Shown: positions 1 to 64,000 of the stretch, one piece after another
Layout: every line of letters begins with the position of its first letter
How positions within the stretch are numbered: the stretch's first letter is position 1
NCBI GenBank assembly: GCA_009760855.2
Contig: WPIO01000075.1
Span: forward strand, 868,501 to 932,500
Length of the DNA stretch: 64,000 nt
Reading direction: 5' to 3'
Source of the DNA: Cristatella mucedo
Taxonomy: Eukaryota; Bryozoa; Phylactolaemata; Cristatellidae
Position numbers and translations under genes: made by a program
The notes under the pieces: model-generated
The model's input: only the letters and a program-made list of their open reading frames with translations
Database searches by the model: none
What the model was told of the DNA's origin: nothing

Positions 1-1059
1 TTGTATATTGTCCTAGTACACAAAAGGCCTGTCAGATCGGAGGAATGCTGCTTACCAAAACAACAATACATTTTGACCACAAGCCCGGCCGTTACAGCTA
101 CTCTGATAAGAGTAGCACACACTTGCTTTACTTTCTGCCATCGGCAGTAAGGAAAAGTACTACTACTAATATAACCAACGTCTAAAACACAGCTAGGTAA
201 TCGACAAACATGAACACACTTAAACATTAAAACATTTGCAAGCAGAAAACTAACACCTCGTTGGTTCCGAATACCTAATACATGACAAGCATGAGGCGAA
301 TAGCTTGTCAGCATCTGCAAAAATTCAAGAAGGAATAGATCACCAAGCACATAACAGAAATCAGTAGAACATGTACTAGCAACCACAGAGCAAATTTTAA
401 ATGGAATGTAGCTCGATCAGCTCCAAAAAAGCAACATGGACAAAGTGTGTGTTATGAAGAAGTTTTCTACAGTGCACTCAAAGCCTAAGCGTTTTTTTGG
501 TACTCATACATTGAAGTGATGGCCTGTGCCCTGGGCCTGAATCACTTTTCCAAGTAGCCAAGTATTAACTGAGAACATCAAATGACAGAATAAACTCTTA
601 AGAATCGGAATTCAACAGTTCCATTGGATAAGAAGCGACTACATGACACAGAGTGATTATGACGGCACACGATTCGAACTAAGACAAATTCTCATCTGCC
701 AAACCGATAGTTATTCTTAAATTTTTAATTAAAACACCGAAGGCAGCTGACAAAGTAGGATCAGGGAATGAAGTGAACATCTTTGCTGCTGCTAAGAATA
801 TCATTGGCAACATTTTAGTTAAAAACCTGCACACATATGTGCCTCAGTAAAACTCAAGTTGGAGCTATTGCATGCATCGAGTCACAAATTGTGACCTAAC
901 TTCAATAATAACTTCTCAAAATATAAAACCCTCAATGGTTTAAAAACTTAGTTAATCATAACTCAGATTCTGGATAAAGGGATTGTAAAAAACTGCCGGC
1001 CTTTGAGCTAAATCGTCTGCAACTGTTGCAAATCACAGCACCTCGTCTGGTATGTCATC

Positions 1060-1400
1060 AACGGCATAGCTCCCGCATCACACTCTTCTACTGTACTTGA
1101 ATGGGCTTTACACTGTTCTGTCTGCACTTTACTGGCTACCCATTAAACATAGAGTCGACTGAACGATCCTTCATCTGCCTTACAGGTCCTTGCACCATTT
1201 TAACTATCAGACCCCTTGGCCCTTCCAGTGCTCTCACCCAATCTCTGGTTTGAAGTCATCTTGTGAACCATTGCATTCTTCATATGCACCAATAGCCTGA
1301 AACTTGCTTTTGGTCAATCCACTCAAATTACTTGGCAATATTCAAGTCTAAGCTAAAGATGCATCTATACCTACAAGCTCTCCTCGCTCCACTAAACTTG
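1060..1400 (+). mobile_element. Decayed LINE-A 3' region
   Basis: The sequence reads like LYWLPIKHRVD and downstream text typical of the C-terminal part of CR1/L2-like LINE ORF2, with many substitutions. It lies on the strand opposite NXF1, probably in an intron. Confidence 0.5.
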
Positions 1401-2090
1401 TCGTTTTTGTTCATGTGTGCTTTGTGTGCTAACCTTTGCTAACCTATATGTTCAGTGTATGTCCTTGCCAGAAGTCCAAATAACCGGTGGCCATCTTTTA
1501 CGTGCAACAGTATGCTGGCTTAAGCAGGACTCTTGCTTATGCAGGCTTGGTCAAGTATCATAAAACCTGAGCACATTATAGATTAGATTCTGAGGTCTTT
1601 GGAAACTATGGCCCAGTCTCCTTTCTTTTTTGTCAAGGATTCTCAAAAAGATTGTAGCTACGCAGCCAGCAGAGCACACAAACGAGACTGTGTATTATCC
1701 AAAAGATATAAGTAGATTCGAGAGAGACCGCAACACTAAAACTGCCCTCCTTAGTTAACCATCAACATCATAGCAGCAAGGTTTATAGAAATATACTTAC
1801 TTAAACATAGGATAGGGGCAGGCAGGGGAAAAGTTAATCAAAGCTGCTACTATATTTTCATTTGAATTACATATAAAAACACTAGTCGAATTTAGTGAAT
1901 CCATTTTCAACTGACAGTCAGCCAAATATGGCTAGCTGATAAATCTATTCTTGTCAGTTGACAACTATCTCCGTAATGGCCTCATATTTAGTGTACAACT
2001 CATTCACAAAGAGAAATGTGATATGATTAACACAAGATCCAAAGAACTACTCATACCATACAAAGATATAAAGACATCCAAAATATATAC

Positions 2091-2168
2091 CTTCATCTTT
2101 GCTAAAACCGATGCATCCAGCTCGCTTAAAAGTGGTGGCTCAGTGCTTGGCTTCACTATAACTGCCAT
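2091..2168 (-). CDS. NXF1: NXF1 exon 6, RRM to LRR linker
   Basis: The acceptor is CTTTTTGTTATAG/ATGGCA and the donor GATGAAG/GTATAT. The 26 codons MAVIVKPSTEPPLLSELDAS and on correspond to the last RRM strand and the PP-containing linker before the leucine-rich repeats. The ATG at the exon start is internal. The next exon was not located in 1-2090. Confidence 0.75.
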
Positions 2169-5100
2169 CTATAACAAAAAGAAGGAATACTAGAAAATGC
2201 CATCCATGTGAATATAAAAAGCACAAGGGCATAAGAACTGAAGAAATACACGGCAAACAAATAGGTGTGTCATCAGGATGGCACTAATGGAAAGACTCAT
2301 CAACCAACAGCGAAATCACAAAGGTGGTGGCCAAACTATCCACACTCTAATAGGTCTTAGCAAAACAATAAGAAAGGACCAGCATATTCAACAGTCTAGT
2401 TTTACCAAAAAGGCAGACGGTCTGGCTGCTTGCATTCCATAAGGAAATGCTTCTATAAGGGTGCAACCCAATATCCTATGCAAAAGTGCAAGCACCTTAC
2501 CGCTGGGTTAGAATAAGAAGTAGTGATAATAAGTGTTCCACGAGTCATACCACAACCGTCAGCACAGAAATGAGAGAGAACGATTTGACCACAACACTAT
2601 CAACCTGGTACCGAGCTTGCAGCTATTTGGTTAGTGCAAGGTATCACAATCCACAGCCCTACCGGAATCCAACCAATAAAGCCTTCACAAGATAACTGCA
2701 AGCTGGGAGAGTTGTTTTCTTATTTGGTAGCTTCACCAACATCAATAAGATTGCGAGCTATCACTCTATGATTTTACTGCAGTAGCTAGCTTAGAATATA
2801 AACAGCTCCCAGGTGCTTTGCCAACCTAAACTATCTAACAGCAAAGCTTCTAAACAAGCCACGAGTTGCATGTAGTCTTGTTAAGATAGCTGCAACGTTC
2901 AACATCAAAGCGGGACAATTTAGAAATGCTTCCCTCACCACAACTTCAGGGAATGCATTTTTCTACAACAGAGCTCCTCGATGAAGGGTCACAGCGTTCC
3001 TTTTAGGGGAAGCTCTGGGAAATTACCTCCCCAACATTTACTCGTTAACCCCCCTCCCCCACTGATTGTACCCCTTTTTTAGGTAGCACTGAGATCTTCA
3101 ATGAGCAGCTTCAACGTGTTTCTCTGGGGAAAAAAGGCTAACACAAATCCATTATCTCGATAAGACCAAGTAGGCCGGCTTCATAGCACGCCTTTGGTGC
3201 ACAGCTTCATATTCGGTTTCCAGATGAGACTATATTTATTTTTGAAGAGCAGAAGACGTCATTCGTTTCCGATGGAAAATAAAATGCCTGCGGAGTTGGC
3301 CTATACTATCCGCACGGGAGCTATTGTTTTAATAAGACTATTAATAAGCTATTGTTTTAATATTCTAATGAGGCTTTGGGGTACCTTCGCACCTTCACAG
3401 AGTACCTCAGAACTAGGCTCTCAAAAACTGGAGGAGGGGCTGCAAAGTTTTTTGCAGAGGTCTAAAGAATAAAACTAGACGGGTGATTGCTCTGAGACAT
3501 TGTGTAATTCAATCTCACGTCATAGAATTGGCAGTTAGCTTGCACTCATTTAGAAAATACATGCTGCTACAGAAGCCATATACCTTAAAACCACTAGGGA
3601 AAGTGACCCTCCGGTGAAGTGCCGACAATGCATCAGCTCCAGCTGAATTGGTGCAAACGTAGAATACAGCATCTTTGCCACGCTCAAATTGAAACTAAAA
3701 CAGAAGGACGACAACTCACGTTAAGGCAGCAAGACCCCTAACGGCAGCACTTCAAGCTGTACAGCTATAGAGAACCAACCTGGTGTGGCTGCAGACCTCC
3801 ATCCAGAAGCTCGGACAAAGAATTTATTATGAAATCCTTTCCAGCATTTTGTCCGTATGGAATCTGGAACATACAAAAGGCAATTACAACACCAGCTATA
3901 TCTACGACTGTCATACCAGCCAAAACAGTATATAAATATAAACAGTATAAAAATAGTAACTTAACACGATCTCATTATGTAAAGCAAAACTTGCAAGCAA
4001 CTTTCTATCAATAAGTAGAAGTATAACCACTTGCTCGATCTCTGCTCCGGGGTCTCAGCCCATGGGTGAAATGTAAATTTGCTGCTAAATGAACATGGTT
4101 TTTAGCATTTTTATAGCAGGTAAGTTTTTACTGCCACTGCAGGTAGGCAGATAGCAATCCACGGCTCTTCTGCTGCTTTTTAAGTGAGACTGGTGAATCA
4201 AAAGTCCTCCACATTACCTTTTGTTTTTTGCTTGCAAGCCTAAAAGTAAGACAACAGCCACCCAAAAGGATGTGTCTCGGCTGGCCGGATGCTCTGGATG
4301 CTCTTCGGCTGTGTGCTCTACCAAGCCAAAACACTTGAAAATTAAGTAGTAAAAATTACTATATTTTGGCTTGAGTGTGTGCTCTTTAATATATATATAT
4401 ATATATATATATAAGAAAGATATAAGAAAGGTATGTATATATCTCCCTTCCCTCTCTCTCCCCTTCTACAGCCGATAAAACATTTAGCAAAAAAATATGA
4501 GCACATTTCTACACGTCGTCTTACACAGAAGCATAGCTGCACTTGTGCTTGGACCAAGCCATATGAACAGCTTATACAACTGTCAGTGGCCACTCTTCAT
4601 CTTCCGGTAGGCAACACACTGGGAATGTAGGCATCAGCAAACAGAGCTCGATGACAGTCACATTGCATCTACCTCCACTAGCAAAGAGAAACCAGCAGCA
4701 AAGGCACAGAGTGGATCTGCAGCTGCTGAGTCCTTTGGTCTGGAGCCACTCAACTCTACTAATAAATTAAAGTGAGAAAGTTAGTCAAGCCGCAAGATGG
4801 CATACTTTCGTCACGTGGCAATATGGCACACTTCCATCACGTGGCAAGATGGAGAACTTCTGTCAAGTGGTAAGATGAAGAACTTCCGTCAAGTGGCGAG
4901 ATGGCGCAGCATTGTCTTCCGTTATGGATATTATGGAACTACTATGACTCAGTGAAGCGAGTCCACAGGTAGTGAGCTGCTCGAAAGGGAAGGAATGACT
5001 ATCGAGGGTGATGTTACAAGGTTGAAAACTCTTGCTATAACAGCACATGTACGATACCTACGAAGAATTATTTCTCTTATTGTGCTGCAAAAATCTGCTG

Positions 5101-8100
5101 TGATCGTTATTATTATTAAAACAAGCTTACTGAGGACATGCGTGGCAGGCACCTTAATGAACTTTTCTTTCTCGGATAATTGTCTGAGGTTTAGTCTTTT
5201 CATTGATAACTTGTACGCCAGTCTCCTTGGCACCTTCTTGTCATTATCGTTTGTCAAATGACTGCAACAGTTACTTTTTATCAGGCAACTTACACATTCA
5301 TCTTCACTAGCAATTGTGGGAGAAATCCCGAGAGGAGAAGGGGAAGCAGAGAGTGAGGGACAGCAGGAGATTTACAGATAAAAAGAGGAGGGAGCAAGAT
5401 AGAGACAAACACAGGAGAGTCAGCCGAACAAAGAGGAGTGAGAGAGACCTAGCAACAGAGGATCAGAGATGGGAGATTAGGTAGATACAGGAACACATGC
5501 ACTTGCACGCACAAAGTGGTCACACATGCAAAAGAATCTTTACCAGCTATACAATTTAGTCCAACTTCATAACAAAGACTATTCAGACAGTTCACCTACC
5601 ATAATTTTATACCACGATTGCTTGTCAGCATCTACTGAAGCCTCGTTCGCCACCCACCGGCGGTTAAACGAGCCACCACGGCCTCGAGGTTGTCGCTGGC
5701 CTTTGTATCCATACTGCTCACCAAGACGCTCGGTCACCGATCCTTCTGGAAAGATGGACAGAAATGTCACAGCAGGGAACATTACAAGTAAAGATTAGCA
5801 CAGTGCACAATATAGCCTCACCAAAATTGCTTTGGGATGCTTAGTATAAAAGATACAGTAACATTAAAATCTGCCAGCACATAATAATAATAATATTAAG
5901 ACTTTTGCATAGCACCTAAGAGAACCCATCTCCGTCAAAGCTCTTTGCAACTAACGGCAAGAATATCAATAAACAAGAGCTAGTGACAAGCAAGGCTTCC
6001 TTCTAGACAGACTTGCAAATGCACAAAAGAAGACGAGGTCACTGATTAGTAGGACAATTGAATAATAAAATGCACAAAATCATGTACAGGATGCAAGCAT
6101 GCAAGGCACACAAGAAAAAGGCAAGTTTATTGGAAAAAAAGACAAAGCTGACAGGAACAGATTAACCTTCGGTGCTGACTGAAATAAGAGACTGAATGGC
6201 GATACAACTAACTTACTTTAAGGGCAAACCTAGTGCTACTCATAAGTTGGAAAATCTAACCCAAAAAATGGGCATGGCCAGCATATCTCCAATAGTATCT
6301 GCACACAATCTGGCAGTTCTGTTCAAAAGTGACCTTTCACTAGACAAAATCAGCTTCAGAGTAAAGTCTGACTATTTTCAGCTACGAAACATAACAAAAC
6401 CCTGGACTGCTTAGACAGGAATACCAAGTTGGTCCTTCCATTCGTGATGTCTCAACTTCGATAACTTACTACTCGCAGGTCTGCTGGACTCTGCAATAAG
6501 GTGCTTAAGATAAGTGCACAATTCTTCAGCTAGCATTGTCTTTGGTAAACGTTGCTAATGTGACGTTACACCACCTCTTTACCGACCTGCACTGGCTTCC
6601 GACCAAGCAACTTATCGACTTCAAGGTTTGTCATTCGCTTTTAGGTAGCACCATTCTCTTGCTCCAGCCTACCTAACCAAATTACTATTCAGTCCAGCAT
6701 GTTTACCTACGAAATATTGGATACAGTGCTTTTATTTCGTATGCTCCCTAAGCCAGCAACTTACTACTGATGAGCATCATGCCATACCCCGAATCGACAT
6801 TTAAAATCAAGATAAAACAAACCCTGTTCCTCACTACATTTGCTGGGTGAGGGTGACTAGTCCAATGTGTGCTTATATGCTCGCCGACAGTGCCTGTTTT
6901 TACTAACCAAATGGCATGCTTCCTTTGCAGCATACATCGAGTGCATTGAACGAGATTTAGTTTCTTACGGCACTATCCAAATGTCTTCGAATGATTAGTC
7001 TTAGTATCATTATAAAATGCCATCACGTGGTGACAGAAGCCATAAGCAAGTTCCAGGCTTTCGGTGCATTAGAACAGACCATCCTATCAAAAAATTCTTA
7101 AAACCAGTGCAAACAGCAATATGGCTGGAACCCAAAAACGGTTGGTGAAAAAGCACACTGATGCAGCAAGGGGTTTATAAGCATAGTCTGGAACAAGTGA
7201 ATGGAACTGTAGGCCAGAGAGAGTCTTTGATTCGATGCCTTACGGAAAGCCAGTGAAGCTCGTATGTGGAACTCACTTTACAATTCTTACGCAACGACAT
7301 ATATTCTCCTACTGCCGACAATGGCTCGTCCTTATCAGCAGTCCTGAGCTGCTACTTCCATGCTACTCACTACCTCAACTGCTCTCCTGACTCTGCTATG
7401 CTTCCCACTTTCTCATTGTTGGGTGAGATGAAGTCTGTTGGCTATCGAATGCGCACCGAAAGCCGCTTAGGCTGTGAGTGAGCTATACAAAACTCTCCTG
7501 CGTAACTCCCACATGGTCTTTATGACTTTGTGGAGTTACAGACGGAGATACATTACATTACATATGGACATCATGGTGTGGTGATGTGGCAGCTATGCTG
7601 CTGACAACAGGCAAAACTAGCCAAGCACCTGAGTTGTGTGCGAGTTACACATGTTTAAGGGCACAGGCCGGGAGTGCTGAATGCACATGTAGAGACAAAC
7701 AACCTCGAGATGATATAATCTATGCATAGTATTGAGGCTGCCAAATTTAATGACTACCATAATGCTGACGTTTTAAAAACTTTAACGCACGTACAAATAA
7801 CCTAGTGCCGATGCACAGCAACGAGCGACAAACGAGTTACCTTTACGCCTGTTGTCACTGTGCATACCGCCTCGACCGCCAAATGGCCTGCGTGGATTGC
7901 CACCTCGCCCTCGCCAATGGTTCGGTGGGGTCGATCTGGGCTGACCTCCATGGCCACGGTCCATGTCTGCAATAAGGGCCAAAACATTACAACAATTCCA
8001 GAGCGACTGCATGTTGAACACCATGCCACAGACCGGTAAACATAGCATTGATCCTTCAGTTCACATGGACAAAAAAGTCTATAACTTGCTTCCGGCTGCT

Positions 8101-9806
8101 GTCCCTAAACCACACTGACTTTGTATCATTAAAGCCTCTGCCAAAGGTATATCTGCCCTTCTAAGCTTTATTTTCACCTCAGCATACTTGTACCAAATGT
8201 TCTGGTGCATTTCTGTTTGTTCGAGTCAGTCCCACTAACTGGAAGTGGCTTTTTGTGTGTGCACGCTGGTGCCTAAGCATATATTATACTCGAGTGCCCT
8301 TGCATGATAAATAGAGCATCACACCCTTGGGTATCGGTTCTCTAGCAGAGTTAAAATGTTCCCGATAAAAATGTAGTTCGAGTACTACAAAACCTATTAC
8401 TATTATCAAAGTTATTTGCTGAAGACTGGGTCGCTTAGATTGACCACTTGAAAATTTTGCATGGCTATATAGTGCTATAACATCGAAAGCTGGATATCGG
8501 TCATTCTAAATTGACCCAAAATACTGAAAAACACGTGCACATAGACAAAATCATTGCACATTCTCATTACATATCACAGTGCTAAACTGTTGCTGTAAAA
8601 TATGCAGATGATCGGGCCTGCACTCAGCTGCAAACAAATCCTCACAGTATGGCTGCTACTATTGGGCTATACATTCGTTCGGGTATAAGAGAGTGATCTA
8701 TGACCCAGAGCATAATAGAGTTATCAGAAGCATGTGAAAGTGTTCATTGACAGCCCAAATAAAAACACATACGCTGGTGGTGTGCATGGGCTTAGTGTGA
8801 CGTCATATGCCTGTGTGATTCTTGATGGCCTTCCTTGGAGGAATGGAGGCCACCAGCTATGTCTCTACTGCTATAGCACATTTCACTGAGCTCGAGTTTT
8901 ACTGGAAAGGTGGGCTACTGGTGCAGGCCGAACCACCGGCTTCAGCTACCTGTCGATATCACTCAATATTCGTTCACGAGTTCAAATTGGGCGACTGGCC
9001 GAGCCGACTGAACCAGCACCAAACAAGGATTCCTCAAATTACTGTCGCGTTTTTGGGCTTCCAATACATATTTTCACATTTCCATAACCATATTTTATTC
9101 ATGATATCGCGGAAAAGCCTCTCACTACCAGAACAAATTTATAGCCACACCAGCTGAAGCCATACTGTTAGGATTTGATTGTGCCTGAGTGTACATTAAC
9201 GGAGATGACCGTCCCTACTTAGATGACCAATATGCTGCAGTAAGGCTGAAGGCTTCACCTTCTTTCAAGAAGCTCTATACACTTGAGGTCTTCTGCCATC
9301 TTGAACACTAAACCTGGCTGAAGGCCACATGGATTTTTTTAGCCAGCTGCTACACATAACAATACCGGCGCTAGCTTGCACTTTCATAAATTAAAATAAA
9401 TTTCCAGCGAGGATGAGACTAAGAAAGACAACACGGTTCGGTGATACACACAGAGCTTAAACACATTCCGCGTTGACGAGGCAAATCAAATGAGGCAGCA
9501 TGCACAGGCAACTCGGCTTGTGTTTAAGGCAGACTCGACATTTGAGCAACTGTAGAGCCGCATGCGTCGGCTGCGAACACAGAAACTAAATTAACGTATC
9601 TGAATAAAACTAAGAAGCTGGAGATGGCGGAAGCAGCAAAGGCCAAAAAGCCGCGGTACCGGACCATACATAATCGCTACGATACACACACTTGCACATA
9701 AAGAGGGCTTCATACCTGCGTCTAAGACGGCCCTTTCTCCGTCACTTCTGGCAGTTATTTGTATGTTTTGCCTTTGCAGTTGGTTCTTTACGTACGAAGC
9801 GCTCAT
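2091..9806 (-). CDS. NXF1: NXF1/TAP mRNA export receptor, 5' half (6 exons, incomplete)
   Basis: Nuclear RNA export factor 1 carries spliced mRNPs through the nuclear pore. Six coding exons join in one frame: 9716-9806 (ATG at 9806), 7841-7966, 5600-5745, 3780-3863, 3584-3694 and 2091-2168. Intron phases match at every junction (1,1,0,0,0) and all donors are GT, all acceptors AG. The product starts MSASYVKNQLQRQ, has an RG-rich stretch (NHWRGRGG, PFGGRGG, PRGRGG), then WYKIM plus IPYGQ, the RRM-like entry known in the family as W-F/Y-K-I-x-I-P-Y-G. The RRM strand DAVFYVCTNSAGADALSAL follows, then MAVIVKPSTEPPLLSEL, which matches the linker before the leucine-rich repeats. The LRR, NTF2-like and UBA parts were not found and should lie left of the window. 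A GTG-initiated extension upstream of the ATG is open but not needed. Family assignment is confident; exon ends are by eye. Confidence 0.85.
3584..3694 (-). CDS. NXF1: NXF1 exon 5, RRM RNP-like strand
   Basis: The acceptor is CTTCTGTTTTAG/TTTCAA and the donor TTTAAG/GTATAT. The 37 codons include FQFERGKDAVFYV, the RNP-like strand, and a second helix (SAGADALSALHRR). Phase 0 to phase 0. Confidence 0.85.
3780..3863 (-). CDS. NXF1: NXF1 exon 4, RRM strand 1 and helix 1
   Basis: The acceptor is TTTTGTATGTTCCAG/ATTCCA and the donor CACCAG/GTTGGT. The 28 codons begin IPYGQNAGKDFIINSLSELL, matching the IPYG entry and first helix of the NXF1 RRM. Phase 0 to phase 0. Confidence 0.85.
4388..4413. repeat. 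(AT)n microsatellite
   Basis: A simple AT dinucleotide run lies in an NXF1 intron. Confidence 0.9.
4792..4908. repeat. 26-bp minisatellite, about 4.5 copies
   Basis: The units start GCAAGATGGCATACTTTCGT and end CACGTG or CAAGTG. Two copies carry a perfect E-box CACGTG. It lies in the NXF1 intron between exons 3 and 4. Confidence 0.85.
5600..5745 (-). CDS. NXF1: NXF1 exon 3, RG motif to start of RRM
   Basis: The acceptor is CATCTTTCCAG/AAGGAT and the donor ATTATG/GTAGGTG. It encodes GYKGQRQPRGRGG and ends in SWYKIM, the first beta strand of the RRM-like domain. Phase 1 to phase 0. Confidence 0.8.
6190..6950 (+). mobile_element. Decayed LINE-A fragment
   Basis: The translated text contains VLFKSDLSLDKISFRVKSD and, further on, a frameshifted stretch corresponding to LHWLPTKQLIDFK. 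These are the post-RT segments seen in the other family A copies. The tail is lost. It sits in the NXF1 intron between exons 2 and 3. Confidence 0.55.
7200..7566 (+). mobile_element. LINE-B 3' fragment
   Basis: This 5'-truncated copy matches the copy at 18.1-18.8 kb from WNSLPQFLRNDIY-like text to the 3' end. It ends in GGAGATACATTACATTACAT, the family's 3' tandem tail. It sits in an NXF1 intron. Confidence 0.7.
7841..7966 (-). CDS. NXF1: NXF1 exon 2, RG-rich
   Basis: The acceptor is TTATTGCAG/ACATGG and the donor GTAAAG/GTAACT. It encodes an Arg/Gly-rich segment (RGRGGNPRRPFGGRGG), as in the N-terminal RNA-binding region of NXF1 proteins. Phase 1 to phase 1. Confidence 0.75.
9716..9806 (-). 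CDS. NXF1: NXF1 coding exon 1
   Basis: This exon encodes 30 codons from MSASYVKN to AVLDA plus one base. The donor reads GCAG/GTATGA. The first in-frame ATG is at 9804-9806. Joined to the next exon it gives DMDRGHGG across the junction. Confidence 0.75.
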
Positions 9807-9879
9807 AGCACTGGAACTAATGTCTAAATCACCGGCTCCGTATCCGCAGCAAATGCGGGAGCCGACATTAACTACAGGG

Positions 9880-10350
9880 GTCACGGCCGTCTTGGAAAAA
9901 GGAAATTAAAACTACCCAGAAGCAAATCTGATGATGGCGACTTCCGGCTTTGCTGAGCTAACCAGGCGGCTTACTAATTTCATTTCCGTTTGTGGGAACA
10001 TGCAGACCAAGGTTCCTCTTTCGTTCTTTTTTTTTTACGGAGGTCCGCGCCAGTTGAGGGCGCTTCGGCGGACTCCGGAAAGCTGAAGCGCCGTGGCGGG
10101 GAGCGGGTCGGAGGCGACACGGGCGGGGACGATCGTCGGGATTCAACGACGAGACTGGCTTGCGAGGCACGCCGCAGAACCGACGCTCTGCGAAGATCTA
10201 GATACTGAACAGGTGCAGGGATCGTAACCAATGGGTGGCTAACTGTATCCGAGACTGTGCTGTCATGACCAGCAGCTTGTATCCTTTTTTTCCAGGTACG
10301 CTTTGACGTTTGATAGGAATCCGGCGAGAAGAGTTGACGATGATGACGAT
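9880..10350 (-). promoter_or_regulatory. CpG-rich probable promoter of NXF1
   Basis: This CpG-dense stretch lies directly upstream of the NXF1 start codon. On the minus strand, 9940-9947 reads CCGGAAGT (ETS-type site), next to GATGGCGAC, a YY1-like motif on the plus strand. No TATA box is evident. This fits a housekeeping promoter; the start site is inferred from position only. Confidence 0.5.
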
Positions 10351-10939
10351 GACTAGCGCGTGGGTTTGGTAGTGCAGTCGGGCATGTCAGCTCGAACTCT
10401 CCGTGTCAAGTGACGCGTATGTCGCATGTAGGGGAATTGTTAGAGACAGCTCGTTGCCACTGTAGTGTATATAGCACAGTGTTAATGTCCGCGCCGAATA
10501 ACACGCGACCCCGTTGACGAAACCAATCGGCTATCCTTTGGCAAACGAGCCTCTTCAGTTTTTTGCAGAGGCTCGATAGGATTTTGTGCAATCGCTGAAG
10601 AAGAAGGGCTCGAGAGTCGCCACCCGAGAAGAAGAAGGAGCCGCTGTAAGCGATTTTAAGGGGCAGAGGATTTAATTAGAGAATTAATTCGCACTGTCGC
10701 AGCTTGGCTAGCCGCGTGCGTATTTGTTTGCTGGTATGAATTCGTTTTCCTGTCGAGGGGGGGGTGTCTGGTTCTATGCTGGCATCGCTTGTGCTCCGTA
10801 TTGTGACGAGTCATTCGATTGAAAAACTTTGCTTGCGATGCTTACATTAACTATTGCTAAGATGTGATGTCATTGCTGACGCCGCCCTTAACCAGTTGGC
10901 TGTGACTGAAACCTGGATGAAACTGACTTATTACCTTTA

Positions 10940-12560
10940 AAAAGGGTGAAGTTTTTATTATCTCTAATCTCACCTTTGGCACTGCATTGCAATGTTTCCG
11001 GTCCTATCTTAGTGGGAGACTCCAGAGTATTAATGTGAAGGAACAAAGATTCTCCGAGGAACCTCTTAAATATTGGATACCTCAGGGCTCTGTGCTTGGT
11101 ACTGTTCTTTTCACGGTTTAGACTCTCCCTCTTGCCGGTGTGACTGCAAAGCACAATCTAGGTTTTCATTTCTATGCAGATGACACTCAGTTTTACCTTT
11201 GCTTTGATTCCTTACAGCTCTCCAGCATGTCGAATTCTTTTAACTCCGTTGCTGCATGCATTGATTACATCCGCACATGGATGGCAGCAATCTTTCTTAA
11301 ATGGAATGATGATAAAACTAACTTGCTAATTATGGGCAAACCAAGTGTGATACAAAAATTAGAAAGGCTAACGCTCATAATCGGCTCTGTGCTTAGTCCT
11401 GTTCTTTTCACGGTTTGTCCTCTCCCTCTTGCCGATGTGATTGCCAGGGACAATGTAATCTTTCACTTCTATGCAGATGACACTCAATTGTACCTCTGCT
11501 TTGATCTCTCCCACTCCTCCAACACGTCGAATCCTCTCAAATCCCTTGCTGCATGAATTGATGATATCAGCAAATAGATGGCGACACTATATATGGGTAA
11601 ACCAAGTGTGATACAGAAATTGGAAAGGTTAACACGCACAACTGGCTCTACCAGCACATCTCCTATTGAACCTGCATGAAATCTAGGTGTCATGTTCCAA
11701 AGTGACCTTTCGTTGGACGACCACATCAGCTCCACTGTCAAGTCTGCCTACTTTCAGCTACGTAACATTGCTGAAATTCGGGTTTGCTTAGACAAGGGAT
11801 ACGACATCTACATTGGTCCATACATTTGTGACATCCCGTATCGAGATCTGTAACTCACTGCTTGCTGGTCTACCGGCATGTGCAGTCAGGTGCTTACAGC
11901 TGGTGCAACACTCTGCAGCTAGGCATGTCTGTCGTGAGCTTTTCAGTTGCCATGTCACACCACTTCTCGCCAACCTACACAGGCTCCCAGTCAAGTAATA
12001 CATCGAATCCAAGGTTTTGTCATTCACTTTTAGGTCCCTTCATTATGTGGCTCCAGCCTACCTATCAGATCTACTCCCCCACCAGGCTAAGCATAGTACC
12101 ACCTGCTTTTTGAAGTCTAATTGTATACCTATACCTCATACAAACCTCAAATCATTTGGAGACCGTGCCTTTAGTTCGCAGGCTCCTACAGCCTGGAACT
12201 CACTCTCGTCTTGCGTCACGACGTTTCCCAACTTGGCGACATTTAAAAAAAAACGCATCTATTTATCACAGCATTTAGTGGGTCCCTGTGATTCGACCTT
12301 TATGTACTTATGCTCGCTGATACTGTGCATGCTGCCACTAACCACAATTGCATGCTGACCCTGTGTATGTCACCCATAACCATTCAGTCATGCTTCCTTT
12401 GCAGCAAATGTAAAGTGCCTAGAAAGCTTGCCACTGCAAACCGTGTCTCGAAGTTCACTTTTTTGTCTAAGAAAACTACTACTACTACTTTATACACAAT
12501 AATTACTGTTCTCCTTGGAGACATAGATACCGTTGCAATTCTGCATAGCTAACTACATAA
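10940..12560 (+). mobile_element. LINE-A copy with duplicated RT segment
   Basis: The copy contains reverse-transcriptase box text SVLGPVLF and FHFYADDTQ, then the [16 protein letters not shown] region and the 3' end, broken by stops and frameshifts. The segment from the YADD box to [12 protein letters not shown] occurs twice in a row (about 11155-11370 and 11450-11635). It is not an active element. Confidence 0.8.
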
Positions 12561-12599
12561 GTTATCGTTAAACCCAGGTATTATCTCTTAAAAATGATG

Positions 12600-14640
12600 T
12601 TCGGCCATTAATTAAGTCAGGGACTCTTGCCCAAGAAAACAAGAAAATGTAATCCAGCATCCCTGTTGCAGTTTCAATCGCAGATACCGGAGCGAATAGA
12701 CGAACACGTACAGGTCGTAGCTCTTCCTAAACATTGAAACAGAAAAAACAAGTCCAAGTCAGGTTTGAGAGTTAGTCATTGGCACAGACACGTTACGCAA
12801 GAAGCCTTTTACATATGGGTTACAAGAGCGATTGATAATTATTTTACTTTCCTTTACATCTTATAATTTTCCGCTTGCCGATATAAATATCAAACGCAAT
12901 CGATACTTTGGTTTTATTGGCAGATTAAGCGTAGCGGTGTCTGTTCTTTGATCCCTCCTCGCCTCCATGCACCTAGAGCTCTCTTAACTCCTTGACAGCG
13001 CGTACTGCTAGCATTTAAAATAAAATGGCAGATACTGTCAATTTCACTGACGATAAAGCCAACTTACTAAATTAATATAGAAAAACTTATTCATATTCCG
13101 AAACAAGAAAGACAAATCTTCAAAGTAGATTTAGACAGCTAATCTCCTGCAGAATCAGTATGCAATCTTGTGGTTGAACTTTCAGTAGATACTCGTATCA
13201 GCTCCACTGTAAAGTCTGCCTACTTTCTCATCTGCACAGCATTGCAAAAGGACCTGCTAAGAAAAGGGACTTCTCAGCCAAGCGAGGCAAAGGACTTGTG
13301 AATCCGTTCAAGACTTCTGCAACTCACAACTTGTAGGTTTTTCTGCCAAAGCAATGCGAAGTTTACCTATGCGATGCACAACGCGAGAGCTCTGTTTTTT
13401 CGTACTAACGTTGTCGCAAGACTAGCGAGTCGTCAAAAAATCACACAGCTACTTGAAGTACAAGCTGTAGGTATCGAATGTTTTTTGATTTGGGTTTACG
13501 AGCGCTAAATATTCTACCCTTATCTACAATTAAACGTAAATTAAACATAAATCTACGATTAAACGTCTTAAATTCAAAGTTTCTTGTAGTGGCAAGTGCA
13601 TGCATGCGTGTCGTCTATGGTTACTCTTTCTGGGTTAGTTATAGTGCAGAGAGTGCTAGCTCTGCTACTTCAGGTGAAGTTTTGTTTTAGCGTTTAATTT
13701 TTGTTTTCAATTTTGCTATGGTCAGTCTCAGCCATATCGCTATTGCCATTGCCACGACAATCGAGTGCTGGCATGCAGACAAAACAAGTAAGGTTGCTAC
13801 AACTACAGGCAACAGAAAGCACGACACTTACTAGTTAGTATTCTTGGACCGAGCGGGCAAAAGCGTAGGCTAGTATGTTGAGCCATATATGAGACAATTC
13901 TTGGTTTACTATTCCTTGTCCATGGAGCGTTGCTATCCGCGATGGATTGTCTTCGCGTGCAAATAGTAGCAAGTGTTTACAGAACCCCTAGAGTGTGCCC
14001 ACGAGCTAATGAATTCGAGGAATGCGCCCAAGGAATTCGAGCGCTCTTTTTATGTCGATCTTTCGAAGAAGTAAGTAGTTCACTCTCTTTACCAGCTCCA
14101 GTCGCCGAGGAACACAGCAGCAACACGTACTAGTCCGAGCTTGACTAAGTCGACGAGAGTTCTAGCAAACTCTACCAGTTCTCATGAGATCGATCTGGGT
14201 TTCCAACCTGCGGTGCAACTCGGTATAAATTAAGCGCAGTGTCTCCCAGATTGTTACGCACGGAGCGAATGACTTCTTTAGAAATTCATGCAGTTTTTGA
14301 ATTTTGAGACAGCCCCATCGATTGAGCGAAAGATGCAAACAGACGTTCAAAAAATGAAGCTCACGTTTGCATATTTTATTATGATTATATAGTCTGATAC
14401 AGTCGTGATAATTTTTTGCATAATTTTATTTTTTTCTATAGCAGCACGGCGTTAGCTTGACTTACTAGTGCCCAACTATTGAGTTTTTCGAGATGCGAGC
14501 CGTCTCTTGGCCGACTTTGTGCTTTGAGTCGAGAGCTACAATTTGGGCTACGATACCACTTCATATACCTTCAGATACCACTACCCAAGCTAGAGCAGCA
14601 AAACCTACATTGAACATGGCAATATCCACCCAACATCCCG
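12600..14640. other. No gene recognised
   Basis: AT-rich unique-looking DNA between the LINE-A copy and the Tigger relic. Apart from the small LINE fragment at 13.14-13.42 kb I see no coding signal. Confidence 0.4.
13140..13420 (+). mobile_element. Small decayed LINE-A fragment
   Basis: The text STVKSAYF and the degraded segment after it match the post-RT region of the copy at 11.7-11.8 kb. There are no tails or boundaries. Confidence 0.4.
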
Positions 14641-15454
14641 TGTCTCATTCATTCACTTTAAGCGGTTAGCTCGCAGTGCATAAGTGTAGTGCTCGCATTT
14701 GTGCTTGCAGTTATTTAGCAAAACGTCATTGTTCCAGCTATGGATCCGAAGAAAGTGAGTTCGAAGGACACGGCTGAGAAGATGAAGCTGGTTATGTGCA
14801 TTGAATTAAAAAACTGGTTATGTGCATTGAATTTAAAAAAACCATCTAAAAATATGACCAAGGTGTGCGTTTAGTCTACATGGTGAAGCAGTAGGAGCGT
14901 AGCAGTTCTTACTGTCAACACCATATCAAAGCCGAAGAAGTCGATACAGGCTACAACGCTAGCTGTTGACGTTAAAATAATTTCCAATCAGCGGACATCT
15001 TTTCGTAAAAAATGGAGACGCTCCTGATGATGTGGTTGATGTAAAAGAAGCTCGCAGGAGATATAATGATGGAAGCTATAATCTGCGAGAAGGCACGAGC
15101 TATCTATGCTGATTTGCTGCAGCAAACCCTAGGCACTTCAACGGACGAGGCCTCGGGTGAGCCGTTTAAAGCTAGTCGGGGCGGGTTTAAGAATTTCGAA
15201 GAGGACCGGCATTCACAGCATTGTCAGGCACGATCGATGCAGCGAGCGTGGATATGAAAGAAGCCGAAGACAGTCTCAAAAACTTTGCTGGCACTATACC
15301 AGTAGAAGCAAGCACGCCCCTAGCAACTCTTAGACTGTGACAAGACAAGAATCTTCTGGAAGCAGATACCAAGCAGGACTAACGCATAATTCTGGAGAAG
15401 AGGATGACCAGGCCGCAAACCCACGAAGGAAGGAAGGCTAACCCTGGCACCCAG

Positions 15455-16165
15455 TGTAATGTAATGTAATGTATCTCCGTCAGTAACTCCACAAAGTCAT
15501 ATAGACCATGTGGGTGTTACGCAGGAGAGTTTTGTATAGCTCACTCACAGCCTAAGCGGCTTTCGGTACGCATTCGGTAGCCAACAGACTTCGTTTCACG
15601 CAACAAAGAGAAAGTGGGAAGCATAGCAGAGTTAGGAGAGCAGTTGAGGTAGTGAGTAGCATAGAAGTAGTAGTTCAGGACCGCTGAAAAAGATGTGCCA
15701 TAGTCGGCAGTTGGAGTGTAGATGTCGTTGCGTAAGAATTGTGGAAGCGAGTTCCACAGTCTAGGACCTGCAGAGCTAAATCTTTATCGCCAACTGTCTT
15801 TAAGCGGAGGAATGGAACAGCTAATTTATTGTCCACACAGGACCTGAGGGCACGAAGCGGCAGAAACTGGTGCAGCTGTTCAGCTAGGTATGGTGGAGCC
15901 AAGTCATGGCGGGCCTTGCGGTCAGCGTAAGAACTTTGCTTTGTATCTGTTGATCAACCGGCTTCCATCCTAGCTCTTTTAGTGAAGAAGACACGTGCTC
16001 AAACCTCTGGGACTTGAAGACTAGCCTTGCAGCCATATTCATAGCTAGCTGCAGTGGCATAATAGCTTTCTTTGGTAGCGCTGCCAAAAAAAAATTGCAA
16101 TAATCAAGCCGAGGCAAAACTAAGGAGCTAGTTAAATGTGTTGCAAGCCACTGTGGAAGACAGTT
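15455..16165 (-). mobile_element. LINE-B 3' part inserted in Tigger
   Basis: The minus-strand text MPRLDYCNFFLAALPKKAIM continues to the CTGTGAGTGAGC end and a TACAT tail read as ATGTAATGTAATGTA at about 15461. It carries stops and interrupts the Tigger coding region. Confidence 0.8.
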
Positions 16166-16199
16166 CCTTATCTTAAATAGGGATACAATTCATTTGTAT

Positions 16200-16915
16200 A
16201 GCGCCCCAAGAGAATATAATAATACTAATTCACTTGATAATAATTCACTTGATAATAATTCACTTGATAAAGCGCCCTCAGAGAACTCGATCTCTCTCTG
16301 GGCGCTTTAAATTTGCTGTAAAGTGAAATGCAATTGAATGGTAAGTAAAATCACGCTTGAAAAACAAACGAAATGAATAATATGGTTAGGGGTGACATGC
16401 ACAGGGTCAGCATGCAAATGTGGTAAGTGGTAGCCTGCACAGTGTCAGCACGCACAAGCACATCAAGGACGAATCACAGGGACCCACTAAATGCTGCCCT
16501 AAATAGGTGTGTTTTTAGGTTCCTTTTAAATGTGGTCAGGTCAGGGGATGTTCTGACGCAGGTCGGGAGGGAGTTCCAGGCTTTGGGAGCATATGAACTA
16601 AATGCACGGTCTCCAAAGGATTTGAGGTATTTCTAGACTGTTGGATTCCGAAAAGCGGGTCGTACGATGCTTGGCCTGATGGGGTAGTATATCTGACAGA
16701 TAGGCTGGAGCCATAGAATGAAGGGACCTAAAAGTGAGCGACAAAACCTTGAAGTCAATCCGTTGCTTTACTGGTAGCCAGTGCAGGTCGGCGAGAAGTG
16801 GAGTAATGTGGCAACCGCGACGCTCTCGACAGACAAGCCTAGCTGCCGAGTTTTGCACCAGCTGCAATCGCCTGATCGCACATGCTGGTAGGCCAGTAAG
16901 CACTTAATCTCTATT
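16200..16915 (-). mobile_element. LINE-A 3' part with tail repeats
   Basis: The minus-strand text contains [20 protein letters not shown] and LHWLPVKQRIDFKVL, then the family 3' stem-loop (about 16264-16308). The 3' end is extended by three copies of TTCACTTGATAATAA. Confidence 0.8.
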
Positions 16916-16966
16916 CAGGCGCTTCACATATGCCTCCGGGCTCGAGCCCACGACCTCAGCGGATAA
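16915..16966 (-). mobile_element. tRNA-derived SINE fragment
   Basis: The reverse strand reads GTCGTGGGCTCGAGCCCGG, a B-box-like motif similar to that of the SINE at 29.1 kb. It is only a fragment, wedged between two LINE-A pieces. Confidence 0.35.
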
Positions 16967-17156
16967 TAATAATAATAATAATAATAATGTACTTGATAAA
17001 GCGCCCTCAGAGAACTTAATCTCTTTCTAGGCGCTTTGCATTTGCTGCAAAGGGAAATGCAATTGAATGGTAAGTAAAATCATGCTTGACAAACAAAGTG
17101 AATAACTTGGTTAGGAATGACATGCACAGGGTCAGCATGCAAATGTGGTTAGTGGA
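16966..17156 (-). mobile_element. Second LINE-A tail nested in LINE-B
   Basis: An (AATAAT)n run followed by the stem-loop GATAAAGCGCCC...GGCGCTTT and the CATGCACAGGGTCAGCATG region marks a LINE-A 3' end. At about 17156 the sequence changes abruptly to GATGTGATGGCTAGCTGTAG, which is LINE-B text seen also near 18090 and 53940. Confidence 0.7.
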
Positions 17157-18084
17157 TGTGATGGCTAGCTGTAGGAGCAGCCTTGTGAATGAAAATTTTA
17201 CAATTGAGGCAGCTGTCGCAAACGGCACCTAAATTTTGAGCACGTGGCGCCGTGCTCGAAATATGAAAAACGTGTTTTGTAATACGTGTTACGTAATACG
17301 CGTTGAAACACTGTCGCTGCCTGCGTGGGCGAAGAGCGTCGGAAGGACCTGCGCCTCCGAGCATATATATACATACATATATATGTATACATGACGCCAT
17401 GCGCCTAGGCGAGCGGCGACTGTGAGGTCAAGCCGCGGTGCGTTTATCGTTCGAAAAAAACCCGAGCCTCGTGAGATTATCGTGAGATTCTGAAAGAAAA
17501 GCTGCAGATTATGTGTGAGCAGATTATGTCCCATGATGCGGGCCACCAGGCAGTTCTGTGTGGACTGAGTGAACTTGGTCGTTGCTACTGACGATGAGAA
17601 AAGTCCAGATCAATATCCTCCTCAGGCTACGGTCTTTTCGTCCTGGAAATACACCTGCTCACCCACTTAACCCACCTACCTAACTAAAAATTTCTAAAAG
17701 TTGTCCGCCCTCTAAACAACGAAGCTCTTATCCTGCCGCTGATCACGGATCAGCAGGGGATTTCTAAAGTTTTTCAAGAAGCTCTTTACCATGCCCCTGT
17801 TTCGCCGCTGCTTTGAGGTGACGGAGGGCATACACCTCGGCTTCCAAGGGTTCTGGAAGGACCACTATTTTATCGTGATACGCCTCAGCACATATCAACA
17901 TGGCCTGGCAGGATGTTACAAAGAAGACCTTGACCTCTGCGAGTAAGAAGCTGTAGCCTGAGGTTGATCCTGAAACGGACTTTGAAAGACTCGAACCCGA
18001 AGCGGCAGCGGTCAAGGAGATTGTCTCCCTCGGTAAGTCCAAGGGCCTGGGCATAATTTTAAAAGCTTCATTCAGAAGACTGCC

Positions 18085-18841
18085 TCTACAGCTAGCCATC
18101 ACATCCGATCCCTATCCAAGATTAGTAGCTGTCTCCCACAGTGGCATGCAAAAAATTTGACTAGCTCTTTAGTTCTGTCTCGGCTTGATTATTGTAACTC
18201 CCTTTTGGCTGGGCTGCCAAAGAAAGCTATTATGCCACTACAGCGGACTATGAATATGGCTGCAAGGCTGGTCTTCAAGTCCCAGCGGTTTGAGCACGTG
18301 TCTCCTTTGCTGAAAGAGCTAGAATGGTTGCCGGTTGAGCAAAGGATACAGAGCAAAGTTCTTACGCTGACCCACAAGGCCCGCCATGGCTTGGCTCCTT
18401 CGTATCTAGCTGAACTGCTGCATCAGTTTCAGCCTGTTCGCACCCTCAGGTCCTGTGTGGACAATAAATTAGCTGTCCCATTCCTCCGCTTAAAGACAGT
18501 TGGCGACAGAAGCTTTAGCTCTGCAGGTCCTAGACTGTGGAACTCGCTTCCACAATTCTTACGCAACGACATCTACACTCCAACTGCCGACTATGGCACA
18601 TCTTTTTCAGAGGTCCTGAACTACTACTTCTATGCTACTCACTACCTCAACTGCTCTCCTAACTCTGCTATGCTTCCCACTTTCTCTTTGTTGAGTGAAA
18701 CGAAGTCTGTTGGCTACCGAATGCGTACCGAAAGCCGCTTAGGCTGTGAGTGAGCTATACAAAACTCTCCTGCGTAACACCCACATGGTCTTTATGACTT
18801 TATGGAGTTACTGACGGAGATACATTACATTACATTACATG
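18085..18841 (+). mobile_element. LINE-B 3' copy, best preserved
   Basis: A long open frame (198 codons from 18157) holds [19 protein letters not shown], the text QRIQSKVLTLTHKARHGLAP and GPRLWNSLPQFLRNDIY. This is the C-terminal region that follows the RT domain in CR1/L2-like LINEs. It ends CTGTGAGTGAGCTATACAAA and a TACAT tail. It is 5'-truncated and lies inside the Tigger relic between PEAAAVKEIVSLGKS and MDEDDVDAV. Confidence 0.85.
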
Positions 18842-19599
18842 GATGAAGATGACGTAGACGCGGTCATCGAGGAGTTCCTCGTGGAGCACTCCAAGGAACT
18901 GACAACGGACGAGCTAAAAGAAGTACAGACGCAGAAGTATACGGAGGTTTGCAGGAAATAAGTTAAGCGGAGGAGGAGATTATCTCTACTAGTTCGTTAA
19001 AGGAAATTTTGAAAGTGTATAAGAAACTTTCAGACTTTATTCAAAAGAAGCACCCATGATAGGTTGCAACTGGGCGTCCGACGGAGCTATTTAATCACGC
19101 TTGCCTAACTCACTTCAGAGTCATTCTAATAGGAAGGATGAAACATACCTTACGAGACAGGTTTTATAAAAAACCCGATGAAAGTGAGGAAAGCATGGCA
19201 AAAGCGGCAGAAATAAGCAAATAAGGTTTATTTATTTATTTATATTTATAGCTTATTTATTATTTCAGCCTTTCTACTCCACCTCTCATCATCTTCAAGG
19301 CGTCTGATCTGCTAGGTAAACGCCATACATTATACTGGTTTCTCGTTGAACCGTCACGGAACGAGCTCTCAGTCAAGGCACTGCTGCATACAAAAATAAA
19401 TGTCTTTACTTGTCTTGCTTAGCATAAGCTAGGTCTGTTTCAGCTGTTGAGAATGGCTCAAGAATTTTTGGCTCAAGAATGGCAACAGAATGGCTCGAGT
19501 TCAAATGAAGCAGCTGTATCTGAGCCGATGCACTTATAAAAACAATACCCAAGACCGATCAATTGTGCTTTGACCTTGCCGTCCTAGTTCAGCCCTGGT

Positions 19600-20130
19600 G
19601 CTGTCTGTATCAACGGAGTCCACACTTGAATGGAAGCGCATTTTCTCAAATTGAATGCCACAAAACTGTGTTATCGGCAAACCTTGTTCAATCCGGAAAT
19701 TAGGAAACCTGTCCCTTAAAATGAGCTCTACTCAGCATATCTTCTTTAGTATCTGCAGGAAATCTGGGTATCCTGTTCTAAACCAGCGACCATTCTAAAG
19801 ATGGCCGCATGAGCTCCTTAGTCAAGTCGCCCACTTTCAGTAGCATGGCAAAATCTGGGCTTGCTTAGACTGAGAAGTCCCACCTAATTTTCTCCTTACT
19901 TTTAGATGTTCCATTTTGGATTCCGTAGCTCACTACTGGGTGGACTTCTCGGCAGTGCATTCAGGAGCTTATAGTTTATGCAAAACTCTGAAGAACTCAA
20001 GATTGTCTGTCGTTAGCATTGTAGGTACCACTGTACACCACTGCTCTTCGACCCGAGCTGGCTCTCCATCAAGCAGCACATCAGGTTCTGTCACTCACGT
20101 TTTCATTCGCTTGCTCCATTTTTCCAACCA
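19600..20130 (+). mobile_element. Decayed LINE-A fragment
   Basis: The segments correspond in order to the post-RT region (DHSKDGRMSSLVKSPTF-like), the C-terminal CNSLL-like text and the SPSSST region of other copies. It is highly mutated and has no tail. Confidence 0.5.
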
Positions 20131-21830
20131 GAACTATTCCATACTCAAGCAGAATGATACCATTGGCAGGATTTCCCTCGCGGGAACCTGACAGCACATT
20201 ATTAAATTACTTTTAGGTGGCCATTTCGAACGCCGATTGTTGCGGCTTGACCACTGTCATTAAATCTAGGCGGTTCGTTTATCAGCGAGTTTAGCATCCA
20301 CAAAAGTCACTTTTTAAGCATTTCGCAATTCATTCAAAGCATTCGGCTGAATGGAAGCATGTGTGCTGGTTAATTAGATTGAAAATGCTCGCTTGCAACA
20401 TTTTTTTTAAGTACCAAAGACAATATGCCTTAGAGGGAATTGTCTTTTAGCAAGATTCATTTATCGATAGGTCACAGGATTCCGTTATGTCAGTCTGCAG
20501 ATAAGAGGTACTTGACATTGCACTCCGGGCTCGTTTTTTCTAAGAAGGGGTTAATGCACGAGTTGTAATTCACCTGACCGCTGGTTTCCATTCGCAGATC
20601 TCGCACGACAGAGGTTGGCTTTAAAGCTTTAGTACCGATGCGAAATTCTTACTGCCTAGGATAAACGTAAACAGTGCTGGATTCGCGAAGGAAGTCTTCT
20701 GAGCTCCCATCTCAAATGTTCGCAGAAAGGCTCAGCGGATGCAGCAAACTCGAAGCATAGTGACTTCAAAAACTGGGTTGTGTAATTCAATTTAAGACGA
20801 CAGAACAGCACTGAAACAGAGGAGTTAGCTTAATCACGTTTCTGCGATCTAAGTATGATTCTGCATATATTGTTGTACCCAGGTGATGATCTTCATTGAG
20901 TACAACTGAATTTCAACGTATTCTCGCCATCGAAGCTCAATCAAACGGTTCGGATCTGTAAGGCCAGCCTTCAGCCCTCTGCGGCAATAATGCCTGGCAG
21001 CCGAGCATTCATTGTACAGCTTTTCGGCGATTGCATAAATTTCCTCTTCCTGGGCTGAGGCAGATGCGGCTGGGATCGTTTTCGGTAGGCAAGCTCGAAA
21101 GTCACTCGTTGCCAGAGGATTGTTAATTACTTTACCTTGGCATGCGGCGTAGGCCTTAAGCGCCAGGAAAGCACCCTGGAAATAAAGCGCAGCGGTGAAA
21201 TGCTGTCGACGAACAACGTCGAAGGCAACTATGCAGCGCCTAGTCTGTGTGCTCTAAGCATCCTATCGACGGCGTGCGGCGGTTTTTTACCGAATAAAAG
21301 CGGAGCACATTGGTGGTGGAACAAAGAGTTGGGTCGTGCTGGGTAAGTCGCCCAATGGGGCTGTCAACCATGTCCAATGCCATCTTCATCCACATGGTCG
21401 CACACAGTCCGTCCCGCTCCATTTCACCTGCAGCGTTTGCTCCAGCTCGTCAGGTTTATGCTGGCTGAAACCGCGTTGCGAGTCTCGTCGCCAACTGACT
21501 CATCAGCCATCACAGCTCATATCTTAATCCGCTACACGCCAGCTGCGCCATGCCTTTCTCACTTTCCCCAAAAATATCGAGATATACTCTGCTTTGTAGC
21601 CGCTGTCTACAAGTATCTCCGACTGCTGTGTGTCAGCACAGCTCAAAGCTAGCTCACTGCAGATAGAATTAATCTCCAGTGCCCACGCGCTCTATCGGCC
21701 TAGCCACCTGTTTGAAGCAGCTCAATTCTCGAAGGAGACTAGTACCCTTACCGCATTACCGTGAGAGTGCAGGCACTCCGCCCTAAACTCGCAGTCAGGA
21801 TTGGCAGAGACTACCTCGCACAAGGCTCAG
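20130..21830. other. No gene recognised
   Basis: Open frames here (for example 21137-21652) are short, lack splice-supported chaining and resemble no family I know. Confidence 0.4.
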
Positions 21831-22040
21831 CTAGAATAGCCTCGCACCCTTACCCTTCGAACCTTCGCATCCTTGCCCTCGCACCTGCTGAATCCTCGCG
21901 CCTTCACCATTGAATACTCATACCCTTATTCACAGATCCTTGCATCCTTACCATGGCATTAAAGCAGCATTACTCTCGAGTCAATACAGCCTTACCCTGG
22001 CACCCTCGTACCCTTGCCTGTAAGGCCCAATGCCCCCTCT
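21830..22040. repeat. Degenerate CTCGCACCCTTACCC repeat
   Basis: Loosely repeated 12-18 base units of the type CCTCGCACCCTTACCC. They generate many CTTAC donor look-alikes on the minus strand. Confidence 0.5.
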
Positions 22041-22708
22041 GCCTTGGCGCTGAAAACACGCGAACTCGCACGCATTTGGTTCAATCTCGTTCTCTAGTAG
22101 CCTAGGATGCAAGCACTTCGAGCGATGGAAAAAATTTATAAAAGTTCTCTTCTCATGGGCTGTGCAGAACTGACAAATACTTTGCACGACAACACAAACT
22201 ACAGAAAAACTGATTAAACGTCACGGAAACGCTGCCGGTCATGAAGGTTTCGACAAACCCACTTGAGCATTCTGCTGCTGCACAATACGAGACATATACC
22301 GTACCGATTTCTTTAGATTCGGTGAGAGTGCAAAGATTCGGTGAGAGTGCAAAGCGCAATTTTCAGACAAGTCAAAAAGCACAGCTCTTGAAAGCTTCGC
22401 ATACAATATGCACGGCTAGCTTTTGCAATAACAAAAGTCAGGTCTAAATGAACGTCCCAGCAGCAAAAATGCTTTCGGCACATGCATAAATCCCGCAAGG
22501 ATGTATAGTATGTCAAGATTTTTCTTAAATTATTACTGTGCATTTAGCCATAGCTTTATTCCATGCACGATCCTTGCCAGACACTTTCTTACCACATGCC
22601 ATTAAACTGCATAAATTTATGAAACTAGACAGCACTGTTAGCAGCTAAATACAAACACCGCGCGACTTCCATGTTTAGCCCAAGCAATTCACGCAGTTTA
22701 GGACTCAC

Positions 22709-23251
22709 CCGCCGGCTTCTCAGGCGCACAAATATTCGGCATGTCCACCTAAAAGAATTTATGACAGGTAAGGAAAACAAGTTAAAACCTTTTTCAATAA
22801 TCAAGTTAAAGCTACGACGAAGGAAAGGCTTCCGGAAGTATGTACAAGATTCCGCACGTATTTCTGCTCACTATATGGATGCCAATGTCAGCATTCTTAC
22901 CGTAGCGTTTCGAATAAGGTCTTCAAAAATTTCTACGGACATATCGGCCGAATAGTTTATGTCTGCATTTCTCATGCTGTCAAACCTAGAGTTCATATCT
23001 AAATCCTCAACGTATCTGTGAATCTTAAAAAGATTTCTCTTCAGTTCCCACAGTTGACAAGTGTCAACATCCTCTAAGGGAGCATACAGCAAGAGTTCCA
23101 GTATCTCGCTTGGTACGTTGTCTTTAATAAAACTACTAATGCCGCTAAAGAAAGTAGCGTTGACTGCCGACGCGTGATCCACAATAATATCCTGTTTTAC
23201 GATATCACCACGCCGAGAAATTTGCCATGCTTTCAGACGGCACAAAATCGC
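22709..23251 (-). CDS. Fifth relative of the micro-exon family (fused exon form)
   Basis: The exon 22901-23251 (351 bp, 117 codons, phase 0-0) has acceptor TCTTATTTTGCAG/GCG and donor GCTACG/GTAAGA. It is followed in frame by 22709-22748 (VDMPNICAPEKPA). The long exon starts AILCRLKAWQISRRG and contains VPSEILELLLYAPLE then CQLWELKRNLFKI, in the order and near the spacing of the IPxxF and LW/PY exons of sets B-D. It ends EIFEDLIRNAT, and the protein has two NAT glycosylation-type sites. A first coding exon was not fixed; the CpG island at 23.6 kb lies just upstream. Homology to the other sets is my inference from short motifs. Confidence 0.5.
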
Positions 23252-23579
23252 CTGCAAAATAAGACAGACGTCTCTTTAGCCGGCGGTGACTACATGTGCT
23301 AACAGTTGCTCGAAAAAAGCGGCGAATTGCCATCCTCAAGTTGCAGATTCGCGCATATTCGTGTATGAGGTTTAATAATTCCTTGTTGAAGGCTGAAGCA
23401 AAGACATTTATAGAAAATTGTTCCTCATATTTTGCTGCAAATTATATCTAAATGCAAGTAAAATTGACCTTGCTCACTAAAGATCAGACACTTGTATAGA
23501 CGCCGCCGCAGCCAATTCTTGGGCAAGCATGCGAGCTGGCGGTGAAATGCAACCACTTTCATCGCCAAATTAAGCAACG

Positions 23580-23900
23580 ACAGCTAACCAAAGTCTGCTA
23601 TGCGTCGGCTCTCTGGCGGCGAGCGACCAGTTTGCACCTGCAGCAGCGATGGCAGCGGACGTGACGTCACTTGCACTCGCGATTGGATCGAAGCCATTGA
23701 TTCGATGCAAAAGCAACCGCGGAAGCTCAGCCTCGCCGGCTTGGGCACGGCACTGGCAGACGAGAGAAGTCACGGGCGCGCCAGGCAAGCATCAAGCCAA
23801 AGCACCCGGCCCGGAAGGCCGGGTTGGTTCTAGCCTCGAAGTATCTAGCGAGTGAATCGCCGCCTAGCCCCGCCTAGCGACAAAGATCCTGTTGAAGATG
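23580..23900 (-). promoter_or_regulatory. CpG-rich promoter-like region with CRE
   Basis: This CpG-rich stretch is just upstream of the 23251 exon. It contains the palindrome TGACGTCA (full CRE, near 23660-23668) and GATTGG (inverted CCAAT box) about 15 bases further. These are typical of bidirectional or housekeeping promoters. The target gene is inferred from position. Confidence 0.4.
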
Positions 23901-25550
23901 CACGAGTCATCACCTGTGATGCTACAAGAAGCGGGACGGACCGATTGCGGGGGGGGGTGAGTAACGCCAAGTACCAATCGCAAATGCAAAGTTACGGTTG
24001 AGAGGCAGAAAGGTTACAATCGTCGTGGGAGGACGTATGACAGCGAAGCCTTTTAATTTCGCAGGGGCTGCAGCTGAATGACTCAGATGGTACATTTTGT
24101 AATCCATCAGCTATTATAATACAATAGATGTTTAAATCGCCCAGAATGAGAAGTCGGAGATGTGTTGCGCAAATAAATAAGAGTAAGTCAGAAAAGTAAA
24201 AAGTGAGGCTGCGATTGCCGCCTAGTGATAAATTACTTCCACCATCGCAGCTTTTCACCAGCTTGTCGGAGGACCGTAAATTGCTTAGAATTTTAATTAT
24301 TCCATAATGGCTGGAACAGCTGTCAAGCAACACTTTAGTATCTGATCACCTTTTAAAGAAACAATCACCGGCGACGACGTAACAATTATATCCAACGGCT
24401 GTTTTTGATTACTTGCAAAAGCTTATTACAATTACCACTATAAATTTAACTCCACGCAGGAGTGACCTTGAAGTAAATATTCATATATTACGGCGTGAAC
24501 AATAATTTGACCCGCCACATTTACCAAGTGTGAAAGTACTTGAACAAAAGCTGCCTTAGGCTAATAAAAAGGGTCATGGATGTAACAAGGCTTTGCCTTG
24601 TTACCGCGGCCTGAGGGGTGTACACTTTTTTAACGTTTACAATAGGAGATCTTTAACCTCTGGATGCACTATAGGAGCTGGGATCGCCATATGCGACACA
24701 ACGATCAATGTCACTTCGCAAGGCTAACAATCGTAGCAGTACCCAGCAGCGAGCAATAGATCGGTGCATACCTTGTAGAGTAAAACGCAATCCCAACGAA
24801 TATCCGTCGGACGACTACTCAGGAGAATCTCAGGATCAACAATGGCACCGGTTAAGAAAGCCAAGTCACCGTACCAACGTATGGCAACTCCCAGCGTGGG
24901 CCCGCCTTTCAATGGAAAAAAAATATGCACAGATGAGCTCAGCGAGAGTGTCGTTGCAATTAGATAAAAAAGAAACCGAGCAAGATTTTTGAAATCTCCC
25001 AACATAGTATGCGCAGATATATTATTTTTCGCTCAATAAGTATGATCAGCGGCCAGGGGTGACAGGCGAGTCCTCGACTTTTGCTACGAGCGAAGGATTA
25101 ACTGTAATGGCCGCGCGGCTGCGACAGAAGCCAACAGCCTCCACATCAGCAGAATGCCCTCCCATGGGAACAATCAGGGTGCTTCCTGACATTACCCTAA
25201 TAGCTAGTTTATGAGGTTACCATGTTAGTTTCTTCCGTTCGTCCATGCAAGTAGCGGGGTACTATTATCCCTCTATTGGACAACTTCAACTGTTAAAACC
25301 GTACCATCTTGTACGGCCTATAGCGGTGGTAGTATTCAACTGAAAACATTTCCGTTTCCATAATGACCGATGACCTGTTAATTCATTGTATAACGTACAC
25401 GTACAATCTGCACTTATGTATATATTCATGCGCATTATGCATACAGGTGTGAATATATGTGATACTCCTGTACATTAGGATTATTAAACCCCATTTATTG
25501 CAAAAAATTCTTTTGCATTATTTGAAAAAGAATAATCATTATTTATTAGT
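23900..25550. other. No gene recognised
   Basis: The stretch at 24839-24990 (MAPVKKAKSPYQRMATPSVG, then an in-frame stop) looks like a decayed coding fragment but I cannot place it. A small perfect hairpin AACAAGGCTTTGCCTTGTT lies near 24577. Confidence 0.3.
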
Positions 25551-25554
25551 ACAA

Positions 25555-25705
25555 CAAAACTCGTGACAAAAATTGCAGTGTTTTGGGTCCGGAGCGGATT
25601 AATCGCATTCCATTCATTTCAATGGGGATAAATGATTTGACATGCAAGTAATTTACGAGCTCCAGCACGGAATGAATTGAACTCGTAAGCCGAGGTATCA
25701 CTGTA
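25555..25705 (-). mobile_element. Mariner/Tigger-like MITE fragment
   Basis: The minus strand begins TACAGTGATACCTCGGCTTA, then GAGTTCAATTCATTCCGTG and CCCCATTGAAATGAATGGAA. This is a terminal sequence typical of non-autonomous Tc1/mariner elements flanked by TA. Only one end is visible. Confidence 0.6.
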
Positions 25706-25805
25706 TAGTAAATATATATACATAAATAAACTATATATACTATACATGCTATAACATAGTATGGTAAATACAGAATCAATACAGACGACATAAGCACATT
25801 CTCAC

Positions 25806-25838
25806 CTTCACTTTCGACATGTTTTTCGCGAAATGAAT
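25806..25838 (-). CDS. Candidate 33-bp micro-exon
   Basis: The acceptor is TGTTTTCTTTTTAG/ATTCAT and the donor GTGAAG/GTGAGA. It is open in phase 1-1 (SFREKHVESE) and phase 0-0 (IHFAKNMSKVK). A further 50-bp candidate (26127-26176, acceptor ATTATCAG, donor GTGAGT) lies upstream. Neither could be chained to other exons, so both are tentative. Confidence 0.25.
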
Positions 25839-27075
25839 CTAAAAAGAAAACAGTAAAATAATCACGTGGAAATCCACGGAAACGCGAATATGACAAAACT
25901 TACGGCGAAAGCCATACGATGCACTATTACATTGTAAATGGTATGGTCCAAGTCATCCAATCGTTACTTAACGCTACAGTGGGCAATCTTTGCAAACAAC
26001 CATGACCCTTCGTCTTCTAATAAAGCAGCTGCTAAGCCACGGGATGGTGTTAATAGTTCCACTGTAGGCTATGCTCGTCCTCTAAGCTACTGCATTTTCT
26101 GGCTTAATTAATGTTTTACAACTCACAAAAATATAATTTTCGCTATCGCAGGTAAATTTTCTTCCGGCTGCGCTTCCTGATAATTTTGCGTTGTGTTTGA
26201 TATAAAATAATAATAGAAATAAAATAGAATAGCAATTGATGAGAGAGGAATTGGCGGAGCGATGGCAGATTTTTATCCAGGGGATGGTAGGATCTAAAAA
26301 AAATTTAATGCAGCGAGCGAGACCCAAACATTTTACATGTAGGCGTGCCAAGACATTTAGCTAATGAAAACAGCCGTATGCCAAAATCAATGGTTTATTG
26401 GACACGACCTCGGCAGCCGCTAATCGAGTAGTGCTCCGGTCAAGGGCGTAAGCCTAGACGGCGACCCAGGTTGCTGTCACTTGTAAGAGAGGGGCAAATG
26501 CCGCCTGCCCCCTCTGGCTCCATCCTGAACTAGAATCATTTGGTTAAGGTTGTAGATTCGAAATAGTGCAATGCCCGTGATTATTACCCCAGAACTTTAC
26601 TTCGATAAGTTGGCCGATGAGACCAGGTGTGAATGTTAGGTGAAGATCGAACCGAAGCAGGTCTCAGTAGAGTACAGTTAGAACAGTTAGTTTAGTCGTT
26701 GTGTGCTGATCATTTTATGCTGTTCCATCCTCGCAACTATTCTGTATGAAGTCGCCTGCCATACAAACTGTAGCATGCAGGCATTTTTTGCGCTTTCACA
26801 AGTTCAGAGTGATAGATATAGATATTGCCGCTTGTTGAACTGTACGCCTCACTCACGGTCTTTATCACTTGGCTTGCTACAAGCCGTCAGATCAGAGCAA
26901 ATTTTACCCTTTCTACCGCTACCTTGTCAAGTAAAAGCTATTCCGAAATAACTACGATGCATACTCTTAAAATGCATTCGCAGCTTTCATAGAAACTTTA
27001 AATGCACACACGGCTAGGGATTCGCTTATCTTCTTTGCTTATCAGGCGTAAGCTTCGTATGACTAAAGCGTCACT

Positions 27076-30000
27076 TTACAGCAAAAGGCTAATAATTAGC
27101 GGTTGATACTGACATTCTCGATTTCCATCGTCGCCTCGTGTGTATGATTTCATTTGAGCTTGTACAGTCTCTGGAGAGCTGAATAGGTCTGCAAAACGAT
27201 AGAAAAAAACCAGCTACAATGTCTGACTGGTACGACCTGATTTACTGCAAAAACGTCACTTGCTGGCTTGGAAAACTTATGAATACGTTACATGCACAGA
27301 ACAGCCTTTAAGAGAACTTTATATTACTTACAACAAAGGCGCGGAAAACGTTACACGAGCCGACTCGACAAGCGATTAACTGCTACTAGTTAAGCGATCC
27401 AACAACTTAGCATAGAAATAAGCTATTTCTAAATCAATTAAAGCTCAATACTAATGACAATTAGTCTGCTAAATCAATTAAAGCTCAATACTAGTACGAT
27501 ATAAATTGATCCTAACAATTGTGAGCTTCGTCGCCGAAGCTGAGAAACAGAGCATTACAAATCAAGCATTAATCAGCCTTTAAGGTTTACTTACTTATAA
27601 TCGCATCTGTCTCCTTCCGTCTCATCTGCTTGGACATCGCTGGCAATTTCGCCGGAAGAGATGAATGAGATGTCTCTTTAATCGGATAGGGGTGCAACCG
27701 GGACCATAATTGTTCTGGAGAAGGTGAAGGACTTCTTGAGGACGGTGACGGCGAAGCTGAGCGGTCACCCGAGCCTGACAGAAGAGCAGACGTGGCAGCT
27801 ATACATTACATAATCAGTCTATCAGCCTCGACGAGGCTACTGCTACCGAGGACATTGACCTGCTAGGCCAAGACTATGGTCAGGGCCACGAGCTACTTCC
27901 GGCACACTGGTCAGAGTAGCTTTCATATGGGGACGCTAGGAGTAACCTCGGAAATAAGGCTTGACAAGGCGGGTGTTTTAAATAAAGTGCGACTTCCCTT
28001 TCGCGGCATACAAATAGACTTGGAAGAACAAAACTGGGAGGAGAACAAGCAGTATTTAATATTACATATAGGTATAGCACAGCCAGACGTAGTACGCCCT
28101 CTAGTTAAGAATATGCTAGTGATAGCACTTCAAACCTGAAAGATAACTCAGCGAAATATTTCTCCTATTGTACAGCTAGAGAATATCGAAATTAGAACTA
28201 CATATGTTCAGGCATATGAAAACTCGTGCTAAGAAACATCATAGGAAGTTGCAACCGGAAACTAAGTGAGATTCAATCATCGGTAAAGATCGAGTCTATT
28301 CTCCATCAGTAGCGATTCACCAGGGCAGGCACTTAATTCACACCCTGGTTGTATTCATAAATATACTTTTATAAACAGGTGACGTGAATGCACCCAACCT
28401 AGCTGGAGTGGCCAAAATTTCCATTTGCTGAGCTGCTTCAGTAAATATATTAATATAATATATAATATAATATATTACTATATTATATAATATAAAATAT
28501 AGTATTATATTAATATAACATAATCTAATATAATATATTAATATATATAATATATATATATATATATCTTGTTTAAATGCTCAAGAGACTTAATTGAGTG
28601 ACTTGACTTAATTTAAACAGCCAGTCCCTGACAGGTAGATAGCAAGCAAAATACTTGTCAAGAGCTGAATTTAGTATTATTTTAATTAGTAAATTTCAGA
28701 CCAACTCCATAGTCTTCTTCCCGCCGTTCACACGAGATAGAGAGAAACGAACGAACTAGTCACTGTAGCCGGCTTCTCTGCAGCACGCTACGTCGCTTAA
28801 ATGAAAACGCCAAAGATGGACGAAGCAGATGCTGCGTGCAGCATGTGGCCTTTGAGCTTCGCTTCTAATTTTGTCAAGTGATATTGTTGTATCGGAATTT
28901 CAGTCATTCTCAAGTCGCTTCAGGATTTAGATGCATAGGCACTGCGAGGATCATTGAAATACTTAGGTTTAATGTGGTCAGAGCTACATTGCAAGAAAAG
29001 CAGGAAAATATATAATAAAGTCAAACTTTAACATTTTTACAGCGTCACATGCAGGTGAGATACGGGGCTCGAGCCCACAACCTCGGACACATTCGCTGTG
29101 ACTTTGGTCAAGGCCAGTGCCACAATCACTGGGCTAAACCAGTTCGGCTATATACAAAACTGAAACCGAACGCTAATAGGCTGCAGCTTCATTTGGGTAT
29201 TGTTTTGTGCTCCCCATTCTCAGAACCAGAGGCAACTTGCTTGCGACTGCGCTCGCCATAGTTGTTGTGCTTTTACCTTTCGAGCACGTGCAGTTCTTTT
29301 TTAAGACATTCCACTCAGCCAGGCGCTCTAAAAAGACGAACAGACCGGCCACGCCCATGAGCATGTTCATGCCAATGCCCAGCTTTGCCAGATCTCCCCT
29401 GCAGAGGTGGCACGCAACAGTCATCACCCCTTTGCGTATTGTGCTCAAGACATGTAGCCCACTTACTATTTTGTAGCTCTTTCAATTGTCTTTTAAACGT
29501 ATCAGCAAACTTATCTAAAAACGATGGCGGCACCAATTTTTAACTCACTATCCAAATCTGTACTGCAGAGTTATGACTCAACTAACGACAGCTCACGAAA
29601 TCGCTGCCATTTACTTACGGGAACTCCAAAATCCAATAGACAGCAAAAATACAAATCAATTCACCCAGAATGCAATGAACATATGCCTATACTTATACAT
29701 TATAAGAGTTGTGATGCGGGTAAAACTAATTTACCATCGTTAAAAATCAATAAACCATAAAGCACGCTCTGCTGATACATATGCCTCTTATATTCCAAAA
29801 ATTTTGCTTACCCTTTGTGGCCTCGTCTGGTTCCTGGCCATGCTTTGCTTTATATACCTCAGCCATGAGATCTGGAATTAAAAAAATACTGACCGAGTCA
29901 TCCAGTGTCTCGGATTTCTCTGAGCTCATTTTGATTTTGTGTGAAGAAAAACGATCTTTCCCCGTTTTGGGGGATTTTAGCATTTTCAACACACTTTTTT

Positions 30001-33000
30001 ACTGACATCAAGTGCCCATTTTTACGGACTGACTGATTTGCGTTATCTTGTGGCTAATTTTCCCGGCCCAGCTCACATCAAGGGTCCCACACTCAAGTAC
30101 TCCAATACTCAAATAGAAATGAAATATTCTCCCACAAAAGTATGTGCTATCTATCATTCACCATTATTACCTACCAAAATCTGCTAATCTGACCAAATGA
30201 ACAGACATTATAAACTAACAAGGATGTCTAACCGAGCTAAGATCGAGAAAGGGTGCAAACATGACGACTTACTGTCTTTACCGACATGTAGACAAGAAAA
30301 GACTGCAAAACATTCCAATTAAACCTATCAAATGTCAACTCCAGCCTTTATAAAAAAAAATCCGTTGAACCACAGATGAAAAATTCAAAATTTTAAAAAT
30401 ACAATAAACTATCTCTTCAACCACTACCAAGTTACTATTGATTATCTATTGATATTTGTGGCAATCTCGCTTTACTATCGATCGATACTTTACTTACGAT
30501 CGCTTTACTATCCCATTTGTAAGTAAGATAGACACGATCATAAAATCCATCCCTAGGCAGCCAAACCCCTTTTGGACTTACTTTGACAAAAACCCCAAAA
30601 GGCTATCAATTTTGTGCAGCCCCTCAATGTCTACATTACGGGGTCAACTAGTGACATCATCCCGAATTAATTTGTATCCAAATTGAAGTAGACTACATTA
30701 GTAAGAACTAGACTTAGAAATAGACTACTACAGACCCTATTTCCTCTGTCCTACTTTTACGACGATAGATTTGCTGCTGCGATGTCATATTAACATAATA
30801 AATATGTCCTTTGCCGTAAAGTCGTGTCACTGCACATTTCAAAAGGCAGTAGGCCCCGAATTAGGGAAAGAAACACTTAGTCAACAGTCGAGGAGCTTCC
30901 GCCTAATCTCTTTTCTACCACTATCTAAGAAAATGGAATGAGTTACTGCAGACCAGCCAAACTCTTAGTATATTAAAACTTCAAACCCACCAAGTAAGTT
31001 TCAATCTGGTTTTAGAACTAATTACTCCAATAAGTCAGCATTGCTTCGGTGTATGACGACCTTATCGGTAATGCAAACTTAGGTAAGTCCCTCGGCTTGT
31101 TTTGCTCAATCTTTCCGCAGCATTTGATGCTATTGATAACCAAGTCTTTTACAAAAGCCTCTCCTCTCACCTGGGTATCATTGGAACTGCCGTGCAATGG
31201 TTAATGTCATACATTAGTGGGATACTCTACATTATGTCATACATTAGGGGAGATTCGATGCGAAAGGGCAAAGATAATCCGAGGAACAACTGAAGTACAC
31301 ATGAAGCCCCAGGCTCCGTGATTGATGGTCTCCCTCTTTTCCCTCTTTACATTCTCCATCTGTGCACCATTCTAGGTTTTCCATTACATGGACGACATTC
31401 AGTACCATAGTTACACCATTTGCTTTGTAAGCGCTCCAAGCCCGCTGCACGGCCAACTTTCTTAACTCCCTTGCTGAATGGATGTCTGAAATCCACACAT
31501 GAATGGTAGCAAAATTTCTCTAATAGAATGACGGCGAAACCAACTGACTAGTTACGGGCAAACTAAGGATTGTTCGGAAATTGAATAGCTTAGTGCTCAA
31601 AGTCAACCTACCAGCACATATCTCCCGCTGCGTCTCCACGAAATCTAGGCGTCCGGATCTAAGTGACCTTTTACTAGGCGACCACATCAGTTTCACAGTA
31701 TAGTCTGCATACTTTCGGCTACAATGCGTTAATAAAATTTGTTGTTTAGCAAGGATGCTACATCTCGGCTACAAGCATGCTACAGTTCTCCCACTCACTG
31801 CTAGCTTGTATAGCAGCATGCACAATCCGGCGTTTACATTTGATGCAAACCTTCGCAGCTAGTTTTATCTGTCGTGAAAGTCTTAGTTTCCAAATGAAAC
31901 CACTTTTCACCAGCCTGCACAGGCTCCGAATCAAGCAATGACAGTGAGGTCCTTGCATTAATTCCCTTCTGGCTTCAGCCTACCAATCAGATCTACTCTT
32001 CCGCTTCAGCCTACCAATCAGATCTACTCCACCAAGCTATGCAATCGAGACACATTTCCCGAATCAAGTCGTTTAGCTATACCTCGTACGAACCGCAAAT
32101 CCTCTGGAGACCGTACCTGTAGTTCATATGCTCATAGAGCCCGGAACACAGTCTAAATTGCACCACTATATTCCCTGATTTGACTATATCTAAAAAAAAA
32201 GCTAAAATCGCACCTGCTTATCACAGCCTTTTGTCGGTCCTCGCCTAGGCGTATTGACACTGTGTATGCTGCTACTAACAATTCTGAGGCAGAGCCTGTC
32301 GCTTTTAAACATGCTCATCTTGTAGACATTATGAATTTACCCACTATTTATTTTATCGTACACTTCCTTTACAGCATGTGTAAAGTGCCTAGAAAGAGAT
32401 TAAGTTCTCTGCTACTTATCATCATTGTTACTATCTTTAGTAGTAATAATCGCATTTGAGCATGCAAAATCGGATGTTTGAAGGCATCAAAACTTACATG
32501 GTTCACTAATATGGTAAGACCAGTGTTTTTAAACAGAAGACTGCAGCCATTGCCAATTTTCGGAATTATTTTGATCAGACTACACTGGTTACTCAAAGTA
32601 ACTAGGAGTTGCTCCTTTTTAGAAGAAAAAAGTGAACGACCGGAACAATTTTTTATTTTAGAATTCATTAAAAGATCATTTTGATTATTGAGACTGCTCA
32701 AGTGTTAAATGCAACCAAATTTTTAACTGCAGTATATCACGACTGGGAAAATTCGGCAATGCTTCGCTCCAGCATTCTAAATTTAGGAAAGAGCTGCTGC
32801 AAAGTGCTGTTTGGGCGCAAAGAAACAAAATCCATGATCGCCATTCTATCGCAAGAAGAAGCAACAGAGTGTTAAGAACATTCAAAGGAGCCTGCACCAA
32901 AAACGAGAGGCAGAATTAAAGGCAGCGATGGCTGAATTGTTCAGCTCTCGCTGCTTAGAATCGCAGCAATAGTTTCTATGATCGAAACGGGTTCAAGTTC

Positions 33001-33300
33001 ACGTAGTTGTATCGCTATAATTGCTACTGCTGGTGCCTTAGTGGGAAGAAAAATTACTCACAAAGCAAATCTGACAGGTTCGGCTAAGTAAAGTGAATCA
33101 CAGACCGTCACATACCGCTTACCAAATGTAAATTCTCTCAGGTAGTGTCCATAAGGCAAGAACGTGTCTAAAACGAATTTCAAAGAGCGTCTCAAAATAA
33201 CCACTCAATGCAAGGCCAAGTAGGCGCTCATCGTGCGGTTGCATTTGGCTTTACTTACACTCCATGTAAAGGCAAAGGTCCAGGAACGAGTAGGGAATTT
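27076..33300 (-). CDS. Micro-exon gene family, exon set D with possible terminal exon
   Basis: Phase-1 exons are at 33259-33300 (IPYSFLDLCLYME, 42 bp), 33123-33167 (TFLPYGHYLREFTF, 45), 30273-30302 (FSCLHVGKD, 30), 29812-29871 (LMAEVYKAKHGQEPDEATK, 60), 29467-29514 (KFADTFKRQLKELQN, 48), 29277-29393 (117, with a hydrophobic segment GIGMNMLMGVAGLFVFLERL followed by NCTCSK), 27595-27639 (MSKQMRRKETDAII, 45) and a last exon 27076-27188 (LFSSPETVQAQMKSYTRG and on, ending TAA). The 117-bp exon needs a GGGGAG acceptor six bases past a better CTGCAG, so its edge is doubtful. The hydrophobic stretch could be one membrane helix with a Cys-containing tail. A decayed LINE-A lies in the 30.3-33.1 kb gap. 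Function unknown. Confidence 0.5.
27430..27498. repeat. Short direct repeat
   Basis: CTAAATCAATTAAAGCTCAA plus TACTA occurs twice, about 41 bp apart. Confidence 0.85.
28440..28566. repeat. AT-rich low-complexity tract
   Basis: Imperfect ATATTA/ATATAA units with no G or C for long stretches. Confidence 0.85.
29040..29165 (-). mobile_element. tRNA-derived SINE
   Basis: The minus strand has an A-box-like TTAGCCCAGTGATTGTGGCA and a B-box-like GTTGTGGGCTCGAGCCCCG with tRNA-like spacing. It is located just beyond the 117-bp set D exon, in the intron. Confidence 0.5.
31060..32460 (+). mobile_element. Decayed LINE-A with RT start
   Basis: The text LNLSAAFDAIDNQVFYKSL is followed by SSHLGIIGTAVQWLMSYISG, the RT palm entry (L-D-L-S-A-A-F-D in the family). 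Later segments run to a recognisable tail GTGCCTAGAAAGAGATTAAG. It includes two small internal direct duplications (GTCATACATTAG, and GCTTCAGCCTACCAATCAGA). It lies in the set D intron. Confidence 0.65.
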
Positions 33301-33589
33301 CTGAAAAAGAGAATTCGGAAACGAAAATGTGTACCGCTCCTTCAAATATTCTAGTAGCTCCCGAGGTTTAAATCTGGGCATAGATAACGAGTAAATCAAC
33401 AGACTCTTAAGACAGGCTGGAAAAGCCCGTGTGACCCATGTGTTTCCCGTCAGCTTTGTGAACGGAGATTAGTCTGCTCAAACTCCGGGAGCCGCTTCAT
33501 TCACTAGTGCACAAGGGATCCCGTAGGGCCGTGAGAAGGAGCCACTGAAAATCCGGCGCAAAGCTCTGCGAACCGCATTTGACACCTCT

Positions 33590-33815
33590 GACCTCCGACG
33601 AAGATGTCATCGCGGCTACGGCAGCTCATTGTGCGTCTGGTATGACTTGAAGTGAACACAGGCAGCCTCCGAGACCTAGGCAGCTCATCTTACATCTGCC
33701 CTCTGACGCAGAGCTCATAATCGCATATTTCACAGCTAATGCAGCTCATTTTACACGTCTCCTCTGACTAAGAGCTCAGACTCTCGGCCTTCACAGTCAA
33801 AACGGCTCGTTGATC
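33590..33815. repeat. Degenerate ~61-bp tandem repeat
   Basis: About four units share GCAGCTCATTTTACA..CTC and CTCTGACNNAGAGCTCA. It is followed at once by the polypyrimidine run. Confidence 0.6.
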
Positions 33816-33844
33816 ACTACGACTCTAATGTCGTCGTGGCGGTT

Positions 33845-33985
33845 CTTTTGACTGTCTCCTGTCTTTCTCCGCCTCTCTGTGTGTCTTTCTCTGTCTCTGT
33901 CTCTATCTCCCTCTCTTTCTCTGTCTGTCTCCGTCTCTGTCTATCTCTGTTTCTCTGTCTTTGTATGTCTCTGTCTCTCGTAGTA
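33845..33985. repeat. (CTCTGT)n-like pyrimidine microsatellite
   Basis: Nearly pure C/T on the plus strand with TCTGTCTC units. Confidence 0.85.
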
Positions 33986-34610
33986 CTAGCTTCCTCAATT
34001 CCAGAACTACTGCTCAGGTGGCAAAGAACTGAATAAACAGATAATAATCTGTAGTATATTCGAAGTGCCTAGAAATAAGAAATTAAAAGTCCCTGATGGA
34101 ACGAATGAACGATGTGAACGTATTATTATTAGAAATATAACCAACAAATAGGCATGCATAATTACAGGGCAATGGAATCTTTAAAAAAAGAGAAGTTACG
34201 AAGTTACGATCCAAGGAGATTCACAGGATGGCTATCAAGTAAGGTGGCCAAGGAATTAAGCAATATTTCCCATTACATTATCTGTCAGCAGAAGCTCCCA
34301 CGCAAATGCTTAACCATAAAGCTGCGTAATCAGCATATGAAAACAAGGAGGTCACTTAAGGCTTCAATTAATTCGATGCACTTGCGCCCAGCAACATTTC
34401 CGCTTTTACCTGTTAGCACCGAAGTCGTCTGTGCACAGGTATACAAGTACAAACAATTAGTAAACGACAATGCCTCTAACAAACAACGGCATGCATCAAT
34501 GCGTACTTATTTTTTCTTGTCCTTTCGAAAAAAAACTCACATCAAGGAAATAATAATTGTAATTTCCAGGAAAGAAGAGAGCGAGCGCTCGTCACCTTGA
34601 CCTTTCTCAC

Positions 34611-37201
34611 AATGAATGTGGAATGCCCAATAAACTTTACGAACTTTGCGAAAAATCTTTACGAAAAATCTAGGTATACAGTTGATTATATAGAATAAGA
34701 CCCTCTCTCGGAAGCTCGTGGACAGCAAAACTACGTTATGGTCAGTTGAGTTGTCATAGATCTAGGTATACAGTTGATTATATACAATAAAACCCTCTCT
34801 CGGATGCTCACAATCAAACCCTCTCTCGGATGCTCATAGACAGCCAAACTACTAGGCCGTCAGTTGAGTTGTTTTAATTTGCTTTATTTATTAACTAGCT
34901 GCTTCAACAGCTGCATCAATAGACCGAATGTATATTAATTTCTTTAGGCCTCGACAGGTCATATAACTTTAATAATGTATTCGCATAGCACTTACTTTCC
35001 AGGATTGAAGAGGAAGTTAACTTTGCTTTCCAGTTAGATTCATTTAAATCTAAAAACATAGATCAAATAATGCATATGTTTTAATATATGACAGTCAGAA
35101 AAATAATTAATGTGCACAATTTTGTAAACAGAAGTCCGGCTGATTTACTATCAGGCGCTGAACAATGGGAAGAAATTTCCGTAGGCTTAAGTTAACTTGA
35201 TAGTGGTATTATTAAAACAACTTGGAAACGTTTGTCATTTTCCATATGTAATGCATTTTCTACCGTGAATAAGAGCTTCAAGAGTGCCATGAGCATTGCA
35301 GGCTGTTAAGCAATACATCGCATCTTTCTGAGAAAAATTAAAAATTCAGATGATTTACCTTGCAGATAGATTAATAATAGCAATAACACATATAACCAGT
35401 AGAGAAAAATAAATGCCTATGCAATAAACGTAAGCTATAAAGGAATCATGTCTACTTTTTGTGACCATAAATTAAAGACCCATTAAAGATATTATACAAA
35501 TAAAAATAACTATGGTAGCAACAACTGGTGCCGCACTTGCGAGTTGGTACGCACGAAATATTGTACCGAGGCACATTGGATGCTGCTATTAAAACTCGGC
35601 TGGAAATGGGATTGCTTACGAAATAGCGAGACAGACCATAGAAAACCAGAAAATTCGGTTTTCTAGCAGTTTATAGATATGTGATGCGGCTTATAGCCAG
35701 CTATACAATTATAGATTCATCCAGATCCGGAGCTATAGTTAGCTACATGACTAAAATGCAGCTGATCTCGATTTCAGATCGGTAGCCAGTCGCTTGCTGA
35801 ATAGCTGGCTAGCCGTACTAGAAAACTAAATGCACGACGAAATGAAGACAGCTTACCCATTTTATCCGTAGCAGCTTTTAGATAATCTGTCACCATTTTC
35901 TCTACTTTCTCTACAAGATGTACAAAAAGAATTAATTAAAGAGGAACAAGTATTTGATTCTATCCCACTGTGTCAATTAGCTCTACACCGAATAAATAAT
36001 ATTTAGCAGAAATTTGAAAAACTATTGAAAAACTAATATGCATTATTTTAGCGTGACTTTCTGATTTTAGAGAAGGAGTAAAAAAAGTTTCTGTTTAAAA
36101 AACGCGAAAAAGCGTAAATAACTTAAAAAAACTCAACACAAGTTTTAAGTGCTGCAAGCTAATGCTAAATGCCAAAATCTCGCTTGCAATATATTTTACA
36201 TATAACAATAATGAAAATGATTGCCGCCACCAAAGCAGAACAAGTAGGTCCCATCGATTAGGTCCCGAGATGATTAGTTCCAGAGACAACAGAGCATAGG
36301 ATGGTAAGGCCCCCCGCATGTTACGTAATGACTAAAATATTCCATTAATAATTGTATAATTCATAGTGTTTAATTGGTGATATATATATCACTAATTAAA
36401 ATTAACAACAACTTATAAACTTAATGCATGACAAATGACTTGTGATACAATTTAGAAATAGTTGCTATTTACTATAATAGTTAATATGATTATTTTGATT
36501 ATTAATAATGAAACAAATTTGTGATAGGATCAAATTCCTATATTGCTAATGTGTTGGATCGAAACAACTTTAAATAGAAACTAATCTTTTTAGGGATCTA
36601 AACTTCCAGTACCCATTTTTCTCGGGATCGAATTGTCAGGGGAGTCGAAGTGGCAGGACCTATTCGTCCGGGACCTAATCAACGGTAACTATTTGTCGAG
36701 GACCCTACTGTGACAATAGGCAAAGTATTCTTACAAAAAACATGAGATAATAACCTGCATGTACAAACTGGAGGTCAGCCAATTTGATTGAATAATTGAA
36801 AGTTACTTGTTCACGCCTTACCATCGGGCAGATCAGTCCAGGGCAATTTGTAAACTTCGCTATACTGTCGAACTAAGAGCGCTACAAACCACAAGAAATC
36901 AATTGATAATATGGTACAGAAATAACGGCAATACATATCTTTACTCTTTAAACTCCTTACCTGCCAAAACTCGACGAAGATCCACAATCAACCACAACGC
37001 TTCTCTTTCTAAAAATCAAAATCCAGAGCGAGCCAGGTGATAAGGTCAACGGGCAAAGCAATCAGTGAGTCTTACAGTCACAGCTATTGCGGGTAGCAAT
37101 GACGAAGATATGGCAAAGCTATGATGCAGCTCTTTTTCTGCCAGCGTGCTACGACTTACCGTGAAGGAGTTTGTAAATGTATACATACTCTTCATCAATT
37201 C
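34611..37201 (-). CDS. Micro-exon gene family, exon set C
   Basis: Phase-1 symmetric exons are at 37160-37201 (IDEEYVYIYKLLH, 42 bp), 36961-37008 (REALWLIVDLRRVLA, 48), 36822-36854 (YKLPWTDLPD, 33), 36735-36767 (CTCRLLSHVF, 33), 35857-35910 (KVEKMVTDYLKAATDKM, 54), 34996-35049 (LNESNWKAKLTSSSILE, 54) and 34611-34643 (RKVYWAFHIH, 33). The exon at 36822 could start instead at 36864 in phase 0. A 64-bp phase 0-1 candidate at 35264-35327 (KDAMYCLTACNAHGTLEALI) has an excellent acceptor but breaks the chain. A CpG island lies 0.7 kb upstream. A TIR element (36.24-36.71 kb) sits in one intron. Function unknown. Confidence 0.5.
34668..34875. repeat. Direct repeat of a ~95-bp unit
   Basis: Two copies of AGGTATACAGTTGATTATAT to GTCAGTTGAGTTGT lie in tandem. 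The second contains an extra partial copy of CCCTCTCTCGGATGCTCA. Confidence 0.8.
36242..36709. mobile_element. GGTCC terminal-inverted-repeat element
   Basis: The left end reads AGTAGGTCCCATCGATTAGG. The reverse complement of the right end reads AGTAGGGTCCTCGACAAATA, and both continue into GATTAGGTCCCG-like text. GGTCC/GGACC motifs recur inside each end and the middle is AT-rich with no frame. It resembles a MITE in a set C intron; its superfamily is not clear. Confidence 0.5.
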
Positions 37202-37899
37202 CTAAGAAAGACCAACAATTCTTGTTTTGTTTTTAACTACTACGCATACACACTCGCATGCAGACCGTGCGTGCAAAATTGCAGTTCAAGACCATGTTGG
37301 TGCACTGGAATTACTTATGTACGAGATCACTCAAACCTACGACTCGGATAAGATCTGGGCTTAGAACAGATGGCGGTGCCATATCGCAATCCCAATAGTT
37401 AAATTTATATTTATATCTAGTCTTTAATTCGAAGGCGGCGAGACTTCGATTCTTCGATGCCGCCCCTTCCTGCCGGTCAAAGGTCAGCCTTTGGCTGCCC
37501 TTATTTCTTAATTCTGGGAAATGAGCAGGAGAAAGTTAAAGAGGATCGTGACTTTAGAGCCAAGATTAATTAAGATCATGTTTTAAATGCGACCAACCAG
37601 CCTCAGAAGATCTCGGAGATGTAAAATTAATAACACTTCTATCCGCAGAGTCGTGGATTAGGCCACGACCACATTTTGGTGTCAGTATGTTTCGATGTTA
37701 GGTAAAACTGACAGAATAACCAAGGTATCTGAGTTGTGGAAAGATAATTTAAGCCAAATTATTAATGCTGCGCTTTTTTGAACTGGAGATGGCCGAACTC
37801 TGCATTTTGACATAAGATTATTTTGGTATACATTCAACACCTCTACAACGGTTCATACGACTGACACTAAAATATGTACTTGTCTCGCAAGAGGTTAGC

Positions 37900-38340
37900 T
37901 CACTAGATTTTAATCGTTGCACAGGCGTCGCGGCTAGAGGGCTCTGGCGGAGTTGAGCTGCTCTTACGTAGCTCGTCCGCCGGCGGCTACCCGAAGGGCA
38001 AATAGCGAGCTAGAGCAGTAGCAGCACTGCTGCTGCTGCTGCTGCGGCGGCGGCGCGGTGAGGTGTGCGAGCGCAGCTGACCCGTCATTTCCTTTCTAGT
38101 GGGGCTCTTCTGTAGTCTTTCTATGCAGAACGCACAGCGGGATCGACGACCTGCACCCCTTCGACCATCTCTCTCCGCTTTAGATGTCCTCGATGCGCTC
38201 GCAATGACGTCTACAAGCAGCACGCGCGGCTTTACTAGACGAGCCTCAATTTCAACGAGCAGCGGACGACCTTTGCGGACGACCTTTGCGCGAGACCTTT
38301 GCGCCAATTCAGTAAACACAGTCGACTAGTCAGTGGTCTG
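37900..38340 (-). promoter_or_regulatory. CpG island, possible promoter of set C
   Basis: This GC-rich stretch is 0.7 kb upstream of the first set C exon. It includes a (CTG)/(CGG) trinucleotide run at about 38021-38056 and a short direct duplication GCGGACGACCTTT near 38272-38290. An open frame on either strand has no recognisable domain. Confidence 0.35.
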
Positions 38341-39725
38341 GACGAAAAGTGGCCCGCCGCCGCCGAATATCAGAAGCAGTCTCTTTCAAAAAAACTATTC
38401 GTCTCTTCACTGGCGTCATTCGAGCAGGCTGTCGCACTCAGTTGACGACCACGATCAGTTAGGGTATCTTCGAAAAGCAACCGTGCGTAGGAAGATACGG
38501 ACTGACCTTGAATACTTATGATTTAAACTGCAACGATCCGCTTATCAATTAAAAATTGAAATCAAAGACCGTGGCTGATTAAAATTGAAGGCAAGTCTTT
38601 ACGTTTGACAGACCTTTCCGAATGGTTATAATAACGTGCGTGCGTGCGTTAGTTCGCCTGCGAAATGCAGGTCACTTAAATCCAATTGGCTACTAGCCGT
38701 GGTTACTTCACTCTCTTCCCTAATTTTCCTCATTTGCCATCTTATTCTCTCAGCTAATTGTTATTAATTATTCGCGTCTTTCTCGCGTCGTCAGTCTTTT
38801 CGCGACTCCGCACGACGCTACCGGCAATACCCACATCGGCATGTGCTAGTCCAGGCCCGCACAAAGCAAAACAAACATATTCGCTAACTCAGTGACCCCC
38901 TACAATTATTGATCATCTAGAATGAGGCTGCTTATGTAGCCTACTGTACACAGAGAAAGTGAACGCTAAAGCGTTCATCGTATCCCTTCCATGGCTAATG
39001 AGCCATTACGGCTCATAATACCAGAAGCCGAGCCAGAATTTTTAGGTTGGGGCCGAGGAATTCATTCAAGCTCATTCAGACATAATGGCGCGACATTTGC
39101 TCGACAAATATGAGACTTGCGCCCCAGGATATGAGAAATTTGCTTAAGATATAGGTCTTTCCTTCTATCCATGGTAGGGCTATTGTCCCCCTGCCCTTTG
39201 GCTTCGCCCCTGGCTAATAGCCAATAGCCTGCTCGAGTCGTCCTTAGGACAACCGAGTTCGAGCGTTTGGTCGGCTAGAGATTAGGAAATAAGCTTTTTC
39301 ATTGGCCAGCCAGCCAACAGCTCAGTTCTATCTAGAATTTGAAGGTTTCTCCAAGGTCGATAGTATACAAGTGTGTAACCAAAGACGAGATTTGAGCATG
39401 TATGCATTTTTTTGAGAGCCTATAGACGAATAGCTTTGGCGCATAGAACATTCGCCTGCTTTATTGCCGAACTCTCCACTCGCTCATAAATTTTATTATT
39501 CCGCACGGGGCACTTCCGAACCAGGTTAGTTAGCACTTCTTCCGCGACGCCTCGTCATACTCAGATAATCTGCTACATTCGAGGCATGAAATACGCCCCG
39601 CTCACCGAGTGGTCCTAGTAGTTCATCAAAAGTTGTCGCTTGCAAGTACGTGATGCGGTGAGGTAGGGTATCTGTAGGGTACCTCTTTAAACTTGGTTAT
39701 AGTTCCTGTGAGATGAAATCTCACG
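38340..39725. other. No gene recognised
   Basis: Between the CpG island and the last set B exon I see only a possible 9-bp symmetric exon near 39605-39613. That is too short to claim. Confidence 0.3.
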
Positions 39726-42700
39726 GAATACAGCTGCGGTAGCTGATTCTTTGCCAGCAGCGGTCAAGGCGTCTCTGGCATCTAAATAGATCAACCATCT
39801 TGATGGATTAGGATAGATAGGACTAATAATTAAATGCTTAGCTCATGGTAAGCCCATGATTCGTTCTTGAACTACCCGACACCCACCGGATAATGTTTAC
39901 ATATTTAGATCTCTTAGTCTGCAGCGTAGCAGTGCAGGCTGACCTTGGCCTAGACTATACAGCGGGATGCACATCAAATATCGCAATTCTGCCAGGCCAA
40001 AGCCAAAAGACAAATATATAATTACCTTTTGCAAGTTTAACTTGGACGTCGAAAAGCTCCTCAAATTTTTCTAAAATGGAGGTTTCATTCTTCTTTTTAC
40101 TTTATATGAATGCAAATTAATGCACATCGATCCAAAGCGGCAAAACGGATCCATGCAGTAGTAAAAGAAGACAATTGTGGAACTACGAGAGCGAAAGCAG
40201 CTTCAAATTCATTTGAATAAGTCAAACTCCAAACGAGCATGCGGTAGAGTAGAGCATAGGTAGAGTGTCTCTTGTTTAGCTCGATCTTTCAGCAGCTTTT
40301 GATACTATTGATCACAAAGCTAATCTAGAGCGCCTCTCATCTCGCCTGGGCATCACTGGCACTGCTCTGCAATGGTTCAGGTCCTATCTCAGTGGGAGAC
40401 TCCAGAGTATTGGCGTGAATGGACAAAGATCATCTGAGGTATCTCTGAAATATGGCGTACCTCAGGGCTCCGTGCTAGGTCCGGTTCTTTTCACGGTTAA
40501 TACTCTTGCTGATGTGATTGCCAAGCACAATCTAGGCTTTCACTTCTATGCGGATGACACTAAGTTGTACTTTTGCTTTGATCCCTCCCAGCCTTCGAGC
40601 ACCTTAAATTCTCTCAACTCACTTGCTGCATGTATTGATGACATTCGCACATGGATGGCAGCAAATTTCTTTCAAATTTTCTAAAGTTGGTCCATGCATT
40701 TGTGACATCCCGTCTTGACCTTTGTAACTCACTGCTTGCTGGTCTACCGGCACGTGCAATCAGGCGATTACAGCTGGTGCAAAACTCTGCAGCTAGGCTT
40801 GTCTGTCGTGAGCGTCGCAGTTGCCACATTACTCCACTTCTCGCAGACCTTCACTGGCTACCAGTCAAGCGACTTCAAGGTTTTGTAGCTCACTTTTAGG
40901 TCACTTCATTATTTGGCCCAAGCCTATCTCTCAGATATACTTCCCCACCAGGCCAAGCATCGTACCACCTGCTTTTCGGAATCCAACAGCTTACCAATAC
41001 CTCGTCCAAACCTCAAATCCTCGGAGATCGTGCATTTAGTTTGTATGCTCCCAAATCCTGGAACTCCCTCCCGACTTGCGTCACAACATTCCCTGACTTG
41101 ACCACATTTAAGAAGAACTTAAAAACACATCTATTTAAAACAGCATTTAGTGGGTCCCTGTGATTCGTCTGTGATGTGCTTATGCTTGCTGCACTGTGCA
41201 TGCTGCCACTAACCACATTTGCATGCTGACCCTGTGCATGTCACCCCTAACCATGTTATTCATGTTGTTTATCAAGCATGATATTACTCACCATTCAATC
41301 GTGTTTCCCTTTGCAGCAAATGTAAAGCGCCTAGAAAGAGATTGATTTCTCTGAGGGCGCTTTATCAAGTGCATTATTATTATTATTATTATTATAAACC
41401 ATAAACGGCCTTATTCTCAAATGAATGACACAGAGACCAGCACTATTTTCTATTTATAGGCTAAACATCTAACTAAGAAAACATTAAATTGCTTGTCAAA
41501 CAATATATAATGCTCCCCCCTCTTGTCTGTCATTAGAGCAAAATTCTTTAACAAAGCAAGTCTCAGCAGTGGGCTATTAGCTGACTATGGCCCTACCGTT
41601 TTTTAGAGCTACAATGCTACACATTTCGCTGGTTTCAGTGCAATGAGTGAATATAAGTATATAAATATGTACCTGCAGCGCACTGAGGTATATATCCGTA
41701 CTCATTGGCATATTGTTGCATCATCATATCTGAAAAATGAATATAGTCGTGTGCATAAAACCTCGACCAATTGCAAACCGTGGTTTTACAGCTTTCAAAA
41801 GCGAATCAAGCCTAAGGCACACGAAGAATAAAATCACATATAGCGTCCTACTATTACTTGTATTATATGATTAGCTACGCTTATATGAAATAAGAATTGT
41901 CGTTACCTCTCGTATCATCTTCACGTGGGCATAGTATGTCAGGAAGTCTTCCATACAGTACTCCTTTACACTATGCTGTTAATAGGAAAGTCAACCTGCC
42001 CCTACTTCTACTTATTTTCTTCGTTTTACTTATTTACTTTACTTCTACGTATTTACTTCGCTATTCTTTTTCTCTATTATTTTCTATTATTATTTCATTA
42101 TATATATATATATATATATATATTATTACCACGAAATATGCACGCTAAACTCAGGAGCCATTCCAGAATGTCCGAGCTTTGTCAGAACTGTGCAGCTTAT
42201 TTAGTGCAAGTTTCCAAGTCTATTATAGTTAAAATACGCAGGCTTGGATTTACGTACCACAGTCCTGTGGTGAATCCACCTCATCTGAGTGTTGGGTTTC
42301 TAATTATTTCCTCCTCCTGCTCAAATTAGGAATGTTTCTAATTCACCTCTCCAACGTTTCCCGCTATGGCAGGATCTTTTGTAGTGCTACACATTTATGC
42401 AGAGCTAGATGCAGCAGACGATGCAGAGATATAGACAGCGGCGCACTCGGGTCACCGGGTGAGGTCATTTTTAGTCACCGAGGCGAGGCGGCAGCGTGCA
42501 CTTGCAGGCCGTTCATCTGGTCACAACCTCATCTACTTGACCCAATGTTTCCCTCTTCTGCTTTTTGGATAGCCCTCCCCTTAATAGGGTCGCGCGTGTT
42601 TTCTACGTTTCAAATGGGCCTCAAGCAGACCACCAATGTCCAAAGATTTCAGCCATACGAAAGCTACACCACAGCATCCAGGTGAGTGCTATGGCTGTTG

Positions 42701-43283
42701 GACCGTTGGCATCTTGAGGTGAGGTTGGTACGACCAGATGCATACGGAAAGTGTGCTGTACAAAACTCTCCTACGTAACACCCACAGAGTCTTTGTGGAG
42801 ATACATTACATTAAATTACTGGCAGCACTCCGTGCGCATTCAGTATACACATGCCCAGTGCTCGAAAAGCATGCCGCAAGCGGTAAAGACAGAATTCTGA
42901 AAGCAGCGATGAGCAGACAGTGACGACACGAAGCAGACAGTGACGCAAATCGCGAAAGTGCGGCATCGTCTAGACCCGCGAAAGGAGCGTGCAGAGACGG
43001 TTGGCTCAGTCGTGAAGTATTTTGTGACAGCAGCGAAATTTCGCAGCAAACATATGCGTAAGACGTATTTTGTCGCGGCGGCGACGCTAAGAATAATAAA
43101 ACAAAATTACCGATGACTATTTTCCGCAGCACTTTGCTGTAGGGTGCGCGCTTTTCTGCAACAAAGGACGCCGTTATCGTTGCATGAATCGAAGAGGCCG
43201 TTCTCGCGCTCCGCTGCAGGTAACTAGACGGAGTTACTTACTATGTAGATATATGTACGTATCCCGGAGCACGGGCGGTATCT
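39725..43283 (-). CDS. Micro-exon gene family, exon set B
   Basis: Symmetric phase-1 exons are at 43242-43283 ([13 protein letters not shown], 42 bp, acceptor after a run of nine T), 43111-43155 ([14 protein letters not shown], 45 bp), 40026-40070 ([14 protein letters not shown], 45 bp) and 39725-39781 ([18 protein letters not shown], 57 bp). Each resembles the exon in the same position of another set. A 69-bp phase-0 candidate at 41907-41975 ([19 protein letters not shown]) looks related to the set A exon DVKELCM but does not fit the phase chain. Two upstream candidates (43947-43993 and 43691-43709, phases 1-0 and 0-1) would join in frame. A LINE-A copy sits in the intron at 40.26-41.4 kb. 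With no CpG island between sets A and B, both may be one transcription unit. Confidence 0.5.
40262..41395 (+). mobile_element. LINE-A copy with internal deletion
   Basis: RT text [17 protein letters not shown] and [16 protein letters not shown] is intact in frame. After [10 protein letters not shown] the sequence jumps to [20 protein letters not shown], skipping a segment present in the 11-12 kb copy. The 3' end has the stem-loop (41323-41363) and (ATT)n to 41395. It sits in the set B intron. Confidence 0.85.
42095..42124. repeat. (TA)n microsatellite
   Basis: A simple TA run in the intron region of set B. Confidence 0.9.
42735..42820 (+). mobile_element. LINE-B tail remnant
   Basis: The text ACAAAACTCTCCTACGTAAC and GTGGAGATACATTACATTA matches the last bases of family B. 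Confidence 0.5.
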
Positions 43284-44282
43284 CTATTGGTAAAAAAAAA
43301 TAATTTCTCTCTTATTATTTTTGAGCAAAATAGCGACACACCATATGCCACACGCACTGCAGCCATGTAAATGATAATGTGGACTTATAAAATCAATATT
43401 CTTATATTCTTAACATAGCGTGCACGAGTACGGCCTTCTAAATCATCTTAGAGTGGTAGGTGGGCAAGTGTTAATTCTGCGAGACTCGTTTTTAGTAGCA
43501 CTGTTGAGTTCACTCTATATTTATCTATATCGCCCTATATTTATATATTTACATTACGAAATTTTTCGTGCCTTTTCTACATCGCAGGAACTTGAATGAG
43601 AAGCCCGCCGATTTACGGATTGGCTTAAATGCCAGCCGGCGCAGTTCATTTGTTCATAACGTCTTGTTCATTTGTTTTCAGCAGTCTTACTAGTCTTCAA
43701 AAATAAGTGCTATGAATATTCACGCAAGGCCAAGAAATCATAAGTAATTCATACGCGTGCTAAAATACTCTCTTTCTGGAATAGAACATTGAATTGTGCA
43801 AACACTTATGAAATAGTTATAGGAAGGCTTTAAATCAGGCGGTATTAATTTCGCACACTTAAACGCTTGGAGAACAATATCACTGTAGGAGTTACAGCCC
43901 CCAGTCTCATCAATGTTCTGAATTATCGCCGGGTATTAAAACTTACACGCTTTCTCGTATTAAGATTGCGTTTCATTAATTGAGAACTCTCAGCTGTGAA
44001 GTCAGTTTGGTGGCCTCGCCAGCTAAATCAGTGGACACTCCCAAAATTAAACGTTCACCGTGTTTTCTCGTCGGCGCACGATAGAAAATTCTATTAAAAA
44101 CTAAAAGAAATTGTTAATTTATTTCTAAGGAATATTTATGTAGGGGGTGTCTACCTCCTTTCTTCTATAGATGCATTCCTCCCTGCGATTTTGATGCAAA
44201 ATTATTATTTAAAACCTCTGCTTCCCGCCGCAACAATTAATTTGGAACAACTGTGAGCAAAGCGAACAAGATTTATGCTTAC

Positions 44283-47200
44283 CTATTGCAGACGACAATA
44301 CTACAGGAAGTCACTATATTCTGCCGAAATTCAATAGAAACGTCGCACATGATAAACTTAATAGCATTAGGCAGAAGCAAAGAATGAAGGAGCGGGGAGC
44401 CCGCAAGTTTTTTCTGTCAAAGCTCCAGCAAACACCTCATTTATGAAAACGTTGCTAACAGAAACAGACGGAAGGTATGATTCAGGCACTTCATGACTTA
44501 CGCCGTGCTAGAAAGTCTTTTTCTGACAAGCGGCTGACCAGCTAGGCTGGGTTTACTCCTAGGTCAGAGGAAAACTAGACTCGCATGGTATTGCAGTGCT
44601 GGAATTTCCGGTTGCAATTTACCGGTTTCTGATATTTCTTTGCCAAGACAAAATAATAAACATAATAAAGGCATGAAATTCAAATAACGAGACGCACATT
44701 GAGATAAAGAGCTTTTTTTTATCAAAATATTGTCATGATTTGTTTCAGTAGTATTTGAGTTTTACGCTCTTATTATGTTTCATCTAGACGAAGTAATTCC
44801 AGGAAAACACGGAAAAGTGAATGTTCTTAGTTTGAGCTGCTGTTGTGAACAAAAGGGCGTCAAGAGAAAAGGCACAATCTTCTTTTAGCTGGCCATGAAC
44901 CCTTTAGTTTGCAAGACAATCTAAAAAAGTGACAACTGGGAAGTAATTGCTTACGGTAGCCGATTTGAATTGGCGTCTCTATGTCCCTATGGTGCTTCAT
45001 ACCTACAAGTAGAAAATTATTTAACTACATGTCGAAGACAGTGCTGGTTTCCGGCATTCATATTCGATCTAAAGAGATCTTCGACGTGGATTACAGAGGC
45101 CTTCTTGTGATTTAGATATAATTTTATGGTCAAGCTGAGAAAGAATTTAGCTCGCTGGAGGTTGGAAGCGGCACGTCAAATTTTCCAGCTTTCAAATTGT
45201 TTTGTCATTTACCTCCGACTGCGTTTTACTCGCTAGGAGTTACCGTTCCCCACTCCGCGGCAGAAAATCTGAGCATGACAAAAGGAGATCGCTAGTCAAT
45301 CACTGTGCATGGATACCATACGAAAGACGTATCTACGAATATAGTACCTCAGCTGTTCATAGCTAGAACAGAAGCTGGTAAATAAAGAAAATATTATGTA
45401 GCCAAAGCCACCGACCAGCAAAAAATCTGCGGTGCGAAAAAATGGTGCGCAAAAAATCTACAAAAAAAGGAGGATGCAAGCTGGTGAGCTCAGGAAGCTG
45501 CTTCACTTTACGCTTTGCTCGGACTTATGTGAGAGCCCGGAAGACACGGGTCAATAAAACGCTGACATAATATGTACTCTGAGGGAAACGAGAAATATTT
45601 CGGACATTGCCTGACATTTTCTTGGCCGTAAACATTAAAAATAAGTGAAGATGTTTGCGTAATAGCTTCATGGCTTACCATATAGATTTGGTTCTGCTTA
45701 ATGCACGGACGCGTAATGATAGTTAACGAAAAAAACAGACTTATTAATTATATAGCTCATAATTACAATGCACATTTGCCATGCATTTACAGGCTGAGAT
45801 GCACTAGCACAAATACCATTGAGGATTCGATTCTGCCTTTGTTAATGCAAAGCTATTTGTCAAAATTTGAAGCAGCGCCACGATTAGCGGCTGCGTTTAA
45901 AAATGTTTACATTTTCGGCTTAGTCTCATCCTGATCTCAATCATGAAATGGTTCGGGATATAACATTTTTGCTATGTCTTGGAGATTTCTTAGCATAGCA
46001 AACAGAAAGTATTATTCTCACCAGTGGATACTGACAAATGCCTGATATTGCCAGTATTACTGCAGGGCGGCAACTTTTTGAGAAAACTTTGCGTCTTCCA
46101 CGAGAGTAGAGTAAAAACGCTATACATTAAAACAAGACTTAGGCTTTCGCTTCCTTTGCTGCAATTTAAAACGTCACGCCCCACGTGCTACCAACGTCTT
46201 TGTAGTTGACAAGGCGTAATAAATCATTGCGGCATTCCTGAGTCGCTACCCGCCGCTGACGATGCACTTGGAAGCCCAGAAAATGCACGTATCTATCGTC
46301 GCCCCGTGACCTCGCCTCGTGCCCCTAAATCCTAAGCAACTTGCAGTTCGCCCGAGTGACTGCCGGTTATACTGCATGCTATTATCTCCAACTTCGTAAT
46401 TTGAAAAGAAATAAATAATGCTCGCTGCAGCTCGGCCTCAATTTTTTCCGTTTGGAGACGCTGGGGCCCTTGGGACTTTACCTCACTTGACTGTCCGGTG
46501 TCTACTATTGATCAATCCAGTAGGATTCCTAGGGGGGGCGGGGGTAATCCGAGAGCAACTGACGAGTGACACTTATATTCAGACCAAATAAAAATATAGG
46601 AGCAATAGAAACGAATTATCCAATAGCCTTCGAGCTACGACTTAAGATGTCGCTGCTAAAAATCCTGAGGAACCACCATTTTCACAAGCGAATGGCCTAA
46701 AATCAAACATTTTAACCAACCTCGTTGCAATGGCGCGTGGGCTAAGGACAGAAACGCATGCACAGACGCAACTGTCTGGTGTTCAATGCGATTCAACTAG
46801 AATAGAAAAATGACAAAAGTTGCATTTCTGATGCAAAAAGTGTACAGCAATCAGAACTATCGTTTACTGCTAAGAATTGTTGGGAGGATTTTATTTAGCT
46901 CACTAAATTTTCCCAGTGCTTAGCATAAAATACGGTATAGAAATCGGTACACTCACGATTCAAATCAATCGGCTTTGAAATATTCGACTTGAAAGATTTA
47001 TCTTGCTTTGTTGAGCCTGTAAAAAAGTTAGCCACAGCCGAATTAAATGTCAGCCATTCGCGCTAACTATTTACGTGTATAGCGGACGCCAAAACTAGAA
47101 ATGCCCGAATAAAGGGACATGAAAAATTGTTTGCTTTTTAGCTCCTTCGGGAGACGTTGCGACGTTCACTATGACTGGTTTCGGACTCTGGGAGAATCCA

Positions 47201-47746
47201 AGATTTGCCCTCTTAAGGATTTGAGCTGTCGACCGCAGCAGCACTCACTTCTCATGGATCTGGCTGCTGCCTTCAGGAAAGACATGCACAGTTCCTTAAC
47301 GTCGTCTAAAAACGCATAAAATGTATACAGTGTCCCGTCAGACAAGGTCAGGCTGCTTGGTTCAATTACTAAGCCCGCGTGGCATACACTCTCTTACCTT
47401 TGCGTAGACGGCGCAAGCCCGAAATCTTTCCGTCAGTGTATATTTTGGCTGCATAGTCTAAAATAAATCAAGTTTGTCGAATGAGTGAATTTTCAATACA
47501 AGCAGCTATCGCTGCCGAATAATCTCTTTTATCTTAGATGATGACTTCATGACGGCCTTTACCTTTTACCACGTTACTGAAAGCCTCCATGTCAGATTCT
47601 TTATCCTTGCCATCTAGAAAATTAATGTCGCTGCGTTAAGCTCCTCAAAAAGGTCCTAATTAGTGGGCAGCGTTAAGAAAAAGCCAAAATTCAGCAATGC
47701 CTACCTTCTAGGTAACGCCAAACCTTCACAAACTCTTTGGGAATAT
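44283..47746 (-). CDS. Micro-exon gene family, exon set A
   Basis: An unrecognised protein is built from small exons, all phase 1 to phase 1 and divisible by three: 47705-47746 (IPKEFVKVWRYLE), 47563-47613 (GKDKESDMEAFSNVVK), 47398-47457 (YAAKIYTDGKISGLRRLRK), 47249-47305 (DVKELCMSFLKAAARSMR), 46957-47016 (STKQDKSFKSNISKPIDLN) and 46721-46741 (HAPLQR). The acceptors have good pyrimidine tracts and donors are GTRAG-like. Weaker, also symmetric candidates follow: 45679-45696 (EPNLY), 44955-45002 (MKHHRDIETPIQIGY), 44502-44522 (KDFLAR) and 44283-44300 (LSSAI). The first six are supported by continuous phase and by related exons in sets B-D. A 5' exon may end at a GTAAGT donor near 48531, and a 32-bp piece near 48466-48497 could link it. 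No start codon was fixed. The CpG block at 48.8-50.3 kb is the likely promoter. Confidence 0.55.
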
Positions 47747-47924
47747 CTAAAATTCAGTTAGTTTTTATCAATTTCGCGAAACCATTTGGTATTCCTTTAT
47801 GCTTGCGAGAAATCTTAATACTTCAAACATCGCGAGCGAAAAATCAGTACTTTGCCGATTTCGACAATATTTGTACACTACAGAGTTTGAGAGAGATATG
47901 CCCTGTAAATAATATTTATTTACA

Positions 47925-48035
47925 TAATCATATTGGTAGATTATTAAATATTCATATTTATATTAATATTATATTATTATATACATATATTAATATATAT
48001 AATATTATTTATATTAATAGTATATTAATTATATT
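47925..48035. repeat. AT-rich low-complexity tract
   Basis: ATATTA-type units lying upstream of the first set A exon. Confidence 0.8.
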
Positions 48036-48759
48036 AGTTTAGCCCTTCTTTGCACGGAGCAAAGTATATACGGTCAAGTAAAGAAGAGACCTATGTACCG
48101 TGCATGTGCCAAACGAAGGCCAGCAACTGTTATCCGGTCTGTTTTTCATGCGCTAGTTCATGCACATATTGCAACGGCAAATTATTGAGAGCAGATGCTT
48201 ATTCCTATGGCCAACAGCTCACGAGCCTGCCATAAACGTTTCCTAGGATTCAAAGCTCAAAGATGACAAAAACGACCGCCCTATAATGACTGTAGAGGAC
48301 GCCATGCCACGCCATCAGGATGGTGCGTGGCTTGCTGCTTGTAAGTAATCAGTGCATGCGAATTGTAATAAAACTATCTGTGCAGTTAATTTCATAGATA
48401 TGAGAATAAAAAACGCAATGAAGTTCAGGCTAGGAAAGCTGTGAACCGCCTAATCCTACTCACGATGTCTTTTTATCATATCATATTCGAACAACCTAAA
48501 GAATATTAACTTGATAAAAAGGCACCTGCCTATTGATTAAACTTACTGGAAGGAAGCGTAGCGTGCAGGGTTGAGTTTATGCCTTCCCTTTCTTTTACGA
48601 GTTTGTGGAGGAACTGTCGAAGAAAACCTACTTGCAGCTTTTCAGCTGTACGGGGAAAACGACTGATGAAGTTGAGACTCAATTCTTGCCATTTTTTTGC
48701 AAGCAAACCTTTAGCCTTTCTAAGTGTCAAGGAGATCGCAAAGTTTGGACTCCTAGTTC

Positions 48760-50260
48760 CGGTGAGAATTTTCATTATCAGCCCAAAGCAAGCGCCACTG
48801 GTCGGCGCCAGCCGGCGCCGTCTTATAGTTCCAGTGCCGACCGCTACTTCTCTGGCAAGCACACGTGCATGCGCGAGCGAAAAATCGACCAAGCCCAAGG
48901 CCGGCCTCGGCGAGGACACGACAGAATCGGTGCGACAGAACGACGTACCGGGAATAGGTGCCATGGCACTGGCGGCGGTCTGACTCCGGACGGTCTTTGG
49001 ATTCTTCTCTCGCCTCTTGGCGCTCCCGCTCCGAAAGTTGGTGGGCCGCGTGTCTTTACGCGTGGGGCCTCGTTTGCCTGCGCAGCCATGAGAGCAGAGA
49101 ACTCCACTCGAAAGCGTTCGGCACCAGAAGGCGACAGCATCACCAGACGGCACCAGGAGATACCGCAAGGCAACAGAAGGCGTAAGCGCAGGCACGAGGC
49201 GACTGGCAAGCACTGCTGATGCAAGCTCAGCGACTGGCTGGCTGGCTGGCTAGCTGGCTGGCTGGCTTCGTCAGAGGCGGACCGCATCGACTCGTCGCCC
49301 AATCATCGCGTCGGTCGCCTTCGGCAGATCGCCTACGCCTCAGCCTCGGCCTCGGCAAATCAGATCTCGGCGGAGGGCGGCGAGCCGACGACCGACCGAG
49401 AAGGCTGGCAGAGAGAACGAGAAGCGCGAACCCTCGACGTTCGTCTCCCGCTCTTTTCTCCTCTCCTCCAATCCCGGCAAGGATAACTCTTCCGCCCGCG
49501 CGGCAGCATCCGTCTGCTGAGGGGCGGGGCGGGGCGGGGCGGGGCGGGGCGGGGCGGGGCGGGGCGGGGGCGGGGCGGAGATGGCGGCTCAACTCTCGCT
49601 CGGAGCTGAGGCTCTCCCGTCCTCTCGCGTCCCGACCGGAGCGGGCCAGCTCAGCTCAGCCCGAGCCCTCGGCCGCCGCCGAGAGCGAGAAAGCATTTGG
49701 CATTGCGAATGCAGCGCCGCCCGCACTACCTTTGCGGCCACCAGAGCTCTTCTCTCTAACCTCTCGAGAGTCACCTTCCCAGCGGACAGGGCTCGGACTG
49801 GCAGACGAGCGATCTCGAGGGCCGCCTTTCCTAGCCGCTGCGCTCCTCCGGGATGAGCGCCTTCTCCTTGTCGGCTCGGGGCTAGTCTCCTTCAAAAAGT
49901 CGAGTGGCATCGAATGCGCTCGATCGGTGAGCTTGAGCGACGGGCGGCAGGCGCGTCACAGGCGCCTGCCTTACATAATAGAACGGGCTCTGCTCCGCGG
50001 CATCCTGTCGAGCCGAAGGACTCGGCGTTCGGGCTCGAGGCGCCCGCCTTTCCGAAGCGACAGCCTGGACGACAGAGCGAACGGTCTCGGCTTCGGCGAT
50101 TCGCGGCCGCCACATTCCAGTGCAAGCCGCCCAGGGGCAGCGTCAGCGAACGGCAGGCATCGCCAGCGGTGCTCTTGTGCTCTTTCGCCACGCCACCAGC
50201 GCCGTCCGCGAAGCTAGTGCGGCTTCATTTGTTCGTACAGCAATGTCAGGCTCTGCTATC
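48760..50260 (-). promoter_or_regulatory. CpG island with GC-box array, possible promoter of set A
   Basis: This long GC-rich, CpG-dense block lies 1-2.5 kb upstream of the first set A exon on the minus strand. It holds the (GGGGC)n run at 49521-49578. Long open frames occur on both strands, as expected from base composition, and none has a recognisable domain. Promoter role is inferred. Confidence 0.4.
49521..49578. repeat. (GGGGC)n GC-box run
   Basis: At least nine head-to-tail GGGGC units are followed by slightly varied copies. Each pair forms the Sp1/KLF-type GC box GGGGCGGGGC, and the G-rich strand could form quadruplexes. Confidence 0.9.
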
Positions 50261-50460
50261 GAAGCTGTGCTCATAGCAGGCTGTTTCACATGGTCGTCCT
50301 TTTATGATTATATTTACGTTAAATAAACACGTTTTTAGTTTAATTTAATTTTTGAAATAAGGATTTTAGGTTTAGTGTTTAAGGTTGCTTGTTTACGAGT
50401 TTACGGGATACGCTATGCTGGTTATATTCTTTCAGGTTTGAGTTCCTTATTCTTCCTCCT

Positions 50461-50516
50461 TGGCTAATCTAGTGGCTAATCTAATCTAGTGGCTAATCTA
50501 GTGGCTAATCTATTCC
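50461..50516. repeat. Short tandem repeat of GGCTAATCTAGT
   Basis: About four imperfect 12-bp units in the AT block of the first array copy. It is not seen in the other copies. Confidence 0.75.
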
Positions 50517-50830
50517 TAGAGGAATAAGCCCAGACTATTTGAGCACTAAAGATGATCCGAACTCCCCTGCCTCCTGCAAATGACAGTATACGGACCACCT
50601 CTAATACAGTCCACAGATGTTGCAACTAAGGAGAGGGAAATATAGAGGGGTACTAAAAAAACGTGCTTCTTTTAACGTGAATGCGTGCATGCGCAGAAGA
50701 CCATGCTGAACAGGATGCCGACATACGGCGGTGCGGAAGCGAGAGGTGCATGGGAACCGCTAAGAAATTAAGAACGAATCAGCGTGGTTGTAAACGTGCC
50801 TCCCAAACCCGAAAGCCTAGTGCTGCCAGC

Positions 50831-51316
50831 TTAATAATAATAATAATGCACTTGATTAAGCGCCCTCGGAGAACTCAATCTCTTTCTAGGCGCTTTACAT
50901 GTGCTGCAAAGGTAAATGCAATTGGATGGTGAGTAATATCGTGCTTGATAAACCAACATCATGAATAACACGGCTAGGGGTGACATGCACAGAGTCAGCA
51001 TGCAAATGTGGTTAGTGGCAGCATGCACAGTGTCAGCACGCATTAGCAGATTGAGGACGAATCACAAGGACCCACTAAATGCTGTCCTAAATAGGTATGT
51101 TTTTAAGTTCTTTTTAAATGTGGTCAAGTCAGGGGATGTTCCGACGCAGGTCAGGAGGGAGTTCCAGGCTTTGGGAGCATACGCACTAAATGCATGGTCT
51201 CCAAAGGATTTGAGGTTTGTACGAGGTATTGGTAAGCTATTGAACTCCGAAAAGTGGGTGGTACGATGCTTGGCCTGTTGGGGGAGTAGATCTGAGAGAT
51301 AGGCTGGAGCCAAAGA
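50831..51316 (-). mobile_element. LINE-A 3' copy inside a satellite unit
   Basis: The copy has the (AATAAT) end, the stem-loop, and then text giving YLSDLLPQQAKHRTTHFSEF and FKSFGDHAFSAYAPKAW. It interrupts unit sequence AGCTT/CAGAAAGCTCGCAC that is continuous in the copy at 55.25 kb, so the insertion postdates the repeat unit. Confidence 0.8.
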
Positions 51317-51659
51317 ATAAAGTGATTCAGAAAGCTCGCACTTACAGTGCAAATATAACGCTGAGGTTAGTAATAGTGCTGCATGAAAATGCGAATATCG
51401 AATACGCAGTCGTACAGTAAAAATGCTGACACGAGCAAGCAGAAGAAGACAATTCGCTCTCCCTTTCTCGCGCTACCAGTTATCTTTTTCGCTTAAGGTT
51501 TTGGCTTTTGGTTTTGGAATTTAAGGGTTGTATGTTTTGAGGTTAACGGTATATTGTTTCCTGGTGATATTTTTTCGGGTTTGACTAAGCTAAACGCCTT
51601 TATTTTAGCGTAAATATAAACATATCCAGACGACCGTGATGAACAGCCTACTACGAGTA

Positions 51660-52040
51660 ATAATGATAGTAATAATAAAACATTGTTATAGCCCCCTCAG
51701 GGAATTCATTTTCTAGGCACTTTAAATTTGTTATAAAGAAAGCATGATCAAATGTCTAACGCTAGCATATAAACAATAAGCGAGACATGGTTAGAGGTGA
51801 CACCTACAGTATTAGCATGCAAATATGGTGACTGGCAGCATGCACAGTGTCAGCACCCAGAAGCACACAAAGAACGAATCACATGTACCCACTAAATGCT
51901 GTGATAAATAGATGCGTTTTAATTTCTTTTTAAATGTGGTCAAGTCAATGAAATATCGTGACGCCAGTCGGAACTGAGCTTCAGGTTTTGGGGACGTACG
52001 AACCGAATATCCGGTCTCCGAAGGATTTGAGGTTCCTTTT
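51660..52040 (-). mobile_element. LINE-A 3' end forming part of the satellite unit
   Basis: This LINE-A end shares the same mutations with the copy at 55560-55965 (for example AAGTCAATGAAATATCGTGA). The two are therefore copies by tandem duplication rather than separate insertions. Confidence 0.7.
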
Positions 52041-53204
52041 CTAAGGGTTTGTGTTGAGTGCTGTGCCCCTTAGCAGAACCTGACATCGCTGCATGAACAA
52101 ACGCCCCCCCCCCGTATTAGCTGGTCTGCGTCGTCCCAACCTCTCGCAGGGAGCGCCGTGCTTCACGTCATCGCACGCGCGAAACGCCAGCTCGGGAGAC
52201 GAGCGTCCGAAACGAGCATCTTGGGAGCGCCGTGCTGCACACTAGAGCGCGGGCGCGCGCCTTACGCCATACGACTGGCTCAGCTCCTCCGTCTTCCATC
52301 TACCCGAAGGACTTGGCGTTCGGGTTCGAGGCTCCCGCCTTTCCGAAGCTTCAGCCTGGAACCGAACGATAGCGAACGGTCACGGTTGCAGCGATCCGCG
52401 GTTGCCTCATTCCAGCCCACACGAGTGCCGAGGCCGCCGCCATGCTCGGGGCCATCGGTGAATAGATGGTTCGTTCTACGCTTCGGCACGCATCACCAGT
52501 GATGACCTTTCGCCACCCATCGCCGTCCTCGAAGCTAATACCGCTTCATCTTTATAACTTTGAACTTCGGATTTTGGGTTTAGTATTTAGGGATTTTATT
52601 CCTTTGGGTTTATGATATTTGGTACGGCGGTCATATTTTTCGGGTTTGAGTAAGCTAAAACCGCGATTATTTTAACGTAAATATATAAGCAACGACCATG
52701 CTGAACAGGATGCCGGCGGCTGGCCGGGCGAAAGCAAGGGGTGCATAGGAACCGCTAATGGAGTACCGGCATAGTCGAGATGATTACAAATTCGCCTCCT
52801 AAACTCGAAAGCCTAGTGCAGCTTCAGTGCTGCTTCAGAAAACGCTCGCACGTATAATGCAAATGCAAATTAAGGCGACGGATTGGTAACAGTGGCTGCA
52901 TGAAGATGCATCGAATCGAGTCGAAGAAGTCGGTAAAGTAAAAAAATGGATCCCAAAAAGCAGAAGGAAACCATTTTTCTCCCTTTCTCTCTCGCCAGCA
53001 GTTATCTTTTTAGCTTACGGCTTAGGATTTCTGGTTTAGCATTTAGGGGTTGTGCTTTTTGGGGTTCACGGTATATGGCTTACTGATGATTTTTTTGGGT
53101 TTGAGTAAGCTAAAACGTGTGTTATAACGTCGTTATCGTAAATATAAACCTAGGCAGGCAACCACGATGAACTGCCAGCCACGAGTATTTAGTGTAATAA
53201 TGTA

Positions 53205-53950
53205 ATGTAATGTATCTCTGTCTATAATTCCACAAAGTCGTAAAGACCATGTGGGTGTAACGCAGGAGAGTTTTGTATAGCTCACTCACAGCCTATGCGG
53301 CTTTCGGTGCGCATTCGGTAGCCAACAGACTTCATCTTACGCAACAAAGGAGAAAGTGGAAAGCATAGCAGAGTCAGGAGAGCAGTCGAGGTAGTGAGTA
53401 ACATGAAAGTAGCAGCTCAGAACCGCTGAAAAGGATGAGCCATAGTCGGAAGCAGGAGAGTAGCTGTCGTTGCGTAAGAATTGTGGAAGCGAGTCCACAG
53501 TCTAGGACCTGCAGAGCTAAATCTTTGTCGCCAACTGTCTTTAAGCGGAGGAATCGAACAGCTAATTTATTGTCCACACAGGACCTGAGGGCGCGAACAG
53601 GCTGAAACTGATGCAGCAGTTCAGCTAGGTACGAAGGAGCCAAGCCGTGGTGGGCCTTGTGGGTCAGCGTGAGAACTTAGCTTTGTATCTGTTGCTCAAC
53701 CACCATCCATCCTAGCTCTTTTAGCAAAGGAGACACGTGCTCAGACCTCTGGGACTCGAAGACTATCCTTGCAGCCATATTCATAGTCAGCTGAAGTGGC
53801 CTAATAACTTTCTTTGGTAGCTCAGCCAAAAGGTAATTACAATAACCAAGCCGAGAACTAAGAACTAAGGAGCTAGTTAAATTTTTTTACAAGCAACTGA
53901 GGGAGACAGCTCCTAATTTTGGATAGGGATCGGACGTGGTGGCTAGCTGT
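53205..53950 (-). mobile_element. LINE-B copy inside a satellite unit
   Basis: The minus-strand text LAPSYLAELLHQFQPVRALR with flanking segments matches the 18.1-18.8 kb copy. It has frameshifts, a TACAT tail at about 53206-53214, and a truncated 5' end near TAGCCACCACGTCCGATCCC. Confidence 0.8.
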
Positions 53951-53984
53951 AGAAACAGCCATCTGAATAAATAAAGCTTTTTAA

Positions 53985-54395
53985 AATAATAGTAATAATA
54001 ATACATTTAATTTTTACAGCGCCCTCAGAAAACTCAAGCTTTTCTAGGCACTTTCTTTTGCTTTAAATGAAGCATGATCAAATGGTTAACGGTAGCAGGC
54101 TCAATAAGCAACCGCGATATGGTTAGAGGTGACATGCACATGGTTAGCATGCAAATACGGTTAGTGGCAGCATGCACAGTGGCAGTAAACATAAGCGAAC
54201 GAAGGACGAATTACATGGAACCACTAAATGCTGTGTTAAATAGAAGCATTTTTGTTTCTTTTTAAATGCGGTCGATTCAGGGGATGTCTTGATGCCAGTA
54301 GGAACTGAGTTCCAGTCTTTGTGAACATACGAACTAAACGTACGATCTCCAAAAGGTTTGTGGTTTCCCAATGGATTCGAACTGATTACTGCGCC
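53985..54395 (-). mobile_element. LINE-A 3' end, second array copy
   Basis: This holds the same position in the next unit, more diverged from the other two. The stem-loop is still visible near 54018-54050. Confidence 0.65.
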
Positions 54396-55559
54396 CTTAG
54401 CAGAACCTGGCATCACTGCATGAACAAACGCCGCCGTATTAGCTCGTCTGCATCGTCCCAATCTCGTTTCGGGAGCGCCGCGCTTCGCATACAAAAGCCA
54501 AGCGCCGGCCTTACGCCATACGACTGGCTCAGCTCCTCCGTCTTCCGTCTACCCGAAGGGCTCGGCGTTCGGGTTCGAGGCTCCCGCCTTTCCGAAGCTT
54601 CAGCCTGGAACCGAACGATAGCGAACGGTCACGGTTGCAGCGATCCGCGGCCGCCACGCTCGGGGCCGTCGGCGAAGAGACGGTTCGTTCTACGCTGCCT
54701 CCTCCGCGCGGTGGCACGCATCGCCAGCGATGACCTTTCGCCACGCCACCCATCGCCGTCCGCGAAGCTAGTGCGGCTTCATTTTTTCATTCAGCAATGT
54801 CACGTTCTGCCATCGAAACTGTGCTCGCACCAGGTTGTTCAGCACGGTCATCTGCTAGTGCTTATATTTACATTAAATATACACATTTTAGTTAATCAGT
54901 TTAGTCTGTAAAAATAAGGATTTTGGGTTTAATGTTTAGGGATTTTATGTTTTGGGTTTAACGGGATACTCTATACTGGTTATTTTTTCAGGGTTTGACA
55001 GTGTGATTTTCGGGTTTGCATCCAAAGCCATCGCCTGAAGGAAGGCCTATGGACTCAACTGCCTTGATGAGTTCACGCCGCCTTAATGCCGCCTTAATGC
55101 ACATTTTTACGTAAATATATGCAAACGCAGAAGATCATGTTGGACAGGATGACGACGGCTGGCGAGAAAGTGCATAGGAACCGCTAACTGAGTACCGGCA
55201 TAATCGAGATGATTGCAAACTCGCTTCCTAAACTCGAAAGCCTAGTGCAGTGAGCTTCAGAAAGCTCGCACGTGTAGTGCAAAGATGAGGTGGGGGATTT
55301 TTAACAGTGCTGCATCAGAATGCCAGAATTGAGTACCAAGCACAAGAAATCAATTATCTCTCCCTCACACTCGCCAGCAGTTAGTTCTTTAGCTTAGGGT
55401 ATAGGATTTTGGGTTTAGCCTTTGGGGGTTGCATTTTTTGGGGTTTACGGTATGCGGTTTAATGGTAATGCATTTTCGGGTTTGAGTAACCTACAAACGT
55501 GTTTGTTTTAGCGTAAATACACCCATACGCAGACAACCATGATAAACAGCCTGCTACGA

Positions 55560-55965
55560 GTAATAATAATGATAATAAAAATAATAATAATACATTTTTA
55601 TAGTGTCCCCAAAGAACTCAATCCCTTGTAGGAACTTTAAATTTGCTGCAAAGGAAGCATGATCTATCATGGCTAGCGGTTACACGCTCTATGAACAAAA
55701 AGCTTAACGTGGTTAGTGGTGACATGCATTGGGGTCAGCGTGCAAATATGGTTAGTGGCAGCATGCACAGTGTCAGCACCCAGAAGCACACAAAGAACGA
55801 ATCACATGTACCCACTAAATGCTGTGATAAATAGATGCGTTTTTAGTTTCTTTTTAAATGTGGTCAAGTCAATGAAATATCGTGACGCCAGTCGGAACTG
55901 AGTTTCAGGTTTTGGGGGCATACGAACTGAATATCCGGTTTCCGAAGGATTTGAGGTTCCTCTTC
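55560..55965 (-). mobile_element. LINE-A 3' end, third array copy
   Basis: It is nearly identical to the copy at 51.66-52.04 kb from CCCAGAAGCACACAAAGAAC onwards, and joins the CpG block at the same base. Confidence 0.7.
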
Positions 55966-56320
55966 TAAGGGTTTGTGTTGAGTGCTGTGCCCCTTAGCAG
56001 AACCTGACATCGCTGCATGAACAAACGCCCCCGTATTAGCTGGTCTGCATCGTCCCAACCTCTCGCAGGGAGCGCCGTGCTTCACGTCATCGCACGCGCG
56101 AAACGCCAGCTCGGGAGACGAGCGTCCGCAACGAATATCTCGGGAGCGTCTCGCTTCACAGTAGAGCGCGGACGCGCGCCTTACGCCATAGGGCAGGCTC
56201 TGCTCGGCGGTCTTCCTTCGAGCCGAAGGACTTGGCGTTCGGGTTCGAGGCGCCCGCCTTTCCGAAGCGACAGCCTGAAACTGGACGGACGACAGCGAAC
56301 GGTCTCGGTCGCAGCGACCT

Positions 56321-56372
56321 GCGGACGCCGCATTCCGGCGAGCGCGCGAGCGCGCCGGAATGCGGCGTCCGC
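56321..56372. repeat. Perfect 20-bp inverted repeat, 12-base spacer
   Basis: The left arm GCGGACGCCGCATTCCGGCG (56321-56340) is exactly complementary to 56353-56372. The left arm corresponds to normal unit sequence of the satellite. The right arm is an extra inverted copy not seen in the other units. Confidence 0.9.
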
Positions 56373-57049
56373 CGCGCTCGGGGCTGACGGCTGAGGCGGA
56401 AGCGGCAGAAGCGGCGGAAGCGGAAGCAGCTCGGGTCTTACCGGGTCCTCGGCACCTAGCCGGGGGCGGATAGCGACCGGGACCGCTTCCGAATTACCCT
56501 GCTGGACGAGTGCGGCGGACCGTGCGTTGCTGCGGCGATTCGGCGGCGATACCGGAACTGAAAGAAAGAGGTGTGGGGGAACCGCTACAGCTACGCGGCC
56601 CAGCTTTAGTTCACGGAGCGGCGCCGAAGCGAGTGACCGCGGCAGCAATCTCTTTTAAGCCGATTCAATCAATCTCGCAAGACTGTTTGCGCAAGCGTCG
56701 CCTCGTTCTAGGGTCACAATTGACGCAGTGAGCGAATTCCTTGGCAGCGATCTGGAGCACATATGGGCTTTCCAAAACTAGCTCGTATGACATGCAATTA
56801 AGCGAAGTAACTAATAGCGAGACACATTTTACCCACTACGCATAGGTACGGGCTAATGAATCGGTGGCGGTGGGTTTGAAACGACCTTTCGCAGAGGGTC
56901 AGCGCAGAGTCCTAGGTAAGAGGTCAGAGGGCGATGCGTGCAGCGACTGGCGGCGCCTCGCGAGCAAGCTTCCCGTCACGTTGCAGTGACCCTGAGGTCA
57001 GACAGCGACTATAGCGGCGCTGCACTAGACCCGGTACTCACTGAAAGTT

Positions 57050-57295
57050 AACACTCACGTCATTTCTTGACTTAAAAGGTATTCAAAAAAAAGCTAAAAG
57101 CTTATTCCTCACAATTTTAACAGCATTTCAATGACCCATAGTTAGAAACGTCTTTTGTGTGCTGGTACGGCTGAAATTTTGCACTTCATTGCTAACTGAT
57201 TGGCAAGCTACCTCCCCATCTATATGTTAAGTACCTAGAGAAAGACTTAGTCCGCTTAAGTTGCCATCTACCTGCCTTATTAGTTTTAATAATCT
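57050..57295 (+). mobile_element. Decayed LINE-A tail
   Basis: The text resembles the family's final coding segment (CATTTCTTGACTTAAAAGG, then AACAGCATTTCAATGACCC) and the tail AAGTACCTAGAGAAAGACTT. It is heavily mutated. Confidence 0.4.
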
Positions 57296-57849
57296 TCAGA
57301 TTTTGCAGAACTAATCGCGATGGTATCATTAGAAAGTGGTGTTTCTAAATCGTTCGGACCTGATTTATTTTTTTCTTAATATTAAGCATTATATATTGAT
57401 CCATCCAAACCGGGGTTATAACGCAATTTAACAGGAATGAATTTTTTTACCTTAATACTGTATTAGGTTTATGTTTGGTCGTCAATAAACTCCAACCCTA
57501 CTTTTCTACCAAAGTTTTGAGTAAGTCGATCAGTAATAATCAATTAATAATTAATTAATTATCCCTCTATCTCCCCCTCTCTCTATCTCTTTCTATCTCT
57601 CTCAAACCACGTGCGAACTTGAATAGGCGAAGGTAAGATTTCAAGAGTTGGTTTCTAATCTCGGATGAGTTCGCGTCACGCTAATCGCGAACTGATTCTT
57701 CGTGCACGAGAGTCTTGAAATAGTGTTGCTGCTCAAATCCAAGCTTTTAGAACCCACTAAGGGTTTCGCTTCTGCGCAAAATGCCGGGCAACGAAAGCCG
57801 GACATTTCTCCGCGCCCTCCGCGGATTCGCGCCGCTCTCGTCGCATCCG

Positions 57850-57887
57850 GCTCCGGTTGCCCGTTCGACCTAACGGGCAACCGGAGC
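57850..57887. repeat. Perfect 16-bp hairpin, 6-base loop
   Basis: GCTCCGGTTGCCCGTT (57850-57865) pairs exactly with 57872-57887 across CGACCT. It lies in the CpG-rich block. No T-run follows, so it is not a typical terminator. Confidence 0.9.
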
Positions 57888-58293
57888 GGCATCGCGCGAA
57901 GCACCGGGGTGCATCCCCTCTCCCCTTCCCCCTCCCGCCATTCCTCCCTGCGTGCGGCGGCGGCGGCCGACCGACGCTTCCCACTCAGCGCGTCCGCTAG
58001 CTGCTAAACGCTCGCGCCCGCTCAAGCGCGCCGCGGCGGCGCACGCGCACGCGCTAGCGTAGGCGATGCACAGTCACCGGTGTAAACGTCGTATTGAAAT
58101 GCGACCTCGGCGCCGTCCGACACGAAGTGAGCCGGGCCGTCGTCCAAGCGTCCCCCTGGGGAGAACCTCTGCGGCGAGCGCTTGCCCTTCTTCGGCGAAC
58201 GCCTCCGTCGGTCGGCTCGCTGCAAAGTGTCGCCTAGGTGACAGGGCGCGCGGGCGGGCGGCTGCGGCTGCGCGGCGCTCCGCGACGGACCTT

Positions 58294-58326
58294 GATCGCC
58301 GCGAGCGCCGCGCGCTCGCGGCGATC
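58294..58326. repeat. Perfect 14-bp hairpin, 5-base loop
   Basis: GATCGCCGCGAGCG (58294-58307) pairs exactly with 58313-58326. Both arms are entirely CpG-rich. Confidence 0.9.
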
Positions 58327-59429
58327 GGCCTCATGTCGCTCGCGGCGGCGGCGGCACTCTCGGCACTCCGGGTCGGGGGCTTCCGCAGACGCGACGCTCG
58401 CAGAAAGGCGGCGGCGCTCAGCTCGAACGCCCGTGGCGCGTGCGAGCGCGCGCCAAGCCGACGCGGCGCGCGGCTCGGCGTCTCGTACGTCGGCAATGGG
58501 ACTGAGCTCTTTTCTCGGGCCTTTGAAAGGACCCGGCGGTCCGCCGGAAGCCGCCGGAACGCGCTGCTGCCGCTTCTGCGGCTGAGGATCGGCACCACCG
58601 GTACGATACAGCTCGGCCGCCGGAACTAAAAACGGCGGCAGCCGCTCGAGGAGAAATAAAAACCGAGCGCAGCCCTGCCGCCGCCAAGCCGCGCGGAGCG
58701 GCGTAGCAGCACAGTAGCGGCTCGCAGACGACGTCGCCGAGATTGCTGACCTTCTTCCGCCGACTGCGTCCAATTACCTTCACGTGCGAAGGCGTACATT
58801 TTCCACTCTCGAATGGCCTCTGCTCGAGAGCGTTCCGCTGCTAAAGGGAAGATCGCTCCGAGTCACTTTATTGTTGATGTCACACATGGCACGACGCTAG
58901 AATACAATGGACGTGAAGTTTTACTTATGTTTTTAAAAATTGTTTAATTTGCCGCATTTTTTCGGGGGGAAAAAGAGCAACAGCTGATTACGTTTCGTGG
59001 TAGCGGTACGTCGCGAGAGAGTCCTTCATCGGAAGCGATCGCGCATCGGCAAACTTAAGATGAGGCGAATTTAATTAAGTTACAAAATTAAAATTCCTTC
59101 CAGCCCTTCTTTGAGCACTAGAGCTCCAACGTATGAAATCTTGTTAGCCGTATGATCACTGCGACCGATTGGAATTGGGTTTTTTCTTTCCGTAGAGTTT
59201 GCGGCCGCAAGATCTCCTGTGCGGACGGAGCTTAGAAGCAGCAGGTAATGCGAATAGCCAGCTTCCAAGAAATAACAGCCAAGGACACGAAGGTTTGCCA
59301 AGTAATTATCGCGCATTCTCCGCACAGCTACGCAGAGCATGGATAGACGACGCGGCTGCTTTCTCAGCACGCGCTATTTCGGTTATTTGCTGATTCGCAG
59401 CATCGTCGGCATTTGCGGTTGGATATTGC

Positions 59430-59760
59430 GGAGCAATGCCCTTCGTCGTCTCTTACAAATCAACGGGAGAAATCGCGGCGCCTTGGCTCGATATGGCTAA
59501 GGCGCCGTCTTCGCTGCGGGAAGGGGTTCGTCTCGGCTCGGCTCGGCTCGGCGTAGCTCATCGCGCGCGCGGGGGGGGGGGAGGCTCTGCGTGCGCGGAG
59601 GGAAGAGCGATATTGGGCGACAAAGGGCTTTCTGATTGCGATTCTACACGACCTCGCTCCGAATCTTGAAGCGTGCAGCATTGAAAAGCCGCACGAGCAG
59701 CGCCAGAGAGTGCCTATAGCCGCTTAGGCGCGCGTGCGGCTGTATTGTCGCGGCGCGATA
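59430..59760. promoter_or_regulatory. Small CpG-rich block
   Basis: It contains a (GGCTC)n run near 59532-59550 and a G-run at 59571-59581. No gene is recognised beside it. Confidence 0.25.
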
Positions 59761-60534
59761 TCGAACATTGTTTCGTAAGAGAGAGAGCTAAGCTTGAAAA
59801 TTGCGATGCGGCTCTCCGGCGCTCAAGAGAATACGCTTACGTTGAAAATAAAATCCAAGATCGCTAAGAAAGATTGAGGAAATAAAAAAAGAATCACGAC
59901 ATTATTCGAAGTGGCAGTGTTAATTGAAAAATAGGCTTGGCTCTCCTGCCTCTCTTGAGCTCTCTTGTGTTTTTGTCTCATTAGCATATCTAGCTGCTTA
60001 GTGCATGTGACTGCAGACGTATAGAATTAGACATCTAGCATCTTCAGAATTGTGTACAAGCAGAAATCAAATGTTAAAACGTCTTTGCTAATCTGGGTCT
60101 ATAATCTAATAATGGGTTTTGGAATTACATCACATCCAATAGTTCATAATTACTGATTTTTTTATAGGAACTACAGCGCATGCGTAACATCAGATACATA
60201 TTAAAAAACTACTTAGCGCAAAAAATTAAAGATATATGTCAGTTGTTTTTAAGTTTACTCATCTAGTGAATATCGACTAATTAAAACATCAGCATTCTAC
60301 ATCAACAGACGTCGCGCAGGTTTGGCCCATGAGTAAGGTGCTCGCCTTTAACGAACGAAGTCGTGCGCATGAGCGCTGCGGTATGTCGTGCGCCCGGATA
60401 AATATAAAGTTCTCTTTGGACGCCGTACAGATGAATTATATATATTTAAACATACGGTACGATCCCATAGATATTATATTTTCCAAATCTGTAATGTTTA
60501 TGGAATCACTGATCGGGCGGCATTAAAAGCTTTA

Positions 60535-60606
60535 CTTATATAACATAAATATAATAATATAATAATATATAATATAATAATAATATAATAACATAATATA
60601 ATAACA
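60535..60606. repeat. (TAATAA)n-like AT tract
   Basis: Imperfect AATATAATA units. Confidence 0.85.
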
Positions 60607-60879
60607 CCATCCTGTAAATATAAACTTGTTTTCAGTGGTTTTCACTCTAATAGGGGATTTGAGTAAATTTTAGGACGTTCTTTCAGATTCCGTAACTCCT
60701 TTTAACCCAGCATGTCAGGATTTTAACAATTTGTATTTTTACTTTATAATACATGCACGTGCATTACATAAAGTTTTACAAACGTTTAATAGAAGTATCA
60801 CCTAGGTTATCTACAATTTAAGCGTACATCTTCCATTGTTTGGTTTAATGATGATGAGTCAATGGCCGTTGACTAATGT

Positions 60880-60970
60880 CATTGCGTGAGCGTAACCAAG
60901 GTAGGGATCGAGTCCCGCCGCCTCGTTCCACTTGACTTGCTCATACAAATGAGCTAGATAGATGATGCAA
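60880..60970 (-). mobile_element. tRNA-like SINE or tRNA pseudogene
   Basis: The minus strand reads TAGCTCATTTGTATGAGCAA (A-box and D-arm like) and later GCGGGACTCGATCCCTACC (B box with T-arm). The acceptor stem is not clear, so a functional tRNA is not claimed. Confidence 0.4.
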
Positions 60971-62563
60971 TGTTGCTATAAGAGACAGCTGCTGCAGTCG
61001 CTTCGACATTGCATCAGTTGTTGTGGCGATCCTGCTGGAGCTACAGACTGTTTTTACTGCCAACGTAATATCGAGTGGGCAACTAGGCGGACACGCCGCG
61101 AGGAGGCATACTGACTGGAGTTGTCGGGGCATCAGCTGATCTAGCCTGGAGGCTGTGTCAATGCCAAATAGCAACGATTGGTCGCTAAGGTCACCGAGCA
61201 ATTATCCGAAAGGATATGTTTACAAATGTTATCTTGTGCTGTTGTGCACAGAGGGAATTAGCGGCTAGTCCAGGCAGCAGAGCTAGTCATAACTCCTGGC
61301 GGGGTTAACCAGGGCATACTGGTGAGTCATCGTTCTCTGAAGGGATCGCTGTGAAGGAGGCAAGGACAATCTCAACATTTTTCTACATCGAAGACATCAA
61401 AGTTCTTCCCTAGGAAGTTTTACCCTATACCATTAATAATTTGCTAACCAGACGCTAATTATTATCCATACTGATTCGCTTACAAGTAATTTGGCGATTA
61501 TCAATTACTCAATTAGGATGCCAGACTAAAAGCTACTGTAATATAACAGGCAGACTTCTGTGAGAATGGCATTAAAGTTATTGCTGTTACTTCAGCTCCT
61601 TTATACAATAGGTGTTGGGTTTCCCCATCAAAATTGTATGGCCCTAACAATGCTGAATATGTCAGTATTTTGGTATTTATGTGTATACAAACACAATCCT
61701 TTTTGCGTGTAATTTTAACTCAGTGCGGCTAATATCTCCTCTCGGTAGCCCAGTCCAAACTGACAAAAGTATTTCAGTATATACCGAACCAGGTAACATT
61801 ATGATCTTCAGCCAGCCATGATTTTTAGCCAGATCTTCAGCCTCAAGTAGCCCCTAATACTTGACTGGTATAAAATATGAGAAGCTTTGGCAGAGGTATT
61901 CTTAATAAAACGCTTGAAAGCCAAGTGGTCATCGAAGTGTTATAACACTCCAGCACGTGATAATGAAGACACTTTGCTTCTACCAATTGAAGTAGGAAAG
62001 TCCCATATTCCAGTATGAGAGTAAGGATGGTAGAAAATGCACCTATATTCGAACCCCTTGGTATCCTATACTTTAATGGCTCCATGCATCACCAATGGCC
62101 ATTAATATCTACTCTCTGAATTATATCACTGAGAAAGGACCTAAACCAATTTAGTACGGTGCCAGTATTCTCTGGATTGTCAAGAGGTGCTCCGGAATGT
62201 ACACATTGGGTCCCTGATCAGCTCGGTTTCAGAGATCATCGCCAATCATCAGAGGAGCAGTTTCTGCGGAATAGAATTTTCGGTTCTAAATCCCGATTGA
62301 AACTTGCTAAAAAGAAATCTCTACTGTGTTAACCTAATCGTTTAGCTGCTGGGTCACCAATCTTTTTTAAGTGTCCTCGATACGAATGGCAGAAGAGAGA
62401 TCGGACGAAAGTCCAAGAGATTTTGGGTTGCCTTAGTATGAAATCCGTAACGTACAGTAATCAATCAATATTACCTATACCTATTACCTACATCTCCATT
62501 GAACTTTGATTTAAAAAAAATTCCCGTAAAATATCACTTCAATACAGGCAAGATTTTCATATA

Positions 62564-63208
62564 CAGTCGTCCCTCGCCGAGTCGCGCTTCGACTTTCGCG
62601 GCTTCACTCTGTCGCGGTTTTTTCAAAGATATTAATTAAAAAGGTGATCAAGATAGTGAAAGTGATACAGCGCTGCTCGGTTTTCTGAGTCAATTGTATG
62701 CCCTTGTATTACACTTGTAACTACTGTACGTATGGACTGTAGGCCTATGTATTCAGGCACTCCCGTAAATCCTTCAATGCCAGGTGCAGCCGCTCGGCCA
62801 CTCCTTGTGTGTGGGCAAGAAAGTTTTTCCAAAAAAGCGTGTGTGGTAAAACCAAGCCAATCAGAGCGTGTCGTTCGCTGATTCGCTATCCTATTCTCTT
62901 CCCATCCTGGATACTGAGTGGCTCAGCCTCGTTCAAGTCCGTTTCTCCATAAGGCTCTCATTGTCTTAAAACCCCTATTTTGAGGATCGTGAGTTTTCTA
63001 TGCTTCAACTACTCAGCCGCGTGCAATGCCGTTTCTCCATTGGGCTCTCATAATCTTAAACACCCTATTTCGAGGGTCGTCAAAAGATTTTCTATGCTCT
63101 AACTAGGAAAATATACAATTTATAAGTTAAGAATCCTACTTCGTGGAAATTCACTTATCGCGATAAAGTTAGGAACTGATTAGCCATGATAAGCAATAGG
63201 AGACTAAA
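62564..63208 (+). mobile_element. Tigger-type MITE
   Basis: The left end after TA reads CAGTCGTCCCTCGCCGAGTC, then TTCGACTTTCGCGGCTTCAC. The right end holds CTTCGTGGAAATTCACTTAT, then a mutated GATAAGC...GACTA, the inverted counterpart of the Tigger/pogo terminus. There is no transposase inside. Two related internal segments (GTTTCTCCATAAGGCTCTCA and GTTTCTCCATTGGGCTCTCA) show a small internal duplication. Confidence 0.75.
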
Positions 63209-63428
63209 GAGTGTATTCTATACAGCAAAGATTCCCCCCCCTGAAGCCTGCCTTACTCTCGAATATAAGCACAACCTTTTCATTTACTAACTGCCCAAAA
63301 ATTTTAATGATCTTCGTGTCAAATGTTGCAGATGCTTGCTAAAAGTAATTCCATACAGTCAAGTCTTGGCGCCAGCCCAATCGGCCTATGAAAACTTTCT
63401 TACGACAAATGCCTCTTTCTCTAGATGT

Positions 63429-63638
63429 ATGTGCAACATGGCAGCCATTATGTGCGATATGGCAGCCATTATGTGCGACACGGCAGCCATTGTGTGCGAT
63501 ATGGCAGCCATTATGTGCGACATGGCAGCCATTGTGTGCGATATGGCAGCCATTATGTGCGACACGGCAGCCATTGTGTGCGATATGGCAGCCATCATGT
63601 GCGACGCGGCAGCCATTGTGTGCAATATGGCAGCCATT
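63429..63638. repeat. 21-bp minisatellite, 10 copies
   Basis: The unit is ATGTGCGAYAYGGCAGCCATT in ten head-to-tail copies with a near-regular two-unit (42 bp) alternation of ATG and GTG starts. Because 21 is divisible by three, every frame on both strands stays open through it. The long frames here are therefore not evidence of a gene. Confidence 0.95.
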
Positions 63639-64000
63639 ATCGCTCCTTCTTTTCTTGTGCTTCCGTTTATCAGCTTGTCCATTTCGCCATTTCGTGCCAT
63701 GGTAGCTCTCACTTCTGGGAGCTATAACAATTTACCGGCGCTTGTTCATTGTGGCTATGCATGGATTATCTTAATTCACAGGATTAATGCGTCAGAGTAC
63801 GAGGGGAAGATGTGGCGATGGGAAAGAGTTAAGAGATGAGTGTGGAGACTGGAAGTAGGCAAAAGATTGTCAAGATGAGTTACTCTAGAGAAGCGCCAGA
63901 GATTACAACGCCTTGGCTACCAGCATACTCTATGCTAGCGGTAATTATAAGTTTGAATAGCTACGGTAGTTTAGGCGCGTTTAGGAAGACGATAGCCGGC

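Follow-up and report, generated by a model that had tools for sequence, protein, structure and literature searches.

The window analysed here is a stretch of 64,000 nucleotides from Cristatella mucedo (positions 868501-932500 of contig C660, in an assembly of 688 contigs and 572,011,866 bases). Its minus strand carries, between 29277 and 47746, an uninterrupted chain of 20 GT-AG micro-exons of 42-60 nt (mean 50.6) that can be read in a single frame. All 20 have a length divisible by three and all are in phase 1-1, split after codon position 1, and the skipping of micro-exons would preserve the frame. A preliminary description of this DNA had reported at least 20 exons of 18-60 bp in phase 1-1, most of them divisible by three. 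The number, the phase and the divisibility hold; the lower end of the size range does not, as no 18-nt exon was accepted and the shortest accepted exon has 33 nt. The 42-bp exon that it had placed four times on the minus strand, at 47705-47746, 43242-43283, 37160-37201 and 33259-33300, is correct in position, quoted peptide, AG acceptor and GT donor.

Gene model and its surroundings

The chain was first read by hand on the minus strand and then by script, with splice scores taken from simple tables that were not trained on Cristatella mucedo. The gene model runs from 48775 to 20849 on the minus strand and contains 29 exons with 2418 coding bases, which read in a single frame as 805 codons plus a stop. 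Its introns are 79-3251 nt long, with an upper-middle value of 807. Exons of at most 60 nt account for 1122 of the 2418 coding nucleotides, and a single exon of the 29 (33 nt) is no longer than 36 nt.

The candidate first coding exon (48547-48775, 229 nt) begins with MKILTG and ends in phase 1. Its start codon was assigned by inspection only; the open frame extends further upstream, and an alternative ATG at 48964 is possible. A TATAAG at about 48827-48822, also picked by inspection only, is a candidate promoter. Four blocks of micro-exons follow. Block A (46957-47746) contains exons at 47705-47746 (42 nt), 47563-47613 (51 nt), 47398-47457 (60 nt), 47249-47305 (57 nt) and 46957-47016 (60 nt). 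After it comes a doubtful exon A6 (44955-45002, 48 nt) with a weak donor, which may instead be a last exon at 44860-45002. Block B (40026-43283) contains exons at 43242-43283 (42 nt), 43111-43155 (45 nt), 41673-41729 (57 nt) and 40026-40070 (45 nt); a fifth exon was searched for in this block and none was found. Block C (34996-37201) consists of exons at 37160-37201 (42 nt), 36961-37008 (48 nt), 36822-36881 (60 nt), 35857-35910 (54 nt) and 34996-35049 (54 nt), and block D (29277-33300) of exons at 33259-33300 (42 nt), 33123-33167 (45 nt), 29812-29871 (60 nt), 29467-29514 (48 nt) and 29277-29327 (51 nt).

The phase of the micro-exons is carried on by three linker exons in phase 1-1 (25806-27774): a Ser/Pro/Arg-rich exon of 180 nt at 27595-27774, one of 75 nt at 27114-27188 with the donor GTCAGT, and one of 33 nt at 25806-25838. 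Larger exons complete the model, namely exon 9 (24772-24905, 134 nt, phase 1 to 0), exon 10 (22901-23251, 351 nt, phase 0-0), exon 11 (22709-22748, 40 nt, phase 0 to 1) and the last exon, exon 12 (20849-21175, 327 nt), which ends in TAG. Between exons 11 and 12 stands a doubtful exon 11b (22012-22049, 38 nt), picked for joining the two in frame. Exons A6, 7, 11b and 12 have uncertain junctions.

Upstream of the gene, about 11 GGGGC units stand in a run at 49521-49578, and the region 49600-56400 is GC-rich. By eye, a block with GCTTCGGAAAGGCGGG...CTCGAACCCGAACGCC occurs there about four times (near 50050, 52350, 54600 and 56270), with the ends of L2-like LINEs in between. A tandem repeat of 21/42 bases in 5 to 10 copies lies at 63428-63640. 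Downstream, an open candidate exon at 7841-7966 on the minus strand encodes RGG/GRGG residues and perhaps belongs to a gene for an RNA-binding protein. Neighbouring open reading frames on the contig, at 757976-758569 on the plus strand and at 826521-827096, 780794 and 792184 on the minus strand, resemble, as judged by eye, a TBCK-type kinase, a GT92 glycosyltransferase and sushi domains. Non-coding RNAs and tRNAs were looked for in the window and none was found.

Order of the exons in four blocks, and one gene or two

The repeated exon order claimed earlier is upheld by a permutation test. Exons 1-4 occur in the same order in blocks A-D, with a mean like-with-like exon score of 11.2, which ranks 2 of 13,824 label permutations and lies 9.7 s.d. 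above 500 shuffles of residues within exons. When exon 1 is left out, the order still ranks 2 of 216 permutations. The mean like-with-like scores of exons 1 to 5 are 16.8, 4.0, 10.3, 13.6 and 4.8; exons 2 and 5 thus match weakly among blocks, with off-diagonal scores of up to 3.6. At the DNA level, copies of exon 1 have 15-26 of 42 bases in common, and blastn between blocks gave no match except for B against D, which lies in introns and which we interpret as L2/CR1-like LINE sequence, judging by eye from the open reading frames there. This low DNA likeness suggests that the duplications are old or that the sequence changes fast. Pieces of L2/CR1-like LINE reverse transcriptase, very common on the contig, are present at 40280-40684, 18037-18753 and 11122-11556 (plus strand), and in the introns of blocks B and D.

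We give about even credence to the reading that these exons form one fast-changing, unclassified animal gene at about 48775-20849 (minus strand), encoding a largely helical protein about 800 residues long in which a module was repeated four times by tandem duplication of an exon cassette. The preliminary description spoke of a family of genes. From the exon layout, one gene or two neighbours would fit better than four, and one gene is our best reading: the phases chain across all four blocks, and in the gaps B-C and C-D candidate first exons were looked for and none was found. A family of four genes was therefore rejected, and what survives of the family is the pair of neighbours, a serious rival because of the gap between blocks A and B. 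Local tandem paralogues were rejected as well: when 304 kb of the contig were searched with the model by tblastn, everything that matched beyond the gene had E >=0.55, and the flanking 120 kb on each side contained no complete second copy.

Two neighbouring genes of one family are a real possibility, though the less probable reading. Gene 1 would then consist of the 229-nt first exon and block A, with the last exon at 44860-45002, and gene 2 of an alternative first exon at 44623-44674 (minus strand), blocks B-D and the larger 3' exons. This alternative exon encodes MPLLCLLFCLGKEISET, which is signal-peptide-like (hydropathy 2.93 over 9 residues), and has a phase 1 donor; it may be the start of a second gene, whose product would be secreted, like MEG and bicycle proteins. 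It is one of two candidate first exons in the gap A-B, against a mean of 0.55 in shuffles, and exon A6, whose donor is weak, can be read onward to a stop at 44860. However, the MPLLCLLFCLGKEISET peptide is short and its DNA is T-rich, and signal-like first exons have a background rate: 22 of 205 candidates in the 304 kb (both strands) are as hydrophobic by the hydropathy rule, a rate of 0.72 per strand in 20 kb, at which about 0.13 would be expected in the gap A-B. Candidates for a last exon in this gap are also close to the shuffled number (12 vs 8.6; B-C, 6 vs 4.6; C-D, 3 vs 4.4). Upstream of block A there are five candidate first exons ending in phase 1, none with a clear signal core by a simple hydropathy rule.

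For the single gene that we prefer, a module would comprise about 65-90 residues, made of four helix-like pieces, each filling one exon of 42-60 nt, and a looser fifth. Four such modules would stand in a row, and the larger exons would encode the C-terminal part. The blocks may have arisen when recombination in introns duplicated a multi-exon cassette in tandem. As all introns of the row are in phase 1, gain or loss of an exon or a module would keep the frame, and the repeat could thereby grow. As to the function of the protein, we infer that the modules may form a helical scaffold whose length could be changed in evolution and perhaps in splicing.

Relatives in the genome, constraint and chance

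When the N-terminal part of the model was compared with the assembly, all 14 matches lay inside the gene, a search from which diverged short exons would escape, and the 77-aa first exon matched only itself in the 572 Mb. The C-terminal part gave seven matches: three to the gene itself, two on contig C673 and two weak ones (E 2.9 and 9.8). The two on C673 are decayed relatives of exon 10 with 47% and 45% identity, one (L036) with four stops and the other (L037) with one stop and frame jumps; exon 10 of the gene has no stop in 117 codons. Both align with exon 10, the next intron and exon 11, and the alignment to the window breaks off close to where exon 10 begins. The upstream parts of L036 and L037 resemble each other, and the 10 kb upstream of L037 (L040) showed no other exon. 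We note that these decayed partial copies of exons 10-11 (L036 1501-1869 and L037 1501-1830) lie about 30 kb apart and are 74% alike over 1079 bases. A viral origin of exon 10 was considered in one scan of viral contigs, which gave no match.

Relative to these two copies, exon 10 has 0.388 and 0.414 substitutions per site and the next intron 0.284 and 0.379. The dN/dS of exon 10, with 112 of the 117 codons used, is 0.75 (0.42-1.38) and 0.78 (0.45-1.33). Exon 10 has thus diverged no less than its intron, which indicates no firm protein constraint; such divergence fits a fast-changing gene and a relaxed gene too. The exon chain could accordingly be the remnant of a working gene from which strong constraint has gone. 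We consider this improbable. The divergence at about intron pace, the dN/dS intervals that include 1 and the decay of both relatives speak for it, but all 805 model codons are open and the splice sites are intact, although stop-bearing exons could not enter the model, and the first exon and the long exons 10 and 12 are also open.

The number of such exons in the gene was compared with that expected by chance under a fixed rule (acceptor score >=0, score sum >=6, length 30-66, divisible by three, open in phase 1). On the minus strand, this rule gave 21 candidates in 28-48 kb, 17 of which are model exons, and 8 in the other 44 kb of the window; the plus strand gave none in 28-48 kb and 3 elsewhere. 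The preliminary description had named the absence of an excess of symmetric GT-AG micro-exons over shuffled sequence as evidence against its view, and an excess was found: when the 20 kb were shuffled 100 times with a first-order Markov model, the mean was 1.21 candidates and the maximum 5. In 304 kb of the contig with neighbouring candidates merged, the 20 kb of the gene count 19, and the best of the other 20-kb windows (2-kb steps, all outside 888000-918000) count 4 on this strand and in this phase and 5 on any strand and in any phase. Phases 0 and 2 gave 8 candidates each in the 20 kb on the same strand, which are probably in part the same short exons open in more than one phase. Over the 337 codons of the 20 exons there is no stop in the reading frame, which was chosen, and there are 21 and 28 in the other frames. 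Chance open stretches between AG and GT are a very improbable account of the chain. Isolated ones are common, as the 8 outside the 20 kb illustrate, but 19-21 of them here stand against a shuffled mean of 1.2, an empty opposite strand and a maximum of 5 in the remaining 20-kb windows, and their order is repeated across blocks.

The predicted protein and known micro-exon genes

The model protein contains 13 Cys in 805 residues. Its maximum mean hydropathy over 19 residues is 1.31; there is no strongly hydrophobic stretch, which argues against a membrane span. The helical hydrophobic moment over 16 exons is 0.389, compared with 0.243 in 500 shuffles (s.d. 0.032, maximum 0.341); taken singly, 5 of the 16 exons stand out from their shuffles at a level below 0.05. 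The earlier statement that no known domain is recognisable holds for Pfam and for PDB sequences, with no match past threshold in either. In Pfam no family exceeded its cut-off (Terpene_syn_C_2, E 0.017 and 0.16; CheW, 0.027; IMS_C, 0.13; Not3, 3.3), and a terpene synthase (PF19086) was rejected at 15.3 and 12.2 bits against a curated cut-off of 23.7. Among PDB sequences none was significant: the block profile reached E 0.032 at best (PCI-domain protein 8amz_R), followed by 0.18 and weaker values, and the N-terminal and C-terminal parts reached 0.43 and 0.64. Structure prediction of exon 10 alone gave a mean pLDDT of 43, which is unusable.

Exon-per-helix repeat proteins in general resemble this gene in having introns at corresponding places of repeated helical units; they differ in that no known repeat family passes the Pfam or PDB threshold here. 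The likeness to micro-exon genes of flatworms, suggested in the preliminary description, stands for the layout and the symmetric exons only. The source is not a flatworm and the exons are longer. The flatworm mitochondrial code (table 9) would read AAA as Asn and ATA as Ile. In COX1 (contig C688, best of 6 matches), compared with the solved chain 7o37_a, AAA stands at Lys in 2 of 2 cases and ATA at Met in 9 of 10, so COX1 follows the invertebrate mitochondrial code and the micro-exon gene is not that of a flatworm. We take COX1 and the L2-like LINEs to look lophotrochozoan. Further pieces of COX1, containing TGA codons, lie not on the 21-kb contig C688 but on C166, C83, C549 and C299, perhaps as nuclear mitochondrial copies.

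In schistosome MEGs (PMC10526429, PMC5825161), about 80% of the coding sequence consists of exons of 6-36 bp (or as long as 81 bp), and MEG-26 members have a repeated exon-length pattern and an amphipathic helix. Short symmetric exons are found here too, but they measure 42-60 nt, and exons no longer than 60 nt supply 1122 of the 2418 coding nucleotides. MEGs are also characterised by protein variants that arise when exons are skipped. For the signal peptide of MEGs, the hydropathy rule finds no counterpart upstream of block A, and a signal-like exon is present upstream of block B.

Among the literature matches listed, no micro-exon gene of this kind appeared in another group, the known ones being flatworm MEGs and the aphid-type bicycle and megacycle genes. 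A protein repeat of same-phase micro-exons would thus have been found outside the two lineages for which these literature matches describe such genes. If expressed, it could be used to test directly whether repeat genes expand rapidly when their introns share a phase, and whether genes of this type are in every case secreted effectors or can also be ordinary cell proteins. A bolder proposal, which we think has only a slim chance of being right, is that a micro-exon gene with all introns in one phase arose a third time, independently, in an animal outside the flatworms and probably outside the hemipterans as well. Blocks B-D and the signal exon would then encode a secreted, fast-changing protein whose helices or whole modules come and go through splicing and the duplication of cassettes, providing a repertoire for encounters with other organisms.

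According to Stern and Han 2022 (PMC9168663), bicycle genes have about 17 exons, many of them small internal ones that nearly all start at codon position 2, and occur in aphids, phylloxerids and scale insects; megacycle genes have more than 100 micro-exons, occur in aphids alone, and encode proteins with internal repeats and intron positions in common but little sequence likeness. Cys-Tyr-Cys motifs are described there for bicycle proteins and as absent from megacycle proteins. By eye, no repeated Cys-Tyr-Cys is apparent here, unlike in bicycle proteins, and none of the 13 Cys of the model recurs at a matching position in the blocks. The present gene, with 20 micro-exons, also differs in size from megacycle genes, and its secretion signal is unsure. 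On the other hand, all 20 micro-exons and exons 6-8 start at codon position 2, as in both groups, and the block test shows internal repeats with intron positions in common, as in megacycle proteins. By analogy of layout alone, with no membership claimed, the closest known systems would be the bicycle genes and, above all, the megacycle genes.
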